This document shows, in pieces, positions 1 to 64,000 of a stretch of DNA of 64,000 nt (position 1 is its first letter; every line of letters starts with the position of its first letter). The notes below the pieces were generated by a model. It was not told the DNA's origin. It worked only from the letters and a program-made list of their open reading frames with translations, and ran no database searches. Made by a program: the position numbers and the translations under genes. This DNA is from Salvelinus alpinus. Taxonomy: Eukaryota; Chordata; Actinopteri; Salmoniformes; Salmonidae. Where the stretch lies: the NCBI RefSeq assembly GCF_045679555.1, contig NC_092122.1, positions 13,941,506-14,005,505 of the forward strand. The letters are read 5' to 3'.

Positions 1-3000
1 CGTTTGTTCCACCTTCCCGCTTTAGAGTGACGCCCAATTACTTGGTCCGCTCACATTGGTGGAGAATGTGGGCATTAGGTGGACGAGTGACACAAGGATA
101 AGTGAGTAATTCAAGATTCTTCCAGTAGACCAGGAGGAACCATTCAAGAACGATGGATAACGCCCTACTACAACAATTGATCACAGCACAGCATACAACC
201 ATAGAACTCCTGCAACAACAGCTGAGCCGACGAGAAGAACCTAGAGTTAAGCCAAGAGCGGCTGCTCACGCCATCTTACCTCGTCTCTCCAAGGAGGATG
301 ATATTGAGGCCCTCCTCATGACCTTCGAAAGGACGGCCACCTTGGAAGAGTGGCCGCCCACAGAATGGGCGAGCGCATTAGCCCCTCTTTTGACCGGGGT
401 GGCTCAGGAAGCCTATTTTGACCTGGATGCCCGCGAAGCTGCAGACTATGGGCGACTAAAAACCGAGATCCTATCCCGGTACCAGCTGACTGCCAGAGAT
501 AGGGCTGTAAAGTTCCATCAATGGACCTACACAGCTGACAAACCCGTCCGTGCCCAGATTTTTGCATTAATACGACTGACGAAACAGTGGCTAGAACCTG
601 AAAAAGGAGTAGGACAGGTGATAGAGACTCTTGTAGTGGACAAGATATTGAGGGAATTACCCAGTGACTTAAAAAGGGTTGTGGGGCAAGCCAACCCGTT
701 GTCAGCCGACGACATAGCACAGGCGGTGGAAACATATTGGTCTACAGGGGAGTTGTTAAAAAGTGACAAGGAGGAACGGAAGGATTCTTCCAATCCCGTA
801 CCACGACTCACCCCGGCGCGTCCGCCACCGAAACGTCCAAACTCCCTCCGGAGGTGGGAGAAGTCATCCCCCACACAGCAGGGTCGGTGTTATAAATGTC
901 AGTCTCCTAACCATTATGCCCCACAATGTCCTAGCAAGGACGAGCCCATGGTCACAGAGTCATCACTGCCCACCCCCACACATCTCAGGTTTGAGGGGGC
1001 AGGATCAACACTGTTGGTTAGCAGAAATAGCTCCAGCCCCAGAGATTCCAGTTCGAGTCGAAGGACAAGATGTGGTAGCCATTCTCGACTCGGGAAGTAT
1101 GGTTACGTTAGTAGAGGAGCGGCTGGTGACCTCCGCAACACTGCTACCAGACAAAGTAGCCGTATCCTGTATCCATGGAGACACCCACTATTACCCCACT
1201 GTGAATCTGCCGATTCTCACTCCAAAAGGAAGGTGTACAGTCAGGGCAGGGAAAGTGCCCCAGCTGAAGGTACCATTATTGATCGGGAGAGACTGTCCCC
1301 TATATAAGGAGCTTCGGCAGATGACGTTATGCATGGAAAGAAGGGGGACAGGAAAGAAGAGAAAATCCAAGCCCGAGGTAGTAGTCCTACAAGGAGACGT
1401 AGCTACGTCCTCGTCCTCTGCAGCAGAGGAAGAAATAGCAACCCAACGTTTACGACAGATATTCCAGGAAACCACCAATGAAGACACCTGTGAAGGGTTA
1501 TACACTACACAGGAAGGAAGGAGCAACCAGACGCTAAGGGATATATTTGAAGCTCCATCCGAGGAGGGAACCTGGAAGGGGTTCTCATCAGTCACCCCTG
1601 AGGGGGATGGGGAACACCCTCCACATCCCTCTACCGAGGTTGATCTGCCCCAGGAATTAAAGGGACAGTTCGGCACCTCGCAGCATAGAGACCCAGACCT
1701 AAGGGAGGCCATGAGGAAGGTGAAGGTGATCGACGGGAGGAACGTCGACGGATCAGGTGAGCCCCCTCTTCCTTACTATGCAATCAGGCGGGGTCTCTTA
1801 TACTGGGTCGTACGACGAAGGGGGGAAAACCAGGAATTACTAATGGTGCCTAGACCATACAGGGATACCGTTCTACAGTTAGCCCATTCCCACGTCCTAG
1901 GAGGACACCTGGCACGAGACAAGACTATTGACAGAATCATGCAGAGATTCTATTGGCCCCGGGTCACCCGGGATGTGGCCAGGTATTGTAGGACGTGTGA
2001 TCAATGTCAACATACAGCTCCACGGCCACACCTGCGTAACCCTTTGATTCCTCTCCCCATCATAGAGACTCCCTTTGAACGCATAGCTATGGACCTCGTA
2101 GGACCCCTCCCAAAATCCGCCAGAGGACACGAGTACATCCTAGTGGTCATAGATTACGCTACCAAGTTCCCGGAGGCCATACCCCTGCGTAACATGTCGT
2201 CAAAGGGAATTTGCAAGGAATTATTCATGATGTTCTCTCGGGTGGGCCTCCCCAAGACGATCTTAACTGATCAGGGAACCCCATTCATGTCGCGGTTGAT
2301 GAAGGACTTGTGTCGGTTGTATCAGGTTCAACAGATACGTACAAGCATATTCCACCCTCAAACAGACGGGTTGTGTGAACGCTTGAACAAAACGATTAAA
2401 AGCATGTTGAGAAGAGTGGTGTCCCGAGACGGGAAAAACTGGGACATGCTTCTCCCACACTTAATGTTTGCCCTGCGAGAAGTACCCCAAGCATCCACTG
2501 GATTCTCTCCGTTTGAATTGCTCTATGGCAGACCCTGTCGAGGGATCCTCGACTTAGCCAAGGAGACCTGGGAGACCCAACCATGCCCCTTTCGATCCAC
2601 AATAGAACATATTACCCTGATGAGAGACCGCCTGTCAGCAGTGTGGCCCATAGTCAAGGAGCATATGGAGAAGGCACAAAGGACCCAAGGCCGGGCCTAT
2701 GATAAGTCCGCGACCCCCCGTGAGTTCACCGTGGGAGAGAAAGTGATGGTGCTCGTGCCCACGGCCGAACATCGCTTGCTGGCACAGTGGAGGGGACCCT
2801 ACGAGGTACTGAAAAGGGTCTCACCGGTCAATTACCTCATCAAGCAACCTGATAGAAGGAAGAAGGTCCAACTCTATCACATAAACCTGTTGAAGCCGTA
2901 CCATGGAAGAGAGGAGGAGGTGGCTTTGATGGCCCTGGAGGGAAAAGGAAAAGAGGAGGCTCTACCACCGGTGCGCCGTGGTCAAACTCTCCTGCCGGAG

Positions 3001-3970
3001 CAGTCAAGACAGCTAGACAAGCTGATTATGAACTTCGGTCGAATATTCTCTCCATTCCCAGGACAAACAGATGTCCTGTTCCACCATATCCACACTGAAC
3101 CCGGCAAGAAGGTGCATATCCGCCCTTACAGGATTCCTGAGGCTCGCCGAGTCATCGCTAAGAACGAGGTAAGGGAGATGTTGAGGATGGGTGTGATCGA
3201 GCCATCGACGAGTGAGTGGTCCAGTCCCATAGTCCTGGTCCCCAAATCCGATGGTAGTATGAGACTCTGCAACGATTTTAGGGCCGTGAATGCCATCTCT
3301 ACATTCGATGCGTATCCCATGCCCCGCGTGGATGAACTCTTGGAGCGCTTAGGAAAGGCCAAGTTCATCACCACCCTGGATTTGACGAAGGGATATTGGC
3401 AAGTGCCGGTGGCTCCGGAGGATCGCCCAAAGACTGCCTTCGCCACACCAGAGGGGCTTTTCCAGTATGTGAGGATGCCCTTCGGACTGCATGGTGCCGC
3501 TGCAACTTTCCAACGCCTCATGGATGCCATTCTACGGCCCCATCAAGAGTATGCAGCGGCGTACATAGACGATGTGGTTATCCACAGCGAGGACTGGGAT
3601 AGTCACCTCCTGCGATTACGGGCGCTGCTCGTGAGTTTGGAAGCCACAGGGTTGACGGCCAATCCAAATAAATGCTGCCTGGGTCTGTCCGAAGCGGAAT
3701 ACCTGGGGTACACCGGGAATGGGAAAATACGCCCACAGGCAGAGAAGACCAGGGCAATTCGGGACTGGCCGCGACCCCGGACCAAGCGGGACGTTCGGGC
3801 CTTCTTAGGGATAACGGGATATTATCGCCGTTTTATCCCGGGATATGCAACCATTGCCAATCCCCTCACAAACCTCATCAAGAAAAACTTGCCAAACCAG
3901 GTAGAGTGGAAAGACGAGACGGAAGAGGCCTTTCAATCGCTAAAAGATGGCCTGTGTTCTGATCCCGTCC
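1..3970 (+). mobile_element. Ty3/gypsy fossil with Gmr1-type gene order
   Basis: An LTR-retrotransposon fossil of the Ty3/gypsy group. Parts in order: a short leader at about 1-150 that may include the end of a 5' LTR and a primer-binding site; a gag-like region at 153-1000 ending in a CCHC zinc knuckle near 890-930; an aspartic-protease-like stretch near 1030-1310; an integrase with HHCC and DDE-type core at about 1830-2900; then reverse transcriptase at about 3050-3960. Integrase placed before reverse transcriptase is the order known from the Gmr1 group of deuterostome Ty3/gypsy elements; usual gypsy elements have the reverse. RNase H and the 3' LTR are not present because the copy ends at a junction with another gypsy element near 3970. 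It is broken: at least two breaks, including loss of the 3' end. The family assignment rests on domain order and motif reading. Confidence 0.75.
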
Positions 3971-6900
3971 TAGCGGTACAGCGGTACATTCGGTCCTCCA
4001 CTTCACCCGCCTCCTCGAGTTTATTTTTTGTGAAGAAGGAGGGAGGTCTGCGCCCGTGTATTGACTATCAAGCCCTAAACCAGATCACTGTGAAGTACAG
4101 TTACCCGCTACCTCTTATAGCCACAGCGATTGAGTCAATGCACGGGGCACGCTTCTTCACCAAACTAGATCTCAGGATCGCTTACAACCTGGTGCGTATC
4201 CGGGAGGGAGAAGAGTGGAAGACGGCGTTCAGTACTACCTCAGGGCATTATGAGTACCTCGTCATGCCGTACGGGTTGATGAATGCTCCATCAGTCTTCC
4301 AAGCCTTTGTATACGAGATTTTCAGGGACCTGCACGGGCAGGGTGTAGTGGTGTATATTGATGACATTCTGATATACTCCGCTGCATGCGCCGAGCATAT
4401 GTCCCTGGTGCGCAGGGTGCTTGGTCGACTGTTGGAGCATGACCTGTACGTCAAGGCTGAGAAATGCCTGTCCTTCCAGCAGTCCGTCTCCTTCCTAGGG
4501 TACCGCATTTCCACATCAGGGGTGGAGATGGAGAGTGTCTGCATTTCAGCCGTATGTAATTGGCCGACTCCAACCACGGTAAAGGAGGTGCAGCGGTTTC
4601 TAGGGTTTGCCAATTACTACCGGAGGTTTATCCGGGGTTTTGGTCAGGTAGCGGCTCCCATTACCTCACTGCTGAAGGGGGGCCCGGTACGTTTACAGTG
4701 GTCGGCTGAGGCGGACAGGGCTTTTGGTCACCTAAGGGCTCTCTTTACCTCGGCTCCCGTGCTGGCCCATCCGGATCCCTCTTTGGCATTCACAGTGGAG
4801 GTGGACGCGTCCGAGGCTGGGATAGGAGCCGTGCTCTCTCAGCGCTCGGGCACGCCACCGAAGCTCCGCCCCTGTGCCTTCTTCTCGAGGAAGCTCAGCC
4901 CGGCGGAGCGAAACTATGATGTGGGGGACCGGGAGTTGTTGGCTGTTGTCAAGGCGTTGAAGGCGTGGAGACATTGGCTTGAGGGGGCTAAACACCCTTT
5001 TCTCATCTGGACTGACCACCGCAACCTGGAGTACATCCGGGCAGCGAGGAGACTGAATCCTCGTCAGGCAAGGTGGGCCATGTTTTTTACCCGTTTTGTT
5101 TTCACCCTTTCCTACAGACCAGGTTCCCAGAATGTGAAGGCAGACGCACTGTCCCGGCTGTATGACACAGAGGAGCGGCCCATGGATCCTACCCCCATTC
5201 TCCCGGCCTCCTGCCTGGTGGCGCCGGTAGTATGGGAGCTGGACGCGGACATTGAGCAGGTGTTACGTGCAGAGCCCGCTCCCCTCCAGTGTCCCGCTGG
5301 GCGTCTGTACGTTCCATCTGCTGTCCGTGACCGGTTGATCTATTGGGTCCACACGTCACCCTCCTCTGGTCATCCAGGCATCGGTCGGACGGTGCTCTGT
5401 TTGAGTGGGAAGTACTGGTGGCCTACCTTGGCCAAGGACCGAGGGTTTATGTTTCCTCCTGCTCGGTGTGCGCCCAGTGTAAGGCTCCTAGGCACTTGCC
5501 CAGAGGTAAGCTACACCCCTTACCCATTCCACAACGGCCATGGTCGCACCTGTCGGTCGATTTCCTCACCGATCTTCCCCCCTCACAGGGGAACACCACG
5601 ATCCTGGTCATTGTGGATTGTTTCTCTAAGTCCTGCCGTCTCCTCACTCCTCAGTCTGCCTACGGCCCTACAGACTGTGGAGGCCTTGTTTACGCACGTC
5701 TTCTGGCACTACGGGGTGCCTGAGGATATAGTGTCTGATCGGGGTCCCCAGCTCACGTCGAGGGTCTGGAGGGCGTTCATGGAATGTCTGGGGGTCTCGA
5801 TCAGCCTTACCTCGGGTTTTCACCCCGAGAATAATGGGCAGGTGGAGAGAGTGAACCAGGATGTGGGTAGGTTCTTGCGGTCTTATTGGTAGGACCGGCC
5901 GGGGGAGTGGGCGGCGTTCGTGCCCTGGGCCGAGATGGCTCAGAACTTGTTCCGCCACTCCTCCACTAACCTCTCCCCCTTCCAGTGCGTACTGGGGTAC
6001 CAGCCAGTTCACCTTGGCATCAGAGTCAGATCAAGGCTCCTGCGGTGGACGACTGGATCAGGCGTGCGGAGGAGACATGGGACGCCACCCATGTTCACCT
6101 TCAGCGGGCCGTGCTGCGCCAGAAAGCCAGCACAGACCGTCACCGCAGTGAGGCCCCGGTGTTCGCACCGGGGGACCGGGTCTGGCTCTCGACCCGAAAC
6201 CTGCCCCTCCGCCTGCCCTGCCGGAATCTGGGGCCGCGGTTTGTGGGGCCATTTAAAGTCCTGAGGAGACTAAACGAGGTTAGTTACAGGTTACAGCTTC
6301 CCCCCGATTACCGTGTAAACCCCTCGTTCCATGTGTCTCTCCTCAGGCCGGTGGTGGCTGGCCCGCTCCAGGAGTCTGAGGTGCGGGAGGTTCCTCCGCC
6401 CCCTCTGGACATCGAGGGTCCCGGCATATTCCGTTCGCTCCATACTGGATTCGAGGCGTTGGGCGAGGGGCCTTCAGTACCTCGTGGAGTGGGAGGTGGT
6501 ACGGTCCGGTGGAGAGATGCTGGGTTCCGGTGGAGGACGTGTTGGACCCTTCACTGCTGCAGGAGTTCCACAGTCGCCGTCCGGATCGCCCTGCACCTCG
6601 CCCACCGGGTCGTCCCCGAGGCCGGTGTCGGCGTGCTGCTGGAGCCGCGCGTCAAGAGGGGGTACTGTCATGACTCCCGCTGAAGTCGGTCCCTCTCCTG
6701 GTTCGGGCGGCGTTCGGCGGTCGAAGTAACCGGTCTTCTAGCCATCACCGCTCCACCTTTCATTTTCCATTTGTTTTCTCTTGTTTTCCTGCACACCTGG
6801 TTTACATCCCCTCATTACTCTACATGTATTTTATCCTCTGTTCCCCCATGTCTGTGTGTGGTATTGTTCGTTCGTTACGTGTGTGACGCTACAGGCTGGT

Positions 6901-7104
6901 TTTCCGCCGGGTATTGTTGTAACCCGTGGTTTTGTTATTTGTACCTATTTCTGTATTTGTGCGCTATCACTTTTTTCCATGGGCCAGAGTGTTGTGACGC
7001 AGTTGCGTACGGCTGTTTTCCTCTGACTGAATAAAGTGTGCCTGTTCACTCATCTCTGCTCTCCTGCACCTGACTTCATTCGACCAGTTGCGCACACTGT
7101 GACA
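3970..7104 (+). mobile_element. Ty3/gypsy fossil, 3' half
   Basis: The 3' half of a second, ordinary Ty3/gypsy element. It begins inside the reverse transcriptase at a junction with the preceding element. Parts in order: reverse transcriptase (YIDD box near 4360) to about 4700, RNase H about 4750-5150, integrase about 5300-6350 with an SH3/chromo-like C-terminal part to about 6600, a purine tract just before 6660, and one 3' LTR at 6666-7104. The usual reverse transcriptase, RNase H, integrase order separates it from the Gmr1-type element upstream. The 5' LTR, gag and protease are absent, and roughly two or three further breaks are apparent. Base composition is clearly more GC-rich than the element it abuts, consistent with a different source family. 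Confidence 0.8.
6666..7104 (+). repeat. 3' LTR of the second gypsy element
   Basis: The 439-bp segment starts TGTCA and ends TGACA, the short inverted termini expected of a gypsy LTR. It follows a G-rich purine tract and contains an AATAAA polyadenylation signal near 7030. No matching 5' LTR lies in the window, so its age cannot be estimated here. Confidence 0.7.
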
Positions 7105-7470
7105 CATACCCACATACTGTGCCTTCTATGTCCTCTGTTTGCTGTGTTTTATCTCTACCATGTTGATTGAGTACTTTTGTGTTTCAGTTCCTTATATTTA
7201 AAAATGCATTATTTCGCTAATTATCCTTTCTTCTAATGCTGTCTTATCAATTTATGAAATACTATAAACAGAAAGTCTAATACTAATTATTTTCCAACAT
7301 TCCCCCTATCTAGAATGGTATAGCGTAGCTGTAGTTTATTTCTTTAACAATTATTGTATTTTTTGCTTGTCTATATATATTTTTATTACAATCCCTAACA
7401 TGGCTAGTATTGGGTGTTGCATTATTTGAGTCCTCTATGGGAACTGTGTAACATTTAGCATAGCCATGGA
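7105..7470. other. AT-rich stretch without recognised content
   Basis: No open frame, RNA gene or repeat terminus was recognised here. It is AT-rich and lies between the LTR of the gypsy fossil and the L1 remnant. Confidence 0.5.
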
Positions 7471-9240
7471 CTAGTCTTTGTGTCTTGGACCAAAGACTAG
7501 TCCATGGCTATCAATATACAGTTTATCGACTACAAGAGCTACACGTTTCCCTTTAAATCTTTTGTCCTTGAAGACTGGGTACAGAACTTTGCGGCGTTTT
7601 GCAACTTCGTTCATGCCTATTTTCATGCCAGCAAGTATTTTATCCAGGCTTTTAACCATTATTTTATCTTTAAAGAAAACAAATTTGGCAACGGTTGGGG
7701 GCTCATATCTCTGTCCTCTCTGTCTGAAACCTTGTACATTTCAAGTTGGATTTTGTCGACAGCTTCGTGTGGGATCTGAAGCGCTGTAAGGAGGAACTCC
7801 CTCACTACACCCTCAGGAATTTCTCCTTCTTTCTCACAGACCCCTTCTTAACAGATTTTCTCTCATAGTTCTAGTCTGTATGTCAAGTAAGGCTTCTCTC
7901 ATAAAGATGTTCTCCTTTTAAGTTCATTAACCTCTCTTGGGTAGGGGGCAGTATTTTCACGTCCGGATGAAAAGCGTGCCCAAAGAAAACTGCCTGTTAC
8001 TCAGGCCCAGAAGCTAGGGTATGCATATAATTGGTCGATTTGGATAGAAAACACTCTAAAGTTACTAAAACTGTTAAAGTAATGTCTGTGACTATAACAA
8101 AACTGATATGGCAGGCGAAACCCCGAAAACAAACCATCCCCAAAAAATAATAATTCAGCCTACCACTATTTTCAATGGCTGTCACTTTTATTATAAGGCG
8201 AAGTCCTCCCAGGTTGTAGTTCTTAGGGCTAGATGTCAACAGTCTTTAGAAAGAGTTTCAGGCTGGTTTTTGGAAAAATGAGCCAGAAATTGTAGTATTT
8301 CTAGGTGGCTCCCATTTTGGCTGTAGTGTTTCCAAGCGCGTGAATGAGTGCACGTTCTTTGGTACTTTCCTCCGGTGTAGACAATAACGATTCTCCGTCT
8401 TAAATTGTATCGTTTATTTACGTATTAGGGTACCTAAGGTTTGATTATAAATGTTGTTTGACTTTATTAGTCAAGTTTATTAGTAACGTTTGGGATTAAT
8501 TTTGTATGCATTTTGATGGAGGGAAACTGGGTGGATTATTGACTGAAGCGCGCCAGCTAAACTGAGTTTTTATGGATATAAAGAAGGACATTATCGAACA
8601 AAAGGACCATTTGTGATGTAACTGGGACCTTTTGGAGTGCCACCAGAAGAAGATCATCAAAGGTAAGGCATTTATTATATCGCTATTTCTGACTTTCATG
8701 TCGCACCTCCCTGGTTGAAATATGTGGTTTTATATGGTTTTGTATGCGGGGCACTGTTCTCAGATAATCGCATGGTGTGCTTTCGCCGTAAAGCCTTTTT
8801 GAAATCTGACACAGTGGCTGGATTAAGAAGAAATTAAGCTTTATTTTGATGTGTTACACTTGTGATTTTATGAAAGTTAAATATTTATAATTCTGTAGTT
8901 TGTATTTCGCGCTCTGCAATTTCACCGGATGTTGGCCAGGTGGGGCGCTACCGTCCCACCTGCCCATAAGAAATTAATGTCCATTTCAATCTTATTGACT
9001 GTCCCTTTTAGCTTGTTTGTTTCTTTCTCCATTGTCACAGCTTTTTCGTCCCTCATCTCAAGGCTCGCCTTCAACTCATTTGTATCATTAATGGGTAGTT
9101 CAATTATGCCCAGTTTTTCATTTATTGATTTTAACAGATCAGTTTCCACCCTTACCATACCCGGGGGTTAAAAGCTTAAATCGTCTGTATCCATCGAGGA
9201 GTGGCGTTTTCTTTTGGAGATTGGTTCTCCTTGTTTACTC
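7471..9240 (-). mobile_element. L1-type LINE ORF1 remnant, split by a TTAA element
   Basis: Minus-strand relic of an L1/Tx1-type ORF1 protein. The N-terminal coiled-coil part reads at 9158-8974 (heptad-like, rich in E, K and L). The C-terminal nucleic-acid-chaperone part reads in pieces from 7930 down to 7471; the last piece contains KRVALVVDKLYID, a motif typical of fish L1 ORF1 (Transposase_22 family). The two parts are separated by a 1,043-bp insertion bounded by TTAA; across the TTAA the reading continues as EMDINELKRR. Several stops and frame changes follow. ORF2 is not present, so this is a partial, dead LINE. Confidence 0.65.
7931..8973. mobile_element. Non-autonomous piggyBac-like element (TTAA target)
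   Basis: A 1,043-bp segment lies between two TTAA tetramers (7927-7930 and 8974-8977). It has imperfect inverted ends of about 20 bp (left CTCTTGGGTAGGGGGCAG; right, on the other strand, TCTTATGGGCAGGTGGGAC). TTAA duplication is the signature of the piggyBac superfamily. There is no transposase frame, so it must have been moved in trans. It sits inside the L1 ORF1 remnant. Confidence 0.65.
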
Positions 9241-9477
9241 TCCGTTATGTTTGGGTGCTGCTTGTTTTCCTAATATTTGTAGATACATTTCTCTAGCCTT
9301 ATGATTTGTTTTGTGTTGTTATCCAGATTGTTATCCAGTTATCCAGATCCAGTGCTAATATTGAGTCTAACTTACAGATATTGAATATTACGTTTTTATC
9401 TTGAGGTAATTTGCACTGCTGTGTTCAGTCCGCCATCTTGCTGCTTAGCAGTCATGTCTTTAGTAATACCCATCTTA

Positions 9478-9867
9478 AGTAATACCCACGGGAGGTCCGT
9501 GGGGCGACGCACAATTGGCCTAGCGTCGTCCGGGTTAGGGAGGGTTTGGCTGGTAGGGATATCCTTGTCTCATCGCGCACCAGCGCAGTGGTGGTCGCCA
9601 GGTGCACAGTGTTTCCTCCGACACATTGATGCGGCTGGCTTCCGGGTTGGATGCGCGCTGTGTTAAGAAGCAGTGTGGCTTGGTTGGGTTGTGTTTCGGA
9701 GGACGCATGGCTTTCGACCTTCGTCTCTCCCGAGCCCGTACGGGAGTTGTAGCGTTGAGACAAGATAGTAACTACTAACAATTGGATACCACGAAATTGG
9801 GGAGAAAAGGGGGGGTAAAAAAAATATATATAATTTAAAGAAAAGAAAAAAAGAAAAAAAGAAAAAA
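9478..9867 (+). mobile_element. SINE with A-rich tail and 13-bp target duplication
   Basis: A retroposed short element ends in an A-rich GAAAAA-type tail and is flanked by perfect 13-bp direct repeats (AATACCCATCTTA at 9465-9477 and 9868-9880). The body (GTCCGTGGGGCGACGCAC near 9494) is a sequence I associate with a high-copy salmonid SINE; the exact family name is not certain. The perfect duplication implies a fairly young insertion. Confidence 0.65.
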
Positions 9868-9967
9868 AATACCCATCTTACATGTAATCTATTACATGCT
9901 GGTTTATTAATTGTAAGAAAGTCCCACTCGTTGAATCCACCAGAGAGGTTACAGTCAAACTAGTCAA

Positions 9968-10105
9968 CCCACTCACATCTGGCCCAGTCCAGGCAGTGAA
10001 ACTGAAACTAGATTGGTAGCAGTGGGAGTGAAACAGATTTGCATAGACAGGGCTCGGTGGTTCTGCTTGTCCCAGAATAGAGCAGCACTGTCACCAGATG
10101 TTTGC
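9968..10105. promoter_or_regulatory. Candidate 3' lymphoid enhancer of the light-chain cluster
   Basis: About 0.5 kb past the poly(A) signal of the C exon lies a cluster of lymphoid-type sites: GAAACTGAAACT at 9998-10009 (ISRE/IRF-like), the exact octamer ATTTGCAT at 10037-10044, and E-box-like CATCTG/CAGATG sites near 9974 and 10098. Light-chain loci commonly have 3' enhancers with octamer, IRF and E-box sites. That this cluster works as an enhancer is inference from motif grouping and position. Confidence 0.35.
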
Positions 10106-10568
10106 CCTGTCCCCAGGGGCTTGGAGATAGAGAAGACTATAACTATACTTTCTATCTTGAAGTAGTGGCACTTGCAATATTAGTCATTTTAATAATTTAT
10201 TTAACTTCAAATCACAGACTATAACACATGTCCAAGACACCCGTAGACTGTGTGATAGTTCTTATTTTATTGCTGTAAAGTCTGTCAAGTTAAACATGTC
10301 TGACACAGACTCAGTATCCTGATGAGTAAAGACAGTCATCAACTACTACCATGGCAGAACCTCTTCTATTATATCATAGTATATTGAGATGGTATTAATT
10401 ACTGGTCAATGATGATGTTAAGTGAGAATGAGGTTTAGGCCTGACAGTTTTCAAAGACACCATGAATCAGCCTTACTGATTACATTTATTTTTCCAGAAT
10501 ATTACAAATATATCTATGATCCAGTTAACTAATAGAAACAACACAATTATGGATTGCAAAAATACATC

Positions 10569-10574
10569 TTTATT
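10569..10574 (-). terminator. Poly(A) signal of the light-chain C exon
   Basis: AATAAA on the minus strand (TTTATT on plus), 232 bp downstream of the C-exon stop codon, is a suitable polyadenylation signal for the light-chain transcript. Confidence 0.6.
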
Positions 10575-10805
10575 TGAATCCATTATTACATAATTGAAGC
10601 ATCAAAGCAAACATGATAGTGAATAAAACAGATCACATCAAATCTAAAACGAACAAAATCTCAGTCTACAGATTGGATTGACACATGAACTCAAGCCAAG
10701 CCCCCTGTTATTCAATACGAGAGCGATCACTAAATCAGAGAACGAAGCAAGTCAAAGCAGAGGAACCAGCAATCTCTCTCCACAGGGGTGTGTGACTGGT
10801 GGGTC

Positions 10806-11122
10806 CTACCCAGAACAGTCAGCCTTCCTCAGGGTCTTGGTGACTGGAGTCTGAGATTTCTGCTGGGCTTCACAGGTCACCTCTCCTGCCTTGGTCCACT
10901 CCTGGGCAGTGAGAGTCAGGGTGCTGCTCCAGCTGTACAGACCGCCCTTCTCCAGGACCCCGGGACTGGCCTCCTGCTTCTTGCTGGTCCCGTCCACTTT
11001 CCAGCTCATGGTCCAGTCTGAGGGGAAGCCCTTGTTGGCCAGACACGTCAGTGTGGCTGTTGTTGTACTGGACAGCTCCTCACTAGATGGGGGCAGGACG
11101 GTGAGGGTGGGAGCACTGTTAC
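10806..11122 (-). CDS. Immunoglobulin light-chain constant exon (kappa-like)
   Basis: Single exon for a light-chain constant domain, which pairs with the heavy chain in antibody. The acceptor TTCCAG ends at 11123 and the exon is read with the last base of a J segment (phase 1), giving about 105 residues before the stop. It shows the C1-set features: [16 protein letters not shown] start, [10 protein letters not shown] with the first domain cysteine, WKVDG with the core tryptophan, [16 protein letters not shown] with the second cysteine, and a penultimate-region cysteine in KADCSG that would bond to the heavy chain. No damage is visible. The J segments lie 0.67 and 1.2 kb upstream on the same strand. 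J signals with 23-bp spacers and a V signal with a 12-bp spacer place it with kappa-type chains; which teleost isotype (L1 or L3 class) cannot be settled here. Confidence 0.9.
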
Positions 11123-11783
11123 CTGGAACAAACAGAAGACATTAACTTATTAACTACATCAAGTACAACTACAGTAAGAGCTCATCTTCAGCAAAGTACA
11201 CATCAAAATAAAGTGAATTGGAAATGCCCTCTAAATATGAATGTACAAGTTAGATTGTTTAGTAATATGATAAAGCAGATTTATGAACCGAACAAGTATT
11301 AAATAAGCAGAGTTACAAGTTATACGACGTCTGTTATACATGTCATACAGATATTATTTAGGAATGGATCTGATGAGAATGGCCTAGTCATATTCATAGT
11401 ATTTGCAGAATTTGAGACAGAATTATTTTTAATCACATATCAACCATGTTAGTTCATTAAGTTGGTTACAAACATAACTGAGACCCTTTGTCTTCACACT
11501 AACAGTGAAGGCTACCATGAACTCAATGCAACAATAATGACTACTATATCCAATACTATTAAATAATTGTCATACCAGAACTAAGAGTTATATTCTGCAT
11601 ACAATCAGACATAAATAAACCTACAATATAACATTTTGATTCAATAAAATGTTAGTTGGAAAAAGGCCCAATCAAAAGCAATTAAAACATTTAGAAAATC
11701 TAAAATTGCAATATTTTCATAGAGACAGAGTGTAAGAATAATATACTTGGTGTAATCAGAAAGAAATATCAAGAGATCTTGTT
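11123..11783 (-). other. J-C intron
   Basis: The 661-bp region between the proximal J donor and the C-exon acceptor is AT-rich. No further exon, J segment or repeat was recognised in it. Confidence 0.6.
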
Positions 11784-11789
11784 ACTTAC

Positions 11790-11827
11790 TTCCAACATCT
11801 AGTCTGGTGCCGCTACCAAAAGTGTAC
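11790..11827 (-). CDS. Light-chain J segment, C-proximal
   Basis: A 38-bp joining segment reads YTFGSGTRLDVG, with the FGSG motif (F-G-x-G) that defines J segments, and runs into a GTAAGT splice donor at 11784-11789. Its last base joins the C exon in phase. It looks functional. It is nearly identical to the J segment about 500 bp upstream, indicating local duplication. Confidence 0.9.
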
Positions 11828-11866
11828 CACAGTGATACAATCCCTATTACTGCTGGTACAAAAACC
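11828..11866 (-). promoter_or_regulatory. J recombination signal, 23-bp spacer
   Basis: On the minus strand: nonamer GGTTTTTGT (11866-11858), a 23-bp spacer, then heptamer CACTGTG (11834-11828) abutting the J segment. The 23-bp spacer on J is the kappa arrangement. Confidence 0.9.
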
Positions 11867-12300
11867 TCCTGACCATTGGACAAGCTGAATTTCTTTAGAT
11901 TGTGGTTCAAATCATTGACTCTAACATGGTATGAATACTTGCCAAAGATGATTTTATCTTGTTCATTAGAAATAAAGTGTTTTTGTTTTGTTTTCCCAAA
12001 GAATTTGCTGAAACTACTGTTTATTGAACATTTCCTACAAGGTGCAGTATGTTTATTCATACACCTAATCTAGAATGTAGGCTAATCACTCTCATCGTTT
12101 AAAGGCAGGTCAAATTGAATTAGATGTAATAACATACTTATTAAAATTGTCCATATAATGTGAAGGTCTTGTATATTTTTCCCCAAAAACATGTAGAAAA
12201 GGTAAATTAAAAAATCCTCAATATTGAGGCTAAATTTATAGAAATATTGAAACACGACATCAAAAGGTGAACAAAACAGTTAATTTAGTTGTTTACTTAC

Positions 12301-12338
12301 TTCCAACATCTAGCCTGGTGCCGCTACCAAAAGTCCAC
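12301..12338 (-). CDS. Light-chain J segment, distal
   Basis: A 38-bp J segment reads WTFGSGTRLDVG (the first codon depends on the junction) with a GTAAGT donor immediately after. It differs from the proximal J by only a few bases, including tryptophan instead of tyrosine at its first full codon. It looks functional. Confidence 0.88.
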
Positions 12339-12377
12339 CACAGTGATACATTCCCTATTACTGCTGGTACAAAAACC
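12339..12377 (-). promoter_or_regulatory. J recombination signal, 23-bp spacer (distal J)
   Basis: Nonamer GGTTTTTGT (12377-12369), 23-bp spacer and heptamer CACTGTG (12345-12339) on the minus strand. Layout and almost the whole spacer match the proximal J signal. Confidence 0.88.
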
Positions 12378-13128
12378 TCTCTGTGTTGTGATGCTGCAGC
12401 TGTTACAGTGAAGATCACTCATACAGAATCATAATCAACATTAATACACTTGACCATCTTCCAGGTAGAACAAACACTTCATATAAGCTGTTTCTAGATA
12501 ATACAAATGAATTGTATCTTAAATCCAGATATGAGTATTTTTTCCTTCCTCTGTGTATCAGGTGTTCTCCTAGTCTGTAGGTACAGTCCAGCATTAGATC
12601 AGTGTTGCTAGTATTCCTCCATATTGTCCATATGAAAGACAACAGCAGCAGCAGTAGTGATAGTGATCCATGTTGTATATTCCTTTATTAAACATGTTGA
12701 TCTCAGATTTAACAGTGGTGGTAAAGTCACAGAGGACAGACAACACTACCAGAGGAATCCTACCAGCTTTAGTTTAGAGAAGTGTTCACTAACTGATTAG
12801 AGGAACTTACATCAGAGACCAAGCATGAGTGAACAGACAGTTCATTATATCTGATCATCATCAGAATAAAAATACAGTGGTGGTGTGCCTAAAAAACGTC
12901 ATACATTAGTGATGTGATTAAAAAGTTGCTGTTTGATGTTATAAAAATTAGCACATGCAGGATAAAATACATTCTAAAGATGTGAGCCTTCCTGGAAACG
13001 GAAATACATTTGAAACATTAATTTACATAATGCATCTGCCCTGCTGCTCTGAGAGCATTTATATCCCTGTGGGTTGAACACTTCATGACTGAGAGCTGTC
13101 CTTCATGACAACAGAACCCACAACAACC

Positions 13129-13610
13129 ATGACTTTTATCACCATCCTCATCTGGACACTGGCTGTCTGCTTTCAAGGTTAACATTTTCTGAATTTATTG
13201 TTGAAAATGTATTAAATCTATGCCACAGTAATGTATATCAATAATAATATTTATATTCAGAACTATTTCATTCATATAAATGTTTTTATTCAATTTTTCA
13301 GAATCCAGAGGACAGTACACTGTGACTCAGACTCCTGCAGTGAAAGCTGTTCTCCCAGGACAGACAGTCTCTCTGAACTGTAAAACCAGCAGTAACGTGT
13401 ATAACAATAACTATCTAGCCTGGTATCAACAGAAATCTGGAGGAGCTCCTAAACTCCTTATTTACTATGCTACAACACTTCAGTCTGGTACTCCATCTAA
13501 ATTCAGTGGCAGTGGATCTGGGAGTGACTTCACTCTGACCATCGGTGGAGTCTAGACTGAAGATGCAGGAGATTACTACTGTCAGAGTTACCACCATCTC
13601 AATGTGTTTA
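13129..13610 (+). pseudogene. Light-chain V segment (kappa-like), one in-frame stop
   Basis: A V segment opposite in direction to J and C. Exon 1 (13129-13177) encodes a hydrophobic leader beginning MTFITILIWTLAVCFQ and ends at a GT donor; the intron ends TTTTTCAG at 13301. Exon 2 (13302-13610) reads through framework 1 with the first cysteine (SLNCKTS), framework 2 ([19 protein letters not shown]), framework 3 ([16 protein letters not shown]) and GDYYCQSYHH with the second cysteine. A TAG replaces the expected glutamine codon just after IGGV (13553-13555), so the germline copy is a pseudogene unless the base is an allele or error. A canonical 12-bp-spacer signal follows. Because V and J-C face each other, joining would proceed by inversion, as described for many teleost light-chain clusters. 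A TATA-like TTTATATCC lies near 13059. Confidence 0.88.
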
Positions 13611-13638
13611 CACAGTGATATAGAGCTGTACAAAAACC
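13611..13638 (+). promoter_or_regulatory. V recombination signal, 12-bp spacer
   Basis: Heptamer CACAGTG (13611-13617), 12-bp spacer, nonamer ACAAAAACC (13630-13638). All three parts are canonical, although the attached V segment has a stop codon. Confidence 0.9.
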
Positions 13639-14109
13639 TCCCTCAGTCAGATTGCAGTGTCTGAGAGGGAAGAGACAGTGACATGGAACACTGGACACTA
13701 AATGAGGTCAACTGTTACATGTGACAATATGGTTAGAAAGCAATCATTCAGATCACATGACCATAATCATCATCATCATCATCATGGTTATGACTTATAG
13801 TATTTGTCATGGTCTTTAAGTGTATATATAAAAATCATTTGAAGTTTTGAAACACAATTCCTGTCCATATGCAAAGCAAGATCTACAGAAGTAAAACAAA
13901 AGGTGTTATGACCTTAACATTACTTCAAAGTTACAACCACTTCAGCCCCCAAAACAAGCCCTCATATGGACCTCAACCAAATGTCTGATTTAAATGGATG
14001 TGATCTTCTAACATTATATTAACTATTTACATGAGCAGATTACTGACCGCTAGATCTGTGAATGAGACTGTGAATGATGCTGGACTCAAACATGAGACAC
14101 ATGTACTGT

Positions 14110-14310
14110 ACACTACATACACTATCTACATATTAAACTATCTACACTACACTACCTACACTACCTACACTATCTACACTATATACACTATCGACATAAT
14201 TTACAGTACATACACTATCTACACTACACTACCTACACTACAGTACATACACTATCTACACTACACTACACTACACACACTATCTACACTACACTATATA
14301 CACAAAAGTG
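14110..14310. repeat. CTACACTA-type simple repeat
   Basis: About 200 bp of irregular TACACTA/CTACACTAC repeats, ending just before the orphan V recombination signal. Open reading through it is an artefact of the repeat. Confidence 0.8.
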
Positions 14311-14320
14311 TAGGTGTTCA

Positions 14321-14348
14321 CACAGTGATATAGAGCCATACAAAAACC
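14321..14348 (+). promoter_or_regulatory. Orphan V-type recombination signal (12-bp spacer)
   Basis: Heptamer CACAGTG (14321-14327), 12-bp spacer ATATAGAGCCAT, nonamer ACAAAAACC (14340-14348), followed by the same CTCCCTCAGTCAGA flank as the V segment at 13.6 kb. Upstream, where the V body should be, there is only a few bases of V-like end and a simple repeat. It is therefore the 3' stump of a lost V segment. Confidence 0.8.
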
Positions 14349-14497
14349 TCCCTCAGTCAGACTGCACAGTGACTGTACTGCTTCAGCTGGGACCTATTGC
14401 AGGTTCTGAGGGAATCAAGTATAGTAACTGTATCTGACCACTAGAGGGGAGTTAAAAAGCAGCCATAACTTATGCTTGAAATCAGTCAGTCCTATCC

Positions 14498-14601
14498 CAC
14501 TGGGCACACACTGGTAGAATCAAAGTTGTTTCCACGTCATTTCAATGAAATTAAATTGAACCAACGTGGAATAGACGTTGAATTGACGTCTGTGCCCAGT
14601 G
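14498..14601. repeat. Short MITE-like palindromic repeat
   Basis: A 104-bp unit with inverted ends (CACTGGGCACA at left, TGTGCCCAGTG at right). It matches a high-copy salmonid repeat I recognise by its CGTGGAATAGACGTTGAATT core. It has no coding capacity. Confidence 0.6.
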
Positions 14602-14830
14602 AGAAGGTTTCATAATGCGTGTGATAGTGCAGCATGAGAGGGGATGGCAGATAATCCTGATTTTCTGCTGTCTGGGGATTGAGGATCAAACGGTTTTTGA
14701 TTCATATGAATCTGTCTCTGTCGGTTAGCATGGAACTGGTATTTCCTTCAGCCTACGGCTCTTTTCCTTTGTGGCGAGAACAAGCCCCTCTTATGGCCCT
14801 CACTGAGATCATTCAGAGCAGGGTAGCTTA

Positions 14831-14968
<138 letters not shown>

Positions 14969-15393
14969 CTGGCAGTTAAACTGTCATACTGTAGTCACAC
15001 ACACACTGATGATGTGACTCAAAGAGGGGGTGAGACAGCACACACTCTGTGGCCACACAGCAGCAATAGATCTTTAGGCCACAACAAGGTCTAGTCTCAG
15101 TAGAGAATGTCTCTGATATGTTGTCATGTCAAAATCTCTGATTAGACAGACATAGACAAGGTAGGAACCTGTGATACATGGTGTTGTGTCAAAATATATG
15201 ACAGTCCAAATGATATAGTTCTAGGAAGCGGTTGATTCATGTCTTATCACCATTGTCCCTTGTTTAAGTGAGACCCCTATATCAGCCCATATATTTTAGA
15301 GATATCAGCTCCGATATGTCAAAGGTACCAAATAAAAGATTTCAGCTCTGTTCTCTCAGGGATATCACCCAAGAAGAATCAGTGATACCAGTT

Positions 15394-15457
15394 CAGAGTG
15401 ACACCAGTCCAGAGTGACACCAGTCCAGAGTGACACCAGTCCAGAGTGACACCAGTC
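15394..15457. repeat. 16-bp tandem repeat, four units
   Basis: Four head-to-tail copies of CAGAGTGACACCAGTC, with a decayed partial unit just before and another beginning after. The copies are essentially identical. Confidence 0.85.
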
Positions 15458-15785
15458 CAGACGGGGAGCTTTCTGCTCTCTATGCAGTTCTTGATGTTGG
15501 CTTCATTTGCTCCCTCAGTGGTGATCAGGCTTCCCCCATTATTGGTGTGTCAGTTGTACTGGTGACTGGTGGAATAGGGATGTTTATGGTCCGTTCCACA
15601 TTAGTGGACAGCCTTCTATGGTCTCTCTCAAGGTTACTCTCTGGGGAGCCTCCTCTTCTAGATTTAATCTGTGGAACAGAGTATCATGTTGAAGCATCCG
15701 ATACCATACACCAGCGCTCTTCAGTCCTAGTCCTGGAGAGCCAGTGTGCAGGCTTTTGTGTGCAGGCTCTTTTTTTCTAGCCAAG

Positions 15786-16578
15786 TATCAAATCAAATCG
15801 TATTAGTCACATGCGCCGAATACAACAGGTGTAGACCTTACAGTGAAATGCTTACTTACGAGTCCCTAACCAACAATGCATTTAAAAAATACGGATAAGA
15901 ATAAGAAATAAAAGTAACCAGCAATTAAAGAGCAGCAGTAAAATAACAATAGCGAGACTATATACAGAGGGGTACCGGTACAGAGTCAATGTGTGGGGGC
16001 ACCGGTTAGATGAGGTAATATGTACATGTAGGTAGAGTTATTAAAGTGAGTATGCATAGATGACAACAACAGAGAGTAGCAGCGGTGTAAAATAGGGGGG
16101 GGGGGGGGGCAATGCAAATAGTCTGGGTTGGCATTTGATTAGGTGTTCAGAAGTCTTATGGCTTGGGGGTAGAAGCTGTTTAGAAGCCTCTTGGACCTAG
16201 ACTTGGCGCTTCGGTACCACTTGCCGTGCGGTAGCAGAGAGAACAGTCTGTGACTAGGGTGGCTGGAGTCTTTGACAATTTTTAGGGGCTTCCTCTGACA
16301 CCGCCTGATATAGAGGTCCTGGATGGCAGGAAGCTTGGCCCCAGTGATGTACTGGGCCGTTCGCACTACCCTCTGTAGTGCCTTGTGGTCGGAGGCCAAG
16401 CAGTTGCCATACCAGGCAGTGATGCAACCAGTCAGGACGCTCTCGATGGAGCAGCTGTAGAACCTTTTGAGGATCTGAGGACCCATGCTAAATCTTTTCA
16501 GTCACCTGAGGGGGAATAGGTTTTGACGTGTCCTCTTCACGCCTGTCTTGGTGTGCTTGGACCATTTTAGTTTGTTGG
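15786..16578 (-). mobile_element. 5'-truncated L2-like LINE, 3' end
   Basis: The minus strand carries the last part of a LINE ORF2 (16486-16139) with LTGCITAWYGNC, RRVVRTAQYITGAKLP-like and SRSKRLLNSFYPQAIRLLN text. This matches the C-terminus of the longer LINE at 27.2-27.7 kb. It ends in the same 3' tail (AATCAAAT repeats on plus at about 15790). Only the last 0.8 kb was inserted, which is typical of 5' truncation in target-primed reverse transcription. A poly-G run interrupts its 3'UTR near 16095. Confidence 0.8.
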
Positions 16579-16708
16579 TGAGTACTAACACATTTGATGA
16601 TTAGTTGAAGTGTTGATTTAGGTGCGTAGTAGTAGTGCTGGGCTGGAACAAGAGTCTACATACCCTGTAGGTCTTCTGGACCAGACACTGTCATACAGCC
16701 TGAGCAAG

Positions 16709-17101
16709 TGTAACGGTTGTCGAAGTCGTTCTCCTCCTCAGACGAGGAGGAGCATGGATCGGACCAACACGCAGAGTGGAAAGTGGTCATATTTTAATGA
16801 ACGTAAACTGAACACTTACACATACAAAAACAACAAACGTGACAAAACCGAAAACAGTCCCGTGTGGCACGAACACTGACACGAGATACAAACACCCACA
16901 AAACACACGTGAAACCCAGGCTGCTTAAGTATGATTCTCAATCAGGGACACCGATTGACAGCTGTCTCTGATTGAGAATCATACCCGGCCGAACACAAAC
17001 ATCCCAACATAGAAAATAACACATAGACAACCCACCCCAACTCACGCCCTGACCAACTAAATAAATACAAGAAAAAGGAAAAACAGGTCAGGAACGTGAC
17101 A
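16709..17101 (-). repeat. LTR (3' LTR in element orientation)
   Basis: 393-bp LTR. Read on minus it begins TGTCACGTTCCTGACC and ends CCGTTACA, a start sequence common to salmonid gypsy LTRs. It matches the other LTR at about 99%. Confidence 0.88.
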
Positions 17102-17371
17102 TAACCCCCCCCTTAAGGTGCGAACTCCGGGCGCACCAGCATAAAGTCTAGGGGAGGGTCTGGGTGGGCGTCTGTCCACGGTGGCGGCTCTGGCGCTGGT
17201 CGTGGTCCCCACCCCACCATAGTCAAACCCCGCTTCCTTGGCCTCCTCCCAATGGCCACCCTCCAAATTAACCCCACCGGACTAAGGGGCAGCACCGGAC
17301 TAAGGGGCAACACCGGACTAAGGGGCAACACCGGAATGAGGGGCAACACCGGAATGAGAGGCAACACCGGA

Positions 17372-17980
17372 CTGAGTGGCGGATCCTGGCTGGCTGGCGG
17401 ATCCTGGCTGGCTGGCGGATCCTGGCTGGCTGGCGGATCCTGGCTGGCTGGCTCTGGCGGATCCTGGCTGGCTGGCTCTGGCGGATCCTGGCTGGCTGGC
17501 TCTGGCGGATCCTGGCTGGCTGGCTCTGGCGGATCCTGGCTGGCTGGCTCTGGCTGGTCCTGGCTGGACGGCTCTGGCTGGTCCTGGCTGGACGGCTCTG
17601 GCTGGTCCTGGCTGGACGGCTCTGGCTGGTCCTGGCTGGACGGCTCTGGCTGGTCCTGGCTGGACGGCTCTGGCTGATCCTGTCTGGCGGAAGGCTCTGG
17701 CTGATCCTGTCTGGCGGACGGCTCTAGCGGCTCCTGTCTGGCGGACGGCTCTAGCGGCTCCTGTCTGGTGGACGGCTCTGAAGGCTCAGGACAGACGGGC
17801 GGCTTTGAAGCCTCAGTACAGACAGGCGGCTTTGAAGGCTCGGGACAGACAGACAGCGCTGGGCAGGCAGACAGTTCAGACAGCGCTGGGCAGGCAGACA
17901 GTTCAGACAGCGCTGGGCAGGCAGACAGTTCAGACAGCGCTGGGCAGGCAGACAGTTCAGACACTGGCTGCGCTGGAGAG
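17372..17980. repeat. Tandem coding-type repeats inside the LTR element
   Basis: Blocks of short tandem units (18-bp, 24-bp and longer periods such as GGCGGATCCTGGCTGGCT, and GACAGCGCTGGGCAGGCA) make up the repetitive middle of the element's minus-strand frame. The periods are multiples of three, so repeat number changes keep the frame. Confidence 0.8.
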
Positions 17981-18754
17981 GAGGAAGGCTCTGACAGCGC
18001 TGGACAGGTGGGAGCAGCTGGAGAGAGAACCCGGAGAGACAGCCTGGTGCGGGGGGCTGCCACCGGTGGACTGGTACGTGGAGGTGGCACCGGAAAAACC
18101 GGACCGTGAAGGAGGACACGCGCTCTTGAGCACCGAGCCTGCCCAACCTTACCAGGTTGAATGGTCCCCGTAGCCCTGCCAGTGCGGCGAGGTGGAATAG
18201 CCCGCACTGGGCTATGCTGGCGAACCGGGGACACCATTTGTAAGGCTGGTGCCATGTATGCCGGCCCGAGGAGACGCACTGGAGGCCAGATGCGTTGGGC
18301 CGGCTTCATGACATCCGGCTCAATGCCCAACCTAGCCCTACCAGTGCGGCGAGGTGGAATAGCCCGCACTGGACTAAGCATGCGTACTGGGGACACCGTG
18401 CGCTTCACCGCATAACACGGTGTCTGACCAGTACGACCCCCTCTCACTCCACGGTAAGCACGGGGAGTTGGCTCAGGTATCCTACCCGGCTTTGCCACAC
18501 TCCGCGTGTGCCCCCCCCAAGAAATGTTTGGGTCTGACTCTCGGGCTCCCAACCGCATCGCTGCGCTGCCTCCTCATACCAGCGCCTCTCTGCCTTCGCT
18601 GCCTCCAACTCCGCCTTGGGACGGCGATATTCCCCTGGCTGAGCCCAGGGTCCTTTGCCGTCCAGGATCTCCTCCCAAGTCCACGAGTCCTGTGTCCTCG
18701 GTCTCTGCTGCTGTCTGTTCCCACTCTGCTTGATCCTTTTTTGGTGGGTGTTTC

Positions 18755-19147
18755 TGTAACGGTTGTCGAAGTCGTTCTCCTCCTCAGACGAGGAGGAGCA
18801 TGGATCGGACCAACACGCAGAGTGGAAAGTGGTCATATTTTAATGAACGTAAACTGAACACTTACACATACAAAAACAACAAACGTGACAAAACCGAAAA
18901 CAGTCCCGTGTGGCACGAACACTGACACGAGATACAAACACCCACAAAACACACGTGAAACCCAGGCTGCCTAAGTATGATTCTCAATCAGGGACAACGA
19001 TTGACAGCTGTCTCTGATTGAGAATCATACCCGGCCGAACACAAACATCCCAACATAGAAAATAACACATAGACAACCCACCCCATCTCACGCCGTGACC
19101 AACTAAATAAATACAAGAAAAAGGAAAAACAGGTCAGGAACGTGACA
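18755..19147 (-). repeat. LTR (5' LTR in element orientation)
   Basis: 393-bp partner of the LTR at 16709-17101, with the same length and a handful of differences. It is followed by the GCAAG target duplication. Confidence 0.88.
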
Positions 19148-19173
19148 GCAAGCCATCCACATTGTTAACTTAC

Positions 19174-20552
19174 CACCCACACAATGAGGAACACACAGGC
19201 TGTGACTGGGATCGGAAGCAGGGACAGCAGACCCCCCCTGGACCGAGTCTGTTCATGGTCCTGTGCTTCACTTCCTGAGAACGACAACAACACGCTCTGT
19301 GAGGAAGAGACTTGTGAATGCTGTATGTGGGGGCTGAATGGATACTGTGTGTTGGGGCGTGTTTCTTACCTGGTGTAGTAGGGGCAGGGCAGGGTGGAGG
19401 CACACAGCGGAATCCTCCTTCTCCCTGAGCTGCAGAACTCAAAATGTCTCTGATATAGTCAAAATACTGCCCAGATGGCCATTTGACCGCCCTATAGTGG
19501 CATTTAAAGACTTGCATTGTTGCCTCCTGGAAGTACAGACAAACAAAGTAAACACCAGGATGGTTGCACCACTTAATACAGTCAATTAGCTGGGTCTACA
19601 GTAAATGGGTCTACAGTAACTGGGTTTAAAGTAACTGGATCTACATTTGGGAGAGCTGACAGGCATTACCAGCTCCTCATGATCAAATTGGAAGCGTAGA
19701 TTTTGCAGCATGGTGATGAAGATCATAATATTATCTTTGTTGGAAGAAATGGCACCAAACACCCGGGCCAGTTCCCTGAGGCTTTGTTCCAGTGGGTAGA
19801 TATTCAGTAGAACCCAGCACACACCACTCTGGAGTAAGAAAAGGGAGAAAACCGACTAGGTTACATATATTTTCAATCTACAGATTCCAGATAAAACAAA
19901 AATGTTCATCAACAAAAATGCTGCCAAAGTTTAAGACCACCCAGCACAAGTTCTCCCCTTCTAAAAGTTTCTGCATTATGTTTTGTTTTTGAGAAATTCT
20001 ACTCACCCTCTCTTTGGGAAGATAATGTATAGAAATGTTATAATCCTTTGGAATATTGTGTTTCTGTAAAAATAAATTAGGATTATTTGGTCATTTATTT
20101 TTTGCCCAGTTTTACACATTTTCTGTACCAAAGGAAGAGATTTAAAGTAGTTTTAATGATTAAATAAACTCTAAATAATCACCAGACTAGTTTTGCATAG
20201 TACAGTTCAGGTTAGAGTATGTAGAAGTTCTTACCAATAACATCAGCCTGCTCACGTCATCTGTGACAGGATTCCCAAATCCTCCGGAGCCTACTCCAAG
20301 ACGTGTGAATAGAAATAGGAGGACACACGTGGTCGTCCGAATCTGACAGAGGAAGCACATCAGAAAGGGAAGACTTTCCTTTCCCAGCCCCTCCGTACAT
20401 GGCTTTCTTTTCTAAATCTGTATATGACTTCACTTTCTCATCAACCCTCAAGTTAATTCTAGAAACGTTCTAAAAAATATATATATATTCAGGAAAATCT
20501 GATAATAATATCATACATAAAAATATGGATTTCTACTCACTTTGCTCTTCAT
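19174..20552 (-). CDS. kitlg: Kit ligand (stem cell factor) gene, exons 1-6
   Basis: Six minus-strand exons with consensus splice sites and matching phases: 20541-20552, 20235-20342, 20007-20063, 19670-19828, 19370-19526, 19174-19274. They give 198 codons. Exon 1 is MKSK; exon 2 adds a signal peptide (CVLLFLFTRLGVGS) and GNPVTDDVSRLMLL; exon 3 reads KHNIPKDYNISIHYLPKER, the counterpart of LPKDYMITLKYVP in mammalian Kit ligand; exon 4 starts SGVCWVLL, matching the conserved CW; exon 5 has FKCHY and GQYFDYIRDIL and an FRC cysteine; exon 6 ends in a membrane segment (LLPIPVTACVFLIVWV). Kit ligand is a membrane-bound or shed cytokine acting on the KIT receptor in pigment, germ and blood cells. 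The cytoplasmic-tail exons were not found; downstream sequence is filled by the LTR element and repeats, so the copy may be incomplete. Salmonids should have several paralogues; which one this is cannot be said. Confidence 0.78.
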
Positions 20553-21116
20553 ATGGAACTTGAGAAGTTAATAAGGAAGACTTGAAATCCAATGTTTCTT
20601 CCTTCAGGCAGAGGACTTGTCATGATGATATGTACAGTAAATACTATAGACCAGGGTCCGGCGGACTAATGTGGCAAGGGCCGCCTACGGGCACTACTGT
20701 CTGTCACTACCATTCATACACTCACCCGCACACACACACATTTTAAAAACTCTTACTTCTTTGATTTTTGTGTTCTATCTAAATGAGGACATAACTTTTT
20801 TTTAAAGAGTTGTAGTCCCCTATCCATTCATAACCTGCCCTGAGACTCTTCAAGCACCATGCCCTCATCTCACAAAAACGTCTCTGTGCTGTTTCGCTAA
20901 CATTTCCAGCTAAATATTTATCATAAATATTGTCAAATGGATTGTGAATCAATATCCAGTGTAGTATCCAAGAAAATGAGGAGGATATTTGGCTGTGATG
21001 TGGATTAGAAGTGCGTCTGAGAGCCTGAGAGGAGAGACAGCTGTCTGTGATTCATATGCTTTGATTCATCTGACCTTTTGTGTACAGCACAAGGACAGTA
21101 TTGTGTACCAGTCACA

Positions 21117-21333
<217 letters not shown>

Positions 21334-21722
21334 TGACAACAAAAGCTGCTCTTTGAGAGTGGTTGGTAGCATATACGAGTCAGACAACATGGAGGTGGAT
21401 GAACGTACAACTCGTGACAAATCACTCACTTGTTACTCATTGTAAGGTTTTGATCAGGCACACACAAGGTGACTTAGCAAAGTACATTTTGTCTGTGTAG
21501 GACATTAGGAGCCAATAGGGGCCAGATGTATTTACAAGGGAAGGGAAATACTGTAACTCTAAAGTTAAATATATCTAGACAATGTTTTATCTAGACAATA
21601 TTAGTGTCTGTCTTACAATATGGGACAGTATTGATACTGCTTTTTTTATGAATAAATAAACCACACAAAACTTCTGGTAATCTCACTGATGATTTGTCAA
21701 CAGACTTCTTATCACAGGTATC

Positions 21723-21957
21723 ATGTATCATCAGACTGTTTCTCCATTTGCATATGACGATATTGACGATGATTTATTCTGGTACCATCAGAAACCTGGA
21801 GAAGCTCCTAAATTCATCATCAACTTTGACAGAGGTTTAACATCTGGTCGATATCATGGCACTGGATATGATATTGATTTCCCTCTGACCATCAGTGGAG
21901 TTCAACCTGAAGATGCAGGAGATTACTACTGTCAGCAACATGAAGCTACTCCGTTCA
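21723..21957 (+). pseudogene. Truncated light-chain V segment
   Basis: The second half of a kappa-like V exon. Framework 2 (LFWYHQKPGEAPKFII), framework 3 (SGRYHGTGYDIDFPLTISGVQPEDAGDYYC) and a short CDR3 start (QQHEATPFTQ) are readable, but the framework 1 cysteine region is replaced by unrelated residues and no leader exon is seen upstream. A CAG acceptor-like site is at 21715-21717. The recombination signal remains. It is on the plus strand like the V at 13.1 kb. With no working leader or first cysteine it is a pseudogene, though it could still recombine. It lies 1.2 kb beyond exon 1 of the Kit ligand gene. Confidence 0.82.
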
Positions 21958-21985
21958 CACAGTGATAAAGAGCCGTACACAAACC
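21958..21985 (+). promoter_or_regulatory. V recombination signal, 12-bp spacer (second V)
   Basis: Heptamer CACAGTG (21958-21964), 12-bp spacer, nonamer ACACAAACC (21977-21985), one base off the nonamer of the first V. Confidence 0.85.
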
Positions 21986-22339
21986 TCCCTCAGCTGTAGA
22001 GAAAGTGATCTAAATCTGCTTACTGGGAGCTTTCACAAATGTTGTGTTGAAATACAATATTAACATTTATCATGACAAGGATTATCATGACAAACACAGG
22101 TAAGGTCAAGGCCCAATTTGAATATAATATCAGTTAATATGCCTATTTGTGGGTATGTTTATGCCTATTTAGGTACGGTTGGTCCAGACAGAACGCAGAC
22201 AATTAACACTGACAGTGTGAAAAGTGTACAAACCATCCAGACATTTGTGTAGGCCTAAAAAGTATATGTGTATTCAAGAGTAGGCCTACCCTGCGCTATA
22301 GGATTTCAATGTTTTTCGTAGTCTACGCGTCAAATTCCT

Positions 22340-22363
22340 CCAGCACGCTAGGTGGCGGTAATG
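22340..22363 (+). promoter_or_regulatory. Promoter-type motif shared with the zinc-finger genes
   Basis: CCAGCACG followed by CTAGGTGGCGGTAATG. The same 24-bp element, with one variable base, lies about 210 bp upstream of the start codon in zinc-finger copies B and C. Here a possible 5' exon ending TTTTCAAG|GTAATC follows at about 22508, but no downstream gene was identified. The core resembles CTCF-type sites. Confidence 0.45.
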
Positions 22364-22597
22364 CTGCCAGCTTCTATGCTGCCTGAAAAAAACTTCTGGT
22401 TGGATGTTTAAAATATTTTCTGATTCACGGCAGCAACACTACCTGGATCACTGAGGTATAATAAGAACTGGGGACAACGTCCAAGACGTCCGACCGTTGT
22501 TTTCAAGGTAATCTACTCACGTTCACATACACCGCTTCATGGACTGTCTGTACGGGTTGCATCCAGTTTATATGGACCAACCACAGGAGTTTCGTGG

Positions 22598-22735
22598 AAC
22601 CTTAATTGGGGAGGATGGACTCGTGGTAATGGCTCGAGCGGAATTAGTGAAATGGTTTCCATGTGTCTGATGTCATTCCAAAAACTCCGTTCCAGCCATT
22701 ATTATGAGCCGCCCCTCAGCAGAATCCACTGGGTC
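22598..22735. repeat. Interspersed salmonid repeat
   Basis: A segment from GGAACCTTAATTGGGGAGGA to CCCCTCAGCAG matches a high-copy salmonid repeat I know by sight (GTGGTAATGGCTGGAGCGGA core). No open frame. Confidence 0.5.
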
Positions 22736-23918
22736 ACCAACATCACATTCATGAGCAGCGACGACATCATCACGTCATCCAAAAATATAGCAAACATTGG
22801 ATGAATATAAAATGTTAATGGTCTTGCTTGAGTGGTAAGGATGAAGCAACTGACTGCCGACGAAAGTCGAGGATGGCGCCGGATGGCGATTGTATCATGG
22901 CTCCGGAGAAGATGGCTGAAGTTTTACGTGCTCCTAAACAAATGTGTCTTTTTGTTTTGTTTTGTTGTTTGTAACTTATTGTTTTACTTATTCTGTACAT
23001 AATGTTGCTGGTACCATCTCTTATGACAGAAAATAACTTCTGGACATCAGAACAATAATTACTCACCACAAACTGGAAAAAGCTTTTTTTTCCTTTAACG
23101 AGTCCGAAGAGCCTGACATGAAGGACATACTGATTTCCCGGGAACAGGCCCAAATCCCCGTCATTTGCATGAAGAGAAGACGGAGAAAAAGAGGACGGAG
23201 GTCGGCTGCCTTCTGAGAATTCGATGGCATTCGAACAAACCCCCACTGCCTTCCGTTCAACTAGCTAACATGCAATCATTGGAAAATAAAATCGACGACC
23301 TACAAGGAAGATTAAACTACCAACGGGACATTAAAAATGGTAATATCATATGCTTAACGGAGTCATGGCTGAACGACGACATTATCAACATACAGCTGGC
23401 TGGTTATACGCTTTATCGGCAGCATAGAACAGCGGCATCTGGTAAGACAAGGGGGGAAGGACTATGTACAGTATATTTGTAAACAACCACTGGTGCACGA
23501 TATCTAAGGAAGTCTCAATGTTTTGCTCGCCTGAGGTAGAGTATCTCATCTTAAGGTGTAGACCACACTATCTACCTAGAGAGTTTTCATCTGTATTTTT
23601 TGTAGCTGTCTACGTACTACCACAGACCGATGCTGGCACTAAGACCCCACAAAAAGAGCTGTATTTCACCATAAGCAAACAGGAAAAAGCTTATCCAGAG
23701 GCGGCGCTCCTAGTGTCCGGGAACTTTAATGCAGGGAAATTAAATCCATTTTACCAAATTTCTATCAGCATGTTAAATTTGCAACCAGAGGGGAAAAAAA
23801 CTCTAGACCACCTTTACTCCACACACAGAGATGCGTACAAAGCTATCCCTCGCCCTCCATTTGGCAAATCTGACCATAATTCTATCCTCCTGATTCCTGC
23901 TTACAAGCTCAAATTTAA

Positions 23919-25745
23919 CCTCTAATGCCTCACAAACCCGGATCCGGGATCCCCCCCATCAAAAAAGCTGACTAGCATAGCCTAGCCTAAAGCCACAGGG
24001 ATATCATATAATAAAATGTTCATGAAATCACAAGTCCAAGACACCAAATGAAAGATACACATCTTGTGAATCAAGCCATCATTTCTGATTTTTAAAATGT
24101 TTTACAGGGAAGACACAATATGTAAATCTATTAGCTAACCACGTTAGCAAAAGACACCACTTTTCTTACTCCACCATTTTTTTACTGCATCAGTAGCTAT
24201 CACAAATTCGACCAAATAAAGATATAAATAGCCACTAACCAAGAAACAACTTCATCAGATGACAGTCTGATAACATATTTATTGTATAGCATATGTTTTG
24301 TTAGAAAAATGTGCATATTTCAGGTATAAATCATAGTTTACCATTGCAGCCACCATCACAACTCTCACCAAAGCGACTAGAATAACTACAGAGACCATCG
24401 TGTATTACCTAATTACTCATCATAAAACATTTCTTAAAAATACACAGCGTACAGCAGATGAAAGACACAGATCTTGTGAATCCAGCCAATATTTCAGATT
24501 TTCTAAGTGTTTTACAGCGAAAACACAATATAGCGTTATATTAGCTTACCACAATAGCAAACATCACAACAGCATTGATTCAAGCCAAAAATAGCGATAA
24601 CGTATAAACCACCAAAATATATTAATTTTTTCACTAACCTTCTCAGAATTCTTCAGATGACAGTCCTATAACATCATATTACACAATGCATACAGAGTTT
24701 GTTCGAAAATGTGCATATTTAGCGGCACAAATCGTGGTTATACAATGTGATTAGTGGCCAAAACTTCAAGCAATCTGTCCGGCGCCATCTTGGAGAGGCA
24801 CCTATTCTAATCGAAAACTATTCATAAACTTGACTAAAAAATACAAGTTGGACAGCAAATGAAAGACAAATTAGTTCTTAATGCAATCGCTGTGTTACAT
24901 TTTTAAAATTAACGTTACTTCAGCATACAGCGTGCGCTAAAGCGAGACCGCACCGAAATTCATGGCGGAATTATTATTTGACATTTGTCAACATAAATAC
25001 GAATTAACAACATAAAGATTGCTTACTATTTGCCGAGCTTCCATCAGAATCTTGGGCAAGGTGTCCTTTCTCCAGAACAATCGTCTTTTGGTTGAAAGAT
25101 GTCCTCTTCTCATGTGGAAATAGCAGCTAACGATAGCCACCCACTGGAGAGGTGTCCAACTCGTGAAAGCGCATCACAAAGAAATCCAGGAAAATCGCAA
25201 TAAACTGATATAAACTGCTATAAGTCGGTTTAAATTAACTACCTTATGATGTCTTTAACAACTATAACGAATAAAAACATGACCGGAGATATAGAACTGC
25301 TAAAACGAAAGCTTTGCAGGAGGCCACTGTGATGTCCCTGCTGCGCCAGGCGCCCCGTTGAAAAGAACGGTACTTCCGTTCCACGGTCTTATATAGGGCC
25401 CCAGATTGCGCAATCCACTCCATTCAAATTCTCCCCGCTTACTGACATCTAGAGGAAGGCGTATGCAGTGCATGTAGCCCGATGGCTTACATGGGGACTT
25501 ATAAACTGACCTCAGAACAGGGACCTCGATTTCTGAAATCTCACTCCCTGACAGGAAATGTGCTGCAGAATGAGTTCTGTTTCACTCAGAGAAATAATTC
25601 AAACGGTTTTAGAAACTAGAGAGTGTTTTCTATCCAATAGTAATAATAATATGCATATTGTACGAGCAAGAATTGAGTACGAGGCAGTTTAATTTGGGAA
25701 CGAATTTTTACAAAGTCGAAATGGCGCCCCCCTAGTGTCAAGAGG
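23919..25745. mobile_element. TTAA-target non-autonomous element inside the LINE
   Basis: A 1.83-kb insertion begins CCTCTAATGCCTCAC and ends TGTCAAGAGG, with short inverted ends (CCTCT/AGAGG). It is flanked on both sides by TTTAA (23914-23918, 25746-25750), consistent with the TTAA target duplication of piggyBac-like elements. Its interior contains two related blocks of roughly 300 bp (about 24045-24345 and 24460-24735) sharing GAAAGA-CACA-ATCTTGTGAAT and AAAATGTGCATATTT text. No transposase frame is seen. It separates the endonuclease and reverse transcriptase parts of the host LINE. Confidence 0.7.
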
Positions 25746-28057
25746 TTTAAGCAGAAAGCACCAGTGACTTGGTCAATAAAAAAGTGGTCAGATGAAGCAG
25801 ATGCTAAGCTACAGGACTCTTTTGCTAGCACAGACTGGAATATGTTCCGGGATTCTTCCGATGGCTTTGAGGAGTACACAACATCAGTCATTGGCTACAT
25901 CAATAAGTGCATCGATGACGTCGTCCCCACAGTGACCGTATGTACATACCCCAACCAGAAGCCATGGATTACAGGCAACATCCGCACTGAGCTAAAGGCT
26001 AGAGCTGCCGCTTTCAAGGAGTGGGACTCTAACCCGGAAGCTTATAAGAAATCCCGCTATGCCCTCCGACTAACCACCAAACAGGCAAAGCTTCAAAACA
26101 GGACTAAAATCGAATCTTACTACACTGGATCCGATGCTCGTCGGATGTGGCAGGGCTTGCAAACCATTACAGACTACAAAGGGAAGCACAGACGAGTGCT
26201 GCCCAGTGACACAAACCTACCAGACGAGCTAAACTACTTCTATGCTCGCTTCGACGCAAATAACACTGAAACATGCATGAGAGCACCAGCTGTTCCGGAC
26301 GACTGTGTGATCATGCTCTCCACAGCCGATGTGAGTAAGACCTTTAAATAGTTCAACATTCACAAGGCCGCAGGGCCAGATGGATTACCAGGACGTGTAC
26401 TGCGAGCATGCGCTGACCAACTGGAAATTGTCTTCACTGACATTTTCAACCTCTCCCTGTCTGAGTCTGTAATACCAACATCTTTTAAGCAGAGTAGTCC
26501 CCGTGCCCAAGAACACTAAGGTAACCTGCCTAAATGACTACCGACCCGTAGCTCTCACGCCTGCAGCCATGAAGTGCTTTGAAAGGCTGGTCATGGCTCA
26601 CATCAACACCATTATCCGAGAAACCCTAGACCCACTCCAATTTGCATACCGCCCAAACAGATCCACAGATGATGCTATCTCTATTGCACTCCACACTGCC
26701 CTTTCCCACCTGGACAAAAGGAACACCTATGTGAGAATGCTTTTCATTGACTACAGCTCGGCGTTCAACACCATAGTACCCTCAAAGCTCATCACTAAGC
26801 TAAGGAACCTGGTACTAAACACCTCCCTCTGCAACTGGATCCTGGACTTCCTGACGGGCCGCTCCCAGGTGGTGAGGGTAGGTAGCAATACATCTGCCAC
26901 GCTGATCCTCAACACTGGAGCTCCCCAGGGGTGCGTGCTCAGTCCACTCCTGTACTCCCTGTTCACCCACGACTGCATGGCCAGGCACGACTCCAACACC
27001 ATCATTAAGTTTGCAGACGACACAACAGTGGTAGGCCTGATCACCGACAACAACGAGACAGGCTATAGGGAGGAGGTCAGAGACCTGGCCGGGTGGTGCC
27101 AGAATAACAACCTATCCCTCAACGTAACCAAGACTAAGGAGATGATTGTGGACTACAGGAAAAGGAGCACTGAGCACGCCCCATTCTCATCGACGGGGCT
27201 GTAGTGGAGCAGGTTGAGAGCTTCAAGTTCCTTGGTGTCCACATCAACAACAAACTAGAATGGTCCAAACACACCAAGACAGGCGTGAAGAGGGCACGAC
27301 AAAGCCTATTCCCCATCAGGAAACGATTTGGCATAGGTCCTGAGATTTGGCATAGGTCCTGAGATCCTCAAAAGGTTCTACAGCATCACCATCGAGAGCA
27401 TCCTGACCGGTTGCATCACTGCCTGGTACGGCAATTGCTCGGCCCCTGACCGCAAGGCACTTCAGAGGGTAGTGCGTACGGCCCAGTACATCACTGGGGC
27501 AAAGCTGCCTGCCATCCTGGACCTCTTCACCAGGCGGTGTCAGAGGAAGGACCTGAAAACTGTCAAAGACCCCAGCCACCCCAGTCATAAACTGTTCTCT
27601 CTACTACCGCATGGCAAGCGGTACCGGAGTGCCAAGTCTAGGACAAAAAGGCTTCTCAACAGTTTTTACCCCCAAGCCATAAGACTCCTGAACAGGTAAC
27701 CAAATGGACTATTTGCATTGTTTGCACCCCCCAAACCTTCTTTTCGCTGCTGCTACTCTCTGTTTATCACATATGCATAGTCACTTTAACTCATGTACAT
27801 ACTACCTCAATTGGCCCGACCAACCAGTGCTACCGCACATTGGCTAACCGGGCTATCTGCATTGCGTCCCACCACCCGCCAACCCCTCTTTTTACGCTAC
27901 TGCTACTCTCTGTTCATCATATGTGCATAGTCACTTTAATCATACCTACATGTACATACTACCTCAATAAGACTGACTAACCGGTGTCTGTATATAGCCT
28001 TGCTACTGGTATTTTCAAATGTCTTTTTACTGCTGTTTTATTTCTTTACTTACCTAC

Positions 28058-28100
28058 ACACACACACACACGCACGCACACACACACACACACACACACA

Positions 28101-28164
<64 letters not shown>

Positions 28165-28168
28165 CACA
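28058..28168. repeat. CA/GCAC microsatellite
   Basis: CA repeats interleaved with GCAC tetramers, about 110 bp, inside the LINE 3' untranslated part. Confidence 0.95.
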
Positions 28169-28283
28169 TATACCTTTTTTTCGCACTATTGGTTACAGGC
28201 TGTAAGTAAGCATTTCACTGTAAGGTCTACACCTGTTGTTTTCGGCGCACGTGACAAATAAACTTTGATTTGATTTGATTATC

Positions 28284-29660
28284 CCACTCCTCACTTCCCT
28301 CATCAACTTATCCTTGACCATTGGCTGCGTCCCCTGTGACTTCAAAATGTTCTGAGTTGCTCCCCTTCTCAAGAAAACAACACTCGACACCTCTGACCTC
28401 AAAAACTACAGACCGGCATCCCTTCTTGATTTTCTTTCCAAAACACTTGAGCGTGCTGTCTCAGACCTACTCTCTCCCTGTCTCTCTCAGAATGATCTTC
28501 TTGACCCAAACCGGTCAGGCTTCAAGACGGGTCACTCAACTGAGACTGCTCTTCTCTGTGTCACGGAGGCTCTCCGCACTGCCAAAGCTGACTCTCTCTC
28601 CTCTGTTCTCATCCTTCTAGATCTATCCTCTTCCTTCGAAAATATGAACCATTAGATCCTCCTCTCCACCCTCTGAGAGCTTGGTGTCTCAGGCTCTGTA
28701 CAGTCTTGGATTGCATCCTATCTGGCAGGCCGCTCCTACCAGGTGACATGGAGACAATCTTTGTCTGCACCACGTACTCTCACTACCGATGTCCACCAGG
28801 GCTTGGTTCTGGGCCCTCTTCTGTCTATACACCAAGTCACTCGGCTCCGTCATATCCTCACATGGTCTCTCCTATCATTGCTATGCGGAAGACACTCAAC
28901 TACTTTTTCCCACCCTTCTGACACTCAGGTGGTGACACGCATCTCTGCATGCCTGGCAGATATCTATTTCACCTCTTTATCATGGCTGGAAGTGGTGTCC
29001 CACTTCCAGAGTGAAAATCACCATGGCGTGACCCTTGACAACACCCTGTCGTTCTCTGCAAACATCAAAGCAGTGACTCGCTCCTGCAGGTTCATGCTCT
29101 ACAACATCCATAGAGTACGACCCTACCTCACACAGGAAGCAGTGCAGGTCCTAATCCAGGCACTTGTCATCTCCTGTCTGGACTACTGCAACTCACTGTA
29201 GTCTGGGCTCCCCGCTTGTGCCATCAAACCCCTGCAACTTACCCAAAACACTGCAGCCTGCCTGGTGTTCAACCTTTAAAAGTTCTCCCATGTCACCCCA
29301 CTCTTCCACACACTCCACTGGCTTCCAGTCGAAGCTCGCATCCACTTCAAGACCATGGTACTTGCCTACGGAGCAGCAAGAGGCACTGCCTTTAGGCTAT
29401 GCTCAAACCCTACACCCCAAGCACTCTGTTCTGCCACTTCTGGGTCTCTTGGCCCTTCCACCCCCACGGGAGAGCAGCTCCCACTCAGCCCCGTCCAAGC
29501 TCTTCTCTGTCCTGGCACCCCAATGGTGGAACCAGTTTCCCCCTGAAGCTAGGACAGTAGAGTCCCTGCCCATCTTCCAAAAAACATATTAAACCCTACC
29601 TCTTCAATTAGTATTTTAAATAATCCCCCCTTAAAATACTTTTGTTAACTAACACTAGCA
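28284..29660 (+). mobile_element. Second, decayed L2-type LINE fragment
   Basis: Reverse-transcriptase text is readable only in pieces: DLKNYRPASLLDFLSKTLER near 28400, DPNRSGFKTGHSTETALL, VLILLDLSSSFEN, HQGLVLGPLL near 28795, and the thumb/C-terminal part (VRPYLTQEAVQVLIQALVIS, LDYCNSL) to about 29200. Many stops and frame changes separate the pieces. It begins directly after the tail of the preceding LINE. It belongs to a different LINE subfamily from that one. Confidence 0.75.
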
Positions 29661-30638
29661 CTTGACACTGACTTTGCTGATAGCTATTTTCCTGAGAAAA
29701 AATGTACTTACTATGACTGCATATATATATAAATATATGTGTTTTTTTAGCTTGTCCGTTTTGCATGTTATTTTGGAATTAATACGTGTCACATATCAGT
29801 TTGCAAACAATGTAAAAAATAGATACATGTCATTCAGTTAATAAAGCTGCATACACACATGGTCTCTTTTTTGTTTTCTTAAGTAAGGCAGCTCCAAAAT
29901 GCAGGTATTTCAGCCAAGCTCAGTGCTTTCTGTAGTGGTGGTGGGGCGAGCCAGCAGCAAATAGGAGCATTGAGCCGTGATTGGCTTAGTGTTCTGTCAA
30001 TCATGGGGAAAGTACGTCATCGCCAGGTTTAAGTCCTTGATAATGGTAGACATCTAAAATTTCAGCCCTTGGGGTACTGCCATAGAGTTATATGACAAGT
30101 GCCATTCCAAGTTGGCTCAAGGTCATTGGCAAAAGAAAAAATTATGTCAAATCACGTTATATGTATAGTAGCTTTGATTGGACTTATCATGTCAACATCT
30201 TACTTTCAAAGTATTAGCTAGCAGTCATCATCATGAATAAAGTCGACAATCTACTGGCAAATCCTTTTTAATCCTTGTCAAATGAAGAGAAATAAGGAAG
30301 AGAAATTATAGATAAAACGTATCGGTGCTCATCGGCCATTGGACATAAAGATTACACAACAAGTTGGAAATAGCAAACTCAACAATGAATAGTTTGGAAG
30401 GAATCAGTGGCTAACTGCAAGCATTGCAAAGCAACAATTAACGTTATCCTGCTATTCAACGGAGTGGCTGTGTGTTTTTTTTCAGAGTTCCCACCAAAAA
30501 TGCAGAGAATGCCAGACTTTGATGACAAAGTTTGATGACAGAATTTGCCCACAAAGGACCGCTGTGCCACCTTCACAAGGTGAGTCCAAAAATGTCTTGT
30601 AGGCTACTGCATATATTATGTAAAATTCAAGGGAGATA

Positions 30639-31871
30639 CAGTTGAAGTCGGAAATGTACATACACTTTGGCCAAATACATTTAACCTCAGTTTTTCACAA
30701 TTCCTGACATTTAATACTGGTAAAAATTCCATGTCTTAGGTCAGTTAGGATCACCACTTTAATTTAAGAATGTGAAATGTCAGAATAATAGTTGAGAGAA
30801 TGATTTTCACATTCCCAGTGGGTCAGAAGTTTACAAACACAATTAATATTTGGTAGCATTGCCTTTAAATTGTTTAACTTGGGTCAAACATTTCAGGGAG
30901 CCTTCCACAAGCTTCCCCCCAATATGTTGGGTGAATTTTGGCCCATTCCTCCTGACAGAGCTGGTGTAACTGAGTCAGGTTTGTAGGCCTACTTGCTCCC
31001 ACACGCTTTTTCAGTTCTGCCCACAAATTTTCTATGGGATTGAGATCAGGGCTTTGTGATGGCCACTCCAATACCTTGACTTTGTTGTCCTTAAGCCACT
31101 TTGTCACAACTTTGGAAGGATGCTTAGGGTCATTGTCCATTTGGAAGACCCATTTGCGACCAAGCTTTAACTTCATGACTGATGTCTTGAGATGTTGCTT
31201 CACTTTTGTACCTGTTTCCTCCAACATCTTCACAAGGTCCTTTGCTGTTGTTCTGGGATTGATTTGCACTTTTCACTCCAAAATATGTTCATCTCTAGGA
31301 GACAGAACGCGTCTCCTTCCTGAGCGGTATGATGGTTGCGTGGTCCCATGGTGTTTATAATTGCATACTATTGTTTGTACAGATGAACGTGGTACCTTCA
31401 TGCGTTTGGAAATTGCTCCCAAGGATGAACCAGACTTGTGGAGGTCTACCATTTTTCTCTGAGGTCTTGGCTGATTTTCCCATGATGTCAAGCAAAGAGG
31501 CACTGAGTTTGAAGGTAGGCCTTGAAATACATCCACAGGTACACCTCCAATTGACTCAAATGATGTCAATTAGCCTATCAGAAGCTTCTAAAGCCATGAC
31601 ATTATTTTCTGGAATTTCCCAAGCTGTTTAAAGGCACAGTCAATTTAGTGTATGTAAACTTCTGACCCACTGGAATTATGATACAGTGAATTATAAGTGA
31701 AATAATATGTCTGTAAACAATTGTTGGAAAAATTACTTGTGTCATGCACAAAGTAGATATCCTAACCGACTTGCCAAAACTATAGTTTGTTAACAAGAAA
31801 TTTGTGGAGTGGTTGAAAAACGAGTTTTAATGACTGCAACCTAAGTGTATGTAAACTTCCGACTTCAACTG
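30639..31871 (-). mobile_element. Tc1/mariner element, internally deleted
   Basis: A 1,233-bp Tc1-like transposon with inverted ends (CAGTTGAAGTCGG at left, its complement at right) between TA dinucleotides at 30637-30638 and 31872-31873. The minus strand encodes transposase pieces. At 31569-31273 lies the N-terminal paired-type DNA-binding region ([39 protein letters not shown]). At 31269-30874, MLEETGTKV runs straight into KQHLKTSV and on to [20 protein letters not shown], the end of the DDE domain. The middle part with the first catalytic aspartates is deleted, in agreement with its length being about 370 bp short of the copy at 50.4 kb. Confidence 0.9.
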
Positions 31872-32166
31872 TATGTATACTGTAGCTAAGCAAGTAATAC
31901 TAAGTGTAGTAAGCTGTTAGTAGCCCATGTGCCTAACCCTAAAAATGTAGTCTAATTTCACCAACGTGGTATTGTAAACACATCGTTCGTGGCCGGTGTG
32001 TGCTTGTTTGACAACTTTTTTTGTACAGCTTTGACAGTGCTACTGATAGCAGTGGTGGTGCTTGGCTTGCATGTGCAAATTCAGCACAAACAACATTATA
32101 TAATAGTGTTATTTAACATGTCAAATTGTCTTATATGACATGTATGTTTTTTGACACGCAAAGACA

Positions 32167-32339
32167 CAATTTTTATTTTATTTAACTACGCAAGTCAGTT
32201 AAGAACAAATTCTGATTTACAATGACGTCCTACACCGGCCATCATGTGATACAGCCTGGATTCGAACCAGGGTGTCTGTAGTGACACCTTTAGCACTGAG
32301 ATGCAGTGTCTTAGACCGCTGTGCCACTCGGGAGCCCAA
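32167..32339 (-). mobile_element. HpaI-type tRNA-derived SINE
   Basis: On the minus strand the sequence starts with a tRNA-like head (GCACAGCGGTCTAAGACACT type text, B-box GGTTCGAATCC) and ends with the TTAAATAAAATAAAA-type tail (plus strand TTTTATTTTATTTAACTA at 32171). This is the salmonid HpaI family, transcribed by RNA polymerase III. It is somewhat diverged. Confidence 0.75.
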
Positions 32340-33249
32340 ATGGCATTCAATGTGCCTCACCCTAATAATCTGGTCTATTTCCACCTCTTAATTTCCCCTA
32401 CTATTCTAAGATGGTGGTGCACATGTAGCCTATAACCTGTTTTAGAGAAATGTAATCATCGAGTAAATCATTAAATCATTTAATTTTCTGTTTATATGCC
32501 CCCTTTATTTATCCTACGGTTCTGACATGTTGTACAGGGAGTACACTGTAAGAACGGCCCAATTCAGTCGCTGCACATTTCAAAAAGGCTGAACAAATAG
32601 TTATATTGACTACGTCTGTCGTTACTCGCTCATTCATGTCTTAATCGAAATTATGGATTGCCTCTTATACGCTTTTCCTCCCCTTATGCCATAGTGTGTA
32701 CATCTCAATTGTCAGTAGAAATCACATTTGTTTAGGCAAATCAGCCATATCAGCAATGTTTTTTTTAAAGGCAGTAAATGAGTCTGAATGAACTGTTTCG
32801 CTGCCAGACAAGGCTCCGCTGAAAGCAAGGTGTAGCAGTGCTAAGGTGTCGGGACTGCTGTTGGGACAGCTTGATATCGGCCCTAACAGTTTGTGGGCAC
32901 TGTTTGTCACCATTATAGTGCAATTCATGTATTGTTTAGTGTTGAGTTGTGTAGTGGCTTTGCTGGCATGCATCCCCCAAAAAATGTGTTTGCCCCAACA
33001 AGATTTACATGCTAAAATCGCCACTGAAATAGAGGTGAATTACTTTTTTACTATTACGTGGTTACTTTTATTTTGGAATTTCCCGAAACAGTGACCCGGA
33101 AATACTTTTCTAGTGTTGCTGACGAGACACTAATTACTTTCTGAATGTACGGTTGTTGTTTCCATTTCCACATTTATTTTATTGCATGTTGATATACAGT
33201 TGTATGCTGTTAATTATCCATACATACTTTTGATAACAACTTTTCCATC

Positions 33250-36200
33250 ATGGACAAACGAGTCAAAGCGGCTGCCAGTACGGGTAGGGGTTGTTTCTAA
33301 AAGTAACGTTACAGTCTATGCTATTAACTCTGGCTAACGTAAGCTAGAGTAGCTCAAATTCAACATACAGGCAGCCCCAAGTGAACTGTAAAGTAACATA
33401 GCTAACTACATTCGTTTCATGTTAATATCATGTTGGCTTTCTTTCTAAATGTAGCTAGCTATTGCTGCTAAATATAGTAAAACCAAAGATTATAACTCTC
33501 ATCTGTGGTATAGTCTTATCATAATATTTTGTATAGCCTTGATGTTGTAGACGAATATGATTTTTTGTTATGCAACAACCAGTACAGCCTAAATATTTAT
33601 TGGGTCCCTCTTCTTTCCATAGGTCCCCCTCTTCCTCTCTCCTCTTTACGACTATTGGTTTCCCCGCTGCGGCTGATGTATTCATTTGTATGGCATGTGG
33701 TGAATCAACGCAATGTGATGCACTATGGGAAGGTCGAGGAATTTGTGACTGTGGTGACTGAAGCTGTTCCAAAGTTGCTGAGTTACAAACAGAGGGCTCA
33801 ACTCATCCTGGGCCTGAGAGCAAGGGTGAGTGACATGATGTGTGGTTATGGGAGGAGTAGTTGATTATGCTTTGATTGACACATTTATATCAATGCCAGT
33901 AGAAACTATATGTGTGTAAGGAGGGCAGGGAAGTTGCAAGTTTGCTCAATATCGCCATGATTCCCATTAATTAGATGATCTTGGAGATGTTCCGCAACGA
34001 TTGTCCACCTAACCCTCAGGCCATCCAACGTCTCCTGGGAAAGATTAACATCAGTGCATCCGCAGGGGTAAGAATATTTTTCTCTCTCCTGCATACATTC
34101 AAAGGATGTAACAGCTACTCATTTTAATAGCTCAATTCAGATAACCAGATAAGTTATACTTGTATCAAATTATTCACATTCTGTGTTACAGCAGCAAGAT
34201 ATGGAAGTGGAGGAGTCACAGGCTAACTTTGTGGCACTGGTCCAAACCCTGCTGAAAAACCCTTATGAGAGGAAGCACTTCTTCCAGGTTTGACATACTT
34301 TCTCTCTCTCCCTTTCGTCTGACTTGATTTTAGCGCCTCATCATTCAGGTAGGTTCTCTCAGACACTGTCACTCTTTGCTTCCCTGTAGGAGGAGTTCCA
34401 TACACATTATGGCTCCAAGTATGACACAGCACTGCAGGCCCTTGTGGGAGGCTTGGTCCTCAGACTGGAACAACTGCTATCTGTGCCAGATCTCTCCCAG
34501 GTAATGAACTGGTACATGACAAGTCTATAACTAACAGTTCACTGATCATACCTAATTTTGTCATTATTAGATAACAGTTTATGTCAACACATGCCATATT
34601 ATTGTCTTGACCTCACATGCTAAGCCACCCCCCTTTTGCTGATCTTATGTTCTTCCTCTCCTTCTCAGATAGCATCCATTATCAGTGCTGCCCCCTCTGA
34701 CCTGGAGGAGTGTGGACAGTTTGTGTCTGACCCTGAGCACCTGAAGATCCTCCTCCAGCACCAGAACCTGCTAAATAAAATCCAGTTAAACAAAAATGGT
34801 AGGCTTGAAAATAGTCCATAGAAAGCTTTGGAGTCTCTACTTCAATCAGTATCTGTTATCCTCTCTGTGTATGTACAGTAGATTTATAAACAGCTATAAA
34901 AAAAAAACTTTACAAGTTTTATTTTTGACATCGAAAATTAAAAGTACAATGTGGAGAAATCGCTCAGCCATTACCTGGTTGGTAAAATTCTGTAATGTTC
35001 TCCTACTTTCAGTATGTGACAAAAAAAAGCAATTTAAATAATGGCTGTACAATATAAACCACTGTGAAATATATTTTCAATGATCATGAATATAATATTT
35101 TTTGCTGTATGAATTTAGTTTACAAAACCTTAAATAAAAAGATTAAAAAGCTAAACTTAATAGTAGTATTTTTTTTAATTAGCAGAATATCCTTAACTGT
35201 GATGTACTTAAATATATATATTTTTTTTTTCCTCAGTACCTGTCACTTCCTCTGTGGGTGACTGTGTGCTGTCTTCGCTGTCCTTCCGCCTCGCCTGTGG
35301 AATGCCATCAATGGAGCCAGATCTTGACAAGCCATCAGAATCACTAGAAGCCACTCTAAGCCTCATGAACCCTGCCTCCTTCAGTGACTTGGAGGATCTG
35401 GGAATGATGTCAGATGACTCGCCACATGCTGGAGAAGATAGTACTATAGAGAGAGAAGAGGATGCCAGGGATAACGGAAATGGGGTGAAAAATGCAGTGT
35501 GTGACAATGCACTGCCAGAGAGCGTGTCTAGTCCTCAAGGTGTTAGCGGACTAGTGGGAGGGTCACCATCAAAAGGGGCACCAACAGTAAGGAGTATGTT
35601 GCCAACACAGAGACACCAACAGCTTGTATCACTGATGAGTAGTTCCTTCACCAAATCCTCTCCTTTACAGATAGTCAAATTAGTCATCCCTGCCACGGTC
35701 ACCAATGGGAACCAACCGTGTAACCCACCGGTCAAAGTAGCGAGTGTCCACCAGTGGGTCTCCCACATTGCAAGTAACTCGATCTCGCTCCCTTCCTTGC
35801 CACCCCTTCCACAAAACAATGATGTAGATAAGGAGATCCGGTCAGGTGACACATGTCTTGGAAGCAGTGTGGTAATTGGTGGTCAGGAAACAGAAGCCAA
35901 TCTCTTTGAGAAGGCTGTTATCCGAAGGAGATGGGTGCCCAAGCCACAAAGAATAACAGTACCCTCGAAAAGGAGAATTCCTGAGGCAACCATAATTTGC
36001 CAGGAGTGTGGGAAGAGTTTTGTCTATCCGTCTCAGCTGGAAAATCACCTCCGCATTCACACAGGAGAGAAACCTTTCAAGTGCACTGAGTGTGGCAGGG
36101 CCTTCAGGTCCTTAGGAGGTATGACCACTCATATGAAAAATCACTCTGAAGCGCGGCCATTTAAGTGTGATGAGTGTGACAAGGGCTTTCGGAAAAAGGC

Positions 36201-36978
36201 TGACCTGAAGAAGCATCAGCTCATCCACACGGGTGCAAAACCACATAAATGCACCATCTGTGGAAAGGGCTTCAGCCAAGCATTCTATTGCAGAATACAC
36301 ATCCAGTCTCATGCAAGTGAAAATAACTTTCCCTGCACTCATTGTCAGAAGAGATTCCCAACCCAATACAAGCTGTCTGTCCACGAGCGCTGGCACACCA
36401 TGGAGCGCCCGTTCATCTGTGAGCAGTGTGGGATGCGCTTCTTTCATCCCAGTGGGCTGAAGAGGCACATGGGCTATCACATTGGGAACCGCCCGTTCCT
36501 GTGTGCCCAGTGTGGAAAGACTTTTGTTTATGAGTTTGACCTGAAGAAACACCAAAGGGACCATGGCCCCAAGCCCAAGATCCCATGCCCTGTCTGCCAG
36601 AAGGTGTTTGGCAGCAACGGACTCATTAAGGCCCACATGTTTACGCACACCTCTGTAAAACCTTACAGATGTGACATATGTGACAAGACCTTTAAACAGA
36701 GCAGCAGCTTGAGCAGTCACAAACGTCTGCACACAGGCGAACGCCCTTACCACTGTGACATGTGTGGGAAGACATACAAGCTGAATCAGCACCTGAAGGA
36801 GCACATAATTATCCACCACACGACGGAGGGGCACCCCTGTGACCAGTGTGGAAAGGTCTTCAAGTTACCACGTCTTCTAAAGGCGCATGAGCGGTTGCAC
36901 TCAGGAGAGCGATCTGAGCAGACAAGGAAATACAGTCACACCAACCGTCGCAGGAGACATTCCTCCAAAAGGAGTTGA
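33250..36978 (+). CDS. TIN2-N-domain C2H2 zinc-finger protein, copy A
   Basis: Seven exons with GT-AG junctions and consistent phases: 33250-33283, 33623-33825, 33975-34067, 34192-34287, 34390-34500, 34669-34798, 35237-36978; 802 codons. Exons 2-6 (residues about 12-222) form a helical domain that I read as the N-terminal domain of TIN2/TINF2, the shelterin scaffold: RLMYSFVWHVVNQRNVMHYGKVEEFV, LLSYKQRAQLILGLRAR, FHTHYGSKYDTALQALVGGLVLRLEQLL. Exon 7 adds an acidic linker (FSDLEDLGMM), a conserved HQWVSHIAS segment and eleven C2H2 fingers (residues about 475-780) joined by TGEKP-type linkers. The protein is likely a nuclear DNA-binding regulator; targets are unknown. TIN2-like parts take the N-terminal place that KRAB or SCAN holds in mammalian families. 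A short basic serine-rich tail (RRRRHSSKRS) ends it. No damage is seen. First of three tandem copies. Confidence 0.85.
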
Positions 36979-37671
36979 TTTTCTGCACAGTGGCTGGCCT
37001 CCACACACACACTGACTGGGATGCTAGTTTTATTGTTCTGACACAAGTTTAACTTTGTCACAATGCCATGCCATTGGCTGTAATCATGTTCTTGGTTTTT
37101 TTTGTTGTAAACTTGACAATTTTGGACCATAATCCAGGATTCCCTAGACTGAACATTGACAAATGGTAGAATGGCTGGCTTAATTCATGCAGAAACAAAC
37201 ATATGTCCTGTTAGATACCAACAATGAATGATTGTCATTAAAAACATATTTGTTTGTGATGCTTTTTTTTGGATAGGTTGAAATTCCAATGACATAAGAT
37301 GTAAATTGACAGCTACTTACATATCTCTTTTTGAGAGTAGTCAATGATTGCCGGAAGCCTTTACAAAAAAATATGAACAACATTTGGTTTTGGATAAAGG
37401 CAAATAAAGTCATTATTGTGTGCCACTACTCATTTGTTTTGCTGTTTAAGTTGAAAACATTCACAGCAAGGGAAACCAAATGTTTGCTAGAATGGTCCTG
37501 TGCGATTACTTTTTATAATACATTTAAAGATTGTATTAAGCCACAAAAGTTCATTAATAAAGATTAATACTCATCCAGATATATAACGTTATACAGAAAA
37601 AATATGAAATTCATGTTTTTACCTAAAATGTAATTTCAAGAAAAGAGCAGGATTCACTTGCGGCTCTTATT

Positions 37672-37695
37672 CCAGCACGGTAGGTGGCGGTAATG
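37672..37695 (+). promoter_or_regulatory. Shared promoter motif, copy B
   Basis: CCAGCACGG followed by TAGGTGGCGGTAATG, about 216 bp upstream of the copy B start codon. It is conserved in copy C and at 22.3 kb; not found at the same place in copy A. The core resembles CTCF-type sites. Confidence 0.5.
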
Positions 37696-37887
37696 TTGTT
37701 ATGCTACCACTCTTATTGTTAATAGTCCGGTCAAAACTCTTTTCTGGATTTGGTTCCGTTTCCCTCTGTCCCGTTGTTGTCACCATTTTCACACAAAAAA
37801 TCGTCAATGAGTTGATAGCTATCTATCATGCTAGTTACCTTTACTGTTAGATTTCTGCTTATCGTACATATTTGGTAACATTCCGGC

Positions 37888-40800
37888 ATGGACAAACGAG
37901 TCAAGAAGAGTACAGCCAGTACGGGTAACGTTAGGTTACATTATATGACACTTACTAGCCATGTATTAGCAATCTAACCCATTTTACAAATGTGAATCTG
38001 GCTAGACCCAAGTCACTGCAGTGCAGAGCGCTAGCGACTATCTTCAATGGGTAGCTAAGTATAAAGCTAATGTCCGTTTCGGCTTGCCTTCTAAATTAAG
38101 TTTGCTAGCTAGTTAGCCATGTTGCTGGAGGTATTTGTTGCTAAAGAAAGAGGATGAAGCCACACAAGCTAACATGTTGTTCTATCGTCTTGCTATAGGT
38201 CCCCCACTTCCTCTCTCCTCTTTGCGACTATTGGTTTCCCCGCTGCGGCTGATGTATTCATTTGTATGGCATGTGGTGAATCAACGCAATGTGATGCACT
38301 ATGGGAAGGTCGAGGAATTTGTAACTGTGGTGACTGAAGCTGTTCCAAAGTTGCTGAGTTACAAACAGAGGGCTCAACTCATCCTGGGCCTGAGAGCAAG
38401 GGTGAGTGACATGTTGTGTGGTCATGGGAGGGGTGGTTTTGAAACTGTATTAGAAAAATCATATACAATTTTGTCCCATTATTTTAGATGATCTTGGAGT
38501 TGTTCCGCAACGACCCACCCAACCTTCAGGACATCCAACGTCTCCTGGAAAAGATGAACATCTTGGGGGTAAGAATATTTTTCCTGTGTGAAAGTGTGGA
38601 AATTCCGCCCCATACCAGTGAACAACTCACATGTAACACAACATATTCAAGAATGACTGTCGATACCATTAAACCAGAAAAACCAAGGCTGGAGCGACAT
38701 CACTTAAAAGAGGGTCAAATATGTGCTGTACTCTGATTTGAAAATAGCAGTGCAGTGTACAGATCTGAGGGGACTGGATAAGTGTAAACGACAAGTGTTA
38801 GCACCTTCCAGTGGGGTTGCGGGAGCTTTCTGCCATCTGTCTTGCTTTGCTGTCACCCATCTGATTCCTTAGATCTGCAAATAGGGTAAGAGATAAAAGT
38901 TGTTCTCAGGCTAGACTTGTGACTTCTACAGACCCTGTCACCCATACACTCAATACCCCTCTTTTTAGTAACATGTAATTCTGATGACGGAAGTGGCTGT
39001 ACTTTGTATCAAATGATTCCCAATTTGTGTTACAGCAGCAAGATGCAGAAGTGGATGAGTCACAGGCTAACTTTGTGGCGCTGGTCCAAACCCTGCTGAA
39101 AAACCCTTATGAGAGGAAGCACTTCTTCCAGGTTCGGCAGGCTTCCTCCCTTTCCTCTCACACTGTCCACTTTGTCATGTCATAGACACTGATTTTAACT
39201 TTTTCTTTCCTTCCCTGTAGGAGGAGTTCCATACACATTATGGCTCCAAGTATGACACAGCACTGCAGGCCCTTGTGGGAGGCTTGGTCCTCAGACTGGA
39301 ACGACTGCTATCTGTGCCAGATCTCTCCCAGGTAATAAACTGGTAAACAACAAGTCTATAACTAACAATTTACCAGTCATATCTAATGTTGACATTGTTA
39401 GACAACTATATACACTACCGTTCAAAAATTTGGGGTCACTTAGTAATGTCCTTGTTTTCCATGAAAACATACATGAAATGAGTTGCAAAATGAATAGGAA
39501 ATATAGTCAAGATGTTTACAAGGTTATAAATGAGGATTTTTAATTGAAATAATAATTTTGTCCTTTTAAACTTTGCTTTCGTCAAAGAATCCTCCATTTG
39601 CAGCAATTACAGCCAGACCTTTGGCATTCTAGTTGTCAATTTTTTTAGGTAATCTGAATAGATTTCACCCTATGCTTCCTGTAGCACCTCCCAAAAGTTG
39701 GATTGGCTTGATGGGCACTTCTTACGTACCATACGGTCAAGCTGCTCCCACAATAGCTCAATAGGGTTGAGATGGGTAACCTTTATTTAACTAGGCAAGA
39801 GATCCAGTGACTGTGATGGCCACTCCATTATAGACAGAATACCAGCTGACTGCTTCTTCCCTAAATAGTTTTTGCATAGTTTGGAGCTATGCGTTTGGTC
39901 ATTGTCCTGGTGTAGGAGGAAATTGGCTACAATTAAGCGCCGTTCACAGGGTATGGCATGGTGTTGCAAAATGGAGTGATAGCCTTCCTTCTTCAAGATC
40001 CCTTTTACCCTGTACACATCTCCCACTTTACCACCACCAAAGCAGCCCCAGACCATCACATTGCCTCCACCATGCTTGACAGATGGCGTCAAGCACTCTT
40101 CCAGCATCTTTTAATTTTTTATGCATCTCACGAATGTTCTTCTTTGTGATCCAAACACCTCAAATGTAGATTTGTCTGTCCATAACATTTTTTTTCCAAT
40201 CTTCCTCTGTCCAGTGTCTGTGTTCGTTTGCCCATCTTAATCTTTTATTTTGATTGGCCAGTCTGAGATATGTCTTTTTCTTTGCGACTCTGCCTAGAAA
40301 GCCAGCATCCTGGAGTCGCCTCTTCACTGTTGACGTTGAGACTGGTGTTTTGCGGGTACTATTTAATGAAGCTGCCAGTTGAGGACTTGTGAGGCGTCTG
40401 GTTCTCAAACTGGACACTAATGTACTTGTCCTCTTGCTCAGTTGTGCACCGGGGCCTCCCACTCCTCTTTCTATTCTGGTTAGAGACAGTTTGTTCTGTT
40501 CTGTGAAGGGAGTAGTACACAGCGTTGTACGAGATCTTCAGTGTCTTGGCAATTTCTCACATGGAATAGCCTTAATTTCTCAGAACAAGAATAGACTAAT
40601 GAGTTTCAGAAGAAAGTTATTTGTTTATTGCCATTTTGAGCCTGTAATCGAACCCACAAATGCTGATGCTCCAGATATTCAACTAGTCTAAAGAAGGCCA
40701 GTTTTATTGCTTCTTTAATCAGAGCAACAGTTTTCAGCTGTGCTAACATAATTGCAAAAGGTTTTTCTAATGATCAATTAGCCTTTTAAAATGATAAACT

Positions 40801-43255
40801 TGGAATAGCTAACACAACGTGCCATTGGAACACAGGAGTGATGGTTGCTGTTAATGTACCTCTGTACGCCTACGTAGATATTCCTTTAAAAATCATCAGT
40901 TTCCAGCTACAATAGTCATTTACAATGTCTACACTGTATTTCTGATCAATTTTATGTTATTTTAATGGACAAAAAATCTGCTTTTCTTTAAAAAACAAGG
41001 ACATTTCTAAGTGACCCTAAACTTTTGACCGTTAGTATACGTGCCAACACATGCCATAATATTTTTCATCCTGCGCACTCTAAGAAACCCCCTGGTTGCT
41101 GATCTTAGCTTCTACCTCTCCTTCTCAGATAGCATCCATTATCAGTGCTGCCCCCTCTGACCTGGAGGAGTGTGGACAGTCTGTGTCTGACCCTGAGCAC
41201 CTGAAGATCCTCCTCCAGCACCAGAACCTGCTAAATAAGATTCAGTTGGGTAGGGCTACTTTAATTAGTATATCTTCTCCATGTTAATGTTCAGTGGAAT
41301 TATCAACAGCTGAACAAAGAACAATGTAATTTTCCCTTTTTGTCAAACTGCCATGGTTCAATCTATTGATAACTTTGAACCAGCTGTATTTACAGGAATT
41401 TGAATTATTTTGAAATGGTATTAATCGCATGCCCAATACCTTCAAATTCAAACAATCAGAATGTGGTGTAATATAAAATACTCATAGATTTTTCTGTATT
41501 TGTCCCTTTTTCTCAGTACCTGTCACGTCCTCTGTAGGGGACTGTGTGCTGTCCTCGCTGTCTTTCCGCTTAACCTGTGGAATGCAGTCCATGCAGACAG
41601 ATTTTGACGAACCAGCGGAATCATTAGAAGCCGCTCTAAGCATCATGAGCCCTGCCTCCTTCAGTGACTTGGAGGATCTGGGAATGATGTCAGTTGAATC
41701 GGAACACGCTGGAGCAGTAACTACTGTGGAGAGAGAAGAGCAGAATGCCAGGGATAACGGAGGTCTGGTGAAAAATTCAGTACTCGACAGTGAAGAAGAC
41801 AATGCACTGTCAAAGAACGACATAGTCTCACCTACTCCTCAAAGTGTAAGCAGGCCAGTGGGAGGGGCACCAACAGTAGAGAGCATGCTGCCAACAGAGA
41901 GACACAAAGAGCTTGCAACACTGATGAATACTTTCATCACCGAAGCCTCTCCTTCACATATTGTCACCCCTGCCACGGTCACCAATGGGAACCAGCCAGA
42001 TAACCAGCCGGTCGAGCTAGCGAGTGTCCACCAGTGGGTCTCCCACATTGCAAGTAACTCGATTTCGCTCCCTTCCTTGCCACCCCTTCCACAAAACAAT
42101 GATGTAGACAAGGAGATCCGGTCAGGTGACACGTGTCTTGGAAGCAGTGTGGAAATTGGGGGTCAGGAAACAGAAGCCAATCTCTTTGAGAGGGCTGTTA
42201 TCCGAAGGAGACTGCCCAAGCCACAAAGAATAACGGTACCCTCGAAGAGGAAAATCCCTGAGGCAACCATCATTTGCCAGGAGTGTGGAAAGAGTTTTGT
42301 GTATTCGTCTCAGCTGGAAAATCACCTCCGCATTCACACAGGAGAGAAACCTTTCAAATGCACTGAGTGTGGCAGGGCCTTCAGGTCCTTAGGAGGCATG
42401 ACCACTCATATGAAAAATCACTCTGAAGCTCGGCCATTTAAGTGTGAAAAGTGTGACAAGGGCTTTCGGAAAAAGGCTGACTTGAAGAAGCATCAGCCCA
42501 TCCATATGGGTGCGAAACCACATAAATGCACCATCTGCGGAAAGGGCTTCACCCAAGCATTCTATTGCAGAATACACATCCAGTCTCATGCAAGTGAAAA
42601 TAACTTTCCCTGCACCCATTGTCAGAAGAGATTCCCAACCCAATACAAGCTGTCTGTCCACGAGCGCTGGCACACCATGGAGCGACCGTTCATCTGTGAG
42701 CAGTGTGGGATGCGCTTCTTTCATCCCAGTGGGCTGAAGAGGCACATGGGCTATCACATTGGGAACCGCCCGTTCCTGTGTGCCCAGTGTGGAAAGACTT
42801 TTGTTTATGAGTTTGACCTGAAGAAACACCAAAGGGACCATGGCCCCAAGCCCAAGATCCCATGCCCTGTCTGCCAGAAAGTGTTTGGCAGCAACGGACT
42901 CATTAAGGCCCACATGTTTACGCACACCTCTGTAAAACCTTACAGATGTGACATATGTGACAAGACCTTTAAACAGAGCAGCAGCTTGAGCAGTCACAAA
43001 CGTCTGCACACGGGCGAGCGCCCTTACCACTGCGACATGTGTGGGAAGACATACAAGCTGAATCAGCACCTGAAGGAGCACATAATTATCCACCACACGG
43101 CGGAGGGGCACCCCTGTGACCAGTGTGGAAAGGTCTTCAAGTTACCACGTCTTCTGAAGGCGCATGAGCGGTTGCACTCAGGAGAGCGATCTGAGCAGAC
43201 AAGGAAATACAGTCACACCAGCCGTCGCAGGAGAAATTCCTCCAAAATGAGTTGA
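37888..43255 (+). CDS. TIN2-N-domain C2H2 zinc-finger protein, copy B
   Basis: Seven exons: 37888-37924, 38199-38401, 38488-38568, 39036-39131, 39221-39331, 41129-41249, 41517-43255; 795 codons, no stop or frame change. The start MDKRVKKSTASTG and exons 2-6 encode the same TIN2-like domain as copy A; exon 3 lacks the four-codon extension of A (NILG against NISASAG). Exon 7 has its own variant of the acidic linker (MQSMQTDFDEPAESLEAALSIMSP) and eleven C2H2 fingers almost identical to copy A, keeping all predicted DNA-contact residues. Exons 1-6 and their introns are instead nearly identical to copy C. A Tc1-like transposon (39413-41035) lengthens intron 5 and is absent from A and C. Expression and function are unknown; the intact frame suggests it is used. 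Confidence 0.85.
39413..41035 (-). mobile_element. Tc1-like element in intron 5 of copy B
   Basis: A 1.62-kb element with inverted ends: left CACTACCGTTCAAAAATTTG, right end complementary to ACGGTCAAAAGTTTAGGGTC. It inserted at a TA. Minus-strand transposase pieces are readable: 40462-40160 (RTSTLVSSLRTRRLTSPQLA, VSTSTVKRRLQDAGFLGRVA) and 40107-39787 (SVKHGGGNVMVWGCFGGG, KEGYHSILQHHAIP, MEWPSQSLDLLP). Several stops and frame changes make it inactive. Copy C has an empty site at the matching intron position, so insertion followed the B/C split. Confidence 0.85.
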
Positions 43256-43756
43256 TTTACTGCACAGTGGCTGCCCTCCACAGACACCGACTGGGATGCT
43301 AGTTTTAATATCCTGACAAATTGCCATTAGCTGTAATAATATTTCTAATTTTTAGTTGTAAACTTTAGAATTTGGACCAGAATTCAGGATTCCCTTAATA
43401 GACTGAACATTGAAAAATAGTATAATGTCTGGCTTAATTAATGCAGCAACAAGCATATCTCCTGTTGGATAACAATTAATGATTGTGTCATTAAAACATT
43501 TGTTTGTGATGCTTTTCTTTTTTTGGATAGGTTATTGAAATTCCAATGACACAAGATGTAAATTGATAGCTACTCACTTATTTCTCTTTTTGAGAGTAGT
43601 CAATGATTGCAGGGAGCCTTTACAAAAAATAAGCACAACATTTGGTGTTGGATAAAGGCAAATAAAGTCACAATTGTGTGCCACTACTTTCTTGTTTTGC
43701 TATTTTATTCACAGCATGGGAAACCAAATGTATGCTAGAAAGGTACTGTGTGATGA

Positions 43757-43815
43757 CATTTTATAACATTTACATTTAAGTCATTTAGCAGAGCAATATA
43801 ATACATTTAAAGTGT
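43757..43815. repeat. Short interspersed repeat fragment
   Basis: ACATTTACATTTAAGTCATT followed by TAGCAGAG is the start of a widespread teleost repeat. Only about 50 bp remain, in the 3' flank of copy B. Confidence 0.4.
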
Positions 43816-43957
43816 TCATTAAACCACAAAAGTTAATTAAGCCACAAAATAAAGATTCATACTCAACCAAATATATATACAGAAAAATTATGGAATTCGT
43901 GTTTTTACCTAAAATGTAATTCCAAGAAAAGAGCAGGTTTCAATTGTGGCTCTTATT

Positions 43958-43981
43958 CCAGCACGATAGGTGGCGGTAATG
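43958..43981 (+). promoter_or_regulatory. Shared promoter motif, copy C
   Basis: CCAGCACGA followed by TAGGTGGCGGTAATG, 211 bp upstream of the copy C start codon and in the same place as in copy B. Confidence 0.5.
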
Positions 43982-44168
43982 ATGTTAAGCTGCCAAAATT
44001 ATTGTTAAAGTCCGGTCAAAACTCTGTTCTGGTTTTGGTTCCTTTTCCATCTGTTGTTGTCGCCATTTTCATAATTTTTCGTCAGTGAGTTGATGATAGC
44101 TATCTATCATGCTAGTTACCTTTACTGTTAGATTTCTGCTTATAGTACATATTTGGTAACATTCCGGC

Positions 44169-47100
44169 ATGGACAAACGAGTCAAGAAGAGTACAGCCAG
44201 TACGGGTAACGTTAGGTTACATTATATGACACTTACTAGCCATGTATTAGCAATCTAACCCATTTTACAAATGTGAACCTAGCTAGACCCAAGTCACTGC
44301 AGTGCGGAGCGCTAGCGACTATCTTCAATGGGTAGCTAAGTATAAAGCTAATGTCCGTTTCGGCTTGCCTTCTAAATTAAGTTTGCTAGCTAGTTAGCCA
44401 TGTTGCTGGAGGTATTTGTTGCTAAAGAAAGAGGATGAAGCCACACAAGCTAACATGTTGTTCTATCGTCTTGCTATAGGTCCCCCACTTCCTCTCTCCT
44501 CTTTACGACTATTGGTTTCCCCGCTGCGGCTGATGTATTCATTTGTATGGCATGTGGTGAATCAACGCAATGTGATGCACTATGGGAAGGTCGAGGAATT
44601 TGTAACTGTAGTGACTGAAGCTGTTCCAAAGTTGCTGAGTTACAAACAGAGGGCTCAACTCATCCTAGGCCTGAGAGCAAGGGTGAGTGACATGATGTGT
44701 GGTCATGGGAGGGGTGGTTTTGAAACTGTATTAGAAAAATCATATACAATTTTTGTCCCATTATTTTAGATGATCTTGGAGTTGTTCCGCAAGGACCCAC
44801 CCAACCTTCAGGACATCCAACGTCTCCTGGAAAAGATGAACATCTTGGGGGTAAGAATATTTCTCCTGTGTGGAAATTCCACCCCATACCGTGGCACAAA
44901 CTCACAACACACCTGTAACACAGCATTCAAAAATATTGCTGTCAATACCATTCTCGGACGACTACTTAAAAGAAGTAACATTTGCATGTTGGTCTGGTTT
45001 GAAAATAGCCTTTAGCTCTGCAGTGCACAAATTTGAGGGGACTGGATAAGTGTAAGCGACAAGTGTTAACACCTTCCAGTGGGGTTGCGGGAGCTTTCTG
45101 CCATCTGTCTTGCTTTGCTGTCACCTATCTGATTCCTTAGATCTGCAAATAGGGTAAGAGATAAAAGTTGTTCTCAGGCTAGACTTGTGACTTCTACAGA
45201 CCCTGTCACCCATACACTCAATACCCCTCTTTTTAGTAACATGTAATTCTGATGACGGAAGTGGCTGTACTTTGTATCAAATGATTCCCAATTTGTGTTA
45301 CAGCAGCAAGATGCAGAAGTGGATGAGTCACAGGCTAACTTTGTGGCGCTGGTCCAAACCCTGCTGAAAAACCCTTATGAGAGGAAGCACTTCTTCCAGG
45401 TTCGGCAGGCTTCCTCCCTTTCCTCTCACACTGTCCACTTTGTCATGTCATAGACACTGATTTTAACTTTTTCTTTCCTTCCCTGTAGGAGGAGTTCCAT
45501 ACACATTATGGCTCCAAGTATGACACAGCACTGCAGGCCCTTGTGGGAGGCTTGGTCCTCAGACTGGAACGACTGCTATCTGTGCCAGATCTCTCCCAGG
45601 TAATGAACTGGTAAACAACAAGTCTATAACTATCAATTCACCAATTATATCTAATGTTGACATTGTTAGACAATGTATATGTGTCAACACATGCCATAAT
45701 ATTTTTCATCCTTTCATCCTAAGAAACTCCCTGGTTGCTGATCTTAGCTTTTACCTCTCCTTCTCAGATAGCATCCATTATCAGTGCTGCCCCCTCTGAC
45801 CTGGAGGAGTGTGGACAGTCTGTGTCTGATCCTGAGCACCTGAAGATCCTCCTCCAGCACCAGAACCTGCTAAATAAGATTCTGTTTGGTAGGCTTACTT
45901 TAATTATATATTCTCCTTCCTGTTAATGTTAAGTAGAATTATCAACAGATAAACAAAGAACAATGTATTTTTCCCCAAACTGTCATGGATCACTTTGAAC
46001 TAGCTGTATTTACAGGATTGTGAAATAGTTTTTCAATGGTATTAATGTAAACATGCTCATTCCTAGGCTTTCAAATTTAACCAATCAGAATGTCATTTTT
46101 CTATATTTGTTCCTTTTCCTCAGTACCTGTCACGTCTTCTGTGGGTGACTGTGTGCTGTCTTCGCTGTCCTTCCGCCTCGCCTGTGGAATGCCATCAATG
46201 GAGCCAGATCTTGACAAGCCATCAGAATCACTAGAAGCCACTCTAAGCCTCATGAACCCTGCCTCCTTCAGTGACTTGGAGGATCTGGGAATTATGTCAG
46301 ATGACTCGCCACATGCTGGAGAAGATAGTACTGTGGAGAGAGAAGAGGATGCAGTGCGTGGCGGTGAAGAAGAGAATTCACTGCCAGAGAGCGCCGTGGT
46401 CTGCTCTTGTCCTCAAGGTGTTAGCGGACTGGTGGGAGGGGCACCATCAAAAGGGGCACCAACAGTAAGGAGTATGTTGCAAACGATGAGACAGCAACAG
46501 CTTGTATCACAGATGAGTATTTCCATCACTGAAGCCTCTCCTTCACAGATAGTCATCCCTGCCACGGATAACCAGCCGATCGAGCTAACGAATGTCGACC
46601 AGTGGGTCTCCCATATTGCCAGTTACAATTTATCGCTCCATTCCTTGCCACCCCTTCCACAAAATGATAATTTGGACAAGGAGATGGAGTCGGCCGACAC
46701 AGGTCTCGGAAGCAGTGTGGTGATCGGGGGTCAGGAAACAGAGGTCGATCTCTTTGAGAGTTCCATTATCCAGAGGAAGAGGGTGCAAAAGCCACTACGA
46801 GTAGCGTGCTCTAAAAAGAGAAACCCTGCAACCAACTCCTGCCAAGAGTGTGGGAAGCGTTTTCTGTCTCGGGGACGGCTGGAGGATCACCTCCGCATAC
46901 ACACCGGAGAGAAACCTTTCAAGTGCATCGATTGTAGCAGGTTCTTCAGGACGTTGGCACTCCTGACCAACCATATGAAAATTCACTCTGACGTGCGGCC
47001 CTTTAGCTGCGATGAGTGCGGCAAGTGCTTTCGGAGAAAGGTTGGCCTTCAGAATCACCATCGCGTCCACACGGATGCAAGACCATACAAATGCACCATC

Positions 47101-47817
47101 TGTGGAAAGGGTTTCACGCAAGTACAGTACTGCAAAAGACACATGGATTGTCATACAAGTGAGAATACCTATTTCTGTACTCATTGTCCGAAGAGTTTCC
47201 CAACCCAATTCCAGCTGTCCGCCCACCAGCGCTGGCACACCATGGACCGCCCGTACGCCTGTGAGCAGTGTGGGTTGCGCTTCTTTATGCCAAGCTTGTT
47301 AAAGAGACACATGGGCTATCACATCGGGAACCGCCAGTTCCTGTGTGCCCAGTGCGGAAGGACCTTTGTCTATGAGTTTGACCTAAAGAGACACCAAAAA
47401 GACCATGACCCCAGTCCCAAACTTCCCTGCCCCGTCTGCCAGAGGTTGTTTGGCAACAACAGCCTACTCCAGGCCCACATACGCAGGCACTCTTCAGAGA
47501 AACCTTACAGATGCGACATATGCGACAAGACCTTTAAAGACAGCGGGGGCCTCCGCATACACAAGCGGGGGCTGCACTCGAACGAACGCCCTTACAGCTG
47601 CGACGAGTGTGGGAAGACCTACAAACTACACACGCACCTGAGGGAGCACAAGTTTAAACATACGGGGGAGGGCCACACCTGTGGCCAGTGTGGAAAAGCC
47701 TTCAGGTACCTGCGTCTCCTGAAGGCGCACGAGCGGTCGCACTCCGAGCCATCTGAGCTCACACGGCGAAACAGTCACACCAGCCGTCGCAGGAGACATT
47801 CCTCCAAAAGGAGTTGA
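44169..47817 (+). CDS. TIN2-N-domain C2H2 zinc-finger protein, copy C
   Basis: Seven exons: 44169-44205, 44480-44682, 44770-44850, 45304-45399, 45489-45599, 45768-45888, 46124-47817; 780 codons, intact. Exons 1-6 give the TIN2-like domain and match copy B almost base for base, introns included. The first part of exon 7 (MPSMEPDLDKPSESLEATLS) matches copy A instead. The eleven C2H2 fingers (residues about 454-758) are clearly diverged from A and B; for example finger 1 helix SRGRLEDH against YPSQLENH, and finger 9 DSGGLRIH against QSSSLSSH, so DNA specificity should differ. Finger 9 has four residues between its two histidines. The protein ends in the same RRRRHSSKRS tail as copy A. A nuclear transcription factor role is inferred from the fingers only. 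Confidence 0.85.
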
Positions 47818-49380
47818 TTTTCTCACATCTGCACACCCTTTACTGTGGCTACAGTAATATACAATATTCAACTTTGTCAATTCCATGTCATTAGCTGTAG
47901 GGCAGCCCAGGGTTCCTCTGTGTTGTCTTAGGAATGCTGCATTATCCCACCATTCCCCCATTCTGTCACATCTCTGTGGTGGTGAGATAATTGACTTGAA
48001 TGGCGAAGAGGATCTCTGCTGTTCAGGACTGCTGCTCACTGAGTTTAGCTTCCTCCCTTCCTCTATGATCCTCCCTCCTCTGATCAGACATACTGGGACT
48101 ATACAGGCCCTTATTACATGATACACAGCATATCAAGTACAGGTTCTAAAGTCATTTCAAATCATGGGATGTCATACATGGTCTATTTTGGGAGGTACCA
48201 GCTTTGCAGTCCTAACAGCCATGCATACGAAACCGGTTGTGCGTCTGAAGGCTCCCAGAACATCTGTGGACCTGCAATTCATATTGTGAATCTGTGGAAC
48301 TATGTTCAGTGAGGTGTGTTAGGTAAACCAGTGAAACAACCACTGTCAGGTGCAGTATGCTCTCAAGAGAACGTGGTTTTAATCTCTTGACTTGGATCAG
48401 GATTGGGGGTCAACTACATTTTAATTCAGGATCTTGCTAATAGAAAATAATTTCAGTTGCTACCTGAATTGACTGAATTGATATGTCATTGACTCCAACC
48501 CTGGTTTGGAAACAGTCTCATGGCTTCTCTCGCAGTATAATCATCAGTGTTTGATAGTCACATGTACAGGGTTGCAGGTGTATTTGCGGGGTACAGTGAC
48601 CATCTTAGGGTCCAAACTCCAACAGAGTGTAGTTCAATTTGTGCTTCTTGTTCTATCGCAATGTTCTTGTTTAATTCAAAAGCTTATAGGCTACATTCAT
48701 TTGTGGTGTTTATTTTGGACATAAAACAGTCTCCAAAGAAATGTGTACAAAGGGGCTTCATACTTACCGTATGCAGCGACTGTATTTTAGTTATCAAATT
48801 TGTATTGATCTTTACAATGTAAATGTAATGTAAATTACAATGTAAATTTTTACAATGTGACATTACAGAGTATTTTGAGTAGATTGTTGACAAATATATT
48901 TTAATTGCACTTTGTAACAATAAAATGTGAAGAAATCCAAGGGGTATGAATACTTTTGCAAGGTACTATAGATGTTTGACTGATTAAATTCTTGATTGCT
49001 GTTTCTCATGAGTAGCTCTTGTTACGGATGGCTTCACAGTTGATGGAAAGTACACACACTCATCAACAAATACAGAAATAAATACAAATGGCACCCTTCA
49101 AAATATTCAACATTGATGATCCCCTTTTATTTGGGGGATTTTAGTTACATTCTTTATAGTCATCAAATGTTATGGTAAGAATTTAAAATAAGTTTTTAAC
49201 TCAATAGTTTTTTGAGCAAGCATGACTATTTACATGTTTTTAATGTAAATCACCAGAGGTTTGAGCTCACTCGAAAACAAATCAGAGCAAAGCAATCCTA
49301 GCTAAAATAAATCCTAGCTTAAATCAAAATGCTTTATTGTGGAGTTGTGTTACCATGAAAATAACTATACCGCACCTATC
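47818..49380. other. Intergenic stretch after copy C
   Basis: The 3'UTR of copy C probably occupies the first few hundred bases. The rest shows no gene I can support. A fragment of a Tc1-like terminus (ATGAATACTTTTGCAAGG at about 48946) lies near 48885-48966. Confidence 0.5.
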
Positions 49381-49427
49381 TAAAAGTGATAACCACTGAC
49401 TTCCATCTGCCTTTTCTTACAAACCAG

Positions 49428-49604
49428 AAAAAGCCCAAACCTGCAGTTGTTGATCCCAAAGTAAAAGGCTGGTTTCTTCAAGTCACAATGCATCCTGTTT
49501 TGAGGATTGTTCTTGGAACCATGGCATTTGGCACATACTTTCCAGAGGCCTACAGAAGCATCCATGAGGAGTGGGTGGAGGTGCAGACGGACATTGGATT
49601 ATGA
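49428..49604 (+). CDS. Possible terminal exon of a small unrecognised protein
   Basis: After a pyrimidine-rich acceptor (CTTTTCTTACAAACCAG ending 49427) an open frame of 58 codons plus stop reads KKPKPAVVDPKVKGWF, then a moderately hydrophobic stretch with HPVLRIVLGTMAFGTYFP and an acidic end EEWVEVQTDIGL. The composition resembles small mitochondrial membrane subunits, but I do not recognise the family. No upstream exon was identified, and it may be a retrocopy fragment. Confidence 0.3.
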   Translation, partial: KKPKPAVVDPKVKGWFLQVTMHPVLRIVLGTMAFGTYFPEAYRSIHEEWVEVQTDIGL

Positions 49605-50154
49605 GTATGACATGGAGTACTATGTCACATCTGGGAAATATGCAAAGTTACAGGTTGTAGTGTAGATAACACATACTATTGAGCCATCATTTTTACTAAC
49701 ATGGTTTAAAGGCATTATTCAAGATTTTGGCAACTAAACCCTTTTAAAAGTTAAAAGTTGAAGGTAGCATGCTACGTGCTCCTTGTAGACTTTCAGTAAT
49801 TGTGCTAACGCTAGTTAGCAATGGCTCCAGAAACAAATTGACCTTTAACTTCCTTCAAACTGCACACAGATATAAGAATTGTATCCATGAAATAATCTGA
49901 TTCTGGGTAAATAGGAAATAGGGCTTAATTGCAAAAATCTCAAACTATACCCTATTAAAAGTCATACAAGTCTTTGAGCTACAATACCGACAGGATCGAT
50001 TGCTCATGCCAGAACCAACAGGTGGACTGTCCTGATATTTGTTTTGCTTCCATGGGGTCCTTAATTCTCTGGTGTTTGTACTGAAGTATGTCACTTCCCA
50101 TTAGGGAAAGGGAGATAGCTAGTCAGTTGTACAACTGAATGTATTCAACTGAAA

Positions 50155-50340
50155 TGTGTCTTCCGTATTTAACCCAACCCCTCTGAATCAGAGAGGTGCG
50201 GTGGCTGCCTTAAATCAACATCCATATTAACTGCCTTACTCAGGGGCAGAATGACAGATTTTTACCTTGTCAGCTCGGGGATTCAATCCAGCAACCTTTC
50301 AGTTACTGGCCCAATGCTCTAACCACTAGGCTACCATAAG
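50155..50340 (-). mobile_element. tRNA-derived SINE
   Basis: A minus-strand tRNA-like head is readable (TAGCCTAGTGGTTAGAGCAT-type text, B-box-like GGATTGAATCC), with a body running to about 50155. It differs from the HpaI SINE; a FokI-type family is possible. It is diverged from consensus. Confidence 0.6.
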
Positions 50341-50427
50341 GCATGGTCATTTAGTAAACATAGAAAACAACACTGTTGTTCAGAGAACATACCTAAAGTT
50401 ACACATGAGTGTTATATGTAGCATATA

Positions 50428-52029
50428 CAGTTGAAGTAGGAAGTTTACGTACACCTTAGCCAAATACATTTAAACTCAATTTTTCACAATTCCTGACATT
50501 TAATCCTAGTAAAAATTCCCTGTCTTTGGTCAGTTAGGATCACCACTTTATTTTAAGAATGTGAAATGTCAGAATAATAATAGAGAGCATGATTTATTTC
50601 AGCTTTTATTTCTTTCATCCCATTCCCAGTGGGTCAGAAGTTTACATACACTCAATTAGTATTTGGTAACATTGCCTTTAAATTGTTTAACTTGGGTCAA
50701 ATGTTTTGGGTAGCCTTCCACAACCTCCTCACAATAAATTGGGTGAATTTTGGCCCATTCCTCCTGACAGAGCTGGTGTAACTAAGTCATATTTGTAGGC
50801 CTCCTTGCTCGCACATGCTTTTTCAGTTCTGCCCACAAAATTTCTATAGGATTGAGGTCAGGGCTTTGTGATGGCCACTCCAATACCTTGACTTTGTTGT
50901 CCTTAAGCCATTTTTCCACAACTTTGAAAGTATGCTTGGAGTCATTGTCCATTTGGAAGGCCCATTTGCGACCAAGCTTTAACTTCCTGACTGATGTCTT
51001 GAGATGTTGCTTCAATATATCCACATAATTTTCCTGCCTCGTGTGCCATTTATTTTGTGAAGTGCACCAGTCCCTCCTGCTGCAAAGCACCCCACAACAT
51101 GATGCTGCCACCCCCGTGCTTCACGGTTGGGATGGTGTTCTTCTGCTTGCAAGCGTCCCCCTTTTTCTTCCAAACATAACGATGGTCATTATGGCCAAAC
51201 AGTTCTATTTTGTTTCATCAGACCAAAAAAAGTATGATCTTTGTCCCCATGTGCAGTTGCAAACTGTAGTCGTGCTTTTTTATGGCGGTTTTGGAGCAGT
51301 GGCTTCTTCCTTGCTGAGCGGCCTTTCAGGTTATGTCGATATAGGACTCGTTTTACTGTGGATATTGATACTTTTCTACCTGTTTCCTCCAGCATCTTCA
51401 CAAGATATTTTGCTGCTGTTCTGGGATTGATTTGCACTTTTCGCACCAAAGTATGTTTACCTCTAGGAGACATAACGCGTCTCCTTCCTGAGCGGTATTA
51501 CGGCTACGTGGTGCCATGGTGTTTATACTTGCGTACTATTCTTTGTACAGATGAATGTGGTTCCTTCAGGCGTTTGGAAATTGCTCCCAAGGATGAACCA
51601 GACTTTTTTTTCCTGAGGTCTTGGCTGATTTCTTTTGATTTTCCCATGATGTCAAGCAAAGAGGCACTGAGTTTGAAGTTAGGCCTTGAAATAGATCCAC
51701 GGGTACACCTCCAATTGACTCAAATGATGTCAATTAGCCTATCAGAATCTTCTAAAGCCATGACAACATATTCTGGAATTTTCCAAGCTGTTTAAAGGCA
51801 CAGTCAACTTAGTGTATGTTAACTTCTGACCCACTGGAATTGTGATGCAGTGACTTCTAAGTGAAATAATCTGTCTGTAAACAAATGTTGGAAAAATTAC
51901 TTGTGTAATGCACAAAGTAGATGTCCTGACTGACTTGCCAAAACTGTAGTTTGTTAACAAGAAATTTGTGGAGTGGTTGAAAAACTAGTTTTAATGACTC
52001 CAACGTAAGTGTATGTAACCTTCCGACTG
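50428..52029 (-). mobile_element. Tc1/mariner element, near full length
   Basis: A 1.6-kb Tc1-like copy of the same family as the one at 30.6 kb, with left end CAGTTGAAGTAGGAAG after a TA; the right end is shortened by a few bases inside the terminal repeat. Minus-strand transposase pieces: 51473-51189 (VRKVQINPRTAAKYLVKMLEE, RVLYRHNLKGRSARKKPLL), then a damaged middle, and 51111-50782 ([40 protein letters not shown]). The N-terminal part near 51700-51500 is broken by frame changes. Inactive. Confidence 0.88.
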
Positions 52030-52032
52030 TAT

Positions 52033-52975
52033 ACTGGACAAAATATAAATGAAACATGCAGCAATTTCTAAGATTTTACTTAGTTACAGTTCATATAAGG
52101 AAATCCGTCAATTTAAATAAATAAATTAGGACATAATTTACGAATTTCACATGACTAGGAATACAGATATGCATCTGTTGGTCACAGATACCTTAAAAAA
52201 AAAAAAATAGGGTCGTGGATCAGAAAACCAGTCAGTATCAGGTGTGACCACCATTTGCCTCAGGCAGCGCAACACATCTCCTTCGCATAGAGTTAATCAG
52301 GTTGATGATTGTGGCCTGTGGAATGTTGTCCCACTCCTCTTCAATGGCTGTGCGAAGATGCTGGATATTGGTGGGAACATGCTGTTGTACACGTCGATCC
52401 TGAGCATCCCAAACATGCTCAATGGGTGACATGTCTAGTGAGTATGCAGGCCATGGAAGAACTGGGACATTTTCAGCTTCCAGGAATTGTGTACAGATCC
52501 TTGTGACACGGGGCTCTGCATTATCATGCTGAAACATGAGGTGATGGCGGCAGATAAATGGCATGACAATGGCCTTCAGGATCTCATCACGGTATGTCTG
52601 TGCATTCAAAATGCCATCTATAAAATGCAATTGTGTTCATTGACCGTAGCTTATGCCTGCCCATATCATAACCCCACACCACCATGGGCACTCTGTTCAC
52701 AACGTTGACATCAGCAAACCGCTCGCCCACACGATGTGGTCTGTGGTTGTGAGACGTACTGCCAAATTCTCTAAATCGCTGTTGGAGGCAGCTTATGGTA
52801 GAGAAATTAACATTACATTTTCGGGCAACAGCTCTGGTGGACATTCCTGGAGTCAGGGATGTAAACAAAAATGTATAGAAATAATCTTTTTTTTGGATGT
52901 GGAAAAGTTCTGGGATCTTTTATTTTAGCTCATGAAACATGGGACCAACACATGCGTATATATTTTCGTTCTGTG
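52033..52975 (-). mobile_element. Tc1-like element of a second family, deleted
   Basis: It starts immediately after the previous Tc1 copy. Imperfect inverted ends (ACTGGACAAAATATAAATGA at left; complement near ATATTTTCGTTCTGTG at right) match a common fish Tc1-like family. The minus strand reads the N-terminal helix-turn-helix region ([20 protein letters not shown], 52868-52770) and the DDE end (MFQHDNAEPRVTRICTQFLE, SLDMSPIEHVWDAQDRRV, 52630-52238). The middle is missing. Confidence 0.82.
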
Positions 52976-53158
52976 TTCCTCAACGTTTGTGATTATGGAT
53001 GGCTAGACACTTCTCTTTTTCTCACCGGCTTTATTTCATTGGTTACCAATATTGTTGAAATGTATGCAACACATGTCTTACAGTAGGCCTACCTCAAAGT
53101 CTTCAAAGCTGATTTGTGCATAACCTTTGTTACAGTGTATTACTTAGATGCATTACTA

Positions 53159-53532
53159 CAGGGATCATCAACTAGATTCAGCTGTGTGCCGATTTTTTTC
53201 TTGAGCAGATGGTCGGGGGGTTGGAATATATATAACAATAATTTGTAGACTGCAAATTAATCGCAAGAAGCCCAAACAGATATATTATTGGATTATAATG
53301 TAATAATTTCAAACCTTGCTTTGTTTATGATCATTATTCGTGGAAATACATGGGAACAGATTTCCCTAGTTAAAATCACTTGAAGCTGATTACCTGGTGT
53401 TTTACAGTTTTTATATCCAACAATGAAAAATGAACAAAAAAATATATATATAATTTTTTTGCTCAGAAAACTTGGGGGCCAAATAAAACCACCCGCGGGC
53501 CAAATTCACGGGCCGCCAGTTGGGGAACCCTG
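53159..53532. mobile_element. hAT-type MITE with perfect 8-bp target duplication
   Basis: A 374-bp AT-rich element begins CAGGGATCATCAACT and ends AGTTGGGGAACCCTG, imperfect inverted ends of hAT type. It is flanked on both sides by CATTACTA (53151-53158 and 53533-53540). No coding capacity. Confidence 0.85.
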
Positions 53533-53892
53533 CATTACTATGTATTAATAGAACTGCTTAATAACTATATGAGAATTTATCTAACACTCTGTTCATTTTC
53601 AGTAAGTGTGACTTGTTATAGTAAGTACCATTTACCTTATGCAGACTATTAAGTAGCAGTGCAAACAGATGGATATATTTTTATGATTCAACCTTTTCTA
53701 TCATGCTATGCTATTTTTAGCCTTGAATTAAGTTGTGGGGGAATGATAACCATGTGGCTGGGTATCATGTTACAACAACTTGAACCAGGTAATACACTAC
53801 TGTCCCTCCCCAGAAGGAATGGTCTTCCTGGTGAATGTCACAAGTCTGACAAAGTGACACTAAACATCACAAAAAATTACGAATGTACAGTA

Positions 53893-55513
53893 CAGTGCCC
53901 TTGGAAAGTATTCAGACCCCTTGACATTTTCTACATTTTGTTACGTTACAGCCTTATTCTAAAATGGATTAAATATGTTTTCCAGTAATCTACACACAAT
54001 ACCCCATAATGACAAAGGGTAAACAGGTTTTTAGAAATGTTTGCAAATGTATATATTTTTTTAAAATGAAATACATTATTTACATAAGTATTCAAACACT
54101 TTGCTATGACTCAATTTAACTTGGGTGCATCCTGTTTCCATTGATCATCCTTGAGATGTTTCTGAAACTTGATTGGAGTCCACCTGTGGTAAATTCAATT
54201 GATTGGACATGATTTGGAAAGACCCACACCTGTCTATAAGGTTCCACAGTTGACAGTGCATGTCAGAGCAAAAACCAAGCCATGAGGTCAAAGTAATTGT
54301 CCGTAGCGCTCCAAGATAGGACTGTGTCGAGGCACAGATCTGGGGAAGGGTGCCAAAACATTTCTGTAGTATTGAAGGTCCCCAAGAACACAGTGGCCTC
54401 CATCATTCTTAAATGGAAGAAGTTTGGAACCACCAAGACTCTTCCTAGAACTGGCCGCCCGGCCAAACTGAGCAATCGGGGGAGAAGGGCCTTGGTCAGG
54501 GAGGTGACCAAGAACCCGATGGTCACTCTGACAGAGCTCCAGAGTTCCTCTGTGGAGATGGGAGAAGCTTCCAGAAGGACAATCATCTCTGTAGCACTCC
54601 ACCAATCAGGCCTTTATGGTAGAGTGGCCAGACAGAAGTCACTCCTCAGTAAAAGGCACATGACAGCACGCTTAGAGTTTACCAAAAGGCACCTAAAGAC
54701 TCTCAGACCATGAGAAACAAGATTCTCTGGTCTGATGAAACCAAGATTGAACTCTTTGGCCTGAATGCTGAACAGCACTTTGATATATCAGCTGATGTAA
54801 GAAGGGCTATACAAATTGATTTGATTTGAATGCTAAGCGTCACGTCTGGAAGAAACCTGGCACCATCTCTACGGTGAAGCATGGTGGTCGCAGCGTCATA
54901 CTGTGGGGATGTTTTCAGTGGCAGAGACTGGGAGACTAGTCAGGATCGAGGCAAAGATGAACGGAGCAAAGTACAGAGAGATCCTTGATGAAAACCTGCT
55001 TCAGAGCGCACAGGACCTCAGACTGGGGCGAAGGTTCACCTTCCAACAGGACAATGACCATAAGCACACAGCCAAGACAATGGACGAGTGCCTTCGGGAC
55101 AAGTCTCTGAATGTCGTTGAGTGGCCCAGCCAGAGCCCGTACTTGAACCCGATCTAACATTCCTGGAGACCTGAAAATAGTTGTGCAGCAATGCTCCCCA
55201 TCCAACCTGACAGAGATTGAGAGGATCTGCAGAGAAGAATGGGAGAAACTCCCCAAATACAGGTGTGCCAAGCTTGTAGTGTCATACCCAAGATGAGGCT
55301 GTAATCACTGCCAAAAGTACTTCAATAAAGTACTGAGTAAAGGGTCTGAATACTTATGATATTTCAGTTTTTTATTTTTAATAAATTAGCAAACATTTCT
55401 AAAAACCTGTTTTTGCTTTGTCATTGTGGGGTATTGTGTGTAGATTGATGAGGGGGAAAAACAATTGAATCATATTCAGAATAAGGCTGTAACATAACAA
55501 AATGTGGGAAAAG
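53893..55513 (+). mobile_element. Tc1-like element of a third family
   Basis: A Tc1-like copy on plus begins CAGTGCCCTTGGAAAGTATT after a TA and loses its last few dozen bases at about 55513. Transposase pieces: 54297-54713 (NTVASIILKWKKFGTTKTLP with GRPAKLS hook, LVREVTKNPMVTLTELQ) and 54903-55157 (GEDENLLQS-type text; [32 protein letters not shown] with the last catalytic region). A 57-bp retroposed fragment interrupts it at 54770-54826, and frame changes are present, so it is inactive. Its truncated right end lies in the 3' flank of mterf2. Confidence 0.85.
54770..54826 (+). mobile_element. 57-bp retroposed LINE/SINE tail with 8-bp target duplication
   Basis: The insert GAACAGCACTTTGATATATC ... 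ends in TTTGATTTGATT and is flanked by TGAATGCT at 54762-54769 and 54827-54834. It is the extreme 3' end of a retroposon whose TTTGATTTGATT tail resembles that of the LINE ending at 28.28 kb. Confidence 0.75.
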
Positions 55514-55673
55514 CCATGTGGTCCATTAACATTCACTCCTCTGCGGTCCTGAGAGGGGCAACAGGGTTGAAGAGTGGTCGTTGTTGCCTTAGCTGCAATT
55601 TGCCATAGGTCATCTCAAAGTCCTTCTTGGTTCCGACGATAACGTCCAGGCTGCCACCTCGCACGTCATAGCC

Positions 55674-56669
55674 CTAGGAGGCTAGTTTCTGGATGCGGTA
55701 GAGCACAATCTGAGTGGTGAGCTCCAGCACGTTGGGCATCTCCCTCACTTGGTCCATGCTCACCCCCACGTCCAGCAGCCCCTTGAACCGGCCCACCAGG
55801 GTGGGCACTGAGTAGTACAGTACAGCAGGGCAGCGGAGGACTATCTCCCGGAGCTCATCTTCAGAGCACACGAGCACCCCTTGGGTGTAGTCCAGAGCCT
55901 GTTGCATGGCCTCAGGCTGCAGCTCTGCGATGGAGGCCCTGAGGCTGGAGACCAGGACCAGGAGCTCCTCTGTGGTGAAGCCCTTTTCCCTCAAGAAGCC
56001 CAGACTGTCCCTCCACGCCTCAGCCGGCCGCATCAGGATGTAAGGGTTCTGGCTGAGCAACTTTTGGAACCATAAGCGCAGGTTTCCCTCATCCCCTCCC
56101 AGGTCCAAGTAAGTCTCTCGCAGCATGTGGATGACCTCCTGGTTGCTCTCCACAGGCCGGCTGAAGCTCTGGGGGGCGCTGGCCATCAGCTTCCCGATGA
56201 TGCGCTTGCTGAGGCGCAGGCTCTGGAGATAGCGTATGTTGTCACGCTGGTTGGTGTGGTGCGTGAGCGTGAAGAAGGAGGCAGGGAACTTCTCAATGAT
56301 GCCCACCAGCTCACGCCGGTTGGGGCATACGGAGGACCAGAGGTCCCGCTGAGCTGCCACGTCCTCGGGCCGACACAGGATAGCCTCGGGGTGGGTCTCC
56401 AGCACACGGGCAATGGAAGCAGTGTCAGCGCCCATGTCCCGCAGCAGGTCCGCCGTCTCGTACACGTACACAGAGTTCTCTGACAGCACCCATCCCTTGA
56501 ACTTACGCACTTTACGGATGTCCACCGATAGGTCATAAAGGGAGTCGACAGTTTGCTGGTTCTCTGGCCGCTTGTTGGCGAGGGTAGAGGAAGAGAAGCC
56601 CATATGAGGGGTTAAGACGCTCCTCTTCTGGCAATAGGCGCACAGGAAGGCAGTGGTGGCACGGAGCAT
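55674..56669 (-). CDS. mterf2: Mitochondrial transcription termination factor 2, with early stop
   Basis: One minus-strand coding exon. I place the start at 56669 (MLRATTAFLCAYCQKRS, a plausible mitochondrial presequence) because an acceptor (TGTCTTATACAG) ends just upstream at about 56699. The text follows human MTERF2 closely: TVDSLYDLSVDIRKVRKFKGWVL, LGGDEGNLRLWFQKLLSQNPYIL, LRCPAVLYYSVPTLVGRFKGLL, REMPNVLELTTQIVLYRIQKL. The mTERF repeats form a nucleic-acid-binding solenoid used in mitochondrial DNA expression. A TAG at 55674-55676 ends the frame after 331 codons; beyond it 46 sense codons continue in the same frame to a stop at 55533-55535 and still match the family end (GYDVRGGSLD ... 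RPLFNPVAPL). The stop may be an allele, a sequence error or recent damage in one duplicated copy. Without it the length would be 378, near the human 385. Confidence 0.85.
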   Translation of the reverse strand: MLRATTAFLCAYCQKRSVLTPHMGFSSSTLANKRPENQQTVDSLYDLSVDIRKVRKFKGWVLSENSVYVYETADLLRDMGADTASIARVLETHPEAILCRPEDVAAQRDLWSSVCPNRRELVGIIEKFPASFFTLTHHTNQRDNIRYLQSLRLSKRIIGKLMASAPQSFSRPVESNQEVIHMLRETYLDLGGDEGNLRLWFQKLLSQNPYILMRPAEAWRDSLGFLREKGFTTEELLVLVSSLRASIAELQPEAMQQALDYTQGVLVCSEDELREIVLRCPAVLYYSVPTLVGRFKGLLDVGVSMDQVREMPNVLELTTQIVLYRIQKLAS

Positions 56670-56744
56670 TGTTAAGGCACTAAAGTACAGACGACCTGTA
56701 TAAGACAAAAACACACACTGAGCAGTTACATCACACAAGACCAC

Positions 56745-57720
56745 TACGTCCTTTGTCAGTATTGTTTACCAGTTAGTCCTATACTACTGTTCTATGCTTT
56801 CAGTACATAGACTGTTTTCTCCTGCTCTAAATTAGACCATTAATTAACAGTAAGATACATTTTATTTAGGATGATCACATAACAAACATTGCTTTCCTCA
56901 CTGCAAAGCCTGTCAAAATCAAACAATGTTGAACTGATCTATTGAGGGCAACATCAGTAAATGTAAGTATATTTGGCCAGTAGATATGAGTAGTGTTGGT
57001 GTGGGAACACGATGTACTAAACGTGTTACTGGGTGGTGGAGAATGTGTACTTAAACTCATAACCAATGCGCCCTCTATATTACCGCCGGTAGCAAGTCAC
57101 TATAGGTCTATAATTATCGAGTTCGTAAAAGGTCTATGCTGCTGTAACAACTGAGTCTTTCAGCACATGGGACAGAGACCACCTGAATCAACTATAGTAA
57201 TTCAAATACAGGCTATACATTCTATATTGTAAATAAAACCAGTTGTTTACCAGTTTATTGTCCAGAGGAATACACAAGTTGACGCTGGAAGTTGTTCAGG
57301 CATTTGTACCATTATGAAAGATTTTAAACGCCCTCTGCTCACGTGTTTCATAACGCCTGTGATTGGCTCTGTTCCCGTCCGCCTATATTGCTGTTGTGCT
57401 GCGCAGATTATTAAATTGTGGGAACTCCATCACTATGAATTACCAATGTAATTAACAATAATATGGTGGGTGCTTATATTTGTCCTATTTCACACATGTA
57501 GGCTACAAGTGTGTATTATACGCATGTATAATACGCACGCATATCCCAACTCTCCCTGAGACACCCTCAGAGAGTGGGGTCACGGTGGGGCCGGCGTTAT
57601 GGGCGGCATTTGGGGGGTCTGGTCCGCCCTAATTTACCTCGTTGCCCGTCCAAATACAAGTTTGAAATATGCATAATTTATTTGACGGAGATGCGCGCCA
57701 ACAGAAAGACGCATCAATCT
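56745..57720. other. Upstream region of mterf2
   Basis: Probably holds the mterf2 promoter and a non-coding first exon; none could be fixed. A GATTGGCTCTG (CCAAT-box type) site is at 57361, and a CTCF-like core (TAGAGGGCGC on minus) at about 57068-57078. No other gene is evident. Confidence 0.4.
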
Positions 57721-57728
57721 CAGTTGAA

Positions 57729-57887
57729 GCATCCGAACAAGCGAAACAGCGCCCCTCTGTCTTATTATGTAGACCATGTATTTAATACTGTCTGGACCAA
57801 AAGAGTATGGCATGTCATACTATTTCTGTCCAGACAGCATCAGATACATGGGCTACATAGGGGCGCTGTTTCGCTCGCTCGGATACT
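57729..57887. repeat. Long foldback (inverted repeat about 75 bp per arm)
   Basis: The left arm (from GCATCCGAACAAGCGAAACA at 57729) and the reverse complement of the right arm (ending CGCTCGCTCGGATAC at 57887) agree over about 75 positions. There are around ten mismatches and one 10-base bulge; each arm includes GCGAAACAGCGCCCCT and CTGTCTGGAC. The centre is AGTATGGCATGTCATACT, leaving almost no loop. RNA from either strand would form a long hairpin. It could be a foldback MITE, a hairpin small-RNA source, or an inverted duplication. Confidence 0.75.
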
Positions 57888-58370
57888 TTCTTCGGTGATA
57901 TAGTTTCAGAAGAGAGGAAGAGGCGAGGGCTCACTCTCGTTCAATTCTGTCCAGTATAAGCCCAATGCTTTTCTATGGGAATAATATGCAGACCTAAACT
58001 TGTCGCCTGCCTTCCTGCCTTTGGGACAAAAACTCATTGTTAGGGCGGAGACATGAGCATCTCGTCATTATATGCAGATATCTGGTGTCAGCCTCTTGCG
58101 AATTGGAAAGGAAAGTTGGCGGGTGTACAGTGCACTGTTAAGATGCTGGATTGCCCTAAAGTAAATTGATGTTCCGCCAAAATTATATAATTATCCTGTC
58201 TAAATAAAATCATTCAAAATAATTCACCGGTGAGGATTAGTTAGCCACATAGGATAATTAGCTTCTTCAAAAATGTTTTGCTGTGGTTGTTTTAAATCAC
58301 CCGTGTGTTTGAGAAGCCCGCGATTTGGGTAGTGGGCGTGGCAATAGGTCTAGCTGATTGAGTTGCGACT

Positions 58371-58554
58371 GTCAATGAACATAAGAATGAGAGGGTTGTG
58401 GCGAAGATATGGCGTTGTCAGTGAACATAAGAATGAGAGGGTTGTGGCGAAGATATGGCGCTGTCAGTGAACATAAGAATGAGAGGGTTGTGGCGAAGAT
58501 ATGGCGCTGTCAGTGAACATAAGAATGAGAGGGTAGTGGCGAAGATATGGCGCG
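58371..58554. repeat. 46-bp tandem repeat, four units
   Basis: Four head-to-tail 46-bp units beginning GTCARTGAACATAAGAATGA, at 58371, 58417, 58463 and 58509, with only two or three differences among them. GAAGATATGGCG recurs at each unit end. Confidence 0.92.
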
Positions 58555-61239
58555 TTCCTCTCTAGAATGCATGTATATGTAGGAACGTGTCCATTTGGCA
58601 ATTTCTGATTGTCTTACAGCACTATTTTTTTCTTCGCCTCACACGTCTGCGAAGTCTGTTTTTTAAACATCCATTGCGAATGATAGTTCCTCAGTATTTG
58701 AAAAAATCTTTCCAACACTCCCGGCCTCGAAAATGCAAAATATCATGATCTGATGATCCCATATATCCAGTGTAAACGTCATAAACAGCTTTCTATCCGG
58801 AGCTCACTGGCGCAGGAAACTCTAGGGCCCGGAATAGCTAGTTGATACAATGTTTCACTGTTTTATTCCCGCTAGAGACAGCTTCGGTCCGGACCAAGTG
58901 ATGATTTGACGTTGTACTTCACTAGCAATAGCTCAAATCAAGACCGATAGAAAGGAGGCAGACAGGCGGATGAGATAGATTAATGTTATTGAAAGAACCG
59001 GGATTTTCATCAGGATATTTTCTACTGTTTTTATTTGTCGGTTTTAGGCCTATGCATTTTACTTAATTGAGGCCTACTGCTGCATCTGAGTTATACTTAT
59101 ACTGTCATTTCTTTACATTTTCAATGGATCAGAGTGTATCAATGTGTCCATCTGGCAGAGGCTAGTGCTCTCCGCATAGTTGAATTTTAATTTTTAGATT
59201 TGTATAATTTTACTTCCGATTTTTATGATTAACCACGTGACAATGATTTTGAGAAAACAAAACGTTATTATTGAAATTAAACCGTTCCAAGAAAATGTGC
59301 GTATAAAAATAATCATAACTGCCACGCAGATCGGGAGAAATTGTATAGTAACTGTACTTACTGCAGAGTAGGGCTAGCCAAGGCATGATCTATCTAGTAA
59401 CTTAGGCTGGTATTTGGTTTTAAGGTACAGTTATGATAATGGAGATTTGTAATTGAGATTGGACTAAAATGTGGATTGGATGCTTAGATGTATCCATAGA
59501 CTGTCTTATTTTTGCATAGGGTCAATTAAACATGAAAAGAAAGGGAGAGATATCAAACTTCTTTTTAAAGAAGCACAAACAGGCAGATCAGGTGCAAACA
59601 GACCCCAGCCCTTGCATCACCACTGGACCCCAGAGCAGCTCCCTACCTGAGGCTAGTCAGAGTCAGTGTGGTCAGACTTCACAAGGACCCAGTCTACCAC
59701 CACCAGGTCAGAGCATCTACCACGCAGTCAGTCACATGCCCAGTTCAGAGTTTAAATTTAGCTTCAGCTTGTAATAGATGATTTTGTCAGATTAAGCCTC
59801 ACTTTAAAATGTTGGTTGTTGATTCATGTGTGTTCTTGTTTTGTTGGCTGTGGCATTTTTATTGTGATTATACACTAATGGTTCTTGTGTTATTTTAATG
59901 TAATAGATGTATCAAGGGATGACACAGAAACCTCTGGCTCTGAGCCAGACAGTGAGCCAGAGCTGCCAGGAGATGTCATTGAGCCCCTCCCAACTGCATC
60001 AAGCACCAGATATGCTGTTCCAAAAGGACCCAGTGGTAGGCCAGGCCTATACTTTAAACTACACATTTTATTTAGCAGCTGTTAGTATCTAATCTTGTGA
60101 ATCTCTTAATTCTACATTTCCATAGAGATATGACACATTATTTAACGTGTATTTCCAACATTTCAAGATCCAGAGAAGAGGGTCCTGTACAGCCGTGTTT
60201 GAAAACATTTCCCAGAACTCAGCATGGTACTAGGAAAATGGCTTTCAACAGCTCCTGGTATAAGGACAATTCATGACTGGAATATTCTGTAAGTCAAGAT
60301 AACGACTTATTGTTGGCGCTGTTTAAAGATTCTGGATTTAAGCTCCATTCGAAGGCAGAGTATCATATCAATGCTATGTATGCTTGGAATCAACACAAAA
60401 GCGCTAGTGACAGCAACTCATCAATGTTAGATGTCATAAATGAGGACTCGAAAAAGAAAGTGGAGGAAAACTGTACTTGCATTAAAACAATTGCAGATGT
60501 GCTCCTATTAACTGCCACTGAAAATATAGCGCAGTCATCGAGAGTCTGATGACTCTCACAACAAGGGTAATTTTGACCCTCTCATAGAGAAAAGGATGAA
60601 TGCATGTGGCAATGCAAAGTACACAAGCCACCAAACCCTCTCATAGAGAAAAGGATGAATGCATGTGGCAATGCAAAGTACACAAGCCACCAAATCCAGA
60701 ACGAAGTTCTTGAGGGCTTAGCTGAGATGGTAAAAGTGAAATAATAAGAGAAGTAAAAGATAGTTACGTTTTTAGTGTAAATGCAGATGAAACCAAAGAT
60801 AATATATTTTTTTACAAATGTCTTTAGTTGTGAGGTACTATTACAACGGGGCCATACACAAAATCTTTTTACACTTTCAGTCAGCTGAAAGCTTAGATGC
60901 AGCAGGTCTCACAAAAATGATCATTGATTGCCTTGAAAAACATGGTCTGGACTACAGAAATAATCTTGTGGGGCAAGGCTGTGACGCTGCATCCGTCATG
61001 AGCGGAAAGCATTCTGGTGTGTCTGCACGGATTAAAAACAGTGCAAGATTTGCATTTTATGTGCACTGTAATGCACATTGTTTGAATTTGGTTCTTGTCG
61101 ATGCTGTAGAATCAGTGCCTGAGGCAGTTCACTTTTTTGCTCTCCTGCAGAAGCTTTATGACGGTGTATCTGGCTTGTACGTTCATCTCAAGTGACTTAC
61201 AGTTCAGAAAGAGCTCCTGCCTTTTTCTATTCTCTTTTA

Positions 61240-61484
61240 CTAGTCCTCTCGGTTTTGACCCTTGCCTGTTTTCTGGACTCTGTACCCGCCTGCCTGACCA
61301 TTCTGCCTGACCTGACCTCGAGCCTGCCAGCCACACTGTACCTCCTGGACTCTGAACTGGTTTTGACCTTTTGCCTGTCCACGACCATTCTCTTGCCTAC
61401 CCCTTTTGGATACAATAAATATCAAAGACTCAAACCATCTGCCTCCCGTGTCTGCATCTGGGTCTCGCCTTGTGCCCTTATAGA
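61240..61484 (+). repeat. Fragment of a gypsy-type LTR
   Basis: From TTTTGACCCTTGCC to about CTTGTGCCCTTATAG the text matches, from memory, the 3' part of a common salmonid gypsy LTR, with an AATAAA at 61416. It lies within the hAT relic. Ends are approximate, and it is a partial copy. Confidence 0.4.
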
Positions 61485-61643
61485 TGATAGATCAGTGGAG
61501 GCAAGGGGCCTTCTTTCTCAGATAGATTTACATTTCATAGGGCTTTTGGTTACCTTTTGTTAAGTGCTTGGTGATGCCAAATGTCTTTCTGACATGCTCC
61601 AATCAAGCTCTCTTGACCTAGCAAGGGCTGTGGATCTAGTAGG

Positions 61644-61988
61644 TGTCAAGCCCTGACCGTAGAGATCTTTTTATTCTCTATGTTTGGTTGGTCAGGGTGT
61701 GACTCGGGTGGGAAACTCTATGTTCTGTGTTTCTATGGCCGGATATGGTTCTCAATCAGGGACAGCTGTCTATCGTTGTCTCTGATTGGGAATCATACTT
61801 AGGCAGCCTTTTTTCCTTTTGTATTTTGAGGGTAGTTGTCTTTGTTAGTGGCCTGTATAGCCCTAGTAAGCTTCACGTTCGTTTCTGTTGTTTCTTGTTT
61901 TGTTGGCGACATTTAAAATAAAGAGAAATGTACGCTCACCACGCTGCACCTTGGTCCGGTCATTTCCACGACGACGGCGTTCGTGACA
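61644..61988 (+). repeat. Solo LTR with 5-bp target duplication
   Basis: A 345-bp LTR begins TGTCAAGCCCTGACC and ends GTTCGTGACA, contains AATAAAG near 61918, and is flanked by GTAGG at 61639-61643 and 61989-61993. A lone LTR is the usual product of recombination between the two LTRs of a gypsy insertion. It interrupts the hAT relic. Confidence 0.82.
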
Positions 61989-62399
61989 GTAGGTGCCCTT
62001 ACAGACACATTACAGGACTACAGAAGTGAGGGTTACTTTGGAGAACTATGGAAAGAGATTGCAGAGCACTGCAAAATAAGTGTACAAACAGTGGGTAAAA
62101 GTCAGCCTAAAACAAGCTTAAGATTTCGCGACTCATTGATGATGAGCACTGTAGGACAGAAAAATTGTGGCCAAAGTGATGTTTTCTGTCACACCAGTCA
62201 GCAGTGCTTTTTGCGAGAAGCTTCTCAGCTTTAAAACTGATTAAAACCCACCTTAGGACAACAATGGTTGATGACAGGTTAAGTCACGGCAGAATTCTCA
62301 GTGTTGAGTCAAGGAGGGCACGCTCCCTCAACATGGATGAGTTTGTGAAACATTTTGCCAGTTCTCACCAGAACAGCAGAATTATTCTGTTTTAAATCT

Positions 62400-62860
62400 A
62401 CCTAGGATAATTTGGCATTTAGGTGGTCCCTCTGGTCATGATTAAAACCTGCACTGTGTACTAGCTAGTACACTGACATTCTAAAATGATAAATCCAAAG
62501 GGTATCATGTCACACAGATTTAATTTGGTCTTGATTAGGCCAATTCCAAAACTTTTCTTTGCTATTAGTTAACATAATATATATGAGCATAAATATGATA
62601 CTGTAAGTTTGTAGTATTGATGGGCACCAAAATTATTTTTATTTTACAAGTCCATTTCTGCTTGATACCTGGTATGTCAAATTGCAGTGTGTTTTTTTTG
62701 TAAATTTACTATTTTGTAAATAAACTATTACATTTATGTAACACACAAATGCTATCTTATCTCCTTGGTGCTTGAGCTTTATTTTCTGAAAATATTTTGG
62801 ATGTTCAACACTTATAGACCCAGATTATATATTCATGAATACAGAGTGACCCAAGTCTCT
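62400..62860. other. AT-rich flank, no gene seen
   Basis: Nothing recognisable; probably the 3' flank of the hAT relic. Confidence 0.5.
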
Positions 62861-62864
62861 CCAG

Positions 62865-62998
<134 letters not shown>

Positions 62999-62999
62999 G

Positions 63000-64000
63000 G
63001 CAGTTCTGAGGTAGAGACACTGACTATTCATAGTATGTTAAAGAATTCTAGTAAAGTAACCCTTCTGGACCACACTATCTGCCACATTGAAGAACTCTGG
63101 GTTAAGTCAATTATCACTTCTACCTCTAATCAGCAATCATAGGATTCATTCATGCTCCTTAGATGCCAGGTCAGGGTTACACAGTAATTATGTTTTCATG
63201 GTCTATGGACCCCCTGAAGTAGCCTTGGCCACCTCCTGGCCACCCCATGTAGAACACTCTAGTTCTGCCACTGCCTCTGAATATCACAGAAACACAACAC
63301 TTTGAATGAATAACAGACAAATGTTAATAACAATTGTCTATGGATGAAATTGATCAAATTATCTGTTCAAAACATGAAAAACATTAAAAAACATTTATTT
63401 TGAATTATTACATTTCCCTATAAATGTGATTTTTTTTAAATATATACTAATTTTGGGGAATTTAAACCATTTACTTGTGTTACAAAAGGTTAATAAAATA
63501 AAAAGTGTTACTGCTTGGCAGACAGTGTCTCTCAAAAATGACCCCATTGGTGCTTTTAAGCAAAAAATATGTTGCTGCTTTTAGGGTTAATCTCATTTGC
63601 CTTTCTCTTTCTCACAGAAATGCCCTCAACTTCACTCTTCTATGGGGTGCATTCAATTTAAAAAATAAAAATAAAAATTTCAGACAATTTCTGATTTGTC
63701 TATGTGCATGCTGAGCATCATTTATTTGTATTGCTCCAGTTACAGGAGGGCATGCAATGATTGTGGCAATTGAGTTTGCAATTTGGATTATGGAAGAGTG
63801 GTCATCATAGACAGAAAGTGTGTCTATTACTGGAATGTACTGCTGCGGTCGTCTATAAACGTACATGTCAAGTTTCAACATTGTGCAGACATTGTAGTAG
63901 CCTACTGTAATGTTTATTTTTTCAGTGTGTCTGTCCTTAGTTCCCCATAACCCATTTGATGACAAAGCAAAGAGAGCAGTACAATTCATTGTGGGAGAAA
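63000..64000. other. No gene recognised
   Basis: AT-rich sequence with only short chance frames on both strands. I see no splice-linked coding text, RNA gene or transposon end. Confidence 0.5.

Follow-up and report, generated by a model that had tools for sequence, protein, structure and literature searches.

A TIN2-related head domain ahead of C2H2 zinc-finger arrays in three tandem genes of Salvelinus alpinus and in a family spread over its genome

Tetrapod KRAB and SCAN zinc-finger families form tandem clusters in which one shared head precedes long C2H2 arrays with diverging contact residues, and SCAN is a self-association module. Proteins of the ZSCAN20/29 type pair a SCAN head with Myb_DNA-bind_4. 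Fish finger proteins with a head domain have also been described, such as the FiNZ genes of cyprinids, a large family said to be unique to that group, whose 28-aa head lies in one exon and has no known relative according to PMC10547256, and the KRAB-like zinc-finger genes of ray-finned fish with their conserved N-terminal domain (PMC11603059, the main text of which mentions neither TINF2 nor TIN2). The shelterin scaffold TIN2 (TINF2) carries an N-terminal TRFH-like domain (PDB 5xyf, PF14973) that binds a TPP1 peptide and a TRF2 peptide as a ternary complex, and alanine at F152 or E153 of the human protein abolished binding to both (as described in PMC8262337). No paper reporting a fusion of TINF2_N with zinc fingers was found in the open literature searched.

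The window analysed here is the whole stretch of 64,000 nt from contig NC_092122.1 of Salvelinus alpinus. It contains three intact tandem genes on the + strand (c1, c2, and c3), and tblastn with the three proteins (E 1e-3) found no further copies within it. The features are as follows:

33250..36978, + strand: gene c1, 802 aa; exons 33250-33283, 33623-33825, 33975-34067, 34192-34287, 34390-34500, 34669-34798, 35237-36978; GT-AG introns, open frame
33623..34798, + strand: c1 exons 2-6, TINF2_N head (Pfam PF14973 1-149/149, E 2.2e-52)
35237..36978, + strand: c1 exon 7, mildly acidic linker and 11 C2H2 fingers
37888..43255, + strand: gene c2, 795 aa, apparently chimeric; spliced model with exons 37888-37924, 38199-38401, 38488-38568, 39036-39131, 39221-39331, 41129-41249, 41517-43255
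38199..41249, + strand: c2 exons 2-6, TINF2_N head (Pfam E 1.5e-49; PDB 5xyf_A E 2.1e-10)
39410..41040, - strand, ends approximate (by eye): Tc1-type transposon in c2 intron 5, with an HTH_Tnp_Tc3_2 match within 40160-40537
41517..43255, + strand: c2 exon 7, linker and 11 fingers, contacts identical to c1 (0/44 changed)
44169..47817, + strand: gene c3, 780 aa; spliced model with exons 44169-44205, 44480-44682, 44770-44850, 45304-45399, 45489-45599, 45768-45888, 46124-47817
44480..45888, + strand: c3 exons 2-6, TINF2_N head (Pfam E 1.6e-49)
46124..47817, + strand: c3 exon 7, linker and 11 fingers, contacts differing from c1 at 28/44

A preliminary description had proposed three tandem genes of seven in-phase, undamaged exons, and the same coordinates were recovered, with GT-AG ends at all introns, phases of 1,0,0,0,0,1 common to the three genes, and no internal stops. 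It had also read exon 7 as an acidic linker plus eleven fingers; the eleven fingers are present in each gene with their ligands intact, but the linker is only mildly acidic, with 28-35 D+E residues against 16-22 K+R. The join between exons 6 and 7 is supported by genomic sequence rather than RNA. Left unspliced, exon 6 runs into a stop after 7-12 codons in all three genes, and the 22 exon-7 codons upstream of the first in-frame Met change mostly synonymously (synonymous/nonsynonymous 6/1 for c1-c2, 2/0 for c1-c3, and 6/1 for c2-c3), so that translation of these codons most likely begins at a start further upstream.

The TIN2 relation put forward in the preliminary description was strongly borne out by the TINF2_N profile, which was matched over its full length in all three heads at 177.8 (c1), 168.6 (c2), and 168.5 (c3) bits against a curated cut-off of 29.4; over its aligned part, human TIN2 reaches a similar 191 bits. 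Human TIN2 was also the sole PDB match up to E 10, both with the c2 head as a single query and with a profile of the three heads. At the level of these sequence profiles the relation is a real homology, and the head would represent a divergent homologue of the TRFH-like domain in TIN2, with 28% identity to the human protein over 128 aligned positions. No KRAB or SCAN match was observed up to E 1 among the best 25 matches listed for the three heads, the c1 linker, and exon 7 of c1 and c3; NCBIfam gave no relevant match, and the 30 pattern matches in viral contigs included no relative. The locus thus resembles the tetrapod families in its tandem arrangement, shared head, arrays, and contact divergence, but its head domain is unrelated to theirs; it likewise differs from the KRAB-like fish genes in having a TINF2_N head, and from FiNZ in that the head spans about 200 aa in exons 2-6 and is homologous to TIN2. 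Unlike TIN2, the window genes carry eleven fingers after the head.

The genome contains at least 60 first-exon TINF2_N matches (those with a profile start at 1-9) among 125 exon matches. Outside the window lie 57 heads, and the sequence following the head was surveyed for the 20 best of these, together with part of a 21st (L029). Arrays of at least four fingers lie downstream on the same strand in 16 of the 20, and in one (L024) the head is followed by Myb/SANT-like domains (Myb_DNA-bind_4), a pairing similar to that of the ZSCAN20/29 type but with TINF2_N instead of SCAN, so that 17 of the 20 heads precede a DNA-binding tail. Two others have only scattered or degraded fingers, and one (L026), with neither fingers nor Myb/SANT-like domains, is a candidate for the true TIN2. 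No exon 4 was recovered for L026 and the head alignment lacks it there, so that its identity to human TIN2 is drawn from fewer columns than that of the other heads. The join is less sure in L016, L017, and L025, where the distance from head to fingers is long, and not every member appears functional, given a frame break in exon 3 of L014 and a stop within the finger array of L017. The genome thus bears out the earlier idea of a growing zinc-finger family headed by a domain like that of a telomere scaffold, with the additions that its members lie on many contigs and are not only local, and that one head has a Myb/SANT-like tail. A tree of the heads, built with L028 left out and identical rows merged (L011, L022, and L023), was poorly supported at depth (57 for the group of every fetched head except L026, 28 and 32 on inner nodes), and no branching order was taken from it.

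These heads already score highly in Pfam, and such fish proteins presumably carry automatic database names, so they could belong to an ordinary zinc-finger family, long in databases, whose head has no special role. This is very improbable, since the seven-exon structure is kept in the trio, so many of the fetched heads precede a DNA-binding tail, and no window pair differs nonsynonymously in exon 2, against 3-4 synonymous changes per pair, from which the head looks constrained.

The fingers have diverged mainly where they are expected to touch DNA. Between c1 and c3, 28 of 44 contacts are changed against 46 of 140 other finger positions (Fisher p=0.0003); at the contacts dN (0.539) is close to dS (0.556), so that relaxed constraint may have caused the finger divergence. 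Contig C11 carries a sister triplet (pairs c3-L010, c2-L011, and c1-L014), and since that split the contacts have hardly changed, with 0/44, 1/44, and 3/44 differences, respectively, and a finger dN of 0.005-0.017 against a dS of 0.083-0.116. All finger changes between c1 and L014 fall at contacts (3/44, against 0/143 at other positions), which argues against a simple freeze for this pair. An array reading the telomeric repeat was considered but set aside, as the contact residues, judged by eye, neither resembled a GGG/TTA code nor showed an obvious TTAGGG-reading pattern.

The middle gene is a mosaic, its 5' part resembling c3 and its 3' part c1, and looks like a crossing-over chimera. Synonymous divergence between c1 and c3 is also uneven, at 0.097 in the head and 0.425 in the fingers. 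Head figures for c1-L014 (dN 0.067, dS 0.137), as for L014-L011 and L014-L010, are inflated by the exon 3 frame break of L014 and were not used; finger figures are independent of this break. That the window heads are so much closer to one another than the fingers are would fit a mixing of members, as expected if the head were a SCAN-like self-association module that forms homo- or heterodimers and lets two finger arrays act together, and the TRFH domains of TRF1 and TRF2 do dimerise (according to the review PMC7072152). Such a role is possible but doubtful, as the heads match TIN2, which is described as binding peptides of TPP1 and TRF2 with this domain, and as gene conversion limited to certain exons would give the similarity of the heads without any function.

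The equivalents of human F152 and E153 are Gly-Gly in c1, c2, and c3, while 16 of the 20 fetched relatives have Trp followed by Glu or Gln (the E153 position being Glu in 13 and Gln in 4 of the 20). A telomere partner is thus less likely for the trio, which is without the TPP1-binding pair, than for most of these relatives. TRFH-binding docking motifs take the form F/Y-x-L-x-P, and [FY]xLxP is absent from all three window proteins. The head is followed by a short motif, [GN]-D-x-[ILVF]-[LF]-S-x-L-S, in all three window genes, in 9 of the 20 fetched loci, and in L029. These observations bear on a shelterin-linked function, in which the head would dock TPP1 or TRF2, or the motif after it TRF1, and the fingers would bring shelterin components to telomeres or to internal sites. 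The homology to TIN2, the tryptophan and acidic or amide residues of most relatives, the recurrent motif, and the YLLSP of L026 are consistent with it, but the Gly-Gly pair stands at residues whose single replacement in human TIN2 disrupted both interactions, the window proteins lack [FY]xLxP, L029 has SILSS, and the contacts show by eye no obvious telomeric reading; a function of this kind is unlikely, and a telomere role for the window trio is not supported.

All three genes belong to a large family, and they probably encode regulators that bind DNA sequence-specifically and dock a partner through the head. The eleven C-terminal fingers of c1 and c2 would recognise one DNA site and those of the paralogue c3 another, and the head would most likely be a common docking surface bringing a protein partner to that site, for repression or another form of regulation, a position taken by KRAB or SCAN in the tetrapod families. 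The family probably grew through duplication in tandem, with unequal crossing-over and gene conversion acting locally, and with a later chromosome-scale duplication copying the triplet. More tentatively, a shelterin scaffold domain could have become, in this fish lineage, a general-purpose head for DNA-binding proteins, a fish counterpart of KRAB combined with C2H2 arrays on the one hand and Myb/SANT-like domains on the other; most members would keep the TIN2 partner pocket and recruit a TPP1-like protein, or some other partner common to them, to places away from telomeres such as mobile elements, and the window subfamily would have switched partner (W-E to G-G) and kept its DNA targets nearly fixed since the chromosome duplication. 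If so, a telomere-protein domain has been recruited for general gene regulation. The TIN2-related head adds, beside FiNZ and KRAB-like domains, a further concrete candidate among the head domains of large fish finger families, and the natural W-E and G-G variants at the TPP1-binding pair make the question of its partner directly testable.

With regard to TRF1 docking through the motif after the head, the sequence YLLSP at this place in the finger-free L026 fits Y-x-L-x-P, a fit seen neither in L029, its finger-free sister copy, nor in the window genes. Searched against the PDB, the motif region of L026 had no match up to E 10. Intron 5 of c2, with its Tc1-type insert, is shared with the C11 copy L011, the two being identical at 92.0% of 1755 aligned bases, with 66 gap columns.

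The tandem trio, in which a TINF2_N domain (Pfam PF14973; exons 2–6) is followed by a linker and C2H2 fingers in exon 7, comprises the following genes:

33250-36978, plus strand: c1, seven exons, open frame of 802 amino acids
37888-43255, plus strand: c2, seven exons, open frame of 795 amino acids
44169-47817, plus strand: c3, seven exons, open frame of 780 amino acids

The spliced models agree with the coordinates, exon number, open frames and eleven fingers given in the preliminary description. All introns are GT-AG, with phases 1,0,0,0,0,1 in each gene, the linkers measure 254, 253 and 239 amino acids in c1, c2 and c3, and a tblastn scan of the window (E 1e-3) detected no further copy. The unity of exons 6 and 7 as one gene is indirectly supported, because the phases agree in the three copies, an unspliced exon 6 would run on for 7, 12 and 12 codons before a stop, and the start of exon 7 appears constrained. 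In the 22 exon-7 codons ahead of the first Met, which look constrained as protein, synonymous and nonsynonymous codon changes stand at 6:1, 2:0 and 6:1 in the three pairs.

By its profile and structure-database matches, the head of these genes is homologous to TIN2, as had been proposed from sequence motifs and is now borne out by a full-length TINF2_N match and by human TIN2 as the sole PDB match. With hmmscan, c1, c2 and c3 scored 177.8, 168.6 and 168.5 bits over profile positions 1–149 of 149 (cut-off, 29.4 bits), and the aligned part of human TIN2 scored 191.1 bits. When the c2 head was compared with all PDB chains (phmmer), the single match up to E 10 was 5xyf_A, human TIN2 (E 2.1e-10; 28% identity over 128 aligned positions), and a profile of the three heads again retrieved this chain alone (4e-11).

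A TINF2_N search of the genome assembly (2.37 Gb, 928 contigs; 150 of 196 candidates scored) yielded at least 125 matching exons, at least 60 of them the first domain exon (profile start 1–9), with clusters on C11, C37, C3, C7, C22, C26, C30 and other contigs; the window itself corresponds to C37:13941506-14005505. Among the best-scoring 20 of 57 first-exon loci outside the window (10 kb each), 16 carried same-strand downstream C2H2 arrays of 4–15 fingers, including L023 with two arrays (4 and 13 fingers) and L017 with stops within its array, while L009 and L028 had a few scattered or degraded fingers. These matches place the window genes, with a real homologous head, in a large family; a finger family with a head is ordinary, but the identity of this head is unusual. 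At L024 (C11:31755911-31765910), the head is followed on the same strand by eight Myb/SANT-like stretches and no finger array; the three stretches scanned all match Myb_DNA-bind_4 (E 1.4e-16 to 5e-18). Related Myb-like matches lie, by position, near heads on C22, at C26:9.35-9.37 Mb and at C29:40.03 Mb. Myb-like copies were also seen at C37:13880651-13891345 with no adjoining TINF2_N among the matches listed, whereas the C11:31.76 Mb cluster has one; head loss is possible there. The remaining locus, L026, had no fingers within its 10 kb, and its tail was detected at only one other place in the genome, C11:54.03 Mb (L029), after which no fingers were found within 3.5 kb. This pair is a candidate, not proven, for the true TIN2, since L026, with 36% identity over 97 positions (exon 4 missing), comes nearer to human TIN2 than any other fetched head (24–32% over 127–128 positions).

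According to PMC8262337, F152 and E153 of human TIN2 are each required for the binding of TPP1 and TRF2. At these positions (5xyf chain positions 154–155, an offset of 2 anchored on the F-E pair itself), the 20 fetched loci have Trp in 16, Gly in three and Cys in one (L027), and Glu in 13, Gln in four and Gly in three, respectively. The Gly-Gly group consists of the window trio and its three copies on contig C11. Human TIN2 A15 aligns with Met in the trio, and the motif [FY]xLxP is absent from the c1, c2 and c3 proteins. Directly after the head, a motif [GN]-D-x-[ILVF]-[LF]-S-x-L-S was found in the trio, in nine of the 20 fetched loci and in L029, being degenerate in these relatives; in the window, its GDCVLSSLSF regions are:

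35237-35305: motif region right after the c1 head
41517-41585: motif region right after the c2 head
46124-46192: motif region right after the c3 head

In a mosaic scan (100-column windows of the three-way alignment), c2 was nearest c3 over the stretch that begins ahead of exon 1 and takes in intron 6 (83–100 in most windows). Values fall to 63–79 at and near exon 3, which aligns poorly three ways; compared pairwise, this exon is 98.8% identical. From about 35740 to beyond the stop, c2 was nearest c1 (89–100 until the end of exon 7, 79–88 past it). Such a mosaic in the middle of a tandem row is what would be left if a c1-like gene had exchanged with a c3-like gene by unequal crossing-over, an origin that we infer for c2. 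Gene conversion probably acted as well, because at 35216-35660 it is c1 and c3 that resemble each other most (88–100). Compared with c2 and c3, c1 shows 86–99% identity in head exons 2–6 and 85% in exon 1, against 45–78% in the introns between them. Between c1 and c3, dS is 0.097 for the head and 0.425 for the fingers (14/161 against 68/205 sites changed, rounded; p=1.4e-8); short-tract conversion is the likely cause of the head similarity.

Between c1 and c3, 28 of 44 predicted DNA contacts (finger positions -1, 2, 3, 6) differ, against 46 of 140 other non-ligand finger positions (p=0.0003); the c2-c3 comparison (28/44 against 47/140, p=0.0004) is not independent of it. Between c1 and c2, no contact of 44 differs, and five of 143 other positions do. 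The divergence at the predicted contacts shows released or diversifying change, positive selection not being proven, because c1-c3 dN (0.539) and dS (0.556) are about equal there.

The window linker was detected at six places in the genome, namely the trio and three genes at C11:31.597-31.608 Mb (L010, L011 and L014, copies of c3, c2 and c1), with order kept. Since intron 5 with its transposon is also common to c2 and L011 (identity 92.0% over 1755 aligned bases), both the chimeric structure of c2 and the insertion are most likely older than this duplication. Paired blocks, Tc1-type elements and the size of the genome point to a salmonid. Finger dS between window and C11 copies is 0.083–0.116, and changes affect 3/44 contacts and 0/143 other finger positions in c1-L014, 1/44 and 5/143 in c2-L011, and 0/44 and 3/144 in c3-L010; the contacts have therefore changed little since the duplication. 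Exons 2–7 form an open frame in both L010 and L011, and L014, with a frame break in exon 3, may be a dying gene.

No paper on a TINF2_N-zinc finger fusion was found in the open literature library searched: targeted searches returned nothing, and among the titles listed by looser ones none dealt with it. Database entries for such fish proteins very likely stand under automatic names. A term search of the main texts of two fish finger-family papers (PMC10547256, PMC11603059) returned no mention of TINF2 or TIN2, and in a trout paper (PMC10376541) tinf2 appears in a gene-ontology list for telomeres.

Elsewhere in the window, pieces of a Ty3/gypsy-type retroelement occupy 129-6683, with RVT_1, RNase H and integrase in 760-5892. 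A SCAN match (E 1.5e-7) in the gag-like frame of this element (129-1307) is in line with the proposed origin of the SCAN domain from retroelement gag. By its mTERF match (E 1.5e-21), a 363-amino-acid open frame is a mitochondrial transcription factor-like gene. It and the tandem repeat arrays lie as follows:

17113-18573: tandem repeat array, 24/72-base units, within a long minus-strand open frame
55674-56765, minus strand: mTERF-matching open frame
58369-58553: tandem repeat array, four 46-base units
60576-60694: tandem repeat array, two 59-base units
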